From Roseateles sp. (GTDB lineage Bacteria > Pseudomonadota > Gammaproteobacteria > Burkholderiales > Burkholderiaceae_C), in assembly GCA_016790285.1 (NCBI GenBank), contig JAEUPJ010000073.1, positions 1 to 50,288 of the forward strand: a stretch of DNA of 50,288 bases. Reading direction: 5' to 3'. The position numbers were made by a program, and so were the translations under genes. The notes below the pieces were generated by a model that saw nothing but the letters and a program-made list of their open reading frames with translations, searched no databases and was not told where the DNA came from. Position 1 is the stretch's first letter. Each line of letters begins with the position of its first letter. This document shows, piece after piece, positions 1-50,288 of this stretch.

Positions 1-1
1 G

Positions 2-31
2 CGGCGCAACAAGGGCGACGAAGCGGCCTGA
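2..31 (+). CDS. 3' end of an upstream gene, possibly istB
   Basis: Ten codons of an open frame end in TGA (RRNKGDEAA). Because IS21-like terminal repeats follow about 60 bp downstream, this may be the tail of an IS21-family istB ATPase gene. It is too short to identify on its own, and it could equally be the end of a transposition gene of the surrounding island. Confidence 0.25.
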   Translation, partial: RRNKGDEAA

Positions 32-90
32 GGAAGCTCACCACTACAGTTGTCCACAGCCGGCATCACGCGATGCTGGCCCCAAGCCCT

Positions 91-141
91 GGGTCAGAGT
101 TCAATCGGCAGGGTGGGTCAAATTTAGATCGGCGCCAACAC
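91..141. repeat. Tandem imperfect repeat resembling an IS21-family end
   Basis: Two imperfect direct repeats, 24 bp apart, have the form GGGTCARARTT followed by ATCGGC: 91-109 and 115-133. They are followed by GCGCCAACA. Repeated GGTCA...ATCGGCG blocks of this kind are typical of the ends of IS21-family insertion sequences, which carry several transposase-binding repeats. The element body would lie left of the window. Recognition is by eye from the general pattern only. Confidence 0.35.
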
Positions 142-407
142 GCCAACCTTGTTCAGAAGGGCCAAACTGCTACCGTGACGAGCTTGCTGCAGGCCACTGG
201 GTACTGGCAGACCTTCAGGCACCAGCGCAAGCTCCTCCCGTTGACGGACGCCCAGGTCGCTGCCTTCAGGAGAACCGATTCTTCTGAACGGAAGGCAGGT
301 GGGCGGCAGGCTCACGCGAAGCGCTTAAAGGCTATCTCGGAGGGGCGTCAGAAGCCGTTTAAGCCATGGAGCCCTCGTGGGCGACGGGCAAGGACGCACG
401 AAGCGTC
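142..407. other. No confident gene
   Basis: A plus-strand frame is open from 73 to 411, but it starts before the IS21-like repeats and runs through them, has a low-complexity basic C-terminus and no convincing ribosome binding site. I see no RNA gene or recognisable site here. It may be the remnant of a gene cut by the insertion sequence. Confidence 0.4.
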
Positions 408-953
408 CTAGGTTCCGCCCTTGCCGAAGGCGGTGTTGACCTGCCGCTCCTTCGGCACCAGCTGCAAGACCTGGGGTAAGGACTTGGTTGCCCACCACCC
501 CATGACCTCTGGCGATTGCCGCGCCGAGCTATGGCCGTTGAACAGGGCGGTGGCAAAGCGCTTTACGAACCAGGCCTCATCACGCTCTGCCGTCTTGGCT
601 GAGGTGCCCATCTGCTCTATGTCGCCGGCGTTGAAGTGCGCGTTCGATTTGACTCGCCAACTGGCGCCCGGGCGCTTGGATAGCTCAACGCTCACTGCGC
701 CGGCGTTCATGACCCACGCGGCCAACCCAAGAAGATGGCCGTCCATAGCCTCGACAGTACAGTCACCGACGGTCAGCACGCCTCGGCAGCCGCCGTCCAT
801 GGCGAATGGACCTTTCGGACGCTTGCGCGCGCTGACCGCCTTGACGACCAGAACGCCGGTGGGCCTGCGTACTCTGCGTGCAGGCCCTTCTGTCACCTTC
901 TGCGAGGCCGCGGCAGCCGCGACCGCTGCGAGCTCAAACTTACTCGACTTCAA
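408..953 (-). CDS. Hypothetical island protein, 181 aa, TTG start
   Basis: I do not recognise this family. The frame reads as a normal globular protein with an Ala-rich start, a basic segment around residues 25-45 and a mixed alpha/beta-like remainder rich in Trp and Gly. The start is a TTG at 953 chosen because a strong Shine-Dalgarno sequence (GAGGGAG) lies about five bases upstream. There is no signal peptide or membrane segment. It lies between an IS21-like end and the TnsE-like gene, on the opposite strand to the latter, so it is probably transposon cargo. The plus-strand frames across the same stretch look less protein-like. Confidence 0.5.
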   Translation of the reverse strand: MKSSKFELAAVAAAAASQKVTEGPARRVRRPTGVLVVKAVSARKRPKGPFAMDGGCRGVLTVGDCTVEAMDGHLLGLAAWVMNAGAVSVELSKRPGASWRVKSNAHFNAGDIEQMGTSAKTAERDEAWFVKRFATALFNGHSSARQSPEVMGWWATKSLPQVLQLVPKERQVNTAFGKGGT

Positions 954-1200
954 GGCGCTCCCTCTCGTCCTGATGTTGCGTTGACATCAGCTATCGGCTG
1001 TCAGCGGCGACTCTTTACTGCTAAGGCTGGTCACCTGGACCGAGTCGCAAGTGCCTAGCTGCCAAGTGGCCGGCGAATGCCTGTCCGAGGCAATTTGTGC
1101 GCTTTCCCGCCACTTCGGCACCGGTGAGCAGCCGGGCGACGTAGAGGCCAGTCCAGGATAAACCGCCGTCCTAGGCTTCTCAGCACATCTGGGAAGCCCT

Positions 1201-2256
1201 ATGGAACTCGTGGTATCAATGGAGAGCACTGGTGGCAGCGCATTCGCGAAGGCGACAACCAAAGGCAAGCAAGCCGTTTTAATCGCCGCCGCAGATTTGT
1301 CTACCCGCGGACTGCCCAGCACTGATAGCACTTCGCGGCACGCGCGCCAAGTGACCACGGACCTCAGAACGTGGCGTTCAGTGGATTTCAGCGATTACGC
1401 GCGTGGTGTCGGGTTCGAGGTAGCAGCCGGAACCCAGCACACGGCATGGGAGTTCTTCTCCGGACAAACCCGCTTCGTCGTACCGGCCCTTGCGCTTCTG
1501 CGGGCCATGGTTCGACCAAACCGTTCGCTCTTCCCCAAACTCTTCAAGCCTCAGTCGCTCGACGACATCTGCAGCTTTGACTCATGCAGCGCTCTCGGGG
1601 GCGTCTCCATGATAGCTACGGGGCTAGGCGATAGCAGAGTCAAGCATCAGCCGCAGATGGTCCTGCCCATCTCTTGGTTCTACTGCTTTCCTTCAGCACG
1701 CCAAGCTTGGGCGAGTGTCTACCGTGGCGCGACTGACGGACTCCTCGATTTTCAACTTCCGAAAGCAATCGTCTCTTTTAGGGTTCGTAGCCGCCGCGAG
1801 AAATGGGTCAGCTATGTCACTTCTATGACCACCATCAGCATCGAAGCAGTCGAGGAACCGTTCCCCTTCGCATCGAATTGCCCTCGCCACATTCTGGCCT
1901 CAGCGAGGTCGCGCATACCAAGAGGTAAGAATAAATCTGCGCCAGCAGTCCGCCCTGTGGACACAGGATTCGAGCCTCTTACTGACGATGAGTGGTTGGC
2001 AATCGAACCCATCCTGCGTCGAAGCAAGGGCGCGATACCGACCGGTACTCGAGACCTGTTTGACGCCCTTGCTTGGAAGTTGAGCGAAGACCGTAGCTGG
2101 AAGGAGGTCGCAGAGAGGCTCGGCTGCGGTCAGAGCTGGGCCGCGACCACGCTGTCCCGATGGAAGGCGGACGGTCGTTGGTCAGAGGTAGAGCATCGCC
2201 TGAAGGTGATGCGAGAGCGCCCTCCTGCCACGCAAGCCGACAGTTACACGCGCTGA
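1201..2256 (+). CDS. TnsE-like transposition protein with IS5-type helix-turn-helix C-terminus
   Basis: In Tn7, TnsE directs insertion to replication forks and conjugating plasmids by binding the sliding clamp. Here residues 85-127 (FFSGQTRFVVPALALLRAM onward) align by eye with the TnsE segment around TRYHIPQLELARSLF, and residues 187-220 with its strand-rich WKLHVKGRSS region. Residues 257-340 are different: LTDDEWLAIEPIL followed by DALAWKL and a helix-turn-helix resembles the N-terminal DNA-binding domain of IS5-type transposases (DUF4096). At 351 aa it is shorter than Tn7 TnsE (about 540 aa). The ATG at 1201 has GGGAAG four bases upstream; a GTG at residue 51 is the alternative. As the last gene of a tns operon it would fit a Tn7 layout, but the gene to its left points the other way. 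Confidence 0.5.
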   Translation: MELVVSMESTGGSAFAKATTKGKQAVLIAAADLSTRGLPSTDSTSRHARQVTTDLRTWRSVDFSDYARGVGFEVAAGTQHTAWEFFSGQTRFVVPALALLRAMVRPNRSLFPKLFKPQSLDDICSFDSCSALGGVSMIATGLGDSRVKHQPQMVLPISWFYCFPSARQAWASVYRGATDGLLDFQLPKAIVSFRVRSRREKWVSYVTSMTTISIEAVEEPFPFASNCPRHILASARSRIPRGKNKSAPAVRPVDTGFEPLTDDEWLAIEPILRRSKGAIPTGTRDLFDALAWKLSEDRSWKEVAERLGCGQSWAATTLSRWKADGRWSEVEHRLKVMRERPPATQADSYTR

Positions 2257-2405
2257 CCGCCGCGTTGTCGCCTAGGTTGCGTTCGGTCTGGCACCTCATG
2301 AAAGGCCCATTTGAGACAGCTTTCTGGTTCTGACCATTCCGACTGACAGGCCCCAGCGGGCTGAGCAGAAAGACTGCGGGCTAACCTGAACGAGAGCGCG
2401 GATTA

Positions 2406-3365
2406 CTACGTCTGCGCCTGCTTGATGAAGAGCTCCCACAGGAACTCAGCTGCGCCCTCTTGCGACAGGTGCTTGTTGTGACCTCCTCCCCAAGACATCC
2501 CCATGGACTTGAAATGGAGGGACTGCTCGCCGGCCTCAGGGGTCAGCATCTCGTTGTATGAGCCCGGGCTTGCCGAAGAGTCGTACGAGAGGGCGATTCC
2601 GCCTGCGCGCCCCAGGGAGTCGAGCCGAACCGAGCATTCGGCAATCTTCTTGCCCCCTCGATAGAGGATGGCAGCCATCCGGCGCGAGTCGATGCGGTCG
2701 AAAGTTCCGCTGACGCCCGGGTTGCGCTCGCCGATGGCGTCAATCGAACCCTCGAAGAATCGACACACGTAGTCGAAGGATGACCGAACAAAGTCATCGA
2801 CGTCCTTCTCGGTGAACTCTTGCTTAAGGCGCAGGTTGCTGGACCGCGGTAGAGCAGCAGTCGCGCTCGCCTTGGCCGACGCGCCGGGCGCAGCGGATGG
2901 GGACCGCTTGGCTCTCGCCGAGGCGGCTCCCATCGCCTCAACAGCCTGGCGGACTTGCCTCGCCACATCCGCCAGGGCCTCGTCGCGGTCGGGCCACGAC
3001 ATCACCGGCCTACCGTCCCGGGGAGCGGCCAGGAGCTTTCCGAAGGGGGCTCGCGTCCAGTCGCAATGCCGGAGGATGACCGGGATGACGCGCGCCTGCC
3101 CTGCGTTGTGCCGCTCCATCGCCCGCGTCATCTCTCTTGAGTAGCAGTACGGCGAGTTGATGAAGTCCGAGCTCACCAGCAGCAGGACGACGTCGGCAGC
3201 TTCCAGCTGGCCGAAGATGGCGTCGTCGAACTGGTCACCGGCCACGATGCGTCGGTCGTGCCACGTGTCCACCAACCCCTCATGCTTGAGCAGCGCAAGG
3301 TGCGCCTCGAGCTCGTTGCGAAGCACCTCGTCCTTGTGGCTGTAGGAGAAGAAGATTGTTGCCAT
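2406..3365 (-). CDS. TIR-domain protein with uncharacterised C-terminal domain
   Basis: Residues 1-140 form a bacterial TIR_2 domain. It opens with IFFSYSHKDE and contains LLLVSSDFINSPYCYSREM; Glu78 in SREM sits where the catalytic NADase glutamate lies in TIR enzymes. A low-complexity Ala/Ser linker (147-175) joins it to a domain of about 140 residues (FTEKDVDDFVRSSFDYV to the end) that I have seen only as an unnamed partner domain. Bacterial TIR proteins usually act as cytotoxic NAD-degrading effectors in anti-phage systems; the C-terminal domain would be the sensor or regulator. No partner gene shares its direction; the next genes diverge from it. The frame extends upstream, but ATG 3365 begins exactly at the conserved TIR strand. 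Confidence 0.8.
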   Translation of the reverse strand: MATIFFSYSHKDEVLRNELEAHLALLKHEGLVDTWHDRRIVAGDQFDDAIFGQLEAADVVLLLVSSDFINSPYCYSREMTRAMERHNAGQARVIPVILRHCDWTRAPFGKLLAAPRDGRPVMSWPDRDEALADVARQVRQAVEAMGAASARAKRSPSAAPGASAKASATAALPRSSNLRLKQEFTEKDVDDFVRSSFDYVCRFFEGSIDAIGERNPGVSGTFDRIDSRRMAAILYRGGKKIAECSVRLDSLGRAGGIALSYDSSASPGSYNEMLTPEAGEQSLHFKSMGMSWGGGHNKHLSQEGAAEFLWELFIKQAQT

Positions 3366-3695
3366 CGCCGTGTCACTTTGGCGGATTATCGAAGACGCGA
3401 TACGGCTCCAAGGGCCGGACGACGCGGCGACCTCACCGGCTCGCTGACCGTCCAGGCGAAGGTGCCGAGCGGCGCGTGTTGCTCGGTCAGTCGGACGGCC
3501 ACGATGGCTTTTGCTCCTTTCAGGTCTTCGGCGCCCGCCCCGCCACCTGAACCTCACTAGCCCACACGGTCGCACCGGCCGCTCCCTGACGAAGGCTGTC
3601 CTGCTGAGCGTTGCCAGCGAAGTTGCTCGTCGCGTCCCCTTGCACTTCCCGCCGGACTGGAGTAATCTTCACTCACTCACATGAATGAGTGACGG
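3366..3695. other. Divergent intergenic region of the island
   Basis: This 330-bp stretch separates the TIR gene from the divergent STAS-like gene and must hold both promoters. Apart from the inverted repeat at 3673-3692 I see no clear sigma-70 boxes, RNA gene or short coding region. Confidence 0.4.
3673..3692. promoter_or_regulatory. Inverted repeat just before the STAS-like gene
   Basis: A perfect 7-bp inverted repeat, TCACTCA and TGAGTGA, with a 6-bp spacer ends three bases before the ATG of the STAS-like/winged-helix gene. It could be an operator for that protein or a hairpin covering its ribosome binding site. The position is suggestive; there is no direct evidence of function. Confidence 0.4.
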
Positions 3696-4274
3696 ATGAG
3701 TCTCTACCCTACCCTAGCTGTTCGGCACGCATGCGGCACCTCAGCGTTGCTCGGAATCGCCGCAGGACGAGCCGCGCTGCCTCAGCTGGCAGAAGCCGCG
3801 AACAAGCTTCCGGCCTCCCCTTGGGCCTTGCTCGACTTCAGCGGGGTCGAAATGGTCACTGCCAGCGCTGCCCGCGAGGCCGTGTTGAAGCTCGTGGAGC
3901 ACCTGGCAGACCGCAGGACCCTCGCTGTGCTTGTAAACCTGAACCCTGAGACCTGTGACGAGATTGAGTTTGCGGCTCAAGCCAGTCGCCAGCTCGTCGT
4001 GGTCGCAGAAGCAATGGAGCCTGACGGCCCTCAGGGCTTGCGGCTCCTTGGTCCTGTCGATGAGAAAGTCAAGGAAACGCTGGAACTCGTGTCCAGGTTG
4101 GGCGAAACGGATGCGAAGGGCGCAAACGACGCCTACACCGGTAACTCCATGGGAGCAACCGCTTGGAATAACCGGTTCGCTGCGCTCTCACAGGCGAGAC
4201 TGCTGACGGAGCGAAAAGTCGGAAAAACGAAGTACTACTCACTCGCGCTGAAAGGGCTGGTCGATGGGAACTGA
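3696..4274 (+). CDS. STAS-like protein with winged-helix C-terminus
   Basis: Residues 35-110 look like a STAS-type fold: WALLDFSGVEMVTASAAREA resembles the strand-helix start of the STAS-like DUF4325 family, where the loop after the first strand carries the switch serine. Residues 145-192 (GATAWNNRFAALSQARLLTER, then KTKYYSL) read as a small winged helix, so the protein may bind DNA. STAS domains commonly partner GHKL ATPases of the anti-sigma-factor type, and such an ATPase is encoded 1.5 kb away (5819-6634). The gene overlaps the next by 11 bases, so the two are translationally coupled. A role as phospho-switch regulator is inferred. Confidence 0.6.
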   Translation: MSLYPTLAVRHACGTSALLGIAAGRAALPQLAEAANKLPASPWALLDFSGVEMVTASAAREAVLKLVEHLADRRTLAVLVNLNPETCDEIEFAAQASRQLVVVAEAMEPDGPQGLRLLGPVDEKVKETLELVSRLGETDAKGANDAYTGNSMGATAWNNRFAALSQARLLTERKVGKTKYYSLALKGLVDGN

Positions 4275-4611
4275 CTTTCTCCGGAACAAGAAGGAGCGCT
4301 TTACCAAGGCGTGGCGCCACGGCGTAGTACGAACCGAGTCCGACTGGCTCCCCAGCGGGCAGCGAGTCACCCGCGTCTATCGCGCCAAGAGCGACGGGCC
4401 GTGTTCGCTTGCGGCTAATCAGCCGGTTCTGCTGCGCCTTGTGGCGGACAACCAAGTTGTGGCCACGGCAGGCATCGTCCAAGTTGCGACGCTGGTGAAG
4501 CCGTCCACGGCACTGCTCGAGCTACTTCGCACCCGACAGGGCGTCGGAACGGCAGTCGTGCAGCGCGTGTCGCCAACGACGAGCCGAGTGGACCTGCAAG
4601 TCGAGGAGTAG
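4264..4611 (+). CDS. Small hypothetical protein, 115 aa
   Basis: I do not recognise this protein. It has a basic N-terminus, then a strand-rich middle (QPVLLRLVADNQVVATAGIVQ) and an acidic end, with no membrane segment or cysteine cluster. Its ATG overlaps the end of the STAS-like gene, and its stop is two bases before the GTG of the next gene. Its last codons (GAGGAG) form the Shine-Dalgarno sequence for that gene, so the three are surely one operon. It probably works in a complex with its neighbours. Confidence 0.55.
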   Translation: MGTDFLRNKKERFTKAWRHGVVRTESDWLPSGQRVTRVYRAKSDGPCSLAANQPVLLRLVADNQVVATAGIVQVATLVKPSTALLELLRTRQGVGTAVVQRVSPTTSRVDLQVEE

Positions 4612-4613
4612 TT

Positions 4614-5822
4614 GTGCTGCCAGCGAGCGACAACGACCAACTGTGGGCCCTCAAGGACTTGAGCAACGGTCAGCCAATGCTTGGCTGCGGTAGCTGCCTT
4701 GACCGAAAGACTTGCGGCGGGCTGCAGGTGACCCCCGGCGGAGCAAAGGCCCTCGACTGCATGGCCACCTGCCGGTGCGACGACCCCGAGAAATGTGACG
4801 TCGTCTGCCCTGCCGCTCCAAAGCGCTACATGCGACGGCTCACCGAAGTTGGTGGATTTGACCTCTCGGTCATTCCGGTTGCCAAGGCGCACCGCATCCC
4901 AAAACTCCCGGACTACGCGGTGCTAGTCGAGGGCAATGCCGTAAAGGACGGTGTCTCTAGGGCCCTCCAACACGTCGCAGTGCCACTATCGATGGCCATC
5001 GCCGAGGCTGGGCAACTGACTCGCGCAAAGACACGCAAGGAACTCGAGCTCACTTTCGGCCTCGCGCCGAGAGACGGCTGGATACTGACCGGGGTAGAGC
5101 GCGACAGCTATGTTGAACGCATGTGGCGCCTTCACTCGCCGCGCAAGGTCTACGAAGGACTTCGGAAGGCGGGCGCCATCTTCGCGACCACTCCCAACTT
5201 CAGCACCATCGCCGACGTACCGCGCCATGACAATCTTCACGCGATGATGCGCATCGCGCTGACATGGCACGACATGGTGGATGCGGGCCTCCCTACGGCA
5301 CTCCATCTCAATGGCCGCACAGACTTCGACTTCGTGCGCTGGGGCCAGTTTGCACGACGGCAGCACCACCTACGGGCTGTGGCGTTCGAGTTCCTAACTG
5401 GTGCGGCCAACAACGAGGATGGTCAGCGATATGTAGAGCGACTGAAGCTGTTTGTGAAAGAGAGCGGTCGAGGCGACCTTCTCTTGGTGCTACGTGGAGG
5501 TCAACGCTGGCTGACGGAACTGCAGCCGCACTTCGGGCAAATTTTCGTCATCGACTCAGGAGCGTATTTCAAGACTGTCAATCGGCAGCGCACTGAACTC
5601 AGCATCGATGGCCGGCTCGTCTATCGGACTCACAAGACGCGCTTGCCGGCCGACGTCAGGGCGCTCTTTCATCACAACGTTAAGGCACGGCTTGCTGTGT
5701 ACGCCCGAGCATCTAGCCCGGGCAGCCAACAACAAGGGGGACTATTCCAGGCCCCTCCGAAGAAGGTGGTCGAACGTCCATCGTCAAGGGCCTCCGATGA
5801 CCAGCTTCTACTGGATTTCTAG
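4614..5822 (+). CDS. Cysteine-cluster protein of unknown function (possible TIM-barrel, DUF4417-like)
   Basis: The first 70 residues hold eight cysteines: C25-x2-C28-x5-C34 and C49-x3-C53-x-C55-x5-C61-x3-C65, which suggests two metal or iron-sulfur sites. The rest (about residues 80-340) alternates short hydrophobic strands and helices in a TIM-barrel-like rhythm, with PNFSTIADVPRHDNLHAM near residue 195 and LHLNGRTDFDFVRWGQF near 230. These recall DUF4417-type proteins, but I am not sure of the family. The C-terminus is a polar tail. The GTG start has GAGGAG five bases upstream. It ends in a 4-bp convergent overlap with the GHKL gene. An enzymatic role on nucleotide or nucleic acid is possible but unproven. 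Confidence 0.55.
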   Translation: MLPASDNDQLWALKDLSNGQPMLGCGSCLDRKTCGGLQVTPGGAKALDCMATCRCDDPEKCDVVCPAAPKRYMRRLTEVGGFDLSVIPVAKAHRIPKLPDYAVLVEGNAVKDGVSRALQHVAVPLSMAIAEAGQLTRAKTRKELELTFGLAPRDGWILTGVERDSYVERMWRLHSPRKVYEGLRKAGAIFATTPNFSTIADVPRHDNLHAMMRIALTWHDMVDAGLPTALHLNGRTDFDFVRWGQFARRQHHLRAVAFEFLTGAANNEDGQRYVERLKLFVKESGRGDLLLVLRGGQRWLTELQPHFGQIFVIDSGAYFKTVNRQRTELSIDGRLVYRTHKTRLPADVRALFHHNVKARLAVYARASSPGSQQQGGLFQAPPKKVVERPSSRASDDQLLLDF

Positions 5823-6634
5823 GCGAGGCGGGTTGGCTTCCAGCCAACGAACATACTGACAACAAAGCCTCTCAATTTATCCTGGTCGCGTACTACCCAG
5901 TTCACACCAAGCGCAGGCCTCTCCGTCTCGATACTTGCGTCATCGCTACGCACCCGTAGCGAAGCATCCAAAGTGAGCATGGCTCGCATGACAGTCGAAA
6001 AACCTGTTCCGCGACCAGGTTCACTCAGCCGTGACCGGTGGTCAACCACGGCCCACTTCAACGCAGTAGCTGTCTCCAAGGCCTCCAAGCCCTGGCCAGT
6101 CGACGTGTAGCCGCGAACTACTCCTTGGCCGTTGTCGGCCACCGCTATCCATACGGCGTTGGTATAGAACTCGTAAACCGCAATGCCTCGCGCCCCGTCG
6201 CCCGCGTGCTCGTTGACGTTACCGATGAGCTCGGCAAATGCCCCCTTCCATAGTCTTGCAGCCGCTCCTGGCATTCCGGCATCAGTCGCCAGCCGGCCGG
6301 CGCGCATCGCAAACTCATGAGCCGCTAGGTCTGCCACTTCGCCACCACCGTAGATGTTTAGCGCGCCAACACGTTCACCGTGCCAGACGGGCGGTTGACC
6401 CGGGGTGGCAACGTGCCGAACCGCCGCACATCTCTTATCGCCCTCGGTATCCAGTCTGAAAGGCTTTCCTTGCGATTGCCACTGCCGACGCAAAACAAGG
6501 AGCTCTGCAAGAGGACCCAGCTCAAGCTCGCTAGCGCGCAGGACGATTGAATCTGTCGCGTCTAGCGCATCTGTGAAGTCTTCAAGCGCTCTGTAGCAGC
6601 CTAGAGTGCTGCCCGCTAACCCACCCGCAGACAT
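5819..6634 (-). CDS. GHKL ATP-binding protein with STAS-like N-terminus
   Basis: Residues 130-260 carry a histidine-kinase-like ATPase fold: N box FAELIGNVNEHA (133-144), G1 box VADNGQGV (165-172) and G2 box GRGTGFSTV (207-215). There is no dimerisation/phosphoacceptor domain, so it resembles anti-sigma-factor kinases rather than sensor kinases. Residues 5-60 (GCYRALEDFTDALD, then SIVLRASELELGPLAELLVL) look like a STAS-like half. ATG 6634 is chosen because AAGGA lies five bases upstream; the ATG four codons earlier lacks one. It converges on, and slightly overlaps, the operon with the other STAS-like protein, so a partner switch between them is plausible. Confidence 0.65.
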   Translation of the reverse strand: MSAGGLAGSTLGCYRALEDFTDALDATDSIVLRASELELGPLAELLVLRRQWQSQGKPFRLDTEGDKRCAAVRHVATPGQPPVWHGERVGALNIYGGGEVADLAAHEFAMRAGRLATDAGMPGAAARLWKGAFAELIGNVNEHAGDGARGIAVYEFYTNAVWIAVADNGQGVVRGYTSTGQGLEALETATALKWAVVDHRSRLSEPGRGTGFSTVMRAMLTLDASLRVRSDDASIETERPALGVNWVVRDQDKLRGFVVSMFVGWKPTRLA

Positions 6635-7210
6635 GACTTCCTTCATCTCAGCCAGCCTGTGGCAACTCGACTATTGACGGCACCGGCTAGCGTAGGACGA
6701 GGAAGCTAACGATGAACTCACTTGGAGTCAACCGACAGCGGCAACACTAGCCCACTCCACCTTCATTGGCTCCCACGTCGACACGGGCCTCCACAACATT
6801 GATGAGCCCCTGCGCACAAACAGCTCTGTCATCGGCCACCAAAGTCACACACCATCCTCAGCGTGATAGCTGCGAATTTGCTCCATGGGCGGAGTCTTAG
6901 AAGGCTGAGGTAAGCCCGCCTCGGACTTCTGGGACTCCGGGCGCTGCCGGACGTGCAGCGATAGCATCCCTGAAGCTTGTTCACATGATTGGCGTTCACG
7001 GCTTCCCGTAAGGGCTGAGCACGACAGGTTGCGGCCAAGCAGTTCAGTTTCTAGTCGGGGTTTATGAGACATTGCTGGGGTCTTCAGGCCGACCACAAGC
7101 ACGAGGAAGCTCTTAACGAACCGCCCATATAGACTGGCCCACAACCTCGGCGGAGCGCTCGCTGTGGCACGGTGCGGCTTAGCGAGTCCGGGCCAACCTT
7201 GGGCAGTCCA
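6635..7210. other. Long non-coding stretch in the island
   Basis: This stretch separates the GHKL gene from the membrane-protein gene. Minus-strand frames are open across it, but their products are low in hydrophobic core and rich in Ser, Pro and Arg, unlike real proteins. I found no tRNA, terminator or clear repeat. The promoters of both flanking genes must be here. Confidence 0.4.
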
Positions 7211-8419
7211 ATGGCAGAACCCACCAAGAAGCCGCGAATTCGCGTTGCAGAAGCGGTCGAATCCGGCGTAGAGGGACTTCTGGTTTTTCTGGTTCGATAC
7301 TTCAGGACCGGATGGCTCGTTGTGACTCGGCCTCGTCACGGTTGGCGTCGAATTCTGGCCGACCGACACACGCCAAAGCCCGCATTTGTCCTGCCTCTGA
7401 CCTACCTGTCCATTGGCCTGTTCCTGCTATCGCTGATGGGGCAAGTAGCCGGCTTGTCCGTACTGGACTGGATTTGGTTCGTCGACGACCTGGCCAACAA
7501 GGTGACCGACGCCCTGAGCAAAGAGGTGTCGCTGGTAAAGGTGGCAGTACAAGCGCTTCCTGGCGTAGCCGTGGTGGCTGCGATAGCACTGTTGCTACAG
7601 GTCGCACTTCGCCGGCTCAGCATGTCGCGGCGTCTCGTTTCGTTCGCACTGAGCTACGCCATTGGCGCGCAAGCCTTCGCAATCTTCGCCGTCGCGTTTG
7701 CGTTTGTGGTCACAGCTACCATGGTAGGAGGCTGGGTGCCCCCAGGTGGGGCTTTTGGCGCCAACCTGATGGCCATTGGCGTCTATGGAGCCATCTTCGG
7801 AGGCTTGGCACTGGCATTCTTCGGACCGCTCGCCTTCATGCTCTCCGTCTTGAGGCTGAGGCGAATCTGGCGCGTCAGCCGGTCAACTGCTTTGGCGGTT
7901 GCCGCCATCGTCACGGCCACGGTTTTCGGCGGCCATGTCGCCGTGCTTTGGGCTACGACGATTCCAACAGTTGTGATGGCTCGGACTGCTGCCCCCACAA
8001 AGCCGGACCTCACCGTTGGTGACGGTACGTCGGCTCTCCAGCGTCAAGCAGTGACCGTAGCGTTCCCGCTCTTGCTTGCAAACCGCGGAACGAAGCAGCA
8101 AGGCTGGGAGACATCCCGGATAGAGATGCGCCTGTCCGATGGAGCCGGACGCAGTTCCGACGACAGGTGCACCGGCGACAGCATCAAGCTGGAGATTGAG
8201 CGAGTTCTGGACGCGAGCGGCAACGAGGTCAGATACGTCTCAGTTGCTCCAAAGGAAACCACTTGGGTTCTGGTCCGAGCGCGTGCTGAGCTTGCCCAGA
8301 GCCGTCTCCAAGTCCTGAACACGAAGCGGGACTGGGATGTGCTGGCGCAAATGACCTCGACTGACCAGGATGTGGTCAAGGTGTGCTCGGTGAGGACGGT
8401 GACTCCGCTGGCGCGCTGA
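7211..8419 (+). CDS. Polytopic membrane protein of unknown function
   Basis: Residues 40-270 contain about five hydrophobic segments: LPLTYLSIGLFLLSLMG, ALPGVAVVAAIALLLQVAL, a long one around SYAIGAQAFAIFAVAFAFVV, IGVYGAIFGGLALAFFGPLAF and AVAAIVTATVFGGHVAVLW. The layout recalls YIP1-type membrane domains. The last 130 residues are soluble, probably extracytoplasmic, with two cysteines that could pair. ATG 7211 is preferred over a GTG 39 bases upstream because it starts with a typical charged cytoplasmic tail. It is the cargo gene nearest the transposon end, with its stop about 60 bases before the innermost end repeat. No function can be assigned; membrane effectors are common in defence cargo. 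Confidence 0.6.
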   Translation: MAEPTKKPRIRVAEAVESGVEGLLVFLVRYFRTGWLVVTRPRHGWRRILADRHTPKPAFVLPLTYLSIGLFLLSLMGQVAGLSVLDWIWFVDDLANKVTDALSKEVSLVKVAVQALPGVAVVAAIALLLQVALRRLSMSRRLVSFALSYAIGAQAFAIFAVAFAFVVTATMVGGWVPPGGAFGANLMAIGVYGAIFGGLALAFFGPLAFMLSVLRLRRIWRVSRSTALAVAAIVTATVFGGHVAVLWATTIPTVVMARTAAPTKPDLTVGDGTSALQRQAVTVAFPLLLANRGTKQQGWETSRIEMRLSDGAGRSSDDRCTGDSIKLEIERVLDASGNEVRYVSVAPKETTWVLVRARAELAQSRLQVLNTKRDWDVLAQMTSTDQDVVKVCSVRTVTPLAR

Positions 8420-8478
8420 GAGGTGTCGTTCCTACACTGCCCAGGCTCTGCCGTGAACCGGCCCCCTAGAACGAGAAG

Positions 8479-8611
8479 AGCACCAGAGTAGAAGCTGATT
8501 GTCATTGCGGGCGACAACGCTCCCAACATCAGCGTAGAACCCTTTGTCTGTTGTCGCTATCGGACTACGTATCGCCATAGGCAGCGTGAGCGTAGAACTT
8601 TAATGTTCACA
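8479..8611 (-). repeat. Transposon end with three TnsB-type binding repeats
   Basis: Read inward from 8611 on the minus strand, the end starts TGTGAACATTAA. Three direct repeats share GACA, a short variable gap, then TTCTACGCT: 8583-8608 (outermost, GAACA variant), 8525-8548 and 8479-8503 (TTCTACTCT variant). Their cores are spaced 58 and 46 bp apart. A degenerate fourth core (GTTCTAGG) may lie at 8465-8472. Three separated TnsB sites are the hallmark of the Tn7 left end, and GACAA is also part of the Tn7 site. An inverted pair GCGACAA/TTGTCGC (8511-8517 and about 8551-8557) lies between the outer two sites. Confidence 0.65.
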
Positions 8612-8616
8612 CTCAG
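8612..8616. repeat. Candidate 5-bp target-site duplication (CTCAG)
   Basis: The five bases next to the ACA terminus on the chromosome side read CTCAG and still belong to the comEC frame (second half of the ISE codons). Tn7-like elements duplicate 5 bp of target. The second copy would be beside the other transposon end, outside the window, so this is a prediction. Confidence 0.4.
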
Positions 8617-9364
8617 AGATCGCGTTCTGGTCACCCAGGCTCAGCGCCGCCAGCACGCCGGCCAGGCTGGGGTCGGCGACTTCGGCACGGATGGCCGCGC
8701 GCAGCCGCTGGCGCGCCGCGTCCAGTGCCCACCATGGCGCGGGCGCCAGCCGCTCGGCCGAGCGCACCACGCCGCTGGCGCGCAGGCCCTGCTCGAAAAG
8801 CCACAGTTCGGCATCGAACCCGCCCGGGTTGGCCAGGCCATGGGCGCGCTTCAGGCGGGCCGTAAAGCGCCAGACCTCACCCGCGGTGATGGGCGGGGCG
8901 TCGTAGGCCAGCATCATCAGCCGTCGCGGCACCTCGGGCGGCAGCGCGGTGCCGGTCGGGCCGACGGCCTCCACGGCGAATTCGAAACGCCAACCCGGCA
9001 CCCCGCCCTGCCCCGTGACGGCCACGGGCAGGCTGTCCACACGGCCCGTGAGCACGAGGTCCCGGCCTTCCCAGGCCGGATGCAGCGCCGACCCGAGCCG
9101 CTCCTGCGCACGCCACGCACCTTGCAGGAAGGCCAGCGTGGCGACGGCCACGGCAAGCCAGGCCCAGTGGCCGCGTCGCATGGCCCGCATCGACACCAGC
9201 GACAGCACCAGCGACTGCACCACCGACAGCACCAGCAGCGCGCCCAGCACGAGCTGCTCGCCCCCGGTGGGCAGCCGCTCGCAGCGGTGCAGCAGCGCGA
9301 GCCCGGCCAGCCAGGCCAGGCCGGCCGTCAGCAGCTCCACAGGCCCCCAGCGCCCTTGCGCCAC
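8612..9364 (-). pseudogene. comEC: comEC, N-terminal fragment cut by the transposon
   Basis: ComEC/Rec2 is the inner-membrane channel for single-stranded DNA in natural transformation. The fragment shows the N-terminal membrane segments (LLTAGLAWLAGLALLHR and later ones), the DUF4131-type soluble domain with VLTGRVDSLPV and the conserved LAALSLGDQNAISE, at which the family normally continues into the competence domain with its SISGLH motif. Here the frame leaves comEC after the GAG codon at 8612 and stops at 8600 within the transposon (three codons, then TAA). About two thirds of the protein is missing. GTG 9364 is the likely start because GAGGAG precedes it; the frame is open to an ATG at 9406. 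The host is predicted to be non-transformable unless the element leaves. Confidence 0.85.
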
Positions 9365-9444
9365 CCCGTCTCCTCGGCCTTCGCCTGTTGGGTCGGGGTG
9401 TAGCATGCCGGCGTTTCCTGAACGCGCCCTAGCGCTCCCCCTGC

Positions 9445-9909
9445 ATGAGCTCCTCCGCCATCCAAGCCAAGCTCGCCGAACTCGGCATCACGCTGCCGCC
9501 GCTGGCCGTCCCGGCCGCGGCCTACCTCCCCTTCACCCGCACCGGCAACCTGCTGTTCATCTCCGGCCACATCGCCAAGAAAGACGGCAAGCCCTGGGTC
9601 GGCCAGCTCGGCCGCGACGTGGACACCGCCACCGGCCAGGCCGCCGCGCGCGCCGTGGCCATCGACCTGCTCGGCACGCTGCAGGCCGCCACGGGGGACC
9701 TGGGCAAGGTGCGCATCGTCAAGGTCATGAGCCTGGTGAACAGCACGCCCGACTTCACCGAGCAGCACCTCGTCACCAATGGCTGCTCCGAGCTGCTGGC
9801 CACGGTGCTGGGCGACGCCGGCAAGCATGCGCGCAGCGCTTTCGGCGTGGCGCAGATCCCGCTGGGCGCCTGCGTCGAGATCGAACTGATCGCGGAAATC
9901 ACCGACTGA
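9445..9909 (+). CDS. RidA family protein (YjgF/YER057c/UK114)
   Basis: The protein belongs to the Rid family, whose best-known members hydrolyse reactive enamine/imine intermediates released by PLP enzymes. At 154 aa it is longer than classical RidA (about 130 aa) and matches the longer RidA-like branch that starts with a KLAELGITLPP segment. LLFISGHIAKKDGK and GDLGKVRIVKVMSLVN match the conserved core, but I cannot see the usual RidA arginine in its exact context, so the activity may differ. It diverges from comEC across a short gap. Its stop overlaps the dsbB start (ATGA), so the two genes are coupled. Confidence 0.85.
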   Translation: MSSSAIQAKLAELGITLPPLAVPAAAYLPFTRTGNLLFISGHIAKKDGKPWVGQLGRDVDTATGQAAARAVAIDLLGTLQAATGDLGKVRIVKVMSLVNSTPDFTEQHLVTNGCSELLATVLGDAGKHARSAFGVAQIPLGACVEIELIAEITD

Positions 9910-10403
9910 TGTTCATCCAGCCTTCCAAGCTGCCGGCCCGCGCCCTGGCCGGCATGGCGGCCTTGAGCTTTGCCGCCGTCGGCGTGGCCCTCGTGGCCCA
10001 GCATCAGTTCGGCGTCAAGCCCTGCCCGTGGTGCGTGCTGCAGCGGGGCATCTTCCTGCTGATCGGCACGTTCGCGCTGCTGGGCTGGCTCGTGCAGGGC
10101 CAGCGCGTGCTGCGCCAGACGGCGGTCATCGCCGCGCTGCTGCTGTGCGTGGCTGGCGTCACGGCCGCCGTGTTCCAGCACGAAGTCGCCTCGCAGACCG
10201 CCAGCTGCGCCATGGGCCTGGCCGACCGCATCATCACGGCGCTCGGCCTGGAGGAGCTCTGGCCCTCCGTGTTCATGGTCACGGCCAACTGCGCCGACGC
10301 CGCCGCCGCGCGCTTCATCGGCCTGCCGTACGAGGTCTGGAGCGGCCTGCTGTTCGCCGGCCTCGCGGCTGTGGGCCTGTGGGTGCTAGGCCAGCGCCGG
10401 TAG
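9909..10403 (+). CDS. dsbB: Disulfide bond formation protein B
   Basis: DsbB reoxidises periplasmic DsbA and passes the electrons to quinone. The 164-residue protein has four membrane helices and both expected cysteine pairs: C39-P-W-C42 in the first periplasmic loop, and C100 with C128 in the second. The quinone-contact region after CPWC (VLQRGIF) is conserved, including the arginine. The ATG at 9909 overlaps the ridA-like stop codon. The gene ends nine bases before the convergent end of ggt. Confidence 0.93.
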   Translation: MFIQPSKLPARALAGMAALSFAAVGVALVAQHQFGVKPCPWCVLQRGIFLLIGTFALLGWLVQGQRVLRQTAVIAALLLCVAGVTAAVFQHEVASQTASCAMGLADRIITALGLEELWPSVFMVTANCADAAAARFIGLPYEVWSGLLFAGLAAVGLWVLGQRR

Positions 10404-10411
10404 GCGCCGGC

Positions 10412-12193
10412 CTACTCGCCGCGCACCACGCCTTCGCGCCGCGGGTCGGCCCCGCCGAGCCATCCGCCCGGCACACGCAGCAGCACCTGCAGGCCGCTGG
10501 TGAGGTCCGTCTCCACGATCTGGTGGCCGCGCCCGCGCAAGTCGCTCAGCTGCTCGGCGGTCAGCCCGCCGCGCTCGACGATGAGGGAGCCGCTGTTGAA
10601 GTGGCCGAAATTGGGCAGGTCCACCGCCTGCTGCACAGGCAGCCCCCAGGCCAGCGCACCGGTGAGCACCTTGGCCACGTAATGGATGATGACCGGACCG
10701 CCCGGTGAGCCGGCGGCCATCAGCAGCTTGCCCTCGCGGTCGAACACCAGCGTGGGGGCCATGCTGGAGCGCGGGCGCTTGCCGGCGTCCACGCGGTTGG
10801 CCACCGGCTTGCCATCGGCGCCCACGGGGTTGAGCGAGAAATCGGTGAGCTGGTTGTTCAGCAGGAAGCCGCCCGCCAGGCCCGTGCCGCCGTCGCTCAT
10901 GACGCGGTTGCCGAAGGCAGACTCGATGCTTGTCGTCATGGCCACCGCGTGCCCTTGGGGGTCCACCACGCTGATGTGGCTCGTGCCTGACTCGAGCTGC
11001 TCGGCCTGGGGCGCCAGCGCCTGCTGCACGGGTGCGGGGTTGCCGGCTGTGGCGATGCCACCGGCCTTGGGGCCGATCAAGGCGCCGCGCTGCTTGAGGT
11101 AGGCGCTGGACAGCAGGTTCTGCCAGTCGCCGCCCGGGGCCGTCACGAAGGCCGGGTCGCCGATGTACTGTGCGCGGTCGGCGAAGGCGAGCTTGGCGGA
11201 CTCGGCATAGGCGTGCATCCAGTCGGCCGTGATGCCACTGGCCGCGCGCGCGGCGGGCTGGGTGTCCAGCAGCCCGAGGATCTGCATCAGCGTCAGGTGC
11301 CCCGAGGTGGGCGGGCCGAAGCCGCACACGCGGTAGCCGCGCCAGTCGTTGCACAGCGGCGGCCGCACGGCCGGGCGGTAGGCGGCCAGGTCGTCGGTGG
11401 TCAGCAGGCCCGGCCGCGCGTGCCCCTTCACGCGGCGCACCAGGTCCTCGGCCACCGCCCCCTCGTAGAAGGCCTTCACGCCCTCCTTGGCGACGGCGCG
11501 CAGCACGGCGGCGTAGGCGGGATTTTTCAGCAGGGTGCCCACAGGCTTGGGTGCGCCAGCGGCGTCGAAGAAGTAGGCGGCGGCGACCGGGTCGGTGCGC
11601 AGTGCCGTTTCGCCGGACAGCAACTCGTGCAGGCGCGGGCTGACGGCAAAGCCTTGCTCAGCCAGCCGGATGGCGGGCTCGAACAGGCGCGCCCAGGGCA
11701 GCTTGCCGTGGCGGCGGTGCCCCTCCGCGAGCATGGCCAGCACGCCGGGCGCTCCGGTGGACAGGCCGCTCTGGATGGCCTCCCGCATGGGCAGCGGCTT
11801 GCCGTCGGGCTTGAGGAAGAGCCCCGGCGTCGCCGCGGCTGGCGCGGTTTCGCGGCCGTCCAGGGCCTGCACTTCACGCCCGTCCCAGTGCAGCAGGAAG
11901 GCGCCGCCCGCGATGCCGCTGGATTGCGGCTCCACCAGGCCAAGCACCGCCTGCACCGCCACCGCGGCGTCCAGCGCGGAGCCGCCGGATTTCAGGATCT
12001 CGACCCCGGCGTCCACGGCCAGGGGATTGGCCGCCGTCACGGCAAACCGCCTGGCCGGTGCCTGGAGGCTGCCTTCCTTGGCGGTGCGGGTGGTCGCAGC
12101 CTCCGGCTGATCCAGCGCGTGGACGGGGGCGAGAAACACGGCCAGCGAAGCGGCCAGGAAAGCGGGGAAGGCGGGACGGCGCATGGAGCGCAT
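10412..12193 (-). CDS. ggt: Gamma-glutamyltransferase
   Basis: This periplasmic enzyme cleaves glutathione and other gamma-glutamyl compounds, transferring the glutamyl group to water or amino acids. The 593-residue precursor starts with a signal peptide (FLAASLAVFLAPVHA) and contains the large-subunit start ARRFAVTAANPLAVDAG. The self-cleavage site is at the threonine of GTSHISVVD, which begins the small subunit and is the nucleophile; most homologues have TTH, so the second residue is a conservative Ser. GNRVMSDGGTGLAGGFLLNN and the AAGSPGGP loop follow as expected. It is convergent with dsbB and divergent from a PEP-CTERM gene. Confidence 0.93.
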   Translation of the reverse strand: MRSMRRPAFPAFLAASLAVFLAPVHALDQPEAATTRTAKEGSLQAPARRFAVTAANPLAVDAGVEILKSGGSALDAAVAVQAVLGLVEPQSSGIAGGAFLLHWDGREVQALDGRETAPAAATPGLFLKPDGKPLPMREAIQSGLSTGAPGVLAMLAEGHRRHGKLPWARLFEPAIRLAEQGFAVSPRLHELLSGETALRTDPVAAAYFFDAAGAPKPVGTLLKNPAYAAVLRAVAKEGVKAFYEGAVAEDLVRRVKGHARPGLLTTDDLAAYRPAVRPPLCNDWRGYRVCGFGPPTSGHLTLMQILGLLDTQPAARAASGITADWMHAYAESAKLAFADRAQYIGDPAFVTAPGGDWQNLLSSAYLKQRGALIGPKAGGIATAGNPAPVQQALAPQAEQLESGTSHISVVDPQGHAVAMTTSIESAFGNRVMSDGGTGLAGGFLLNNQLTDFSLNPVGADGKPVANRVDAGKRPRSSMAPTLVFDREGKLLMAAGSPGGPVIIHYVAKVLTGALAWGLPVQQAVDLPNFGHFNSGSLIVERGGLTAEQLSDLRGRGHQIVETDLTSGLQVLLRVPGGWLGGADPRREGVVRGE

Positions 12194-12301
12194 CTTAGGC
12201 AGAGGCGAATCAGGGAAGTCTTGACACTGTTTCCGGTGACGTGCGCAAGCTTGGCGACAGACATACTCGTGACTTCAATCACGGAACTGCGAGGGATTCC
12301 C

Positions 12302-13045
12302 ATGAGTGTTCTGCGTACCGCCATCCAGGCAACGTTCTTCGGTGCGGCCCTGATGGCCGTGGCCCCGGCGTTCGCCGCCGGCAAGACCGAAGATCCGGCA
12401 CGCCTGATCCCCGGCGGCAGCCTGGCTGCCACCCCGTCCGCGGCGCTCGGCCCGGGAAGCTACCTGATCGATTTCGAGAACCTGTCGGTCGGCGACACCC
12501 TGGACAGCCAGTACGCGGCCTGGGGCGTGACCTTCTCGGCCTCGCCCTACACCGGCGCCGACAGCCCGACCGGCGGCTGGGCCACCAACACCGACATGAC
12601 CATCGTCGCCGTTGGCGGCGGTGACACCGGCGGCCTGGGCTCGCCCTCGCTGGTCAGCGGCAATATCCTGCGCTCGTTCGACGGTTGGCTGGGCGAAGAC
12701 GGCGACGCCAGCATCCTGATGACGTTCAGCTCGCCGATCACCGCGGTCAGCGTCGACTTTGCCGGCATCGCCTTGCCCAGCAGCACCGGCATCGACATCT
12801 ACTCCACCTCGGGCAACTACGTCACCAGCGTGTTCGCCACGGGCACCGGCCAGCAGACGCTGAGCTACACCGGCACGAACATCGGTTTCGTCGTGGTCAC
12901 GCCGGGCGACTACAACGACTGGGTCGGTGTCGACAACATCGGCTTCACCGTGGCTGCCGCCGTGCCGGAACCCGAGACCTACGGCATGCTGGCCCTGGGC
13001 CTGGGCGTGCTGGCCGTCGTGGCCCGCCGCCGTCGCCAGCACTGA
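12302..13045 (+). CDS. PEP-CTERM sorted secreted protein
   Basis: A signal peptide (ATFFGAALMAVAPAFA) is followed by a beta-rich domain starting SYLIDFENLSVGDTLDSQY, which resembles the jelly-roll type found in many exopolysaccharide-associated PEP-CTERM proteins. The C-terminus has the full sorting tag: VPEPETYGMLALGLGVLAVV and then an arginine-rich tail. Such proteins are cleaved at the PEP motif by an exosortase, which is not in this window, and exported to the surface or biofilm matrix. ATG 12302 is chosen because it starts the signal peptide. A terminator follows directly. Confidence 0.85.
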   Translation: MSVLRTAIQATFFGAALMAVAPAFAAGKTEDPARLIPGGSLAATPSAALGPGSYLIDFENLSVGDTLDSQYAAWGVTFSASPYTGADSPTGGWATNTDMTIVAVGGGDTGGLGSPSLVSGNILRSFDGWLGEDGDASILMTFSSPITAVSVDFAGIALPSSTGIDIYSTSGNYVTSVFATGTGQQTLSYTGTNIGFVVVTPGDYNDWVGVDNIGFTVAAAVPEPETYGMLALGLGVLAVVARRRRQH

Positions 13046-13063
13046 GCAGCGCAACCTCTCTTG

Positions 13064-13091
13064 AACAGCCCGGCCCCGCCGGGCTGTTTTT
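13064..13091 (+). terminator. Rho-independent terminator after the PEP-CTERM gene
   Basis: A 10-bp perfect stem (AACAGCCCGG with CCGGGCTGTT) and a 5-base loop are followed by a run of T, 18 bases after the stop codon. It also lies just before the convergent DUF1501 gene end. Confidence 0.9.
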
Positions 13092-13102
13092 GCTTTCGGG
13101 GC

Positions 13103-14479
13103 TCAGAAGTAGCCCATGTCGCGCTGCGTGTAGTTGACGATCTGCGGCAGCACCGACGGCAGGTCGGTCGCGCTGATGCCCATCCAGGTGGCCAGCGTGG
13201 CGCCCAGCTGGTCGACGCCCGTCGTGGGCAGCAGCCGGCCCTGGCCGACGTCGTCGGGCCCGTTCACGCTGACCGAGGGCAGCGTGCCCCAGAAGCGCCC
13301 ACCCTGCACCGCGCCGCCCAGCACGACGTGGTGACTGCCCCAGCCGTGGTCGGAGCCGTCGCCATTGCTCGTGAGCGAGCGGCCGAAGTCGCTCGCCGTG
13401 AAGGTGGTGACCTGGTTGGCCACGCCAAGTTCAACGGTGGCGGCGTAGAAGCTCGCCAGCGCGTCGTTCACGGCCGTGAGCAGGCCCGGGTGCTCGTCGA
13501 GCAGGAAGTCGTGGGTGTCGAAGCCGCCGAGGGACACGAAGAAGACCTGGCGCGTGGCGCCCAGCGTCTGCCGCGCCGCGATCAGCCGCGCCACCATCAA
13601 CAGCTGGGCCGAGAGCGGGCTCGTCGTGTCGAAGGCTGTCTGCAGCGCGGGCACGCCGGCCAGCCCGGCAGTGACCGTACCCTGGGCGGTGATGGAGCGG
13701 TTCACGACCCGGTTGAGCTCGGCCTCCATCCAGTGCGTCCGCTCCGCCGTGATGAGCCCGCGCAGCGCGTCGGCACAGGCCTGGGAACCGTACAACGGCT
13801 TGAGCACCCCGTTGATCGGCACCGCGCCACTGGTGGACACCTGGTACTGCACCGCCTGCTTGCCGGCCATGTAGACGGCATTGCCCGAGGCGTTGATGCA
13901 GGTGAAGGTGGCCGAGCCGTTGCCCGACAGGAACAGGTCGCCCATGCGCCCGCCCCAGCCCGACGTGGCACCCTCGGGCGAGCTGCTCTGCCAGACGGAC
14001 TGCTGGTCGTTGTGCGAGAAGAGCTTGGGCGGCAGCGGCACGCTCTGCGCCTTGTACTGGGCCAGGGTCGTGGGCTGGATGAGGGTGCCCACGTTGAGCT
14101 GCACGCCCAGGCGGCCGGCGTCCCACAGCGCCTTGAGCTTGCCGAGTTGGGGCGCCAGCGCCATCTGCCGGCCGCCGACGTTCTGGCTGAGCACGGTGGC
14201 GGCCAATTGCTCGCGGGGCGTGGCCAGCGTCTGGCGGATGCCGGCGTAGGCGTTGTAGCTGGCGGTGTCGTAAGGCACCAGCGTGTTGCCGTGGTCGTTG
14301 CCGCCGTACAGGAAGACGCACACCAGGGCCTTGTAGTCGCCCGGCGCCGTGGCGGCCGCGGCTTCGCCGAGGGCCGCGAGGTTGAGCGCCCAGGGTGCTG
14401 CCGTGCCGGCCAGACCCAGCGCGGACGCGCGACGCAGGAACTCGCGGCGCTGCAGTTCGGGGAGGCGGTTGAGTTTCAT
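13103..14479 (-). CDS. DUF1501 domain protein, Tat-exported
   Basis: The 458-residue protein begins with a twin-arginine signal (RREFLRRASALGLAGTAAP). The DUF1501 body, of the alkaline-phosphatase-like/sulfatase superfamily, includes VCVFLYGGNDHGNTLVPYD near residue 55, FVSLGGFDTHD near 310 and FTASDFGRSLTSNGDGSDHG near 355. These are the expected metal-site segments. Its substrate is unknown. ATG 14479 is preferred over 14485 because GGGG then lies at a proper distance. It is the second gene of a two-gene operon with the DUF1800 protein, the usual pairing. Confidence 0.88.
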   Translation of the reverse strand: MKLNRLPELQRREFLRRASALGLAGTAAPWALNLAALGEAAAATAPGDYKALVCVFLYGGNDHGNTLVPYDTASYNAYAGIRQTLATPREQLAATVLSQNVGGRQMALAPQLGKLKALWDAGRLGVQLNVGTLIQPTTLAQYKAQSVPLPPKLFSHNDQQSVWQSSSPEGATSGWGGRMGDLFLSGNGSATFTCINASGNAVYMAGKQAVQYQVSTSGAVPINGVLKPLYGSQACADALRGLITAERTHWMEAELNRVVNRSITAQGTVTAGLAGVPALQTAFDTTSPLSAQLLMVARLIAARQTLGATRQVFFVSLGGFDTHDFLLDEHPGLLTAVNDALASFYAATVELGVANQVTTFTASDFGRSLTSNGDGSDHGWGSHHVVLGGAVQGGRFWGTLPSVSVNGPDDVGQGRLLPTTGVDQLGATLATWMGISATDLPSVLPQIVNYTQRDMGYF

Positions 14480-14490
14480 CGTCATCCCCT

Positions 14491-16233
14491 TCACTTCTGG
14501 ATCTGGTATTCGGGGCAGGCCATCAACATCAGGATGGCGGCCTGCACGCGGCTGAGCTTGCCGGCATCGGTGCCGCCAGCGATGGTGGCCACCGCGGTGG
14601 CGATGGTCGCTTGCGTGGCGGCCGAGATGGATCCGCCGCCCAGGCGCAGCGCGAGGCTGGCCACGAGCGTGGGCGCATCGCCCGCCAGCGTCAGCTCGGT
14701 GGTGTAGCTCGGCTTGACGTCGCCCACGCCGTCGGAGATGGCCTTTTGCAGGTAGTTCAGGTAGGCGGCGACCGTGCTCTCGTTGCAGAGCTGGAACTCC
14801 GGGGCCGTGACGCCGTTGCTGCCCAGCTGCGAGTTGGGTGGCACATAGCCCGGGCGGAAGAAGTTGAACACCGAGGGGCTGCGCAGCGGGCTCTGGCCGA
14901 GCCGCGTGCCGGGGTCGCTGGTGTTGCCGATGTTCCACAGCCCGTTGGGCGAGCCGGCACCGAAACTGCGCCCCCACTGAAGGAAGCGCTGCAGCGGCTC
15001 GCGCAGCTTGCCCGCCCCAGGGGCGGCGGACGCCGTGCGCGCCTCGGTGTCGAGCAGGATGGCGCGGATGACGGCCTTCAGGTCGCCGCGCACGCCCGCG
15101 CCGTTGTCGGCCCAGACGGCCGCGATACGCGCGACGTATGCCGCGCTCGGGTTGCTGGCCACCAGGTGCTGGATGAGCTGGCGCCCGATGAAGGGGCCGA
15201 CGTTGGGATGGGCCGCCAGGGTGTCCAGCGCGGTCTTGAGCGCGGTGGGGCCGTCGGCGGAGGCGGGGATGTCCACGTCCAGCACGCGTTTGGCGCCCGT
15301 GGAAAAGCGCGACGCGATGTGGGTCATGGGCTTCTTCATGAAGCCGGGGTCGGCGCCGCTGTAGCCGTCGAAGTCCCAGCCGGTGAAAACGCGGGCCAGC
15401 TCGGTGATGTTCGTCTGGGTGTAGGTCTCCAGCGGCTTGCCCTTGGCGTCGAGCTTGGGGCTGCCGTCGGCGTTGAGCTGGATGAGCCCGATGCTGAAGA
15501 GCTGCATCACCTCCCGCGCGTAGTTCTCGTCGGGCACGCGGCCGGTGGCGGCGTCTTCCTTCTGGTTGCCGCGCATGTTGAGGTACACGCCCATGGCGTT
15601 GGACAGCGTCACGGCGTTGAGCAGGTCGCGGTAGGTGCCGAAGGCGCGCTGCTCGAGCATGTCGACATAGGCCGCCACCGCGAAGCCCCGCCACGGCACG
15701 GGCAGGCCGGACATGGAGACGACGAAGATCTCGCTGAGCGCCAGCACGACGCGCTGGCGCAGCACGTCGGGGGCGGACATGAGCTTGCGCCAGAGCGTGT
15801 TGTCCACGCCGCCGAAGTCGTTGCGGTGGTCGACCACGGCGAAGCCATTGGCCACGAGCCAGTCGAAATGACCGTCGCTCACCGGCAGCGCGAACTGGGC
15901 GTCCAGCCAGGCGGCGTAACCGCCGGCCTTGACGGTGGCGATGTCGGCGACGGTTGCGGCGAAGCCGGCCTGGGCGAGGAAGCGGGCCGCCTCGGCGTCG
16001 GTGATGCCGGGCGGAGGGGGTGGCGGTGGTGGGGGCGGTGGAGGGGGCGGGGGCGAGGGTGTCGGCGCGCTGCCCTCCCCGCCTCCACCGCCGCAGGCGG
16101 CCAGCAGCGTGGCGGCAACGGCCGCGGCGGTCAGTCCGGCAGGGTGAACAACGGGATGATGATGGGGGGCGGCGGCCGCGGTCTCCTGCGCGGGCTCGAT
16201 CGTCTGGACCTCTGGCATCGGTGGCGGGTGCAT
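14491..16233 (-). CDS. DUF1800 domain protein with lipobox and polyproline linker
   Basis: This is the standard partner of the DUF1501 protein; the pair is widespread and of unknown function. After a short cytoplasmic N-terminus there is a hydrophobic stretch ending LLAACGGGG, probably a lipoprotein signal, followed by a run of 15 prolines. The DUF1800 domain then starts at ITDAEAARFLAQAGFAAT and includes PDENYAREVMQLFSIGL and a C-terminal AILMLMACPEYQIQ. ATG 16233 is preceded by GAGGAAG; the upstream in-frame ATG lacks a ribosome site and would delay the signal. The gene ends 11 bases before the DUF1501 start. Confidence 0.87.
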   Translation of the reverse strand: MHPPPMPEVQTIEPAQETAAAAPHHHPVVHPAGLTAAAVAATLLAACGGGGGEGSAPTPSPPPPPPPPPPPPPPPGITDAEAARFLAQAGFAATVADIATVKAGGYAAWLDAQFALPVSDGHFDWLVANGFAVVDHRNDFGGVDNTLWRKLMSAPDVLRQRVVLALSEIFVVSMSGLPVPWRGFAVAAYVDMLEQRAFGTYRDLLNAVTLSNAMGVYLNMRGNQKEDAATGRVPDENYAREVMQLFSIGLIQLNADGSPKLDAKGKPLETYTQTNITELARVFTGWDFDGYSGADPGFMKKPMTHIASRFSTGAKRVLDVDIPASADGPTALKTALDTLAAHPNVGPFIGRQLIQHLVASNPSAAYVARIAAVWADNGAGVRGDLKAVIRAILLDTEARTASAAPGAGKLREPLQRFLQWGRSFGAGSPNGLWNIGNTSDPGTRLGQSPLRSPSVFNFFRPGYVPPNSQLGSNGVTAPEFQLCNESTVAAYLNYLQKAISDGVGDVKPSYTTELTLAGDAPTLVASLALRLGGGSISAATQATIATAVATIAGGTDAGKLSRVQAAILMLMACPEYQIQK

Positions 16234-16271
16234 GTCTTCCTCGCTTCTGGGGTGAGAGTCGGCGCCCAACG

Positions 16272-16296
16272 AAAAAGGGCCGGCTTGCGCCGACCC
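16272..16296 (-). terminator. Rho-independent terminator of scoAB
   Basis: On the minus strand GGGTCGGC, a GCAA tetraloop and GCCGGCCC form an 8-bp stem (one G-T pair) followed by five T. It lies 40 bases after scoB and ahead of the DUF1800 promoter region. Confidence 0.85.
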
Positions 16297-16336
16297 GTAT
16301 TCGCCCACGATCTGGGGGTGCGGTCGAGGATTTACC

Positions 16337-16975
16337 TCACAGCAACGGAACCCCTGTCTTGCTTTGCGCAAATTCACGCGTCACGCCTTCGGCCAGCTCG
16401 ACCACGCGGATGCCCTCAGGCACCACGTCGAACACGCCCAGGTCGGTGATGATGCGGTCCACCACGCCGACGCCGGTCAGCGGCAGCGTGCAGGCCGGGA
16501 TGATCTTCATGTCCTCGGTGCCGTCCTTCTTGCGGGCGACGTGCTCCATCAGCACGATGACGCGCTTCACACCCGCCACCAGGTCCATGGCGCCGCCCAT
16601 GCCCTTGACCATCTTGCCCGGGATCATCCAGTTGGCGAGGTCGCCCTTGCCACTGACCTGCATGGCCCCGAGGATGCTCAGGTTGATCTTGCCCGCGCGG
16701 ATCATCGCGAAGCTGTCGTGGCTGCCGAAGATGCTGCTGCCGGGCAGCGTCGTGACGGTCTGCTTGCCGGCGTTGATGAGGTCGGCGTCGACCTCGTCCT
16801 CGGTCGGGAAGGGTCCGATGCCGAGCATGCCGTTCTCGCTTTGCAGCCAGACTTCCTTGTCTGCCGGCACATGGTTGGCGACCAGCGTCGGGATGCCGAT
16901 GCCGAGGTTCACGTAGAAGCCGTCTTCGAGCTCCTGGGCCGCACGCGCGGCCATCTGATCTTGTGTCCACGGCAT
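16337..16975 (-). CDS. scoB: 3-oxoacid CoA-transferase subunit B
   Basis: Subunit B of the enzyme that transfers CoA from succinyl-CoA to acetoacetate or a related 3-oxoacid in ketone-body or aromatic catabolism. The 212-residue protein contains [17 protein letters not shown] and [13 protein letters not shown], whose glutamate (in SENG) forms the covalent CoA thioester. [19 protein letters not shown] near the C-terminus is typical of ScoB/AtoA. It starts two bases after the scoA stop codon. Confidence 0.93.
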
Positions 16976-16977
16976 GG

Positions 16978-17685
16978 TCAGGCCTCCTTCTTCTCGGACA
17001 AGGTGCGCTTCTCGATGCGCTTCTCGGGGTTGGCGTTCAGCACGATGCGGTGCACGTAGATGCCCGGCAGGTGCACAGCGTCGGGGTCGATCTCACCCGT
17101 CTCGACGATGTGCTCCACCTCCACGATGGTCAGCTTGCCCGCCATGGCGGCCGCCGGGTTGAAGTTGCGCGCCGTGCGGCGGAACACGAGGTTGCCGCTC
17201 TTGTCGGCCTTGTAGGCCTTGACCAGGGCCACGTCGGGCACCAAGGCCTTCTCGAGGATGTAGGTCTCGCCGTCGAACTCACGCACCTCCTTGCCCTCGG
17301 CGATGAGCGTGCCCACGCCCGTGCGCACGAAGAAGGCCGGGATGCCCGCGCCACCGGCGCGCAGCTTCTCGGCGAGCGTGCCCTGCGGCGTGAACTCCAG
17401 CTCCAGCTCGCCGGCCAGGTACTGCCGCTCGAACTCCTTGTTCTCGCCGACGTAGCTGGAGATCATCTTCTTGATCTGGCGGGTTTCGAGCAGCTGGCCG
17501 AGGCCGAAGCCGTCGACACCCGCGTTGTTGGAAATGACCGTCAGGCCCTTCACGGCGCTGTCACGCAGCGCCGCGATCAGCGCCTCCGGGATGCCGCACA
17601 GGCCGAAGCCCCCGACGGCGAGCAACTGCCCATCCTTCACCACGCCGCGCAGCGCCTCATCGGCGCTCGGGTACACCTTGTTCAT
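16978..17685 (-). CDS. scoA: 3-oxoacid CoA-transferase subunit A
   Basis: Subunit A of the same enzyme: 235 residues starting [16 protein letters not shown], with the CoA-binding glycine loop [13 protein letters not shown] and [39 protein letters not shown] and [21 protein letters not shown] are classic for ScoA. The ATG at 17685 follows a GGAGACGG ribosome site. Frames further upstream belong to other reading phases. The operon is scoA-scoB and ends at the terminator 16272-16296. Confidence 0.93.
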
Positions 17686-17741
17686 GCCGTCTCCTGCTGG
17701 AAAGAGGGGCGAAGCGTAGCGCCCCCCTGCCCCGCAGTCGA

Positions 17742-18407
17742 TTACGCAAGATTGCCTAAGGGCTTGCGCCGACGCGACAGCGGCACAGCGGCCAGGCCCG
17801 CCACGGCCAGCAAAGCGAGGCTGCCCGGCTCCGGCAGCGCCTGCGCGGCATTGCCGCCACGCACGAGCCAGCTGCCCAGCTGGGTGTCCGAGCTGGTATC
17901 GCGCCAGGCGTTGTCGATGAGGTAGCCACGCGGGCCGAATTGAATCAACCCGACCGCCGCATGCTGGCCGGGGGCTGTGACATCCGCCGTCAGGCCCTGG
18001 GTGCGCGGGCACTTGACCAGGACATTGCCTTCGTAGCAACCCATCCGGTCTGCAATGCCGAAGACATCGAAGAAGTCCTGTGCGATGGCGAAGCCCGTGG
18101 CGTCGCCCGGCGCGACGGGGGTGGGCAGCCCGAAGTTGTCCTCGATGAGGTCCAGCACCTCCGCCCGCGTGGCATAGCGGAAGCCTTGAGCGAACAGGCT
18201 CTGGATGAAGCTGTCGCCGAAGGCATGCGCACGCGTGGCAACGGGGCTGAGCCATTCGCGGCTGGTGCTGTCGTCCTGCACGAGGTAGCGGTCACCGGCA
18301 GTCCAGAAATCGGTGGCGACGAGGTCGGCGCGGGCGGTGCCGGCCAGGGCGACGCTGGCCGCCAGGGCCCATTGACAAAGGGTCTTCAAACGCATGATGT
18401 TGTCCAT
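17742..18407 (-). CDS. Small PEP-CTERM protein
   Basis: A signal peptide ([20 protein letters not shown], then ARA) is followed by a domain of about 150 residues that I do not recognise, with [18 protein letters not shown] and a pair of cysteines. The sequence ends in [20 protein letters not shown] plus an arginine-rich tail, the exosortase sorting tag. The segment around residues 45-60, where the product (W, L) is read from conserved positions, is seen in other PEP-CTERM proteins of betaproteobacteria. The ATG at 18395 would give the cleaner signal peptide; 18407 is the longest reasonable start. Confidence 0.75.
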
Positions 18408-18542
18408 TGACGGGAGGAGGCGCCACTGTCGCCCTGCACGGCCGGCGGCACATCGCCCGATGGAGCCATGGCCCGCAGCCGGATGGGCCATGCCGGGTAG
18501 GATCGCGCCCGCTCCCTTGCCCACCCTCACCCACCCGCCCGC

Positions 18543-19097
18543 GTGAGCCCTGACGCCATCGACTACCGCAGCGCCTTCCTGCTCGCCCCGATCGGGCTGG
18601 TGCTGTCTGCCCAGCGCCAGATCGTGGATTGCAACGAGCGCGTGCTGCAGATGTTCTCGGCCACGCGCGAGCAGCTCGTCGGGCAGAGCTTTGCCGTCAT
18701 GTACCCGAGTGCCGCCGAGTTCGAGCGCACCGGCGCGCGCATCGTCGCGAGCCTGGACGCGCAAGGACGCTACGCCGACGACCGCGTCATGCGTCGCCTG
18801 GGCAGCGGCGAGCTGTTCTGGTGCCACGTGACCGGCCGGGCGCTCGACCCCGCCGACCCGCACGCCCGGGGCATCTGGAGCTTCGAGGACCTGTCGGCGC
18901 GCCGGCAGATCACGGCCGAACTCACGCCGCGCGAGCGCGAGATCGCCGCGCTGCTGGTCGAGGGGCAGACGAGCAAGCTCATCGGCCGCCAGCTCGGCGT
19001 GAGCCCGCGGACGGTCGACGTGTACCGCGGCCGGCTCATGAAGAAGTACCAGGCGGGCAGCACGCCCGAGTTGATCAACAAGCTGCTGTCCGCATGA
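18543..19097 (+). CDS. PAS-LuxR transcriptional regulator
   Basis: Residues 8-115 form a PAS sensor domain (FLLAPIGLVLSAQRQIVDCN) and residues 125-184 a LuxR/FixJ helix-turn-helix (LTPREREIAALLVEGQTSKL, then IGRQLGVSPRTVDVYRGRLM). There is no receiver domain. Regulators of this build control catabolic or stress genes in response to a bound ligand or redox signal. GTG is the start. The stop overlaps the ATG of the DUF3667 gene, so the two are co-translated, but the target is not known. Confidence 0.85.
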   Translation: MSPDAIDYRSAFLLAPIGLVLSAQRQIVDCNERVLQMFSATREQLVGQSFAVMYPSAAEFERTGARIVASLDAQGRYADDRVMRRLGSGELFWCHVTGRALDPADPHARGIWSFEDLSARRQITAELTPREREIAALLVEGQTSKLIGRQLGVSPRTVDVYRGRLMKKYQAGSTPELINKLLSA

Positions 19098-20065
19098 GCT
19101 CACCGCACGGCGCGCCCGACCTGCCCTACTGCCGCAACTGCCACTACACGCTGGCCGTGCCGCGGCCGCGCCATTGCGGGCATTGCGGCCAGGAAACCGA
19201 CCTGCACCCGCCTTCGGTGCGCGAGATGGTGACCGAGTACCTCGGCCATTACGTGGCGCTGGACGGGCCGCTGTGGCGCACGCTATGGGCGCTGGTGGCC
19301 CTGCCCGGGCACCTCACCAATGCCTATTTCCACGGCCGGCGGCGGCGCTATGTGCTGCCGCTGCGGGTGTACCTGAGCGCGAGCTTCGTGTTCTTCCTGG
19401 GCTGGGCGCTGCTGCCGCAGGGGCCGAGCCAGGTCATCGAGACGGCGGCGACGCCTGTGCAGGCCGGAGAGCCAGTCAAGGTCCAGGTGCGCCCCGGCAT
19501 GACGCCCGCGCAGGCTGCCGCGCAGGCGCAAGCGATGGCGCAGGCGATGGCGCAGGGCGCGAGTGCCACGCCGGGGGCAGACAGCAGCGGGCAACACGTC
19601 AAGACCAAGTTCGGCCGCTGCGAGCTCGACCACCCGGACACCTGCGTCGGCGCCGAGCGATGGCTCACGAGCGTGGCGAACAAGGCCGAGGCCATGACGC
19701 TCGACCAATGGAAGCTGCGCGCGCGGGGCGTGGCTCCCTATGCGATGTTGCTCATGCAGCCGATGTTCGCGGCCCTGCTTCTGCTGGCCTTGCTGGGCAG
19801 CGGCAGACGGTACGCGGAGCACTTCGTGTTCTCGCTGCACAGCCACAGCCTGTGGTTCCTCGCGCTGCTGCTGGGGCTCGCGACCCAGCTCGAAGGGCCG
19901 GTCGCCATGGCCATCTTCGGGCACGGGCTCGTGGCCATGCGGCGGGTGTACGGCCTGGGCTGGTGGGGTGCGACCTGGCGCGCGATGCTGCTGTCGGTGC
20001 TGTACTTCGTGCTGCTGGGCGTGGTGGCGATGGCCATGGCGGCCCTCATCGCCCTGACGGCCTGA
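19094..20065 (+). CDS. DUF3667 family membrane protein
   Basis: The N-terminus holds a zinc-ribbon-like set of four cysteines, CRNC and CGHCGQ (residues 13-32), followed by VREMVTEYLGHYVALDGPLWRT, which is the DUF3667 signature. A first membrane segment lies near residue 95; a polar Gln/Ala/Met-rich loop follows, and two or three further membrane helices close the protein. The family is uncharacterised. It is coupled to the PAS-LuxR regulator upstream through an ATGA overlap. Confidence 0.8.
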   Translation: MSSPHGAPDLPYCRNCHYTLAVPRPRHCGHCGQETDLHPPSVREMVTEYLGHYVALDGPLWRTLWALVALPGHLTNAYFHGRRRRYVLPLRVYLSASFVFFLGWALLPQGPSQVIETAATPVQAGEPVKVQVRPGMTPAQAAAQAQAMAQAMAQGASATPGADSSGQHVKTKFGRCELDHPDTCVGAERWLTSVANKAEAMTLDQWKLRARGVAPYAMLLMQPMFAALLLLALLGSGRRYAEHFVFSLHSHSLWFLALLLGLATQLEGPVAMAIFGHGLVAMRRVYGLGWWGATWRAMLLSVLYFVLLGVVAMAMAALIALTA

Positions 20066-20081
20066 AGGACGGCCCGCCAGC

Positions 20082-20924
20082 TCAGGTGAACACGCCCTGG
20101 CGCAGCCATTTCGTCGCCACCCACTTCTCGCCCTCGATGACGGGCGAGCCGCCGTGCAGGGTCTGCGTGGCCGGGTGCGGCCGGTCGTAGCTGAAGAACA
20201 CGGCGTTGCCCTTGACGGGCGCCACGTCCAGGCCGATGTCCGGGAAGATCGTGGAGCCGCCCGCGACCGGTGTGTTGAGGTAGACGACCAGCGTCGCCAC
20301 GCGCTGCCCGCCGCGCTTGAGGATGTTGGGCGTGCTGACGTGGCCGGGCTCGAAATAGTCGTAGTGGGGCTGGTACTCCGCACCCGGTCGGTAACGCAGC
20401 ACCTGCAGGCCTTCCCCGTGATCCAGCGGCCAGCGCAGCAGCGTCGCGATGCGCGACTCCACGCGGCGGATCAGTTCGGTCTCGCAGCGCTCGAAGAACA
20501 TGCCCTCGCTCGTGCGCGCCGCATTCACCTCGCTGCCGTCGCTGCTGCTGGCCACCGTCTCGGAGCGGGCCAGGCGCTTGGTGGCGAGGTCGATGATGCC
20601 GTCGCATTCCTCGTGGGACAGCAGGTCGCCGAACACCACCACGCGCGGCTGGCGCAGCGCCATCATGACCTTGACCTGCCGGTCGCCCGCGTCGATGACG
20701 GGCGCGAAGCGGCTCAGGTCAGGCTCCGGCAGGCCGGGCGTGGCCCCGGGCGGGGGTGTGAGCGTGGCGGACTGGCCCAGCGTGCGGGCCAGCGCCTGGC
20801 GGGCGACGCCTTCGTCCCAGCCGCTGCCCAGCATGGCGGCCAGGATGCTCTCGGACGCATGCCCCGCGCGGGACTGCTCGCTGATCCATTCACAGAGTTC
20901 GGGCGTGATGATTTGCTGGCTCAT
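20082..20924 (-). CDS. 2-oxoglutarate/Fe(II) oxygenase, prolyl 4-hydroxylase type
   Basis: The C-terminal 190 residues form a P4Hc domain: iron ligands H187 and D189 in YQPHYDYF and H257 in TLHGGSPV, with K267 in GEKW to bind 2-oxoglutarate. GGQRVATLVVYLN and GGSTIFPDIGLDVAPVKGNA are classic for bacterial prolyl hydroxylases. The first 80 residues form a small helical domain found in beta- and gammaproteobacterial members. Such enzymes hydroxylate proline in protein targets such as EF-Tu; the substrate here is unknown. The stop overlaps the yaaA stop side by four bases (ATGA with the gene above). Confidence 0.87.
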   Translation of the reverse strand: MSQQIITPELCEWISEQSRAGHASESILAAMLGSGWDEGVARQALARTLGQSATLTPPPGATPGLPEPDLSRFAPVIDAGDRQVKVMMALRQPRVVVFGDLLSHEECDGIIDLATKRLARSETVASSSDGSEVNAARTSEGMFFERCETELIRRVESRIATLLRWPLDHGEGLQVLRYRPGAEYQPHYDYFEPGHVSTPNILKRGGQRVATLVVYLNTPVAGGSTIFPDIGLDVAPVKGNAVFFSYDRPHPATQTLHGGSPVIEGEKWVATKWLRQGVFT

Positions 20925-21700
20925 GGCTTGCGGCGGAAAACAAGTCGATCAGGCGACGACACCTCGGGAGCGAGACGATAACCGTCCAGGTCGAAGGCCT
21001 GGAGCCCCTCTGGCGTTTCAAGACGTTGCTGGATGGCGAAGCGCGCCATCAGCCCCCGCGCACGCTTGGCGAAGAAGCTGATGATCTTGTACTCGCCGTT
21101 CTTCCAGTCCTCGAACTGGCAGTCGATGACGCGCGGCTTGAGCACGCGGCGATCAGCCGCGCGGAAGTACTCCTGCGACGCGAGGTTCACGATGACGGGC
21201 GCCTTCTCGGCGCGCGCCAGCTTGTTCAGGTGCAGGGCAAGGCGGTCGCCCCAGTACTCGTAGAGGCTCGCGCCGGCGTCCGTCTGCAGCCGCGTGCCCA
21301 TCTCCAGGCGGTAGGGCTGCATGCGGTCCAGCGGGCGCAGGATGCCGTAGAGCCCCGACAGCATGCGCACGTGGGCCTGGGCCCAGGCGAGGTCCTCGGC
21401 CGACAGGGTGCGCGCGTCCAGGCCGTCGTAGACGTCGCCATTGAAGGCGAGCACGGCCGGCTTGCTGTTGTGATCGGTAAAACGGGGGCGCCAGGCCCGG
21501 TAGCGGTCCACGTTGAGCTGAGCGAGCGGCTCGGACAGGTCCATCAGCTCGCGCACGTCGGCGACCGACTTGGTGCGCAGCACGTCGATGAGGGCGGCGG
21601 TGTCGCCCAGGAACTGCGGGCGGGTCAGGGCCGGCGCCAGGTCAGGCGGCGTCGGCGTGTCGTAGTCGAGGGATTTGGCAGGCGAGAGCAGGAACAGCAT
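20921..21700 (-). CDS. yaaA: Peroxide stress protein YaaA
   Basis: YaaA lowers free intracellular iron during peroxide stress and binds DNA in E. coli. The 259-residue protein opens with MLFLLSPAKSLDYDTP and contains AFNGDVYDGLDA, MLSGLYGILRPLDRMQPYRL and YEYWGDRL, all family signatures. IISFFAKRARGLMARF near the end holds the lysine/arginine-rich segment. It is directly upstream of, and overlaps, the prolyl-hydroxylase gene, so they form one transcript. Confidence 0.93.
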   Translation of the reverse strand: MLFLLSPAKSLDYDTPTPPDLAPALTRPQFLGDTAALIDVLRTKSVADVRELMDLSEPLAQLNVDRYRAWRPRFTDHNSKPAVLAFNGDVYDGLDARTLSAEDLAWAQAHVRMLSGLYGILRPLDRMQPYRLEMGTRLQTDAGASLYEYWGDRLALHLNKLARAEKAPVIVNLASQEYFRAADRRVLKPRVIDCQFEDWKNGEYKIISFFAKRARGLMARFAIQQRLETPEGLQAFDLDGYRLAPEVSSPDRLVFRRKP

Positions 21701-21727
21701 GGGCGCGGATTTTGACGCCTCCTGCGC

Positions 21728-22138
21728 TCAGCGCCGCTCCAGCCACTCGAAGACCGCCATGCCGGCCAGCATGGCCGCCACGAAGCCGAGCGCCTTGACG
21801 TCCCCCGCACCGGCCACGACCAGCGCCGGCCCCGGGCACAGGCCCGCCAGCCCCCAGCCGATGCCAAACAGCAGGCTGCCGACCACGAGACGCCGGTCCA
21901 CCACGGTGGACTGGGGCAGCTGCATCTGCAGCCCCAGGAAGGTTTCGCGGCGCCGCCGTGCCAGCGCGAACGCCGGCAGGCCGACGGCGATGGCGCCGCC
22001 CATCACGAAGGCCAGCGACGGGTCCCAGGCGCCAGCCAGGTCCAGGAAGCCCAGCACCTTGTCGGGCTGCACCATGCCCGAGACGATCAACCCGAGGCCG
22101 AAGACCAGCCCCGCGATCGCACCAATGAACGTCCCCAT
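21728..22138 (-). CDS. YeeE/YedE-type transporter half (DUF6691)
   Basis: The protein has 136 residues and four membrane helices, with GLVFGLGLIVSGMVQPDKVLG at the start and GIGWGLAGLCPGPALV near the end, which holds the conserved cysteine. Together with the next gene upstream it makes a split YeeE/YedE transporter of the TsuA family, which moves thiosulfate or related sulfur compounds through cysteine-lined gates. It is the last gene of the ArsR/BigR-like operon and starts 11 bases after its partner. Confidence 0.85.
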   Translation of the reverse strand: MGTFIGAIAGLVFGLGLIVSGMVQPDKVLGFLDLAGAWDPSLAFVMGGAIAVGLPAFALARRRRETFLGLQMQLPQSTVVDRRLVVGSLLFGIGWGLAGLCPGPALVVAGAGDVKALGFVAAMLAGMAVFEWLERR

Positions 22139-22149
22139 GACCCACCTCC

Positions 22150-22578
22150 TCAAAACAGATGCCGAGCCACGAACACGGTGGCGAAGCCCGCCGCCATGAA
22201 GGTGGCGGTGGCGACCGCCGACCGCCACGACAGGCGCGACAACCCGCACACCCCGTGGCCGCTGGTGCAGCCGGCGCCGTAGCGCGTGCCGATGCCGACG
22301 ATCAAGCCGGCAGCCAGCAGCGTGGGCCAGCCGGCCTCGATGCGAGGCGCCAGCGGTGCGGCCAGCGCCGCGTACATCCACGGCGACACCACGAGACCGC
22401 CGATGAAGGCCGCGCGCCAGGCGCGCTCCCCCGGCACACGGCGCAGCAGCCCGCCCAGGATGCCGCTGATGCCGGCGATGCGCCCACCCAGCAGGATGAG
22501 CAGCGCCGCGGCCAGGCCGATGAGCGCCCCGCCGGCCAGCGCACTTGCCGGCGTGAAGGCCGTCCAGTTCAGGGTCAT
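22150..22578 (-). CDS. YeeE/YedE-type transporter half
   Basis: The other half of the split sulfur transporter: 142 residues, four membrane helices, with GRIAGISGILGGLL and the key motif GTRYGAGCTSGHGVCGLSRL, in which two cysteines line the substrate path. Its ATG overlaps the stop codon of the ArsR-family regulator, so regulator and transporter are translationally coupled. Confidence 0.87.
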   Translation of the reverse strand: MTLNWTAFTPASALAGGALIGLAAALLILLGGRIAGISGILGGLLRRVPGERAWRAAFIGGLVVSPWMYAALAAPLAPRIEAGWPTLLAAGLIVGIGTRYGAGCTSGHGVCGLSRLSWRSAVATATFMAAGFATVFVARHLF

Positions 22579-22898
22579 GTCGATTCCTTGGGGCAGTAAA
22601 GGGTGTAGAGCGTCTGCAGCAGGGTCAGGAGCCGCTCGTCGGCGATGCTGTAGAAGATCTTCTTGCCGTCGCGCCGCGTGTTGACCAGGCCCTCGCGGCG
22701 CAGCACCCCGAGCTGCTGCGACAGCGTGGGTTGGTGGATGTCCAGCGCCGCTTCCAGCTCGCTGACGCTGAGTTCGCCCTGCGACAGCTGGCACAGCAGC
22801 AGCAGCCGCTCGGGGTTGCCGAGCGCCTTCAGCGCAGCCACGGCCTCACCAGCGGCGAGTCGCAGCACGGTGGTGTCGAGGGCGGCGGGCTTGGACAT
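22575..22898 (-). CDS. ArsR-family regulator, BigR/SqrR type
   Basis: The 107-residue winged-helix protein has LKALGNPERLLLLCQLSQGE and the recognition helix HQPTLSQQLGVLRREGLV. The two cysteines C56 and C97 used by BigR/SqrR to sense persulfide would be expected near LLLLCQL and the C-terminal TLYCPKE; both are present at similar places. It probably represses its own operon and the divergent MBL gene through the palindrome at 22905-22924 and is relieved by hydrogen sulfide or persulfide. Confidence 0.85.
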   Translation of the reverse strand: MSKPAALDTTVLRLAAGEAVAALKALGNPERLLLLCQLSQGELSVSELEAALDIHQPTLSQQLGVLRREGLVNTRRDGKKIFYSIADERLLTLLQTLYTLYCPKEST

Positions 22899-22904
22899 GC
22901 AAAC

Positions 22905-22924
22905 ATTATATCGATGAATATAAT
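22905..22924. promoter_or_regulatory. Palindromic operator of the BigR-like regulator
   Basis: A perfect inverted repeat, ATTATAT and ATATAAT with a 6-bp spacer, lies in the 57-bp divergent region between the regulator and the MBL gene. It is strikingly AT-rich in a GC-rich genome. BigR-type repressors bind AT-rich palindromes of this sort that overlap the promoter. Confidence 0.75.
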
Positions 22925-22955
22925 GAAGCATCGCAACACCACCCGCAGGCCCACC

Positions 22956-23819
22956 ATGACCGTCGCCCTGACCGCCTTCCACGACCCGGCCACCGGCACG
23001 GTCAGCTACGTCGTGCACGACCCCGCCACCCGCGAGGCCGCCATCGTCGACCCCGTGCTGGACTACGACGCCGCTGCGGGCCGCACCGCCACGCGCTCGG
23101 CCGACCGGCTGCTCACCCACCTGCGTGAGCACGACCTGACCCTGCGCTGGATCCTCGAGACGCACGCGCACGCCGACCACCTGTCCGCCGCGCCCTACCT
23201 GCGCGAGCAGGCAGGCGGGCTGATCGCCATTGGCGAGCACATCCGCACCGTGCAGGCCACTTTCGGCCGCTTCTTCAACCAGCCTGTCACCGACGACGGC
23301 TTCGACCGCCTGCTTCGCGACGGCGACACGCTGCCGCTGGGCGGGCAACAGATCACCGCCCTGCTCGTGCCGGGCCACACGCCGGCCGACCTCGCCTACC
23401 AGGTCGGCGACGTCGTCTTCGTGGGCGACACCCTCTTCATGCCCGACGTGGGCAGCGCCCGCGCCGATTTCCCCGGCGGCGACGCGCGCCAGCTCTACCG
23501 CTCGGTGCGCCGGCTGCTGGCACTGCCACCCGAGACGCGCCTCTTTGTCTGCCACGACTACCCGCAGGGCCGCGAGGCACGCTGGGAAACGACAGTCGCC
23601 GAGCAGCGCGCGGCCAACATCCACGTGCACGATGGCATCGGCGAAGACGAGTTCGTCGCCATGCGGCAGGCGCGCGACGCAACGCTCGGCGCGCCGGCAC
23701 TGATCCTGCCGTCGCTGCAGGTCAACATCCGCGCCGGCCAGATGCCGCCGGCCGACAGCAACGGTGTGCGCTACCTGCGCATCCCGCTCAATGCCTTGCC
23801 TGGCGGGCCCGCGCGCTGA
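22956..23819 (+). CDS. MBL-fold persulfide dioxygenase-like protein (Blh/ETHE1 type)
   Basis: ETHE1-type enzymes oxidise glutathione persulfide to sulfite. The 287-residue protein has the metal motif THAHADHLSAA near residue 70, LLVPGHTPADLAY with the next ligand His, the aspartate in FVGDTLFMPDVGSARADFPG and FVCHDYPQG with the last His. This matches the Blh protein encoded beside BigR. Only one iron is bound in the family. The start at 22956 begins the domain; an in-frame ATG at 22923 lies inside the operator and is less likely. Its last 32 bases overlap the convergent EamA gene. Confidence 0.87.
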   Translation: MTVALTAFHDPATGTVSYVVHDPATREAAIVDPVLDYDAAAGRTATRSADRLLTHLREHDLTLRWILETHAHADHLSAAPYLREQAGGLIAIGEHIRTVQATFGRFFNQPVTDDGFDRLLRDGDTLPLGGQQITALLVPGHTPADLAYQVGDVVFVGDTLFMPDVGSARADFPGGDARQLYRSVRRLLALPPETRLFVCHDYPQGREARWETTVAEQRAANIHVHDGIGEDEFVAMRQARDATLGAPALILPSLQVNIRAGQMPPADSNGVRYLRIPLNALPGGPAR

Positions 23820-24702
23820 GCAGCAAGACCACGCCCATCAGCACCACGCCGGCCGCCAGCCATTCGTGGCCGCTGACGTGCTCGCCCGCCAGCGTCACGC
23901 CCAGCAGCATCGCGATGACCGGGTTCACGAACGAGTAGCTCGAGGCGAGGCCGGCCGACGCCTCGGCCAGCAGCACCATGTAGGCATTGAAGGCCACCAG
24001 CGAGCCGAACACGACGAGGTAGCCCCAGGCCCACCAGGCCTGCGCCTGCACCTCGGCCGGGCGCGGCCAGGCCTCACCGCTGGCCAGGCTGAGCACCATC
24101 AGCACCGCACCGCCCGCCAGCATCTCGCTCGCGAACCCCATGGGCCCCGGCGCCAGCGGCAGGCTGCGCTGCGACAACACACTGCCCACGGCCCAGCTCG
24201 CGCAGGCCACGCTGATGGCGACCAGCCCCGTGGGCGATGCGCCGAACCCCTGCCCCTGCGTCAGCAGCAGCACGCCCACCAGGCCGCAGGCGATGCCGAG
24301 CGATTCGAGCCGCGTCGGCGTCTCGCCCCACATCAGGTTGAGCCCGGCGATCATGAGGGGCATCACGGCGATGAACGCCACGACAAGGCCCGACCCCACC
24401 GTCTGCTCGGCCGTGGCCGTGCCGCCCATGCCACCACCGAGCATCAGCCCGCCGATGACGAAGGCATTGCGCCACGCGCGACGGTCCGGCCAGGGCGTGC
24501 CGCGCCAGCGCACCCACGCGGCGAGCAGCACGCCCGCGACCAGGAAGCGGCTGCCCATCTGGAAAAACGGCGGCAAGCTGACGAGCGCCACCTTGATGGC
24601 GAGGTAGGTGGAGCCCCACACCAGCCACGTGGCGGCCAGGCAGAGCAGCAATTTCGGGGTCAGGCCGGCCGGGGCCTTCAGGGGCAGCGTCGTCGTGTTC
24701 AT
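23788..24702 (-). CDS. EamA (DMT) family transporter
   Basis: A ten-helix drug/metabolite exporter of 304 residues with two EamA repeats. It opens LLCLAATWLVWGSTYLAIKV, the typical first helix of the YedA-like group, and contains SQRSLPLAPGPMGFASEMLAGG and ASAGLASSYSFVNPVIAMLLG in the second repeat. Substrates are often amino acids or aromatic compounds. It diverges from the Lrp/AsnC gene over a short region, which suggests that the regulator controls this exporter. Confidence 0.88.
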   Translation of the reverse strand: MNTTTLPLKAPAGLTPKLLLCLAATWLVWGSTYLAIKVALVSLPPFFQMGSRFLVAGVLLAAWVRWRGTPWPDRRAWRNAFVIGGLMLGGGMGGTATAEQTVGSGLVVAFIAVMPLMIAGLNLMWGETPTRLESLGIACGLVGVLLLTQGQGFGASPTGLVAISVACASWAVGSVLSQRSLPLAPGPMGFASEMLAGGAVLMVLSLASGEAWPRPAEVQAQAWWAWGYLVVFGSLVAFNAYMVLLAEASAGLASSYSFVNPVIAMLLGVTLAGEHVSGHEWLAAGVVLMGVVLLLSARARQARH

Positions 24703-24810
24703 GCCGCGCATCGTAGAAATTTGCACCCGCGCGGAACATGGCGGTTTCAAGGTTAATGGCGCCGCGTTCCATAACATTGCAGGACGATTGATCCTTACGG
24801 AAAGAAAATC

Positions 24811-25317
24811 ATGGCCATCGAGCTGGATTCCCATGACCACCGCATCCTGGCGGAGCTGCAGGCCGACGCCCGGCTCACGATGGCCGAACTCGGCCGCCGC
24901 GTGCACCTGAGCCAGCCGGCAGTGACGGAGCGCGTGCGCAAGCTGGAGGACGCGGGCGTGATCCGCGGCTACCGCGCCGTCATCGATGCGGGCAAGCTCG
25001 GCTACGGCATCCGCGCCGTGATCCGCATCGGCAACACCGACGAAGCCGACCTGCTGCGCGCGCTGGCGAACAGCCCCGAAGTGCTGACGGCCTACGGCGT
25101 GACGGGCGAAGACAGCTGGATCTTCGAGATCGCCGTGCGCGACGTGGCGCACCTGAGCGCCGTGCTGTCGCGGTTTTGCCAGCAGACGCCCACGTCCACG
25201 GCCATCATCCTGCGCACGCTGCGCGAACACGCGCCGCTCAAGCCGCTGCCGCCCGGCGACGCCGCGCCGCCCTCACCCGAGCCGGCCACGAAAAAGCCCC
25301 GCCGCGGCGGGGCTTGA
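24811..25317 (+). CDS. Lrp/AsnC family transcriptional regulator
   Basis: Residues 4-60 form the helix-turn-helix (LDSHDHRILAELQADARLTM, then RVHLSQPAVTERVRKLEDAG) and residues 65-145 the RAM ligand-binding domain (VTGEDSWIFEIAVRDVAHLS). A proline-rich tail ends in RRGGA. Divergent orientation to an EamA exporter is a common pairing in which an amino acid effector induces export. The last codons and stop lie inside the palindrome of the terminator for tolC (25291-25313). Confidence 0.9.
   Translation: MAIELDSHDHRILAELQADARLTMAELGRRVHLSQPAVTERVRKLEDAGVIRGYRAVIDAGKLGYGIRAVIRIGNTDEADLLRALANSPEVLTAYGVTGEDSWIFEIAVRDVAHLSAVLSRFCQQTPTSTAIILRTLREHAPLKPLPPGDAAPPSPEPATKKPRRGGA
25291..25313 (-). terminator. 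Rho-independent terminator of tolC, inside the lrp coding end
   Basis: On the minus strand GCCCCGCC, a 2-base centre and GGCGGGGC form an 8-bp stem followed by five T. It starts about 27 bases after the tolC stop. On the plus strand it encodes the last residues of the Lrp protein and could act weakly there. Confidence 0.85.
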
Positions 25318-25339
25318 TGCGCGTCGTGCCGGTGCCGGG

Positions 25340-26686
25340 TTACCTGGCCAGCAGCGCGTTGGTGGCGTTGACGTCCTCGGGGCGCAGCTGGCCCGAGGCC
25401 TGGCGCAGCTTGAGGCTGTTGACCAGCACGTCGTAGCGGGCCTTGGCGAGGTCACGCTGCGTGCTGAAGAGCTGGGTCTGGGCGTTGAGCACGTCCAGGT
25501 TCACCCGCACGCCGACCTTGTAGCCCAGCTGCGTGGCTTCCAGCGCCAGCTTGGTGGACGACTCGGCGGCCTCGTAGGCCGCGACCTGGGCCTTGAGCGA
25601 CTGCACGCCGAAGAACGCGCGGCGCGTGGCTTCAGACACGCTGCGGCGGGCGAAGTCCAGGTCGTTGCGCGCCTTCTCCTCCAGCACCAGGGTTTCCTTG
25701 ATGCGGTTCTGCGTCAGGCCGCCGGTGTAGAGCGGGTAGGTGAAGGTCAGGCCCACGGTGGCCTGCTTGCTGGTGCCCACGCCCTGGGCCGCCGCAGCGG
25801 CACCGCTCAGGTTGTTGTGCAGGTTGCTCGCACCGACGGTGGCGTTCGCGTCCAACGTGGGCTTCTCACCGGCACGGGCGATCTGCGTGTCGAGCTGCGC
25901 GAGTTCCAGACCCAGGCGCGCCTTGCGCACCACCGGATGCTGCTCGTCGGCAGTCGTCACCCAGGTGTCCAGGTTCTCGCTGCTCAGCGCCGGCAGCGCC
26001 ACCGGCTGCGCCAGGCCCTTGGGCTCCACGCCCACGCGGCCGACGAACTGGTCCAGCGTCACGCGCTTGACGCGCAGGTCGTTGTCGGCCGCCAGCTCCT
26101 GGGCGACGGCCAGGTCGTACTTGGCCTGCGCTTCGCGGGTGTCGGTGATGGTGGCGGTGCCGACCTCGAAATTGCGCTTGGCCGAGGCCAGCTGCTCCGA
26201 GATGGCGGCCTTGTTGGCGCGCGTCGTGGACAGCGCGTCCTTGGCGGCCAGCACGTCGAAATAAGCCGTGGCCAGGCGCACGATCAGGTCCTGCTCGGCC
26301 GACTCCAGGTCGGCCTGCGCCACGGCGTAGGCGCGGCGGGCCTTGTCGATGGTGGGTGCGTTGGCGGCGTTGTAGACCGAATACTTGCCCTGCAGGTTGG
26401 CCGCGAGCGTGCGGCTGTTCACGGCGCCGGTGGTCGGCGGGTCGCTGCGCGCCAGCGTGCCGGAGGCGCCCAGGCCCAGCGTCGGGCGGGTCAGGGCTTC
26501 GGCCTGGGCGGCGCGGGCGGCGGCGGCGTCAGCTGCCGAACGGGTGGCCAGGTAGGTCGCGTCATAGCTCCGCGCCGCGTCGTAGAGCTCCTGCAGGCTC
26601 TGGGCCTGGGCCGCGCCGGCGAGCAGGAAGCTGGCCGCCAGGGCCAGCGGTTGCAGGATCAGGCGGGGAGCAGTGACGAAGGGCAT
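25340..26686 (-). CDS. tolC: TolC family outer membrane efflux protein
   Basis: The outer-membrane channel for type I secretion and multidrug efflux. The 448-residue precursor has a signal peptide (ALAASFLLAGAAQAQSL) and two tandem TolC/OEP repeats: DLIVRLATAYFDVLAAKDAL in the first and GLTFTYPLYTGGLTQNRIKE in the second, each with the long helical hairpin. The ending KLRQASGQLRPEDV is the usual one in betaproteobacteria. It is transcribed with the pcm-like gene upstream, as in other Burkholderiales. Confidence 0.92.
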   Translation of the reverse strand: MPFVTAPRLILQPLALAASFLLAGAAQAQSLQELYDAARSYDATYLATRSAADAAAARAAQAEALTRPTLGLGASGTLARSDPPTTGAVNSRTLAANLQGKYSVYNAANAPTIDKARRAYAVAQADLESAEQDLIVRLATAYFDVLAAKDALSTTRANKAAISEQLASAKRNFEVGTATITDTREAQAKYDLAVAQELAADNDLRVKRVTLDQFVGRVGVEPKGLAQPVALPALSSENLDTWVTTADEQHPVVRKARLGLELAQLDTQIARAGEKPTLDANATVGASNLHNNLSGAAAAAQGVGTSKQATVGLTFTYPLYTGGLTQNRIKETLVLEEKARNDLDFARRSVSEATRRAFFGVQSLKAQVAAYEAAESSTKLALEATQLGYKVGVRVNLDVLNAQTQLFSTQRDLAKARYDVLVNSLKLRQASGQLRPEDVNATNALLAR

Positions 26687-26831
26687 GGGATTCCTTGACT
26701 GGAGCAATGTAGTGAGCGCGGCCGGGTTTATAGAGGCAAAGCCCGCCGGTGACTGAAGCCATGCGACGACTTGCGCCCGCAGCGGGAGCAATGGTCGTTT
26801 TCGCACGACGGGCTGCATCCGCGGCGCGGGC

Positions 26832-27485
26832 TCAGAAGCTGAACGCCGGCGCTTCGGCAAAGCCCGGCAGGCGGCCGGCCACCGTGTCGAACATCTCCAC
26901 GGTGCGGAAGTCGCTGGCGCCGGTGCGCGTGATGAGCACGGCACGCATCACCGGCTCGCCGCCGACGATGGCGGCCAGGCGGCCACCCACCTTGAGCTGG
27001 TTGAGCAGCGCCTGCGGCACGCTGGCCACCGAGCCCGACAGCAGGATGGCGTCGAACGGCTCCTCGGCCGGCACGCCGGCTGCGCCGTCCTGGTTGAGCA
27101 CCGTGACGTTCATGATGCCGGCGCGCTTGAGGTTGGCCTGCGCCAGTGCAGCCAGGCCCGCGTCGGCCTCCACCGCCACGACGCGCTGTGCCTTGTGGCT
27201 GAGCAGCGCCGCGATGTGACCCGTTGCGGCCCCGATCTCCAGCACCTTCTCGTGGCGCTGGACCTTGAGCTCCTGGAACAGGCGCGCCTCGACCTTGGGG
27301 GCCAGCATGCGCCGGCCGGCGGTGAGGGGCAGCTCCGTGTCGACGAAGGCCTGGGCGCGCAGCACCTCGGGCACGAAATCCTCGCGGTGCACGACGCTCA
27401 GCAGCTCCAGCACGGCGGGGTCCAGCACATCCCAGGGGCGGATCTGCTGCTCGATCATGTTGAAGCGGGCTTGTTCGAGATTCAT
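26832..27485 (-). CDS. Protein-L-isoaspartate O-methyltransferase family protein
   Basis: This 217-residue PCMT family member sits ahead of tolC. MIEQQIRPWDVLDPAVLELL and LTAGRRMLAPKVEARLFQEL correspond to the N-terminal substrate region, and VLEIGAATGHIAALL is the SAM-binding loop, which varies from the canonical GSGSGY form of Pcm. Many betaproteobacteria have this tolC-linked paralogue, and its substrate is uncertain. ATG 27485 follows GGAGAACAAG. The gap of 145 bases to tolC leaves room for a second promoter. Confidence 0.85.
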   Translation of the reverse strand: MNLEQARFNMIEQQIRPWDVLDPAVLELLSVVHREDFVPEVLRAQAFVDTELPLTAGRRMLAPKVEARLFQELKVQRHEKVLEIGAATGHIAALLSHKAQRVVAVEADAGLAALAQANLKRAGIMNVTVLNQDGAAGVPAEEPFDAILLSGSVASVPQALLNQLKVGGRLAAIVGGEPVMRAVLITRTGASDFRTVEMFDTVAGRLPGFAEAPAFSF

Positions 27486-27528
27486 CTTGTTCTCCGGGGC
27501 GCGGTACGGCTGGCTGAAAACCAAAATT

Positions 27529-28170
27529 CTAGGTGCGCGGCGAGGCGGCGAGCAGCCCGTGCAGCAGGAGCGCCATCTGGGCGTCCAGCAAGGCCTCCGG
27601 GCTCATAGTGTCGTGGCAGTTGTCGTGAGCGCCGAACGAGTGCTCGTGCAGCAGCATGTGGAGCATGGGCGCGAGCAGCATGTGCACGGTCGCCTCGATG
27701 GGCACGGCGCGGAATTCGCCCGTGCGGATGCCGCGGTCGATCATGCTGCCGATCAGGGCCTTGGACGGCGTGATGACCTCATCCACGTAGAACCGCGCCA
27801 GTTCGGGGAAGTTGCGCGCCTCCACCATCATGATCTTGCAGACCACCCCGGCGTTGCCGTGCCCGACCTTGGCCCACCAGGCGCGCATCATCTCGCTGAG
27901 CAGGTCGGCAATGGCGCCTTCGTATTGCGCAGCCTGCGCGGCCGATTCGGCGATGTGCACCGACAGGTTGTCGCGCACCATGACCTTGAAGAGCTCGTCC
28001 TTGCTCGGGAAATAGCGGTAGAGCGTGCCCTTGGCGACACCGGCGCGCGCGGCGATCTCCTCGCTGCGCGTCGCGGCAAAGCCCTTCTCGACGAAGAGCG
28101 CCAGGGCGGCATCGAGCAGCTCCTGGGGGCGGGCATCCTTGCGGCGCTGGCGGGCGGGGGCAGTGGCCAA
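27529..28170 (-). CDS. TetR family transcriptional regulator
   Basis: The N-terminal helix-turn-helix reads RPQELLDAALALFVEKGFAA and VAKGTLYRYFPSKDELFKVM; the rest is the helical ligand domain with a His-rich segment (HMLLAPMLHMLLHEHSFGAH). The frame is open to an ATG at 28230, but that start would place the operator inside the gene; TTG 28170 begins with the LATAPARQRRKDARPQ segment that looks like the true N-terminus. The operator at 28181-28202 lies just upstream. Position next to pcm-tolC suggests control of an efflux system. Confidence 0.85.
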   Translation of the reverse strand: MATAPARQRRKDARPQELLDAALALFVEKGFAATRSEEIAARAGVAKGTLYRYFPSKDELFKVMVRDNLSVHIAESAAQAAQYEGAIADLLSEMMRAWWAKVGHGNAGVVCKIMMVEARNFPELARFYVDEVITPSKALIGSMIDRGIRTGEFRAVPIEATVHMLLAPMLHMLLHEHSFGAHDNCHDTMSPEALLDAQMALLLHGLLAASPRT

Positions 28171-28180
28171 GGTGGCGGAG

Positions 28181-28202
28181 TTAATGACCGAAGGGTCACT
28201 AA
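28181..28202. promoter_or_regulatory. Operator-like inverted repeat of the TetR gene
   Basis: TTAATGACC and GGTCACTAA form 9-bp arms with one mismatch around a 4-bp spacer, 11 bases upstream of the TTG start. TGACC/GGTCA palindromes are typical TetR-family operators, so autoregulation is likely. It may also affect uppP, which begins 90 bp away in the other direction. Confidence 0.6.
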
Positions 28203-28289
28203 TGTAGCCCCCCGGGCCAGCCTGCGGCAAGGCCGGCTCGGGGCCCGTCGCTACACTGCGCGGCTTTTGTTCGCCCCGGAGCTGTAGAA

Positions 28290-29114
28290 GTGGACCCCAT
28301 CCTGTTGATCAAGGCCGCCATCATGGGCGTCGTCGAGGGGCTGACCGAGTTCCTGCCCGTCTCGTCCACCGGCCACCTGATCCTGGCGGGCAGCCTGCTC
28401 GGCATGACGGACGCCAAGTCCAAGGTCTTCGACATCGCCATCCAGAGCGGCGCCATCCTGGCCGTGCTCATCGTCTACTGGGCCCGCATCCGCGAGGCCC
28501 TGGGCGGCATCACGAATAGCGCCAAACAGCAGCGCTTCGTGCTGAACATCGCCATCGGCTTCCTGCCCGCAGGTCTCGTGGGCCTGACGGTCTACAAGGC
28601 CATCAAGGCCCACCTGTTCAACGCCCCGGTCGTGGCCGGCGCCTTCATCGTGGGCGCCCTCATCATCCTGTGGGCGGAAAAGCGCGCCCAGCCCGTGGCC
28701 CGCGTGCAGAGCGTGGACGACATGACGGCGCTTGACGCCCTCAAGGTGGGCCTGGTGCAGTGCCTCGGCATGATCCCGGGCACGAGCCGCTCGGGCGCCA
28801 CCATCATCGGCGGCATGCTGCTGGGCCTGTCGCGCAAGGCCGCGACCGACTTCTCCTTCTTCCTGGCCATCCCGACGCTCATCTCCGCCGGTGCCTACAG
28901 CCTCTGGAAGGAGCGCCATGCGCTGTCTGTGGCCGACATCCCGATGTTCGCGGTCGGCTTCATCGTCAGCTTCCTGGCCGCCTGGGCCTGCGTGCGCTGG
29001 CTGCTGCGCTACGTGTCCAGCCACACCTTCGTGCCCTTCGCGTGGTATCGCATCGCCTTCGGCATCGTCGTGCTGGTGACCTGGTTCACGGGTACGGTCA
29101 TTTGGGCGGATTGA
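28290..29114 (+). CDS. uppP: Undecaprenyl-diphosphatase
   Basis: UppP (BacA) removes a phosphate from undecaprenyl diphosphate so that the carrier lipid can be reused in cell-wall synthesis. The 274-residue polytopic protein shows the two family motifs, [19 protein letters not shown] and [20 protein letters not shown], with the catalytic Glu, Ser and Arg. GTG 28290 is the start. It begins a run of forward genes, uppP-map-glnD-mnmH. Confidence 0.93.
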
Positions 29115-29126
29115 TAATCCGGCCCC

Positions 29127-29948
29127 ATGGCCATCACGATCAAGACCGCAGCGGATGTCGAAGGCATGCGCATCGCCGGGCGCCTCGCGTCCGAAGTGCT
29201 CGACATGCTCACGCCCCACGTCCAGCCGGGCATCACGACCAATGAGCTCGACAAGCTTGCGCACGACTACATCGTCAACGTGCAGCAGGCCGTCCCGGCC
29301 CCGCTGAACTACTGCCCGCCGGGCTACATCCCCTACCCGAAGTCGATCTGCACGTCGGTCAACCAGCAGGTCTGCCACGGCATCCCGAACGACAAGCCGC
29401 TGAAGAACGGCGACATCGTCAACATCGACGTCACCGTCATCAAGGACGGCTGGCACGGCGACACGAGCCGCATGTTCGTCGTGGGCGACGGCTCCATCGC
29501 CGCCAAGCGCCTGTGCGCCTTCACCTACGAGGCCATGTGGAAGGGCATCGCCAAGGTCAGGCCCGGGGCGCGGCTGGGGGACATCGGCCACGCCATCCAG
29601 ACCTTCGCCGAGAACGCCGGCTTCTCCATCGTGCGCGAGTTCTGCGGGCACGGCATTGGCCGCGTCTTCCACGAGGAGCCCCAGGTGCTGCACTACGGGC
29701 GCCCCGGCACGCTGGACGAACTCGTGCCCGGCATGATGTTCACCATCGAGCCCATGATCAACGCCGGCCGGCGCGAGATCAAGGAGCTGGGCGACGGCTG
29801 GACCATCGTGACCAAGGACCGGTCCCTGTCCGCCCAGTGGGAGCACACCATCCTCGTGACCGAGACCGGCTACGAGGTCATGACGCTGTCGGCCGGCAGC
29901 CCGCCGCCGCCGGCCTTCATCACCCAGGCCGCCACGGCCACCGCCTGA
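29127..29948 (+). CDS. map: Methionine aminopeptidase, type I
   Basis: This enzyme removes the N-terminal methionine from nascent proteins. The protein has all five metal ligands in context: DIVNIDVTVIKDGWHGDTSR (two Asp), EFCGHGIGRVFHEEPQVLHY (His), FTIEPMIN (Glu) and SAQWEHTILVTETG (Glu). The length of 273 residues is normal for type I, with the short C-terminal extension seen in Burkholderiales. Its stop is four bases before the glnD start. Confidence 0.95.
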   Translation: MAITIKTAADVEGMRIAGRLASEVLDMLTPHVQPGITTNELDKLAHDYIVNVQQAVPAPLNYCPPGYIPYPKSICTSVNQQVCHGIPNDKPLKNGDIVNIDVTVIKDGWHGDTSRMFVVGDGSIAAKRLCAFTYEAMWKGIAKVRPGARLGDIGHAIQTFAENAGFSIVREFCGHGIGRVFHEEPQVLHYGRPGTLDELVPGMMFTIEPMINAGRREIKELGDGWTIVTKDRSLSAQWEHTILVTETGYEVMTLSAGSPPPPAFITQAATATA

Positions 29949-29952
29949 CGCC

Positions 29953-32541
29953 GTGGCCACCGTTGCGGAGCTCCGCCAGCAGTTCAAGGCGGGCAAGCAG
30001 AGCCTGATCGACGACTTCATGGCCGCACGGCCCACGCAGGCCGGCGCGCAGACGCTGCTGCGCCGCCTGGCCCGGCACGTCGACGACACCCTGCGCTCGC
30101 TGTGGCTGGCCGCGGGCATGCCCGAGGGCAGCTGCCTGGCGGCCGTCGGCGGCTACGGCCGGGGCGAGCTCTTTCCCCATTCCGACGTCGACGTGCTCGT
30201 GCTGCTGCCCGAGGGCGTCGAGCCCTACCAGCCGGGGCCGGCCAAGACGGCCATCGAGAGCTTCATCACGTCCTGCTGGGACGTCGGCCTGGAGATCGGC
30301 TCCTCGGTGCGCACGGTGGACGAATGCCTCAGCGAGTCGCAGGGCGACGTCACCATCCAGACCGCCCTGCTCGAAGCCCGGCCGCTGGCGGGCGAAGCCA
30401 GGCTCTTTCGGGCCATGTCGCGCCGCTTCATGCAGGCCATGGACGCCAAGGCCTTCTTCCGCGCCAAGACGCTGGAGAGCCTGCAGCGCCACACCAAGTT
30501 CGACGACACGCCCTACGCACTGGAGCCCAACTGCAAGGAAAGCCCCGGCGGCCTGCGCGACCTGCAGATGTTGATCTGGATCGCCCGCGCAGCCGGCCTG
30601 GGCAAGACCTGGAAGGAGCTGGCGCAACGCGGCCTCATCACGCCCTTCGAGAGCCGCCAGCTGCAGCGCAACGAGGGGCAGCTCAAGCTCATCCGCGCCC
30701 GGCTGCATGCCGTGGCCGGCCGGCGCGAAGACCGCCTCGTGTTCGACCAGCAGACGGCCGTGGCGCAGAGCTTCGGCTTCGAGGGCACCGGCGCGCAGCG
30801 CGCCTCCGAGGTGCTGATGCGGCGCTACTACTGGGCCGCCAAGGCGGTCACGCAGCTGCACCAGATCCTGCTGCTCAACCTGGAAGAGCAGATCACCGGC
30901 TCGCAGCAGAACCTCGTGCGCCCGCTGGAGGGCCAGACGGACTTCCTCGACCGCGGCCGCATGCTCGAGGTTGCCAGCGACGACCTCTACCAGCGCGACC
31001 CGCACGCCATCCTGCGCACCTTCCTCGTCTACCAGCAGACGCGCGGCATCAAGGGCCTGTCGGCTCGCACGCTGCGGGCCCTGTACAACGCCCGCGGGCT
31101 GATGGACGCCGCCTGGCGGCGCGACCCGGTCAACCGCGCAACCTTCCTGGCCATGCTGCGCCACCACGAGGGCCAGACACATTCGTTCCGGCTCATGAAC
31201 CAGACCTCGGTGCTGGGCCGCTACCTGTGGGTGTTCCGCGCCATCGTCGGGCAGATGCAGCACGACCTGTTCCACGTCTACACCGTGGACCAGCACATCC
31301 TGATGGTGCTGCGCAACGTGCGCCGCTTCTTCGTGCCCGAGCACGCCCACGAGTACCCGTTCTGCTCGCAGCTCGCCGCGCAGTGGGACAAGCCCGAGCT
31401 GCTCTACATCGCCGCCCTCTTCCACGACGTGGCCAAGGGGCGCGGCGGCGACCATTCCGAGCTGGGGGCCGTGGAAGTCAGGCGCTTTTGCCGCCAGCAC
31501 GGGCTCGATGCCGACGACACGGCCATGTGCGTGTTCCTCGTGGAGCACCACCTGACGATGTCGCGCGTGGCGCAGAAGGAAGACCTCTCCGACCCCGACG
31601 TCATCGCCAACTTTGCCGCCAAGGTGGGCGACGTGCGCCACCTCACCGCGCTGTACCTGCTCACGGTGGCCGACATCCGCGGCACCAGCCCGAAGGTCTG
31701 GAACGCCTGGAAGGGCAAGCTGCTGGAGGACCTGTACCGCATCGGGCTGCGCGCGCTGGGCGGCGCCAAGATCAACCTGGACGCCGAGATCGAGGCCCGC
31801 AAGGCCGAAGCCCGCCAGGACCTGGCGCTGCACTCCCAACTGCCCGGCACCGAAGAGCCGCTGTGGGCGCGCCTGGCGGTCAGCTACTTCGCCCGCCACG
31901 ACGGTGCCGAGCTGGCCTGGCATGCCCGGTCGCTGTGGCGACACGTCGACACGCAGGAGCCCATCGTGCGCGCCCGCCCCTCGCCCATCGGCGAAGGCCT
32001 GCAGGTGCTCGTGTATGCGCCCGACCAGCCCGACCTCTTCGTGCGCATCTGTGGCTACTTCGACGGCGCCGGCTTCAGCATCCTGGACGCCAAGGTCCAC
32101 ACCACACGCAACGGCTACGCGCTGGACACCTTCCAGGTCATCCGCCCCGAGGCCGACGTGCACCACCGCGACCTGGTGCCTCTGGTGGAGCAAAAGCTCA
32201 GCGCGGCGCTCAAGGCCGGCGGGCCGCTGCCCGAACCGCGCCGCGGCCGGCTGTCGCGCCGGGTGAAGAGCTTCCCGTACACGCCACGCATCTCGCTGCG
32301 CCCGGACGAGCGCGCCACCGCCTGGCTGCTGACCATCTCCACGAGCGACCGCGCCGGCCTGCTGTACGCCATCGCCCGCGTGCTGGCGCGCCACGGCATC
32401 AACCTGCAACTGGCCAAGATCTCGACGCTGGGTGAGCGGGTGGAAGACACCTTCCTGCTCGACGGCCCCGCCCTGCAGCAGAACAAGGCCCAGCTGCAGA
32501 TCGAGAGCGAGCTGCTCGACGCAGTCTCGTTGCCGGCATGA
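29953..32541 (+). CDS. glnD: Bifunctional uridylyltransferase/uridylyl-removing enzyme
   Basis: GlnD senses glutamine and adds or removes UMP on PII proteins to control nitrogen assimilation. The 862-residue protein has the nucleotidyltransferase motif GGYGRGELFPHSDVDVLVLL near residue 60, the HD hydrolase motif FHDVAKGRGGDHS near residue 490 and two C-terminal ACT domains (about 690-770 and 795-862) that bind glutamine. GTG 29953 is the start. Gene order map-glnD is normal for betaproteobacteria. Confidence 0.95.
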   Translation: MATVAELRQQFKAGKQSLIDDFMAARPTQAGAQTLLRRLARHVDDTLRSLWLAAGMPEGSCLAAVGGYGRGELFPHSDVDVLVLLPEGVEPYQPGPAKTAIESFITSCWDVGLEIGSSVRTVDECLSESQGDVTIQTALLEARPLAGEARLFRAMSRRFMQAMDAKAFFRAKTLESLQRHTKFDDTPYALEPNCKESPGGLRDLQMLIWIARAAGLGKTWKELAQRGLITPFESRQLQRNEGQLKLIRARLHAVAGRREDRLVFDQQTAVAQSFGFEGTGAQRASEVLMRRYYWAAKAVTQLHQILLLNLEEQITGSQQNLVRPLEGQTDFLDRGRMLEVASDDLYQRDPHAILRTFLVYQQTRGIKGLSARTLRALYNARGLMDAAWRRDPVNRATFLAMLRHHEGQTHSFRLMNQTSVLGRYLWVFRAIVGQMQHDLFHVYTVDQHILMVLRNVRRFFVPEHAHEYPFCSQLAAQWDKPELLYIAALFHDVAKGRGGDHSELGAVEVRRFCRQHGLDADDTAMCVFLVEHHLTMSRVAQKEDLSDPDVIANFAAKVGDVRHLTALYLLTVADIRGTSPKVWNAWKGKLLEDLYRIGLRALGGAKINLDAEIEARKAEARQDLALHSQLPGTEEPLWARLAVSYFARHDGAELAWHARSLWRHVDTQEPIVRARPSPIGEGLQVLVYAPDQPDLFVRICGYFDGAGFSILDAKVHTTRNGYALDTFQVIRPEADVHHRDLVPLVEQKLSAALKAGGPLPEPRRGRLSRRVKSFPYTPRISLRPDERATAWLLTISTSDRAGLLYAIARVLARHGINLQLAKISTLGERVEDTFLLDGPALQQNKAQLQIESELLDAVSLPA

Positions 32542-32554
32542 CCGGCCCGTCGAC

Positions 32555-33610
32555 ATGAGCTACACCATCGGCGTGAACGATGCGCTGGCCGAGCTCGACC
32601 AGTTCGACGCCATCCTGGACGTGCGCTCGCCCGGCGAGTTCGCCGACGACCACCTCCCCGGCGCCGAGAACTGGCCGGTGCTCGACGACGACGAACGACG
32701 CGTCGTCGGCACCCTGTACAAGCAGGATCCGCTGGAAGCCCGGCGCCTGGGCGCCACGCTGGTGGCCCGCAACGTGGCCCGGCTCCTGGACGAGCGCACC
32801 GGCGGCCGGCCCAAGACCTGGCGGCCGCTCGTGTACTGCTGGCGCGGCGGGCAGCGGTCGCTCTCGCTGCACTGGTTCCTGGGCCAGATCGGCTTTCGCT
32901 CGCGCCAGCTGGTCGGCGGCTACAAGGCCTACCGCGCGCAGGTGCGTGCCGACCTGCAGGCCTGGCCCGAACGCTTCGACTACCGCGTGCTCTGCGGCCT
33001 GACCGGCTGCGGCAAGACGCGGCTGCTGCAGGCCCTCAGCGCCGAAGGGGCGCAGGTGCTGGACCTGGAGGGGCTGGCCGCCCACCGGGGCTCGGTGCTG
33101 GGCGCCCTCCCCGACCGGCCGCAGCCCACGCAGAAGGGCTTCGACTCGGCCCTCTGGGACCACCTTCGCCGGCTCGACCCGGCGCGCCCCGTGTTCGTCG
33201 AAAGCGAGAGCCGCAAGATCGGCCGCATCGCCCTGCCTGCCGAGCTGCTCACGGCCCTGCATCGGCAGGGGCGGCCGCTGTGGCTCGACCTGCCCGAGGA
33301 CGCCCGCGTGGAGCTGCTGTTGCAGGACTACGCCCACTTCGCCGCGGACCCGGAAGCCTTCTGCGCCATGCTGGACGGCCTTGTGGAGCTGCGCGGCCGC
33401 GCCCGCGTGCACGCCTGGCAGGCCCAGGCGCGGGCGGGCGACTGGGCGGGTGTGTTTGCCGCCTTGATGCGCGAGCACTACGACCCCGGCTACGCCAGCT
33501 CGCTGCGCCGTCATTTCCCGGCCGTGGCCGACACCCCGCCGCTGGCCTTGCCGGACGCACGCCCGGACACCCTGCGCAGCGCAGCGCGCGGCTTGATCGC
33601 GGCCGCCTGA
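32555..33610 (+). CDS. mnmH: tRNA 2-selenouridine synthase
   Basis: MnmH (SelU, YbbB) converts 2-thiouridine at the tRNA wobble position to 2-selenouridine through a geranylated intermediate. The N-terminal rhodanese domain has the active cysteine in YCWRGGQRSLSLHWFL, and the C-terminal P-loop domain has GLTGCGKTRLLQALSAEGA. ESESRKIG near residue 210 is also conserved. The 351-residue length is normal. Its presence suggests selenophosphate synthase (selD) elsewhere in the genome. Confidence 0.93.
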   Translation: MSYTIGVNDALAELDQFDAILDVRSPGEFADDHLPGAENWPVLDDDERRVVGTLYKQDPLEARRLGATLVARNVARLLDERTGGRPKTWRPLVYCWRGGQRSLSLHWFLGQIGFRSRQLVGGYKAYRAQVRADLQAWPERFDYRVLCGLTGCGKTRLLQALSAEGAQVLDLEGLAAHRGSVLGALPDRPQPTQKGFDSALWDHLRRLDPARPVFVESESRKIGRIALPAELLTALHRQGRPLWLDLPEDARVELLLQDYAHFAADPEAFCAMLDGLVELRGRARVHAWQAQARAGDWAGVFAALMREHYDPGYASSLRRHFPAVADTPPLALPDARPDTLRSAARGLIAAA

Positions 33611-33691
33611 CCACGACAGGATGGCGGCATGAACGCCGCTTGAGCCGGATCAAGGCAGCCGCCTGGCAGCGCCGCGACACTCGGCGCCGCC

Positions 33692-34486
33692 ATGCCCAAC
33701 CGTTTCAGCGAACAGGCCCTGCGCGAGTCGCAGGCCTTCGGTGTCCGCCAGATCCCCGTCCTGCGCCCGCTGGGCTGGCTGGCGCGCGGCTGGCAGGATC
33801 TCTGGCACGCGCCGCTGGCGTCGCTCGGGCACGGCCTGGCCATGGCGCTCTTCGGCGGGTTGCTGTTCGTCGTGGCGCGTGAGCGCTTCTGGCTGCTGGC
33901 CGGCGCGTTCACGGGCTTCCTCATCGTCTCCCCCATCCTCGCCACGGGGCTGTACGCCATCAGCCGCGAGCTCGACCGCGGCGGCCACCCCGGCTGGCGC
34001 ACGGTGCGCGAGGCCTGGCGCCCCCGCGACGGGCGGCTGATCCTCTTCGGCGTGCTGCTCGGGTTCGCCGGCACGGGCTGGGTGCTGTGCTCGGCCGCCT
34101 TCGTGACCGGCTTTGTCGCCGACCCCATCCACAACCCTCGCGACTTCCTCGTCAAGGTGGTGCTCAACGACGACGCCCACCTCTTCTCGACGTGGCTGAT
34201 GCTCGGCGCCGTGCTGGCTGCGCCCATGTTCGCGTCCACGGTGGTCGCCATTCCCGCCCTCGTCGACCTGCCGCCGAACAAGCTCGGCGTGCTGGGCGCC
34301 GTGTTCACGAGCTGGAAGGTGGTGCTGGAACACCCCGCGCCGCTGGCGCTGTGGGCCGCCCTCATCCTGGCGCTCACGCTTGTGGGCATGGCCACGGCCC
34401 TGGTCGGCCTGGTGTTCATCGCGCCATGGCTGGGCCACGCGAGCTGGCACGCCTACCGCGACCTCGTCACCCGCCGCCCCGACTGA
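33692..34486 (+). CDS. DUF2189 membrane protein
   Basis: A six-helix membrane protein of 264 residues. The start (FGVRQIPVLRPLGWLARGWQDL) and FLIVSPILATGLYAISRELD are family signatures of DUF2189, an uncharacterised family common in proteobacteria. The C-terminal part ends with FIAPWLGHASWHAYRDLV. It is followed after 11 bases by the DUF2788 gene, with which it may be co-transcribed. Confidence 0.85.
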   Translation: MPNRFSEQALRESQAFGVRQIPVLRPLGWLARGWQDLWHAPLASLGHGLAMALFGGLLFVVARERFWLLAGAFTGFLIVSPILATGLYAISRELDRGGHPGWRTVREAWRPRDGRLILFGVLLGFAGTGWVLCSAAFVTGFVADPIHNPRDFLVKVVLNDDAHLFSTWLMLGAVLAAPMFASTVVAIPALVDLPPNKLGVLGAVFTSWKVVLEHPAPLALWAALILALTLVGMATALVGLVFIAPWLGHASWHAYRDLVTRRPD

Positions 34487-34497
34487 AGGCCAGCACG

Positions 34498-34716
34498 ATG
34501 TGGGGCTACACGGAAGCAGAGATTGCGCAGTTCGGCCTGACCTTCGGGGTCTCGGCCTTCATGCTGTACATGGTGTTCATCATCCTGCAGCTGGCGCGCG
34601 AGTCGAAGGCCGGGCGCTTCGGCACCTTCGTGCTGCTGCTGGGGCTGGGGTTCGGCCTCGTGGGCTTCGCGGCCAAGGGCGTCATCAAGTACTTCCTGAC
34701 GGGGGTGATCGGGTGA
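34498..34716 (+). CDS. DUF2788 small membrane protein
   Basis: A 72-residue protein with two membrane helices (FMLYMVFIILQLARESKAGR and FVLLLGLGFGLVGFAAKGVI), matching DUF2788 in length and layout. Function is unknown. It lies between the DUF2189 and YitT-family genes, and its stop overlaps the GTG start of the latter. Confidence 0.82.
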   Translation: MWGYTEAEIAQFGLTFGVSAFMLYMVFIILQLARESKAGRFGTFVLLLGLGFGLVGFAAKGVIKYFLTGVIG

Positions 34717-35330
34717 AGCCCGGCGTGGTGAGCCGCACGCTGCGGCACAGCCATTTCGAGGACGCGCAGGCCATTGCCACCGGCACGCTGTTCGCAGCGC
34801 TGGGCGTGGCGCTCTTCAAGCAGGCCGGGCTGCTCAGCGGCGGCACGGTGGGCCTGGCCTTCGTGCTGCACTACGCGTTCGGCTGGTCCTTCGGCTTGCT
34901 GTTCTTCGCCATCAACCTGCCCTTCTACGCGCTGGCCTGGCGCCGCATGGGGCCGGCCTTCACCGTCAAGAGCCTGCTGGCCGTGGCGCTGCTGGCGGCG
35001 CTGGCCGAGGCGCTGCCGGGCTGGCTGCGCATCAGCGAACTCAACCCCGCGTTCGGCGCCATCGGTGGCGGGCTGCTCGTGGGTGCCGGGCTCATCATCC
35101 TGTTCCGCCATCGGGCGTCACTGGGCGGGCTCAACGTGCTGGTGCTGTGGCTGCAGGACAAACGCGGCTGGCGCGCCGGCTACGTGCAGGCCGCGCTCGA
35201 CGCCGCCATCCTGCTGGCCGCCCTGCCCCTGGTGCCGCCGGGGCGCGTGGCGCTGTCACTCCTGGGCATGGCGGCCATCAATGCGGCCCTGGCCATCAAC
35301 CACCGGCCCGGGCGCTACATCGCCACCTGA
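34713..35330 (+). CDS. YitT family membrane protein
   Basis: A 205-residue protein with five or six helices. FEDAQAIATGTLFAALGVAL, LLSGGTVGLAFVLHYAFGWS and FALLFFAINLPFYAL-like segments match the YitT/YczE-like family, whose function is unknown. GTG 34713 overlaps the previous stop codon; a second GTG lies four codons downstream. It ends one base before the convergent DUF3501 gene. Confidence 0.83.
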   Translation: MKPGVVSRTLRHSHFEDAQAIATGTLFAALGVALFKQAGLLSGGTVGLAFVLHYAFGWSFGLLFFAINLPFYALAWRRMGPAFTVKSLLAVALLAALAEALPGWLRISELNPAFGAIGGGLLVGAGLIILFRHRASLGGLNVLVLWLQDKRGWRAGYVQAALDAAILLAALPLVPPGRVALSLLGMAAINAALAINHRPGRYIAT

Positions 35331-35331
35331 G

Positions 35332-35910
35332 TCAGTGCAGGTCGGCCGCCAGGCTCGCCAGCGTCTCGGGCGGGACCTGCACCTCGGCCGCGACGTGCGC
35401 GTGGTCGCACCCCAGCCGAACACTAGCGCCCGCCCGCACGGCCTCGCGCATGGGCGGCGTCAGCTCGAAGCGCAGGAAGTGCACGGCCGACGTCTTGTGC
35501 TCGCTGCTGCGCACGGCGTCCTCGTCGGCCACCGCGTGCACCCGTGCGTGGCCGTCGACCTCCACGTAGAGGCGATGCTCCACCCCCACCAGACGCGACA
35601 GCTCGCGGCGCCGCGCCTCGGCATCGGGGATCTCGATCAACAGCGTGGCCTTCCAGTTGCCGCCATCGGGCACCAGCGGCGCGTAGGCGTCGATCTCGGC
35701 CTGGATGCCGGCCTCCTCGAACACGCGCTCCACGCGCAACATCTCCTGGATCTGGTGGCGCACCGTGCGCTCGTCCTCGAACTGCAGGTGCAGGTGCTCG
35801 CCCAAGCGCACGCTGCGCAGCCGGCGGTGGGCGCGCAGCGCCACCCGCTGCGCCTCCCGCACCCGCGCATAGGCTTCCAGGCTCAGCAAGGAGTCGCGAG
35901 GGATGCTCAT
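35332..35910 (-). CDS. DUF3501 family protein
   Basis: The 192-residue protein starts with IPRDSLLSLEAYARVREAQR and contains LQFEDERTVRHQIQEMLRVE and FLRFELTPPMREAVRAGA, the DUF3501 signatures. The family is uncharacterised but is often encoded beside a rubrerythrin, as here. Its start overlaps the rubrerythrin stop by four bases (ATGA), so the pair is translationally coupled and may act together in peroxide defence or iron handling. Confidence 0.87.
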   Translation of the reverse strand: MSIPRDSLLSLEAYARVREAQRVALRAHRRLRSVRLGEHLHLQFEDERTVRHQIQEMLRVERVFEEAGIQAEIDAYAPLVPDGGNWKATLLIEIPDAEARRRELSRLVGVEHRLYVEVDGHARVHAVADEDAVRSSEHKTSAVHFLRFELTPPMREAVRAGASVRLGCDHAHVAAEVQVPPETLASLAADLH

Positions 35911-36341
35911 GGCTCGCGCCGCGTCTCGTCAAAGCCGTCCAGCGCCTTCTGGTAGCGGTGGGCGTGCGAGCGCTCGGCCTTGGCCAGGGTCTCGAACCAG
36001 TCCGCGATGTCGTCGAAACCCTCGTCCCGCGCGGTGCGCGCCATGCCGGGATACATGTCGGTGGACTCATGCGTCTCGCCCGCGGCGGCCGCACGCAGGT
36101 TGTCCAGCGTGCGGCCGATGGGCATGCCCGTGAGGGGGTCACCCACGGCTTCCAGGAACTCCAGGTGGCCGTGCGCATGCCCCGTCTCGCCCTCGGCCGT
36201 GGAGCGGAACAACGCGGCCACACCGTCCTGCCCCTCCAGGTCGGCCTTGCTCGCGAAGTAGAGGTAGCGGCGGTTGGCCTGCGATTCGACGGCGAAGGCC
36301 TCCCGCAGGTTCTGGGCGGTCCGCGATTCTTTCAAGCGCAT
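35907..36341 (-). CDS. Rubrerythrin family protein (no rubredoxin domain)
   Basis: A 144-residue four-helix ferritin-like protein. Diiron ligands are expected in the motifs EAFAVESQANRRYLYFA (Glu), ALFRSTAEGETGHAHGHLEF (Glu and His) and WFETLAKAERSHAHRYQKAL (Glu and His); all are present. It lacks the C-terminal rubredoxin domain. Rubrerythrins reduce hydrogen peroxide. It is the first gene of a pair with DUF3501. Confidence 0.88.
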   Translation of the reverse strand: MRLKESRTAQNLREAFAVESQANRRYLYFASKADLEGQDGVAALFRSTAEGETGHAHGHLEFLEAVGDPLTGMPIGRTLDNLRAAAAGETHESTDMYPGMARTARDEGFDDIADWFETLAKAERSHAHRYQKALDGFDETRREP

Positions 36342-36365
36342 GGGTGCTCCTCGACGCGGGCGGCC

Positions 36366-37256
36366 TCAAAGCAGCCCGCTGTACCACCGCAACCCTAGCA
36401 GCTGACGGGCCAGTTGGTGCGAACGCCCCTGCGGGTCGGCGAGATCGTGCATGACGGTGAAATGGTTGCACCCGGGCAACTCCTCGCACACCGGCACGGC
36501 GCGCGCGCCCCAGGCAGTGCGGATCAAGCGGTTCTGGCGGCGGTACTCGTCACTCTCCTGCTCGCCCACGACGGCGAAGAGCGTCTGCGGCGAGGCCGGC
36601 GCCGGGAAATGCACCGGGCTCAGGCGCCGCACGCTGGCGGCGTCCAGCTGCAGGTCTGCCTGCAGGAAGGGCACGTGGCGCAGCGGTGCGAGGTCGTGCA
36701 GACCCGACACCGACATCGCGCCCTGCACCAGGCGACGCGGCAGGTCGCGGCCGACGCGTTTCCAGTCGCAGCAGCTCAGCATCGCCGCCAGATGACCGCC
36801 CGCCGAGTGCCCCACCAGCGTGATGCGGCTCGGGTCACCCCCATGCGCCGCGGCATGCCGCCAGGCCCACGCCACCGCCTCGGTGAGCTGCATCGCGATA
36901 CGCTCGATGCTGACGTCAGGGCACAGGTCGTAGTTGGGCACCAGCACGAGCGCGCCTTCGTCCGTGAAGCTGGCGGCCAGGAAGGCGTAGTCCGACTTGT
37001 CCAGCGCCCGCCAGTAGCCCCCGTGGATGAGCACCATGACCGGCGCAAACCCGCCGGCGAAGGCCGGGTCCGGTGCGAAGACGTCCAGCGTCTGCTTGGC
37101 GCCGCTGCCGTAGCGCACATCCAGGCTGCAACTGGCCCGCTCGCGCACCAGCGCAGAGGCCTCGGCCCAGCGGGCCAGGATGGCCGCACTTTCGGGCACT
37201 CGGGCGCGGTTGTTGTACTCGTCATCGAACCAGGACGGTGGCTTGCGGGGCGTCAT
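36366..37256 (-). CDS. Alpha/beta hydrolase, kynurenine-formamidase-like
   Basis: The protein has the HGGYWRALDKSDYAF oxyanion motif that is typical of alpha/beta-fold arylformamidases, and VGHSAGGHLAAML with the nucleophile Ser. The acid and His would be in FAVVGEQESDEY and CNHFTVMHDLAD. MTPRKPPSWFDDEYNNRARV at the start resembles proteins of this group. No other tryptophan-degradation gene is nearby, so the natural substrate is unproven. ATG 37256 is chosen as the start of conservation; the frame is open slightly further. Confidence 0.82.
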   Translation of the reverse strand: MTPRKPPSWFDDEYNNRARVPESAAILARWAEASALVRERASCSLDVRYGSGAKQTLDVFAPDPAFAGGFAPVMVLIHGGYWRALDKSDYAFLAASFTDEGALVLVPNYDLCPDVSIERIAMQLTEAVAWAWRHAAAHGGDPSRITLVGHSAGGHLAAMLSCCDWKRVGRDLPRRLVQGAMSVSGLHDLAPLRHVPFLQADLQLDAASVRRLSPVHFPAPASPQTLFAVVGEQESDEYRRQNRLIRTAWGARAVPVCEELPGCNHFTVMHDLADPQGRSHQLARQLLGLRWYSGLL

Positions 37257-37307
37257 GGCCAGCGACGATAGCAGCGCCAAAGCGCCGCTATACTGCTGCC
37301 CTGCGTT

Positions 37308-37383
<76 letters not shown>

Positions 37384-37689
37384 ACCGATCATTCCAGGCG
37401 GTCCTGCACCGTGCGCCTCGACACATAAAGCTGCCTCCTCGGCAGCTTTATGCCTTCTGCGGTCGATAGGCAAAGTTATGGATCCTCCCAGGCCGGTTTA
37501 CGCCGCCGAGAGTTGAGTCCGAAATGAGCGAGGCTAGACCTGACCGACTGCCTGAGGGCGACAGCGAACCGTAGACTGCGCGACGCCGTGGGTTCAGACC
37601 GCTGACCGACCTGCCTCACGCCTCATCGACTGCGCCAGCCTCGAAGTCGAAGCCAGCGAGGTCGGGACGCGCCCCACGCGAGCCGACGC
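37384..37689. other. Region between tRNA-Ala and the biosynthetic operon
   Basis: Apart from the hairpin at 37425-37451 I see nothing definite. No convincing gene, insertion sequence or repeated tRNA end is present. The base composition after about 37470 is less GC-biased than on the left. Confidence 0.4.
37425..37451 (+). terminator. Perfect 11-bp hairpin downstream of tRNA-Ala
   Basis: ATAAAGCTGCC and GGCAGCTTTAT form a perfect 11-bp stem with a 5-base loop (TCCTC), 41 bases after the tRNA. The T tract is short (CTTTAT), but the position fits the terminator of the tRNA transcript. It could also end the operon coming from the right. Confidence 0.6.
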
Positions 37690-38634
37690 TCAGGACGAGG
37701 CAGCACCCGGCTGCTTGCGCATGGGCCACCAAGGCTCGCCCTTGATCTTTCGGCTGAGGGAGCTCGCCGCCAGCACCGCCAGCAGCAAGGGCACGCTGGC
37801 CTTGTTGCTGCGGACGACGTCGCCGATCAGCTCCTGCGTCACCGGGTCGCTCCAGGATCCAAAGCGCCGCAATGGTGAGCGAAAACAGGTGGCAAGCGTC
37901 ACGCCCAGCTCGGCGTCCACGGGATCGACGCCATGCCACCAGTACGGCGGGATGTAGATCACATCCCCCGGTCCTGCCTCACCCTCGTGCTTCACGATAT
38001 TCGTGTCGGCATGGAAGAACTGCCGACCACAGGGCATGTGGTGGTAGTTGTAGCGCACCAGAGGCTCCACGTGATCCCACGTGAGACGGTCCGGGCGGAA
38101 CAACGAGAACCGCTTGCGTCCGACAAGCTGGCTGGTAAGCGTCTCGTCGATGGTGTGGTAGTGCCACTCGGTTGACGCGTTTCGGTAGACGAACAGGCGC
38201 TTGCCTGGATAGCCATAGGGCGCGCGCTCGTGGCGCGGGCTGAGCATCCCCAGCGAGCCGATGTCTGGCGCCCAGCCGGCCGGCAGGTCGAGCCCCGGGA
38301 TGGAGAAGGTCGCATCGCCAGGCGCCTCCCGCATCTCCCGGAGACAGTCCTTCAGCGGCCTTCGCGTCATGGCCGCCGTGCCTTCGAGGACAGGCGCAGG
38401 GTTGAAGGTGCGCCACAGCCGTACGGCTTCATCGGCGCAGCGCGACTCCAGGTAGCCCGGCACCGCCCAATGCCGGACTGCCGGCCACCCAGCGGCGGCA
38501 CCTCGGATGATGACGGGCTCATGTCGGCACACGAACCGATGCCAGAACTCGTCCGCCTGAAGAGCCTCGGCCGAGATGGCCTGCAGGGGGACGACCTTGC
38601 CGGGCAGGAGATCGATGACTTTGACGATGCTCAT
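37690..38634 (-). CDS. JmjC/cupin_8-like Fe(II)/2-oxoglutarate oxygenase
   Basis: The 314-residue protein has the cupin_8/JmjC layout: EPVIIRGAAAGWPAVRHW near residue 40, an iron-site candidate in EWHYHTIDETLTSQLVGRKR (His158/His160, Asp163) and the closing GDVIYIPPYWWHGV with His234. Proteins of this group hydroxylate amino acid side chains or peptides. It is the last gene of the NRPS operon, 37 bases after the MBL gene, so it probably tailors the peptide or one of its monomers. ATG 38634 opens the conserved part. The final 40 residues are a basic tail with no known role. Confidence 0.75.
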   Translation of the reverse strand: MSIVKVIDLLPGKVVPLQAISAEALQADEFWHRFVCRHEPVIIRGAAAGWPAVRHWAVPGYLESRCADEAVRLWRTFNPAPVLEGTAAMTRRPLKDCLREMREAPGDATFSIPGLDLPAGWAPDIGSLGMLSPRHERAPYGYPGKRLFVYRNASTEWHYHTIDETLTSQLVGRKRFSLFRPDRLTWDHVEPLVRYNYHHMPCGRQFFHADTNIVKHEGEAGPGDVIYIPPYWWHGVDPVDAELGVTLATCFRSPLRRFGSWSDPVTQELIGDVVRSNKASVPLLLAVLAASSLSRKIKGEPWWPMRKQPGAASS

Positions 38635-38671
38635 TGGACGCGCGTCCTTGTGCTGGAGGGCAGGCGTCGGA

Positions 38672-40258
38672 TCACAGGATGCCCTCATACCCGCTGACCA
38701 GGCGTGTGGCCTGCAGGCCACGGCCGCGACAGCGTTCAAGGAGCCGATCCGACTCGACCAGTTGCAGGCTGCCCGGGGCGTACTCCAGCCCCATCACGTA
38801 CTTCATCCAGGGGTCCTGCCCCATGGCGTACACGAAGACCTGCTGCGGCCCCAGAGCGTTGATGATGGCCCACGCCCGTTCACAGTCCGACCCCGACAGC
38901 CGCCGCGATTCGTTGTCCTCGTGGCTCACCGGCGTAGTCAGCAGCGGCTCATAGAGCCAGTTGAGCGGGGCGCCGACACACTCCATGCCGATGAACAGCG
39001 TGTCCACCGGCCCCAGCCGCTGCACGAGCCGCTGGTAGAGCACCGGATCACGGCCATCGGAGTCCACGAGGAACATCGAGCGGTGCGACTTCAGGGTCAC
39101 CGCGATCGCATGCTTGCTGGCGACGTCCAGGTCGGCATGCTCGCCGGTGAAGGGCAGGCTCTGAATGGATCCCTCCGGCAGTGCCACGGTCTCGAAGGGT
39201 TCGAGCACCTGGATGCGCTCGAACCCGAGTGACTGCAGCGCCAGCTTCATGGACGGGTCGGCCAAAGCGCCGCGGTGGTTGCCGGGGACGATGATGCTGC
39301 CGATGCGATGCCGCAGCTGCAGCAGCATCTCGACGCTGAAGTGGTCGTGGTGCGAGTGTGTCAACACGACGTGGTCGATGTGGTCTGGCAGGTCGTGCAA
39401 GGTCAGCCGCCCGTCCTGGGCGGTCTCGGTCGCCACGAACGGGTCCAGCAGCACCGACACGTCAGCCGTCTCCAGCAGCACGCAGGCGTGGCCGAAGAAG
39501 CGCATGCGCAGCTGGTCGCCCGCAGGCGGCTGCCCTCCCCTCACCTGCGGCGCCTCAGGCGTGAACAGGCGCTCGAACAAAGGCATCTGCGCCGGCCGGA
39601 TGCGCAGGCGGCGCGCGATGTCTGCCAGCGAGCTCGGCCGGCATCGCATGGCTGCCAGGGCGTCGATGCGGTCGTCAGCGAAGTCCAGCTCGAGGAACAG
39701 GCTGTCCGGCGTGGGCACGCGTGGCGTGCTCATGAAGAACGGCCGCTCGCCCTCCGGCATGCGGTGCAGCATCAGCTCCTGCAACTCCTGGGTCGGGTAC
39801 TCCTGCATGAGCAGGGCCTCGAAGAGGCGCAAGTCGGCGTGGTGATGCGTGTCGTACACCAGCTCCACCAGACCCTGCAGCGAGGGCGGCAACTGGGCAT
39901 AGAACTCATGCAAGGCATGACCGCGCGCCTGCTCCTGCAGCCGCACGGCGAGCTGGCGCAGGTCCGCGGCCAGGCTCAGCAGCCCGCGGCAGCGGTCCAC
40001 CGTGTCCCGGTGCAGCGACGCGACAGCTTCCGCGTCGGCCTCGGTCAGGCTCACGAACGGGCCGCCGTAGAGGCCCGGATCGCGGCCGGCGGCCAGATGC
40101 GGCCCGGGCGATGCCATGAAAGACGCCAGCAGCGGCAGCAGCCGCTCCCGCAGGTGCAGCGCGAGCTGGGCGGGCGAAATCAGGTGCGACCATGCGTACC
40201 ACCGAGCCACCAGAGGCTCCAGCTTCACATCGGGCCGCAGATAGACGAGGTCACTCAT
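38672..40258 (-). CDS. CmlA/FrsH-like MBL-fold beta-hydroxylase
   Basis: CmlA and FrsH are diiron enzymes with a metallo-beta-lactamase fold that beta-hydroxylate amino acids held on an NRPS carrier domain. This 528-residue protein has their two-part build: an N-terminal helical domain opening YLRPDVKLEPLVARWYAWSH and containing GLYGGPFV, and from residue 248 an MBL domain with H301-x-H303-x-D305-H306 and later FLVDSDG. Size and position in an NRPS operon agree. An ordinary hydrolase role cannot be excluded. It is 24 bases downstream of the CmcI-like gene. Confidence 0.65.
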   Translation of the reverse strand: MSDLVYLRPDVKLEPLVARWYAWSHLISPAQLALHLRERLLPLLASFMASPGPHLAAGRDPGLYGGPFVSLTEADAEAVASLHRDTVDRCRGLLSLAADLRQLAVRLQEQARGHALHEFYAQLPPSLQGLVELVYDTHHHADLRLFEALLMQEYPTQELQELMLHRMPEGERPFFMSTPRVPTPDSLFLELDFADDRIDALAAMRCRPSSLADIARRLRIRPAQMPLFERLFTPEAPQVRGGQPPAGDQLRMRFFGHACVLLETADVSVLLDPFVATETAQDGRLTLHDLPDHIDHVVLTHSHHDHFSVEMLLQLRHRIGSIIVPGNHRGALADPSMKLALQSLGFERIQVLEPFETVALPEGSIQSLPFTGEHADLDVASKHAIAVTLKSHRSMFLVDSDGRDPVLYQRLVQRLGPVDTLFIGMECVGAPLNWLYEPLLTTPVSHEDNESRRLSGSDCERAWAIINALGPQQVFVYAMGQDPWMKYVMGLEYAPGSLQLVESDRLLERCRGRGLQATRLVSGYEGIL

Positions 40259-40282
40259 GTGCAGATCCCGCCCCCATCCAAA

Positions 40283-41128
40283 TCACAGCGGGTCCCAGGT
40301 GATGTCGCGCGAACTGCCATGCACGTGCACATGCGGCTCGCTGCTGCGTAACGTGAACCAGGTGTTGCGCGCCGTCGTGACGTTGAAGCCGAAGCCATCG
40401 ACAAACACCCCGTCCACCCAGAAGCCCAGCTTCTCCGCCAGGCTGAGGTACTCGAACGCCTCGCCGGCCGTGCCAAGGCCGTCGGTGTCTTCCTTGATGA
40501 AGTAGTCGCCTGGCTGCATGTGCTGCCGGAACATCGACAAGGTATTCAGGATGTTGACGTGGGCATCGTCGATGACGATCCACGGATGTGGCAGCGACTC
40601 CAGCAGGCCCACGTCGAACGTCTCCAGCTGCTTCAGGTCGGCATGATGGAAACGCAGCCGCGGATGATTCGCGCGCGGGCTGACGGCCTTGTCCAGGATG
40701 TCGAAAGAATGGACGGAGCAGTCCAGCCCCATGGCCTGGGCCTGGTCGATCAGCCACAGTGCACTGCCGCCCTGGAACGACCCCAGCTCGATGATCGTGC
40801 GCGGCTTGACCTCCCAGATGTTGGCGGAATACAGCCACAGGTCGATCGGCGACTTGCCGCACAGCAGGCCCTTGTAGACGCGCGAGATGTTGTAGCGCCG
40901 CGGCCCGAAGCTGTGGGTGATCCAGCCGGTCACGCCGTCGTTGATCCGTTCGGTGGGCTTCTGATAGCGATTCGGGGCACCACGGTCGAACGGCACCTCG
41001 GCCAGGGCCGCAGCGGCTTCCTGGGTCCATGGCAGATCGGCGTAGTGCGTCTGCAGGGCGCTCACATATTCCTCGGCGTGAATGTGCTGCAACTGGTGGG
41101 GTTGGAGGGGTTGTGCGTTATCGCTCAC
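40283..41128 (-). CDS. CmcI-like SAM-dependent methyltransferase
   Basis: CmcI of cephamycin producers methylates the hydroxyl group placed on the beta-lactam ring by CmcJ. The family name, cephalosporin hydroxylase, is historical. This 281-residue protein has the SAM loop IELGSFQGGSALWLI (residues 113-127), a further acidic residue in VHSFDI and VIDDAH near 184, which holds the expected Mg-binding aspartates. GDYFIKEDTDG follows. The operon also codes for two or more oxygenases that could supply the hydroxyl group, so O-methylation of a hydroxylated residue is the likely reaction. Confidence 0.75.
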   Translation of the reverse strand: MSDNAQPLQPHQLQHIHAEEYVSALQTHYADLPWTQEAAAALAEVPFDRGAPNRYQKPTERINDGVTGWITHSFGPRRYNISRVYKGLLCGKSPIDLWLYSANIWEVKPRTIIELGSFQGGSALWLIDQAQAMGLDCSVHSFDILDKAVSPRANHPRLRFHHADLKQLETFDVGLLESLPHPWIVIDDAHVNILNTLSMFRQHMQPGDYFIKEDTDGLGTAGEAFEYLSLAEKLGFWVDGVFVDGFGFNVTTARNTWFTLRSSEPHVHVHGSSRDITWDPL

Positions 41129-41161
41129 GGGAATCCTGGCGGGTAAGGGTGAAGAAGGGAA

Positions 41162-41770
41162 TCAGTCGGCCACGAGGAGCTTGCGGGAAAACTCCATGTA
41201 GAGGATGACGCGGTTCGTGGGCGACTCGTTGAGGGCGAAGTGGTCCATCGAACCGTCGAAGATGAGGGGCTGGCCAGCCACGAACTGGCGGAACTCGCCT
41301 CCGACGTTCAAGTAGGCGTAGTTGCGCTGCGTGGCCGTCACCAGCGGCAGGTGCATTTGCAGCAGGTCCTCCTCGTCGATCTCCGGATGCGTGTGCACCG
41401 GCAGCATGGCGCCCGAGTTCAGCTGGGCGAAGGCGCAGATCTTGATGCCGTCGATGCGCTGCAGCAGGCCCAGCGTGCGATGCAGCACCGGGCTGACGTA
41501 GGGAATGACCTCGTCGAAGGCGACGAGGCCGTACTGCAGCCAGTCGGGGTTGTCGCCCTGTGCGCCCCACCCCTGGATCCAGCCGAACGGATGGCCCGCC
41601 GCGATGTAGTCCTGCAGTTCCTGCATGACCTCCTCATGGTCCTTGCCGACGCGGCTCAGGCGCATCGTGGGCGCCTTCAGTTGCAGGAACTCGTCGCGCA
41701 CGATCTGCCACTGGCTGAACAGTTCATGCAGTGCCGGGAAGCGGGCGAGGTCGTAGAACGGGGTCTTCAT
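41162..41770 (-). CDS. Aspartyl/asparaginyl beta-hydroxylase-like oxygenase
   Basis: A compact 202-residue Fe(II)/2-oxoglutarate oxygenase of the Asp_Arg_Hydrox family. Iron ligands are probably His140 (LQMHLPLV) and His177 (GSMDHFALNES), and Arg187 (NRVILYMEF) binds the 2-oxoglutarate carboxylate. PVHTHPEID lies near residue 124. In NRPS clusters such enzymes, SyrP for example, hydroxylate a carrier-bound Asp or another amino acid. AAGGACC precedes ATG 41770. It could also hydroxylate a free amino acid. Confidence 0.78.
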   Translation of the reverse strand: MKTPFYDLARFPALHELFSQWQIVRDEFLQLKAPTMRLSRVGKDHEEVMQELQDYIAAGHPFGWIQGWGAQGDNPDWLQYGLVAFDEVIPYVSPVLHRTLGLLQRIDGIKICAFAQLNSGAMLPVHTHPEIDEEDLLQMHLPLVTATQRNYAYLNVGGEFRQFVAGQPLIFDGSMDHFALNESPTNRVILYMEFSRKLLVAD

Positions 41771-41801
41771 GCCAAGGTCCTTCTCGTTGTGCGGCCGCGC
41801 C

Positions 41802-42869
41802 TCAGACGGCGGCCCGGTACTGGAAGCTGCCGTCATAGCCGCGCGCCATGTGGGCACCCATCGTGGTCGGGGCATAGCGTGGCGGGCGCCCCGGGCCGAC
41901 GAAGGCCGGCAGCGGCTCGACCACGCAGTCGTAGCCGGGGTCGCAGAAGAAGGCTACCGAATGCCGCAGGGCGCCCCCGCGGTTGACCACCCGGTGCAGC
42001 GTGGCCGGCCATTCGCCGTTCGTCCAGCGCTCGGTCATGTCACCCAGCACGCAGACAAAGCTGCCGTCGATGCGCCCGGCCTGCACCCACTGCCCGTCAT
42101 GCCGGCGCAGTTCCACCCCGCCCTGATCGATCTGCCACAGGGCGGAGACGATGCCGTAGTCGGTGTGCTCGCCGCAGCCGATCTGGCCGGCCGGGGCGCC
42201 TCCGGGCTGCGGTGGGTAGCACAGCAGGCGCATCTCGCACAGATGCTCCTGCAGGGTCGCGTCGAAGAAGGGCTCGGGCTTGTCGAAACACAGCGCGAAC
42301 AGCCGGCTGATGCGGGTGGTCAGCGCCAGCATCTCATCGAAGAGACCCGACACGCTGGCCCGGAATCCCGGGCGGCCCTCGGGCCAGACGTTGGGGCCGT
42401 GGAATGGCTTGTTGGCCAGCACCGCAGGATGATCCAGCGGGAGCTCGCGCGCCATGTCGAACACTTCCTTGATGTCGGGGGCGCTGCCGCCCAGGGCCTT
42501 CTCCTCGCCGTAGGGCACGTAGCCGCGGTGCCGGTCCGACTTGCCGATGTGGATCTGCTGCTTGACCTCTGCCGGCAGCCGGAAGAAGGCCTCGATCTCG
42601 GCCTGAGCGCGGCTCATCAATGCCGGGTCCAGCCCGTGCGATTCGACGGAGAAGAAGCCGATGTGCCGGCACACCTCACCCAGCTCCAGCGCCAGTGCAC
42701 GGCGCGCCGACGGGTCCGCCGATCCGGCATCGCGGAGGTTCACGAGGGGCATGTCCGGGTGACCCGGCGCCACACGCACATGCCGGAATCGGCCGGCCGC
42801 GATCGCGGCCATGCAAGACGCCGCATCGGGCGTCAGCCGGGGGCGCTGCACGGTGTCGATCGTGGTCAT
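41802..42869 (-). CDS. Isopenicillin-N-synthase-like Fe/2OG oxygenase
   Basis: A 355-residue protein of the IPNS/DIOX family: MPLVNLRDAGSADPSARRAL at the N-terminal domain, RHRGYVPYGEEKALGG, iron ligands H235 and D237 in GCGEHTDYGIVSALWQ and H292 in WPATLHRVV, and the 2OG-binding R302-x-S304. It belongs to the dioxygenase branch; the true IPNS lacks 2-oxoglutarate, and I cannot tell which co-substrate is used. Its start overlaps the carbamoyltransferase stop (ATGA). The family performs hydroxylation, desaturation or ring closure. Confidence 0.82.
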   Translation of the reverse strand: MTTIDTVQRPRLTPDAASCMAAIAAGRFRHVRVAPGHPDMPLVNLRDAGSADPSARRALALELGEVCRHIGFFSVESHGLDPALMSRAQAEIEAFFRLPAEVKQQIHIGKSDRHRGYVPYGEEKALGGSAPDIKEVFDMARELPLDHPAVLANKPFHGPNVWPEGRPGFRASVSGLFDEMLALTTRISRLFALCFDKPEPFFDATLQEHLCEMRLLCYPPQPGGAPAGQIGCGEHTDYGIVSALWQIDQGGVELRRHDGQWVQAGRIDGSFVCVLGDMTERWTNGEWPATLHRVVNRGGALRHSVAFFCDPGYDCVVEPLPAFVGPGRPPRYAPTTMGAHMARGYDGSFQYRAAV

Positions 42870-44599
42870 GCGCGGTCTCCCGTGGCGGAGACGTTGTCAC
42901 TGCGACGCAGCAGGAAGTCGCCCAGCGCGAGGTAGTCGATCTCCGTGCGCAGGAAGGTGCGGATCGCATCGTCCGGCGTGCAGACGATGGGTTCCCGGTC
43001 GTTGAAGGAGGTGTTGAGCAGCATCGGCACCCCGGTGAGTTCATGGAAACGCGAGATCAGCGCGTGATAGCGGGGGTTGGCGCCCTCCTCCACCATCTGG
43101 ATGCGGCTGGTGCCGTCGGCATGCACAACCGCGGGGATCTGCTCATGGCGCTCGGGCTGCACCGGGTAGGCCATCAGCATGTAGCGCGCACTGATCGCAT
43201 CCCGGCGCATCCGGAACCAGCCGCCCGCATGCTCGGCCAGCACGCTCGGGCAGAACGGCCGGTGATCCTCCCGGTGCTTCACGACGCGGTTCAGGCGCTG
43301 GACCATGGCGCGGTCGCGCGGGTCCGCCAGCAGGCTGCGGTTGCCCAGTGCGCGGGGGCCGAACTCCATGCGCCCCTGGAACCATCCCACCACCTGCCCC
43401 TGGCTGATCAGCTGCGCCACCGCGTCCTCGATCGCGTCGGGCTCGCTGAAGCGCACGCCGTGCCGCGCCATGGCTGCCAAGATCTCGTCGCGGCCATAGC
43501 CCGGGCCCAGGTAGGCGTCTCGCATGTGGAAGGCGCTGCCGCTGTGCCGCTGGACGCGGTCGTGATAAACGTACAACGCCGCACCCAGTGCCGTACCCGC
43601 ATCGTTGGCCGCGGGCTGGATGAAGATGCGCTCGAACGGGCCGTTCTCGAAGATCTCCGTGTTGGCCACGCAGTTGAGTGCCACGCCGCCAGCCAAGCAG
43701 AGCTGGCGCGACCCGGTGAGCGCGTGGCAGCGCTGGGCCAGTTGCAGAAGGATCTCGGTGGTGACCCGCTGAAGTGCGGCAGCGACGTCCATGTGGTCCT
43801 GTACCACCGGCTGATGGAGCGCGAGTGCGGGCAGGCCGAACAGTGTCTCGAACGTGGAGAAGTCCCCCGAACGGAAGCGACAAAAGTCGCCATCGAGCTG
43901 AAAGCCCGTCTCACCGACATGGACGAAGGTGCGGAACCGGTCGTAGAAGCGCGTCGGGTCGCCGAAGGACGCGAGGCTCATCACTTTGCAGGCGTCGTAC
44001 TCCGTCATGCCCAGGTACACGGCGACCTTCTCCCAGAGAAAGCCTAGCGAGTGCGGGTAGCCGATCTGCTCCATCACCTCGATGTAGCCATCACGCCCGA
44101 CGGCCAGGGTTGTCGACTCCACCTCCCCGATGCCATCGATGGAGAGGATCGCGCTCTCCTGGAACGAGGATGGGTAGTAGGCCGAAGCGGCGTGCGAAAG
44201 CGCGTGGTCGACGAACACGAACTCGCCTGCAAAGCCCATGGCCCGGAACTGCGCGGGCAGGCCCATGAGCTTGTCATGGAACAGCGTCTCGCCATCCAGC
44301 GTGCCCCAACTGCCCTGCACCGCGGGCTCGTCCGCCTTGAGCCCATGCTGGAGCCGCCGCGGCGGGTTGAACGAGAAGGCGATGAAGTTCACCTGCGCCA
44401 GCGAGATGCCCCCGATGTCCAGGCAGGCCTGGAGTGCGCCCAAGGGGAGCTCGTCGGAGTTGTTCACCAGGGCGGGCTTCGCATGCTTGACACGGCTAGT
44501 GCGCTCCTCCTCGACGGCGGCAAGCACGCCCCCATCGTTTATCAGCGCCACGGAAGACTCGTGATAGGCGCAGTTCACGCCAAGGACATAAACCGACAT
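42866..44599 (-). CDS. NodU/CmcH/TobZ-family O-carbamoyltransferase
   Basis: The family moves a carbamoyl group from carbamoyl phosphate, through carbamoyl-adenylate, to a hydroxyl. The 577-residue protein opens YVLGVNCAYHESSVALINDG and has FVDHALSHAASAYYPSSF, with the metal-binding histidines, DGIGEVESTTLAVGRDG (ATP loop) and CLAGGVALNCVANTEI in the Kae1-like domain. FQGRMEFGPRALGNRSLLAD begins the C-terminal YrdC-like domain. The acceptor is presumably a hydroxylated peptide residue made by one of the operon oxygenases. It lies 18 bases after the exporter. Confidence 0.9.
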   Translation of the reverse strand: MSVYVLGVNCAYHESSVALINDGGVLAAVEEERTSRVKHAKPALVNNSDELPLGALQACLDIGGISLAQVNFIAFSFNPPRRLQHGLKADEPAVQGSWGTLDGETLFHDKLMGLPAQFRAMGFAGEFVFVDHALSHAASAYYPSSFQESAILSIDGIGEVESTTLAVGRDGYIEVMEQIGYPHSLGFLWEKVAVYLGMTEYDACKVMSLASFGDPTRFYDRFRTFVHVGETGFQLDGDFCRFRSGDFSTFETLFGLPALALHQPVVQDHMDVAAALQRVTTEILLQLAQRCHALTGSRQLCLAGGVALNCVANTEIFENGPFERIFIQPAANDAGTALGAALYVYHDRVQRHSGSAFHMRDAYLGPGYGRDEILAAMARHGVRFSEPDAIEDAVAQLISQGQVVGWFQGRMEFGPRALGNRSLLADPRDRAMVQRLNRVVKHREDHRPFCPSVLAEHAGGWFRMRRDAISARYMLMAYPVQPERHEQIPAVVHADGTSRIQMVEEGANPRYHALISRFHELTGVPMLLNTSFNDREPIVCTPDDAIRTFLRTEIDYLALGDFLLRRSDNVSATGDRA

Positions 44600-44617
44600 A
44601 CGGATACCTCTACACCA

Positions 44618-46351
44618 TCAAAACTGTTGCTCGACCGTCGACACCTGCGGCCCAGCGGGCACCGCCAGTCGGGCGGTGCCTACGGGCTCCTCGCCCTTGA
44701 TTCGCGTCGCCGACACCTGACCGTCAGCCATCACCATGAGGCGGTCCGCGACATCGAAGTAGCGGTCGTCGTGGGTGATCACCACCACCGCCTTCCCATC
44801 CGCCTTGAGGGCCGGCAGGATCTCGCGGTAGAAGACTTCCTTGAACGTGGGGTCCTGGTCCGCCGCCCACTCGTCGAACAGGTACAACTGCTTGTCCTCG
44901 ACGAAGGCCGCCAGTAGCGCCATGCGGCGGCGCTGGCCATCGGACAGCGACAGCGTCGAGAATCTGCCGTCCTGGTAGCTCACCTTGTGGTGCAGGCCCA
45001 GCATGCGCAGGAGCTGCTCAACCCGCGCTGGGTCTCGGTTGGCCACGAGGAGGCGGTCGAACAGGTAGTAGTCCGAGTAGATGGACGAAATGCTCTGCCG
45101 GAAGACATTGATGTCCTCACGGGTCACGCGATGAGCCCCGAAATACACGTTGCCGCCAGTCGGGTGGTAGTGCAGCGTCAGCAGCTTGGCCAAGGTGGAC
45201 TTGCCCGAGCCGTTGCCTCCGACCACGAAGGTGATCTCGCCCTTGCGGAACTCCGCCGCCACCGGTCCCACCGTGAAGCCCTCGCCCTCCTGGTCACTGA
45301 CATGGCGATAGGTCACGCCCTCGAAGCGCACGGCGTCCCAGCTCGGCGTAGGGCCGCTGCTGGGCTCGATCGACTCTTCGGGCAGTTCGTCGAACAGCGC
45401 CGTCACCCGGCGCAGGGCGATCTTGGCCTCCTGCAGTTGCGGAATGACGCGCACCATCGTGCCCACCGGTGAGCTGATGTAGAGCAGGGTCATCACCACG
45501 CCCACCAGGGCCTGCGGGGAGATGAAGTGGTCGCCAACGAAGACGAAGATCACCCACCCGATCATGAAGAAGGTCAGCAGCTGTCCGTAGTTGGCAGCGA
45601 CGCTCGGAATCGAGATGGCGACCTTCTCCACCTGGATGAGCTCCTGCTCCGTGGCGAGCAGCACCTTGCGGAAGTACTCCCCGCGTTTCTCGTCGCTCAG
45701 CTTGAGTTCCTTGAAGCCCCGCACCAGGCCATGCACCCCTTCCTGCAGGTTCTGGCGCAGCCGTGCGGTACGCACGAAGTAGCGGTTGGCCGCGGCCATG
45801 ATCAGCTCGTTGGTCACGACGCCGAAGACGATGCACTTGATCGAACTCCAGAACACATCCGGGTTCAGGTAGAACAGAAACGCCAGCAGCCCGATCAGCG
45901 TGACGCCATCCATCAGGAAGTGCGGGAGGTTGAGCGCGCCCTCGACGACCTTGGGCAGGTCATTGTTCAGGGCCGTCATCAGCCGGGGCTGACCGATCCG
46001 CTCGATGGCGGCCAGCGGCGCGCGCGCGATGCGGTGGTAGAGGTCGATGCGAAGCCGCGATGCCATCACCACCGAGACCCGCGCCAGCGACACCTCCGAC
46101 CACGTCCGCGTGATCAGGATCGTCACGCAGGCAATGGCAAAGGCAGCCGCCATGGCCGGACTTTCGATGACGAAACGCCACAGCACGAAAGGCAGCGTGG
46201 GCACCTTCTCGGCATCGGCATCGCTGCTTTGCAGCGTGCTGGTCACCATGGGGATCAGCAGCGAGTACATGATGCCCGACAAGGCCCCCACGACCAGCGA
46301 CAGGAAGATCCGGTTCGGCCCGCTGCGGGCCAGCAGGGAGTACATGTTCAT
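44618..46351 (-). CDS. Cyclic-peptide/siderophore export ABC transporter (SyrD/PvdE type)
   Basis: A single-chain half transporter of 577 residues, with six N-terminal membrane helices and a C-terminal ATPase. Walker A is VVGGNGSGKSTLAKLL, the signature reads LSLSDGQRRRMALL, and Walker B is LYLFDEWAADQDP, a variant with Trp after the Asp-Glu pair that is typical of SyrD/PvdE. PvdE moves the acylated pyoverdine precursor into the periplasm. Its start overlaps the acylase stop by four bases, so the two are coupled. It should carry the peptide across the inner membrane. Confidence 0.88.
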   Translation of the reverse strand: MNMYSLLARSGPNRIFLSLVVGALSGIMYSLLIPMVTSTLQSSDADAEKVPTLPFVLWRFVIESPAMAAAFAIACVTILITRTWSEVSLARVSVVMASRLRIDLYHRIARAPLAAIERIGQPRLMTALNNDLPKVVEGALNLPHFLMDGVTLIGLLAFLFYLNPDVFWSSIKCIVFGVVTNELIMAAANRYFVRTARLRQNLQEGVHGLVRGFKELKLSDEKRGEYFRKVLLATEQELIQVEKVAISIPSVAANYGQLLTFFMIGWVIFVFVGDHFISPQALVGVVMTLLYISSPVGTMVRVIPQLQEAKIALRRVTALFDELPEESIEPSSGPTPSWDAVRFEGVTYRHVSDQEGEGFTVGPVAAEFRKGEITFVVGGNGSGKSTLAKLLTLHYHPTGGNVYFGAHRVTREDINVFRQSISSIYSDYYLFDRLLVANRDPARVEQLLRMLGLHHKVSYQDGRFSTLSLSDGQRRRMALLAAFVEDKQLYLFDEWAADQDPTFKEVFYREILPALKADGKAVVVITHDDRYFDVADRLMVMADGQVSATRIKGEEPVGTARLAVPAGPQVSTVEQQF

Positions 46352-48831
46352 CGCGCGGCCTCCGACGGCGTCGAGCCCGCACTGCCGGGAAACGCGAGGA
46401 ACTCGACCTTGCTGAAGGGCTCGACCATGTCGTCGTAGTGCGGGCTGATCACGTTGCCCGACTGCCCGGTGCAGTTCATGTAGTGGTGCACCACCCGGTC
46501 ACGCCCCATGCTGATGACTTGGCGAGAGCTCGAACCCAGGCCCTGCACGAAGCCCTTCTTGTCGTCAAAGCGCGGTGCCGCCACGTTGATGGTGTTTGGT
46601 GAGCCGCCCACCGGCACCCGCTGCTCGAACAGGAGGTTGAGCGGTGGCACGTCGCTGAAGGGCCGGTGCACGTAGACCGAGCGCTGCAGCTGGTCCCACC
46701 GCCAGTCATCCATCGACTGCTCGCGCGAGAGCTTGCGGATGTCGATGAGCGCCGAACGCAGGGTCCGTTGCAGGATGGCGTTGCAGCTGTCGGGGGTTGC
46801 GTCGTCCCCTTGGCCGCACCAGGGCGAGTTGCCGCTGGTCAGGATCTCGTGCAGCCCGTCGAGCCCCACGCTCTGCGTCAGGTGCTGCAGGTAGCTCGCC
46901 TGGCCCGGCTTGTTCCAGTACCACTGCAGCTTGTCGTGGAACAGGTGCTTGCGCAGGTGCGCCATCCACATGTTGAAGATCGCCGCGGCCTGGTTGTCGC
47001 CGCCCATGTCACCGTTCCAGCGGCGGATGAGGTCGATGGCGCGCGCCTGATCCGCGTCCAGGGGCTTGAAGCGGTTGCCGAGATCCCGCACGAGGTCGGC
47101 GGCCGCCAAGTCGATGCTGTCGGCCTGGATGCGCTCCATGTCCTGAACCGTCAACCGGCGGCCGTCGCGCACGCCGGCCTGCAGCAGGTCCAGGATGCGC
47201 TGCGCCCGGGCGGGCTCTGACCATTCGCTGGAGATGAAGTACGGGTAGCGATCGTCGACGACCTTGTTGTTGGCGTTGACGAGGAAGCCCGACGGCGGGT
47301 TGTAGGCACGTGGCAAGGCCTCGAAGGGCACGTAGCCCTTGAGGCCGAAGTCATCGTTCCAGCCCGGCACCGGCGCCATGCCCTGCCCCTGCTTGCGCAC
47401 GGGGATGCGGCCCGCACCCAGGTAGCCGATGTTGCCGCCGCGGTCGGCATACATGAGGTTCATGGCGGGCGCCACGAGATGCCGCCAGGCGTCGGTGAAG
47501 GTCGCCCAGTCGCCCGCGTACTGCACGCGGAACAGCGCCTCGTAGCTCGTGTCTCCAGGCTCCAGTGCCACCCAGCGCATGGTCACGGGTTGCTCGAAAA
47601 CCTGGAACTGGTCGGAGATGACAGGCCCGTGCCGCGTGGACCGGACCAGCGCCTTGATAGGCCGGTAGGGTGCGTTGAGGAGCTCGGGCGGGCGGGTCTT
47701 GATGGCGATGGTTTCCGTGCGCTGCTCGAACGGGCGCATGCGGCCGTTGTCCTCGTAGCGGGTCGGGTCCAGCGGGTCCAGCCGCTCCAGCATCAGGTCC
47801 TGGGTGTCGGCCATCATGCTCGTGCCGCCCCAGCTGATGCGATCGTTGCGGCCCGAGAACACGATGGGCAGCCCCGCCAGTCCCATGCCCGCGACATCCA
47901 GCTTGTCCCCCCGGGCGCGGATGGCGTACCAGATCGAAGGGATCTGCAGGGCCAGATGCGGATCGGTGGCCAGCAGGGCCGCGCCATCGGCGGTGTGGCG
48001 CCCCGACACCGCCCAGGCGTTGCTGCCGCGCCCCTTCAGCCCGAGCTGGAAGTCGTGCTGCAGGGCGTCCTGGAGCGCGACGAGCCCTTCCACGGCCCTG
48101 TCGGCCGCGTCAGCCGACAGGCGCGGGGCGTCGGTCGAGACCGTCGTCGGCCCACTCGCCGGGTAGTCCGGAAAGAAGGTCCGCAGCTTGGCCTCGGGCA
48201 GCTTCTGGCTGGCCACGAAACGCGTGATCTCGCTGCTGTAGTTGCCGCCGAGGTTGAAGGCGAACATCTTCAACCAGGCCAGACAGTCCAGCTCGGTCCA
48301 GGGCCTCGGCTTGACGCCGAGAATGCCGAACTCCACCGGCAGCACGCGCGTGGCCGCCAGCGCCGCGTTCAGGCCGAGCGTGTAGCTCTTCAGCGACGCC
48401 TGGGCCTGCGGGCTCAGGGCCGGCCAGGCGGTGCGCGCTGCGCCGTAGAGGTCCAGCGTACGAAAGAAGATGTCACTGGTGACCGTCGTCTTGCCGAAGG
48501 CCTCGCTGAGCTCGCCGTGGATCATGCGGCGCTGCAGTTCCAGCTGCCACAGCCGATCCTGGGCGTGCACGTAGCCGATGGCGTAGAAGGCATCGTTGTC
48601 CGTGCGGGCCTCGATGCTCGGCACGCCATGGGCGTCGCGCTGCACCCGCACCGGCGCGGTCAGGCCTGCGCCCGTCAGGGTCTGCTGGTCCGGGGGGAGA
48701 TCGCTGTCCAGGTAAGCGTTGAACAGCCAGCGGCTGCCGAACACCAGCAGCACCAGGAACAACACGAACCGGACGAGCAGCGGCGAGTCCTTCAGGAACT
48801 TCAGGGGCGTGGAGAGCATGGCGTGCTTCAT
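46348..48831 (-). CDS. Penicillin acylase family hydrolase, PvdQ-like
   Basis: An Ntn-hydrolase precursor of 827 residues. It has an N-terminal membrane segment (VRFVLFLVLLVFGSRWLF), acting as signal or anchor for the periplasm, then VQRDAHGVPSIEARTDNDAF of the alpha chain and the autoproteolysis site KGRGSNAWAVSG: Ser270 becomes the N-terminal nucleophile of the beta chain. The oxyanion asparagine would be in the later VNANNKVVDDRYPY segment. PvdQ removes the fatty acyl chain from pyoverdine precursors after export. Its start overlaps the NRPS stop (ATGA). Resistance or quorum-signal degradation is an alternative role. Confidence 0.85.
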   Translation of the reverse strand: MKHAMLSTPLKFLKDSPLLVRFVLFLVLLVFGSRWLFNAYLDSDLPPDQQTLTGAGLTAPVRVQRDAHGVPSIEARTDNDAFYAIGYVHAQDRLWQLELQRRMIHGELSEAFGKTTVTSDIFFRTLDLYGAARTAWPALSPQAQASLKSYTLGLNAALAATRVLPVEFGILGVKPRPWTELDCLAWLKMFAFNLGGNYSSEITRFVASQKLPEAKLRTFFPDYPASGPTTVSTDAPRLSADAADRAVEGLVALQDALQHDFQLGLKGRGSNAWAVSGRHTADGAALLATDPHLALQIPSIWYAIRARGDKLDVAGMGLAGLPIVFSGRNDRISWGGTSMMADTQDLMLERLDPLDPTRYEDNGRMRPFEQRTETIAIKTRPPELLNAPYRPIKALVRSTRHGPVISDQFQVFEQPVTMRWVALEPGDTSYEALFRVQYAGDWATFTDAWRHLVAPAMNLMYADRGGNIGYLGAGRIPVRKQGQGMAPVPGWNDDFGLKGYVPFEALPRAYNPPSGFLVNANNKVVDDRYPYFISSEWSEPARAQRILDLLQAGVRDGRRLTVQDMERIQADSIDLAAADLVRDLGNRFKPLDADQARAIDLIRRWNGDMGGDNQAAAIFNMWMAHLRKHLFHDKLQWYWNKPGQASYLQHLTQSVGLDGLHEILTSGNSPWCGQGDDATPDSCNAILQRTLRSALIDIRKLSREQSMDDWRWDQLQRSVYVHRPFSDVPPLNLLFEQRVPVGGSPNTINVAAPRFDDKKGFVQGLGSSSRQVISMGRDRVVHHYMNCTGQSGNVISPHYDDMVEPFSKVEFLAFPGSAGSTPSEAAR

Positions 48832-50288
48832 GGCGCGGGCGCGGGCTGGCTGGCGGCCAGATCAAGGGTCAGGGCTGCTGCCAGCGCAGCGATATGGGGC
48901 GGCTCGACAAGGCTGTAGTGGTCGCCCGCGAGAACGCGGGTGCGCAGGGCGCGGCCGAGCAGATGCTCCCAGCCGTGTGGCGGTGGCGTGCGGCGTTCGT
49001 CGCGCGCGATGTAGAGCGTGACGGTCGTGGGCACCGGCACGGCCTGCTGTCGCGACAGCGCCCTCGCCAACGCGGCGCGCACTGCAAGATGGCGACGCAG
49101 GGTGTCGGCATCCAGGTCGGTCACACCCGCGGCGTGGGCCTGCGCCTGCGCATCAGCCTGCGTGGGCAAGGGCACGCCCTCCCCCACCGCGCCCGGTGGC
49201 GCAGAGTCGATCAGGGCCAGCAGGCTGACGGTGGCGCCAGCGTCGATCAGCTGGCGTGCCATCTCGTAGGCGATGTTGCCGCCGGCCGACCATCCACCCA
49301 ATCGGTAGGGCCCGTCGGGCTGCACCGCACGGACCTCGTTCACATAGCGGCGCGCGATCTCGGTGATGTCGTCCAGTGGCGTCTCGCCGGGCGCCAACCC
49401 GGTCGCAGCCAGCGCGTACAGGGGCAGATCCGGGTCCAGCACCGCGGCCAGCCGCCGCACATAGTCGACTTCGCCTTCCCCGGGATGCACCAGGAAGAGC
49501 GGCGTCAGCTGCCCCGCAGGACGGATGCGCACCAGGTGCCCCCCGGCCCGGCCCCCCTCCAGCGACGCCGCAAATTCGGCCAACGTCGGGTGTTCGAACA
49601 GACGGCGCAGCGGCACCTCGATCCCCAGCCTCTGGCGCAAACGCGCCATCAGCTGCACCGCGGCGAGCGAATGGCCACCGAGATCGAAGAAGTTGTCGTC
49701 ACGCCCCACCGGCGACACGCCGAGCATGTCCTGCCAGACGCTGGCGATCAGCACCTCCATCGGGCCGCAAGGGGCGGCATGAGGGCGTTGCTCCGAGACG
49801 GCGGACAGGGCCTGCGCGAGGGCCGCACGGTCGACCTTGCCGTTCACGGTCATCGGCAGCTGATCGAGCACCACGACCTGGCTCGGCACCATGTAGTCGG
49901 GCAGCACCTGGGCCAGCTGGGCCCGGCAAACGGCCGGGAGGTCATCGGGAGCCGAGCCCGGCTGTTCCGGCACGACGAACGCAACGAGACGCCGGCCCGC
50001 CTGCCCCAGCGCTTCGGCGGTCACCACCGCGGCTGCCACGTGGGGCACCTGGAGCAGCTGCTGCTCGATCTCCCCGAGCTCGATGCGGAAGCCGCGGATC
50101 TTGACCTGCTCGTCCAGGCGGCCGAGGTAGTCCAGCTCGCCCGCCTCGTCCCAGCGCACCAGATCGCCCGTGCGATACAGGCGCGCGCTCGGCACGCCGC
50201 CCTCAGGCGTCGGGAAGGGATTGGGCACGAAGCGCTGCGCCGTCAGCGCGGGCTGGTTCAGGTAGCCCCGCCCCAGCCCCAGGCCGCC
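48828..50288 (-). CDS. Nonribosomal peptide synthetase, C-terminal part (A-T-TE)
   Basis: The 5' part lies right of the window. From the edge one sees the end of an adenylation domain: GYLNQPALTAQRF, YRTGDLVRWDEAGELDYLGR (A7-A8), QVKIRGFRIELGEIE and MTVNGKVDR (A10 lysine). A carrier domain with the phosphopantetheine serine in FFDLGGHSLAAVQL follows. It ends with a thioesterase of about 240 residues with GGWSAGGNIAYEMA (Ser), LIDSAPP (Asp) and AGDHYSLV (His). The thioesterase releases the product by hydrolysis or cyclisation, so this is the last module. The specificity residues of the adenylation domain lie outside the window. Confidence 0.95.
   Translation of the reverse strand, partial: GGLGLGRGYLNQPALTAQRFVPNPFPTPEGGVPSARLYRTGDLVRWDEAGELDYLGRLDEQVKIRGFRIELGEIEQQLLQVPHVAAAVVTAEALGQAGRRLVAFVVPEQPGSAPDDLPAVCRAQLAQVLPDYMVPSQVVVLDQLPMTVNGKVDRAALAQALSAVSEQRPHAAPCGPMEVLIASVWQDMLGVSPVGRDDNFFDLGGHSLAAVQLMARLRQRLGIEVPLRRLFEHPTLAEFAASLEGGRAGGHLVRIRPAGQLTPLFLVHPGEGEVDYVRRLAAVLDPDLPLYALAATGLAPGETPLDDITEIARRYVNEVRAVQPDGPYRLGGWSAGGNIAYEMARQLIDAGATVSLLALIDSAPPGAVGEGVPLPTQADAQAQAHAAGVTDLDADTLRRHLAVRAALARALSRQQAVPVPTTVTLYIARDERRTPPPHGWEHLLGRALRTRVLAGDHYSLVEPPHIAALAAALTLDLAASQPAPAP

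Follow-up and report, generated by a model that had tools for sequence, protein, structure and literature searches.

The window, i.e., the complete analyzed stretch of 50,288 nucleotides of a Roseateles sp. genome (contig C54 of the assembly), begins within a transposon-like element that carries a remnant of tniQ, a tnsE-like gene and several cargo genes and that terminates inside comEC (Table 1).

Table 1. Features of the element and of the interrupted comEC gene (positions in the window unless a contig is named).
Feature	Position	Strand	Evidence
End of an IS21-like element (istB end) inside tniQ, at the contig start	1..150	+	match to plasmid istB ends
C-terminal piece of the clade tniQ/tnsD	100..408	+	clade TniQ profile
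TnsE-related protein, 351 aa: TnsE N-terminal half and IS5-type helix-turn-helix (DUF4096)	1201..2256	+	Pfam, NCBIfam, hhalign
Cargo: ThsB-type TIR protein (Thoeris)	2406..3575	-	PADLOC ThsB, E 3e-147; Pfam TIR_2
Cargo: three ORFs, no assigned function (3696-4274, 4264-4611, 4614-5822)	3696..5822	+	ORF list
Cargo: possible ATPase/kinase-like protein	5819..6646	-	weak NCBIfam match to a histidine kinase (E 4e-4), well under the cut-off
Cargo: ORF adjoining the element end, no assigned function	7172..8419	+	ORF list
Transposon end: TGAGTGTGA terminus, then three TnsB-site-like repeat copies (ACATTAAAGTTCTACGC)	8483..8615	-	repeat matching
Target-site duplication TCTC	8616..8619; again C82:7628-7631		flank comparison
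5' part of comEC, cut after GDQNAI	8616..9406	-	Pfam DUF4131, E 3.5e-25; junction reading

The comEC sequence of the window represents the first third of the gene, while the remaining two thirds are located on contig C82 of the same genome. Beyond the GDQNAI codons and two further bases, the window sequence turns into transposon (TGAGTGTGAACATTAAAGTTCTACG), and the truncated frame reads out into the element, ending with SECEH*. Since the frame is cut at GDQNAI plus two bases, the last S is partly, and the subsequent E, C, E and H are wholly, transposon-encoded; the clean cut at a precise codon described in the earlier note is thus confirmed with a correction by one codon, E already belonging to the transposon. 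On C82, comEC resumes immediately after AGGGCCTTAATGTAAAAACTCA with a 561-aa ORF from C82:7628 onward that comprises the Competence and metallo-beta-lactamase domains, so that the remainder of the gene was indeed found beside the other transposon end, where the earlier note had advised looking for it. When both flanks are joined and the duplication is counted once, the comEC frame reads GDQNAISVADWAVFRDTGVAHLLSVSGLH uninterrupted. A fifth base, the A beside TCTC, also agrees in both flanks and could be the element's own.

Both ends of the element open with TGAGT....ACATTA, 16 of the first 22 bases being identical between them, and each contains multiple copies of a ACATTAAGGTTCTACGCTGG-like repeat. 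At the window end these copies start near 8606, 8548 and 8502; those at 8606 and 8502 reach 14/20 repeat matches and the one at 8548 reaches 13, while throughout the whole window only two positions score 14/20, both within the element end. A fixed repeat pattern, by which degenerate copies are missed, yielded a single copy at the C82 end in the host genome. Similar repeats are present at the junctions of relatives, and these end repeats would presumably be bound by TnsB.

Because the comEC halves reside on separate contigs, their linkage is deduced from the common duplication, the matching ends and the complementary gene parts. The host assembly is a draft of 5.88 Mb in 107 contigs with 95% completeness, which lends some room to the idea that the window merely holds an old comEC fragment, or an artefact of assembly, while an intact copy exists elsewhere; this is nevertheless very improbable. 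The Competence family (PF03772) has a single match in the assembly, at C82:7624-8391, and this sole match is the fitting 3' part, adjoined by the fitting transposon end and by the 4-bp duplication also present in the window. Both an intact comEC elsewhere and a missing remainder were looked for and neither was found, no second comEC emerging from the 107 contigs of the 95% complete assembly. Moreover, in Derxia gummosa, Acidovorax Leaf160, Dechloromonas hortensis and the one-contig genome G630 a single contig bears both comEC halves together with the element, which argues against an assembly artefact. Comparison with related genomes, likewise proposed beforehand, revealed an uncut comEC, and thus an empty site, in 5/5 congeners sampled, and insertions at the same place in more distant relatives. 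Hence, the element interrupts comEC in the host genome.

Gene content of the element

At the contig start, tniQ is interrupted by an IS21-like element: window positions 1-170 share 86.8 and 87.9% identity with IS21-like istB ends of plasmids (two records covering >80% of the query). The first bases of the remaining tniQ piece overlap the IS match, so that the exact boundary is unsure. The ORF at 73-408 matches the clade TniQ profile with E 6e-21 (profile positions 324-397), and the tniQ piece is 47% identical over 93 aa to the TniQ of Acidovorax sp. Leaf160. Since tniQ is broken, this copy looks stranded and has probably lost the ability to move on its own. A TnsC of the clade was not found in the host assembly, and the window carries only the tniQ piece and the tnsE-like gene; the rest of the element would therefore either be situated in the gap between C54 and C82 or have been lost.

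Other Tn7-like genes of the host genome, on C68, C81 and C101, are unlikely to constitute the missing part, as their TnsC/TniQ proteins are distant from or unmatched by the clade profiles; no end-repeat clusters were seen in the stretches examined around them. On C68 (locus L010, 6133-11571), a separate Tn7-like operon encompasses tnsA and two tandem tniQ genes, assigned by Pfam, as well as tnsB and tnsC, recognized by eye, and upstream of it an S8-type protease and an AAA ATPase gene were recognized by eye from the translation. The locus on C101 (L012, 182-5413) comprises tnsB-tnsC-tniQ (tnsB by eye) and ends before a fructose-bisphosphate aldolase-like gene (by eye), and that on C81 (L011, 7674-9944) features tniQ and a tnsA-like gene at the contig end with an apparent IS (by eye). 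L011 and L012 might be two pieces of one element.

The TnsE-related protein combines two parts of different affiliation. A profile of 20 relatives aligned with TnsE proteins over 192 columns with an hhalign probability of 98.3% and E 2.4e-14, the TnsE reference consisting of four rows, three of which were scanned and one of which matched Pfam TnsE_C. This alignment stops before the C-terminal region of TnsE; no match to the TnsE C-terminal domain (PF18623) is listed for the protein, whose C-terminus matches DUF4096/IS5-type helix-turn-helix sequences instead. The Pfam score for DUF4096 lies just below the cut-off for the window copy and above it for the Hydrogenophaga flava protein.

Regarding the cargo, the Thoeris-type gene of the window is complemented on the C82 side by a CBASS operon (SAVED-HNH effector, cyclase and E2). 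For the three ORFs within 3696..5822 no Pfam family was obtained, and PADLOC gave no match for 3696-4271 or 4614-5819; the ORF at 3696-4271 has one weak NCBIfam match to a helix-turn-helix family (E 0.002). The ORF at 5819..6646 is without match in Pfam and PADLOC, and that at 7172..8419 without family in Pfam, PADLOC or NCBIfam.

A plasmid route for the clade found no support in PLSDB. There, the TnsE-like protein had no match, and TnsC matched 438 records, which were taken for other clades because the best 30 of the 438 are at most 35.4% identical.

Distribution of comEC insertions among relatives

Three surveys with different queries were conducted. When comEC itself was searched in 399 genomes of the family, 374 matched, and among the matches listed the frame is broken at the site in the host, in H. 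flava (G341) and in G390. In G028, G109, G339 and G043 the comEC frame continues past the site and is shortened by the contig end, and in G329 a stop occurs further on, beyond the site. The H. flava element is composed of tnsA-tnsB-tnsC-tniQ and a TnsE-like gene adjoining the 5' part of comEC, and its operon matches the Pfam families TnsA N and C, Mu-transpos_C, TniB/AAA, TniQ and TnsD, the latter below the cut-off.

In the second survey, a TnsE-like profile derived from the host copy and H. flava was used, independently of comEC, in 399 genomes of the order. It matched 14 genomes, 7 of which (host included) were taken as true relatives, whereas in the remaining genomes the match is confined to the short DUF4096 part. 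In five of the six further relatives comEC is reduced to a 3' part that starts at profile position 11-13; G742, the most divergent of the six, has an uncut comEC.

The third survey employed the TniQ alignment alone, again without comEC, in a large species-level genome set and retrieved 55 loci, 20 of which match over the full length (E <= 4e-42). Taking as cut a comEC match that starts at profile position 9-13 in a shortened frame, comEC is cut at the site in 17 of these 20 loci and uncut in 3. A point against homing is that the source elements of the A1 and A3 profiles were mostly or all already known to be in comEC. In this count, the status of L082 (G088) and L084 (G658) was adopted from the comEC check of the TnsE-profile survey, and G786 and G794, for which no 3' half was found, were counted as cut through the 5' half. 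As controls, 12 genomes were chosen from 31 loci that were placed outside the clade and carry other TniQ types, and none of the 12 shows the cut: in nine the frame reads straight through the site, in G806 and G810 the match extends from the family start in long frames, and G812, with a match from position 24 in a 669-aa frame, was assigned neither cut nor uncut. The proposal that comEC serves as a dedicated target is well borne out by this comparison of 17/20 with 0/12, one control being unsettled, and comEC appears to be a regular landing site for elements of the clade. Among partial loci, comEC is cut in L122 as well, decayed yet not cut at this site in L124, and uncut in L126.

Matches to tnsA, tnsB and tnsC occur in 18 of the 20 full-length clade loci, L081 having tnsC only (at a contig start) and L087 none. 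The latter locus, from an uncultured Dechloromonas MAG, features a cut comEC and an adjoining clade tniQ with no tnsABC match in the flanks examined, and is taken for a reduced or decayed element. In G630, a small comEC element (L064, 8329-10342) carries shortened tniQ and tnsE-like genes with a 179-aa ORF between them and is taken for a decaying copy. A 7.1-kb insert at the same comEC place in G390 (L029, G390:C22:118501-138500, at about 11800-18870) has TGGAGG ends and a CATC duplication; no tns gene was found among five ORFs scanned, and the insert comprises Wadjet JetD-like, SIR2-like (weak) and GGCT-like genes. It looks like a non-autonomous, defense-carrying relative.

On a TnsC tree of 54 rows, one clade of 22 rows with support 100/100 unites 18 members with cut and 4 with uncut comEC. 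The cut members derive from Comamonadaceae, Oxalobacteraceae, Alcaligenaceae, Azonexaceae, Sphaerotilaceae and unassigned MAGs, and thereby cover at least five betaproteobacterial families. The cut/uncut label takes three changes on this tree, so that some lineages of the clade may have gained or lost the target. comEC is uncut in the clade members L083, L090 and L091 and in the sister L092; searches for end repeats gave nothing usable as to their insertion places, and Pfam analysis of six ORFs flanking the L091 operon showed no target. The insertion sites of these four elements could reveal a second target.

Precision of insertion and recognition of comEC

With the first TG taken as the start of the element, the 14 upstream (5') comEC junctions are located 0, 0, 2, 4, 4, 4, 4, 5, 5, 5, 5, 5, 6 and 6 nt past the I codon of GDQxAI and thus span 7 bp (0 to +6 nt), the G390 insert, in which no tns gene was seen, being included. 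The 3' parts of comEC, that of D. hortensis among them, resume at or beside the same three codons, ahead of a conserved W. Furthermore, the direction of insertion is the same in 13/13 distinct elements for which it was readable: the tniQ/tnsE side faces the 5' part of comEC, which is antiparallel to the operon. Position and orientation are hence fixed within the clade, and it is presumably TniQ that sets them.

The same data bear on a retention bias without targeting, according to which insertion would be widespread and comEC cases would be enriched since non-transformable cells cannot cure their elements. In favor of this view, comEC is reported to be broken by other mobile elements as well, namely by a mefA cassette in pneumococcus (PMC4774983) and, in Piscirickettsia, by various transposable elements whose positions are non-identical (PMC12955456). 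If loss of function were what is selected, however, any break in the gene of about 2.5 kb would be acceptable, in either orientation, which conflicts with junctions confined to 7 bp and a single orientation; moreover, the cutting of comEC follows one TniQ/TnsC clade. Retention bias is therefore considered quite improbable as the cause of the pattern, and the window very probably represents, on the basis of its sequence and that of its relatives, one end of a Tn7-like transposon from a clade that homes into comEC.

Target-site duplications were determined from paired flanks. Exactly four bases agree, the fifth being excluded, in G390 (CATC), Duganella (CCCG), the Dechloromonas MAG G798 (AGGG) and G630 (GCAC), and at least four bases agree in the host copy, Curvibacter, an Oxalobacteraceae MAG and UWPOB. 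The Acidovorax duplication amounts to four bases (ACCG) with an unsure boundary, and the halves of H. flava share only three agreeing bases. Taken together, the duplication of the clade is read as 4 bp. In Derxia gummosa (L061/L071, G455), unlike in the other pairs, the comEC halves adjoin the element without any duplication.

Among 21 comEC genes uncut at the site, a set that includes one decayed copy (L156), the three codons hit are poorly conserved, with 1.4-2.1 of 6 bits per codon, while the most informative windows of 24 bases are situated just upstream, starting 33-35 bases before the site, and around 60 bases downstream of it (SGLH). Variable cut codons beside conserved blocks are compatible with a selector recognizing conserved DNA, the cut being placed beside it. 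Accordingly conceived, TniQ, alone or together with the TnsE-like/HTH protein, would recognize conserved comEC DNA either around the GDQxAI codons or around the SGLH codons, which follow after about 60 bp; TnsC would in turn direct TnsAB to the variable codons between GDQxAI and SGLH.

A variant of homing, in which the TnsE-like/HTH protein rather than TniQ reads comEC and acts through TniQ in the manner of TnsF for comM, is conceivable, though it is held to be unlikely. It draws on the presence of the TnsE-like gene downstream of tniQ in 18 of the 20 full-length clade loci (it was not found in L087 and L088), on the helix-turn-helix that replaces the TnsE C-terminal domain, and on the length of the full-length clade TniQs of 383-443 aa, which is approximately the size at which direct target binding is termed hard to predict by Faure et al. 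2023 (PMC10293859). The TnsE-like gene, however, also occurs in clade members with uncut comEC, and the Comamonas MAG locus L088 has tnsABC-tniQ in a genome with cut comEC, yet no TnsE-like gene was found within its 10-kb flanks; the gene may be situated farther away. Recognition by TniQ, with or without the assistance of the TnsE-like protein, is the preferred reading.

Relation to known transposons and consequences for transformation

In canonical Tn7, TnsD directs insertion into attTn7 downstream of glmS, the host gene is spared, and the target duplication comprises 5 bp. The comEC clade resembles Tn7 in combining tnsABC with TniQ/TnsD and a TnsE relative, in its TnsB-site-like end repeats, in the single orientation and in the short duplication. 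On the contrary, it disrupts its target gene, generates a 4-bp duplication with the fifth base excluded in four informative pairs, and encodes a TnsE relative devoid of the known TnsE C-terminal domain. The duplication length is kept as a difference, since the assignment as Tn7-like relies on gene content and ends.

Elements that target a competence gene have been described for comM, which is targeted by Tn6022 via TnsF and also by Tsy (Faure et al. 2023, PMC10293859), and inactivation of comM, often by AbaR, is reported to accompany reduced transformation in Acinetobacter (PMC11472951). The likeness to AbaR/Tn6022 put forward in the earlier note holds as an analogy of strategy: like Tn6022/AbaR (PMC10293859), the clade consists of cargo-bearing Tn7-like elements with TnsABC and TniQ that insert into a constant, conserved segment of a gene for natural transformation. 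Membership in these comM islands does not hold, because the target differs. In the host, neither dprA nor the best comM-like gene is interrupted, the best match to PF13541 (ChlI, found in ComM) residing in a 964-aa frame without internal stop, and comEC is cut instead. In the compact H. flava operon, no TnsF-sized gene lies between tniQ and comEC. A further difference from Tn6022 is that the TnsE relative of the clade is encoded downstream of tniQ and possesses a different C-terminal domain. With the Tsy tyrosine-recombinase transposons (PMC10293859), the clade shares the targeting of a transformation gene by a mobile element, whereas transposition chemistry and gene set differ.

Among the listed hits of searches in the open-license PMC literature, no report described a Tn7-like element inserted in comEC, and the main texts of PMC10293859 and PMC8649781 contain 0 mentions of comEC. 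The transposons encountered in this literature as having a competence gene for their dedicated target are Tn6022 and Tsy, both in comM. As no Tn7-like element aimed at comEC was encountered there, comEC is regarded as a new dedicated competence-gene target for a Tn7-like clade, which also has an altered TnsE.

ComEC forms the channel for bacterial DNA uptake. Insertion of the element would consequently remove this channel and abolish DNA import by transformation, and with the channel gone the host could no longer import homologous DNA able to replace the element. The earlier note had already envisaged that uptake of replacing DNA is disabled in this way. Such shielding from replacement by empty-site DNA may in turn help the defense-gene cargo to persist. 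The fuller picture, namely a betaproteobacterial Tn7-like family that homes into comEC, produces a 4-bp duplication, reads comEC with the help of a TnsE whose C-terminus has been swapped for a helix-turn-helix, and shuts the route of its own replacement with each homing event, is offered tentatively.

If true, comEC would join the attachment sites of Tn7-like elements, and the conflict over chromosomal curing, in which elements disable transformation against their replacement, would have found a repeated evolutionary solution through a Tn7-like clade whose target is the uptake channel itself. The chromosomal-curing idea would, moreover, become testable on one gene and one site, with empty sites in congeners and with defense cargo.
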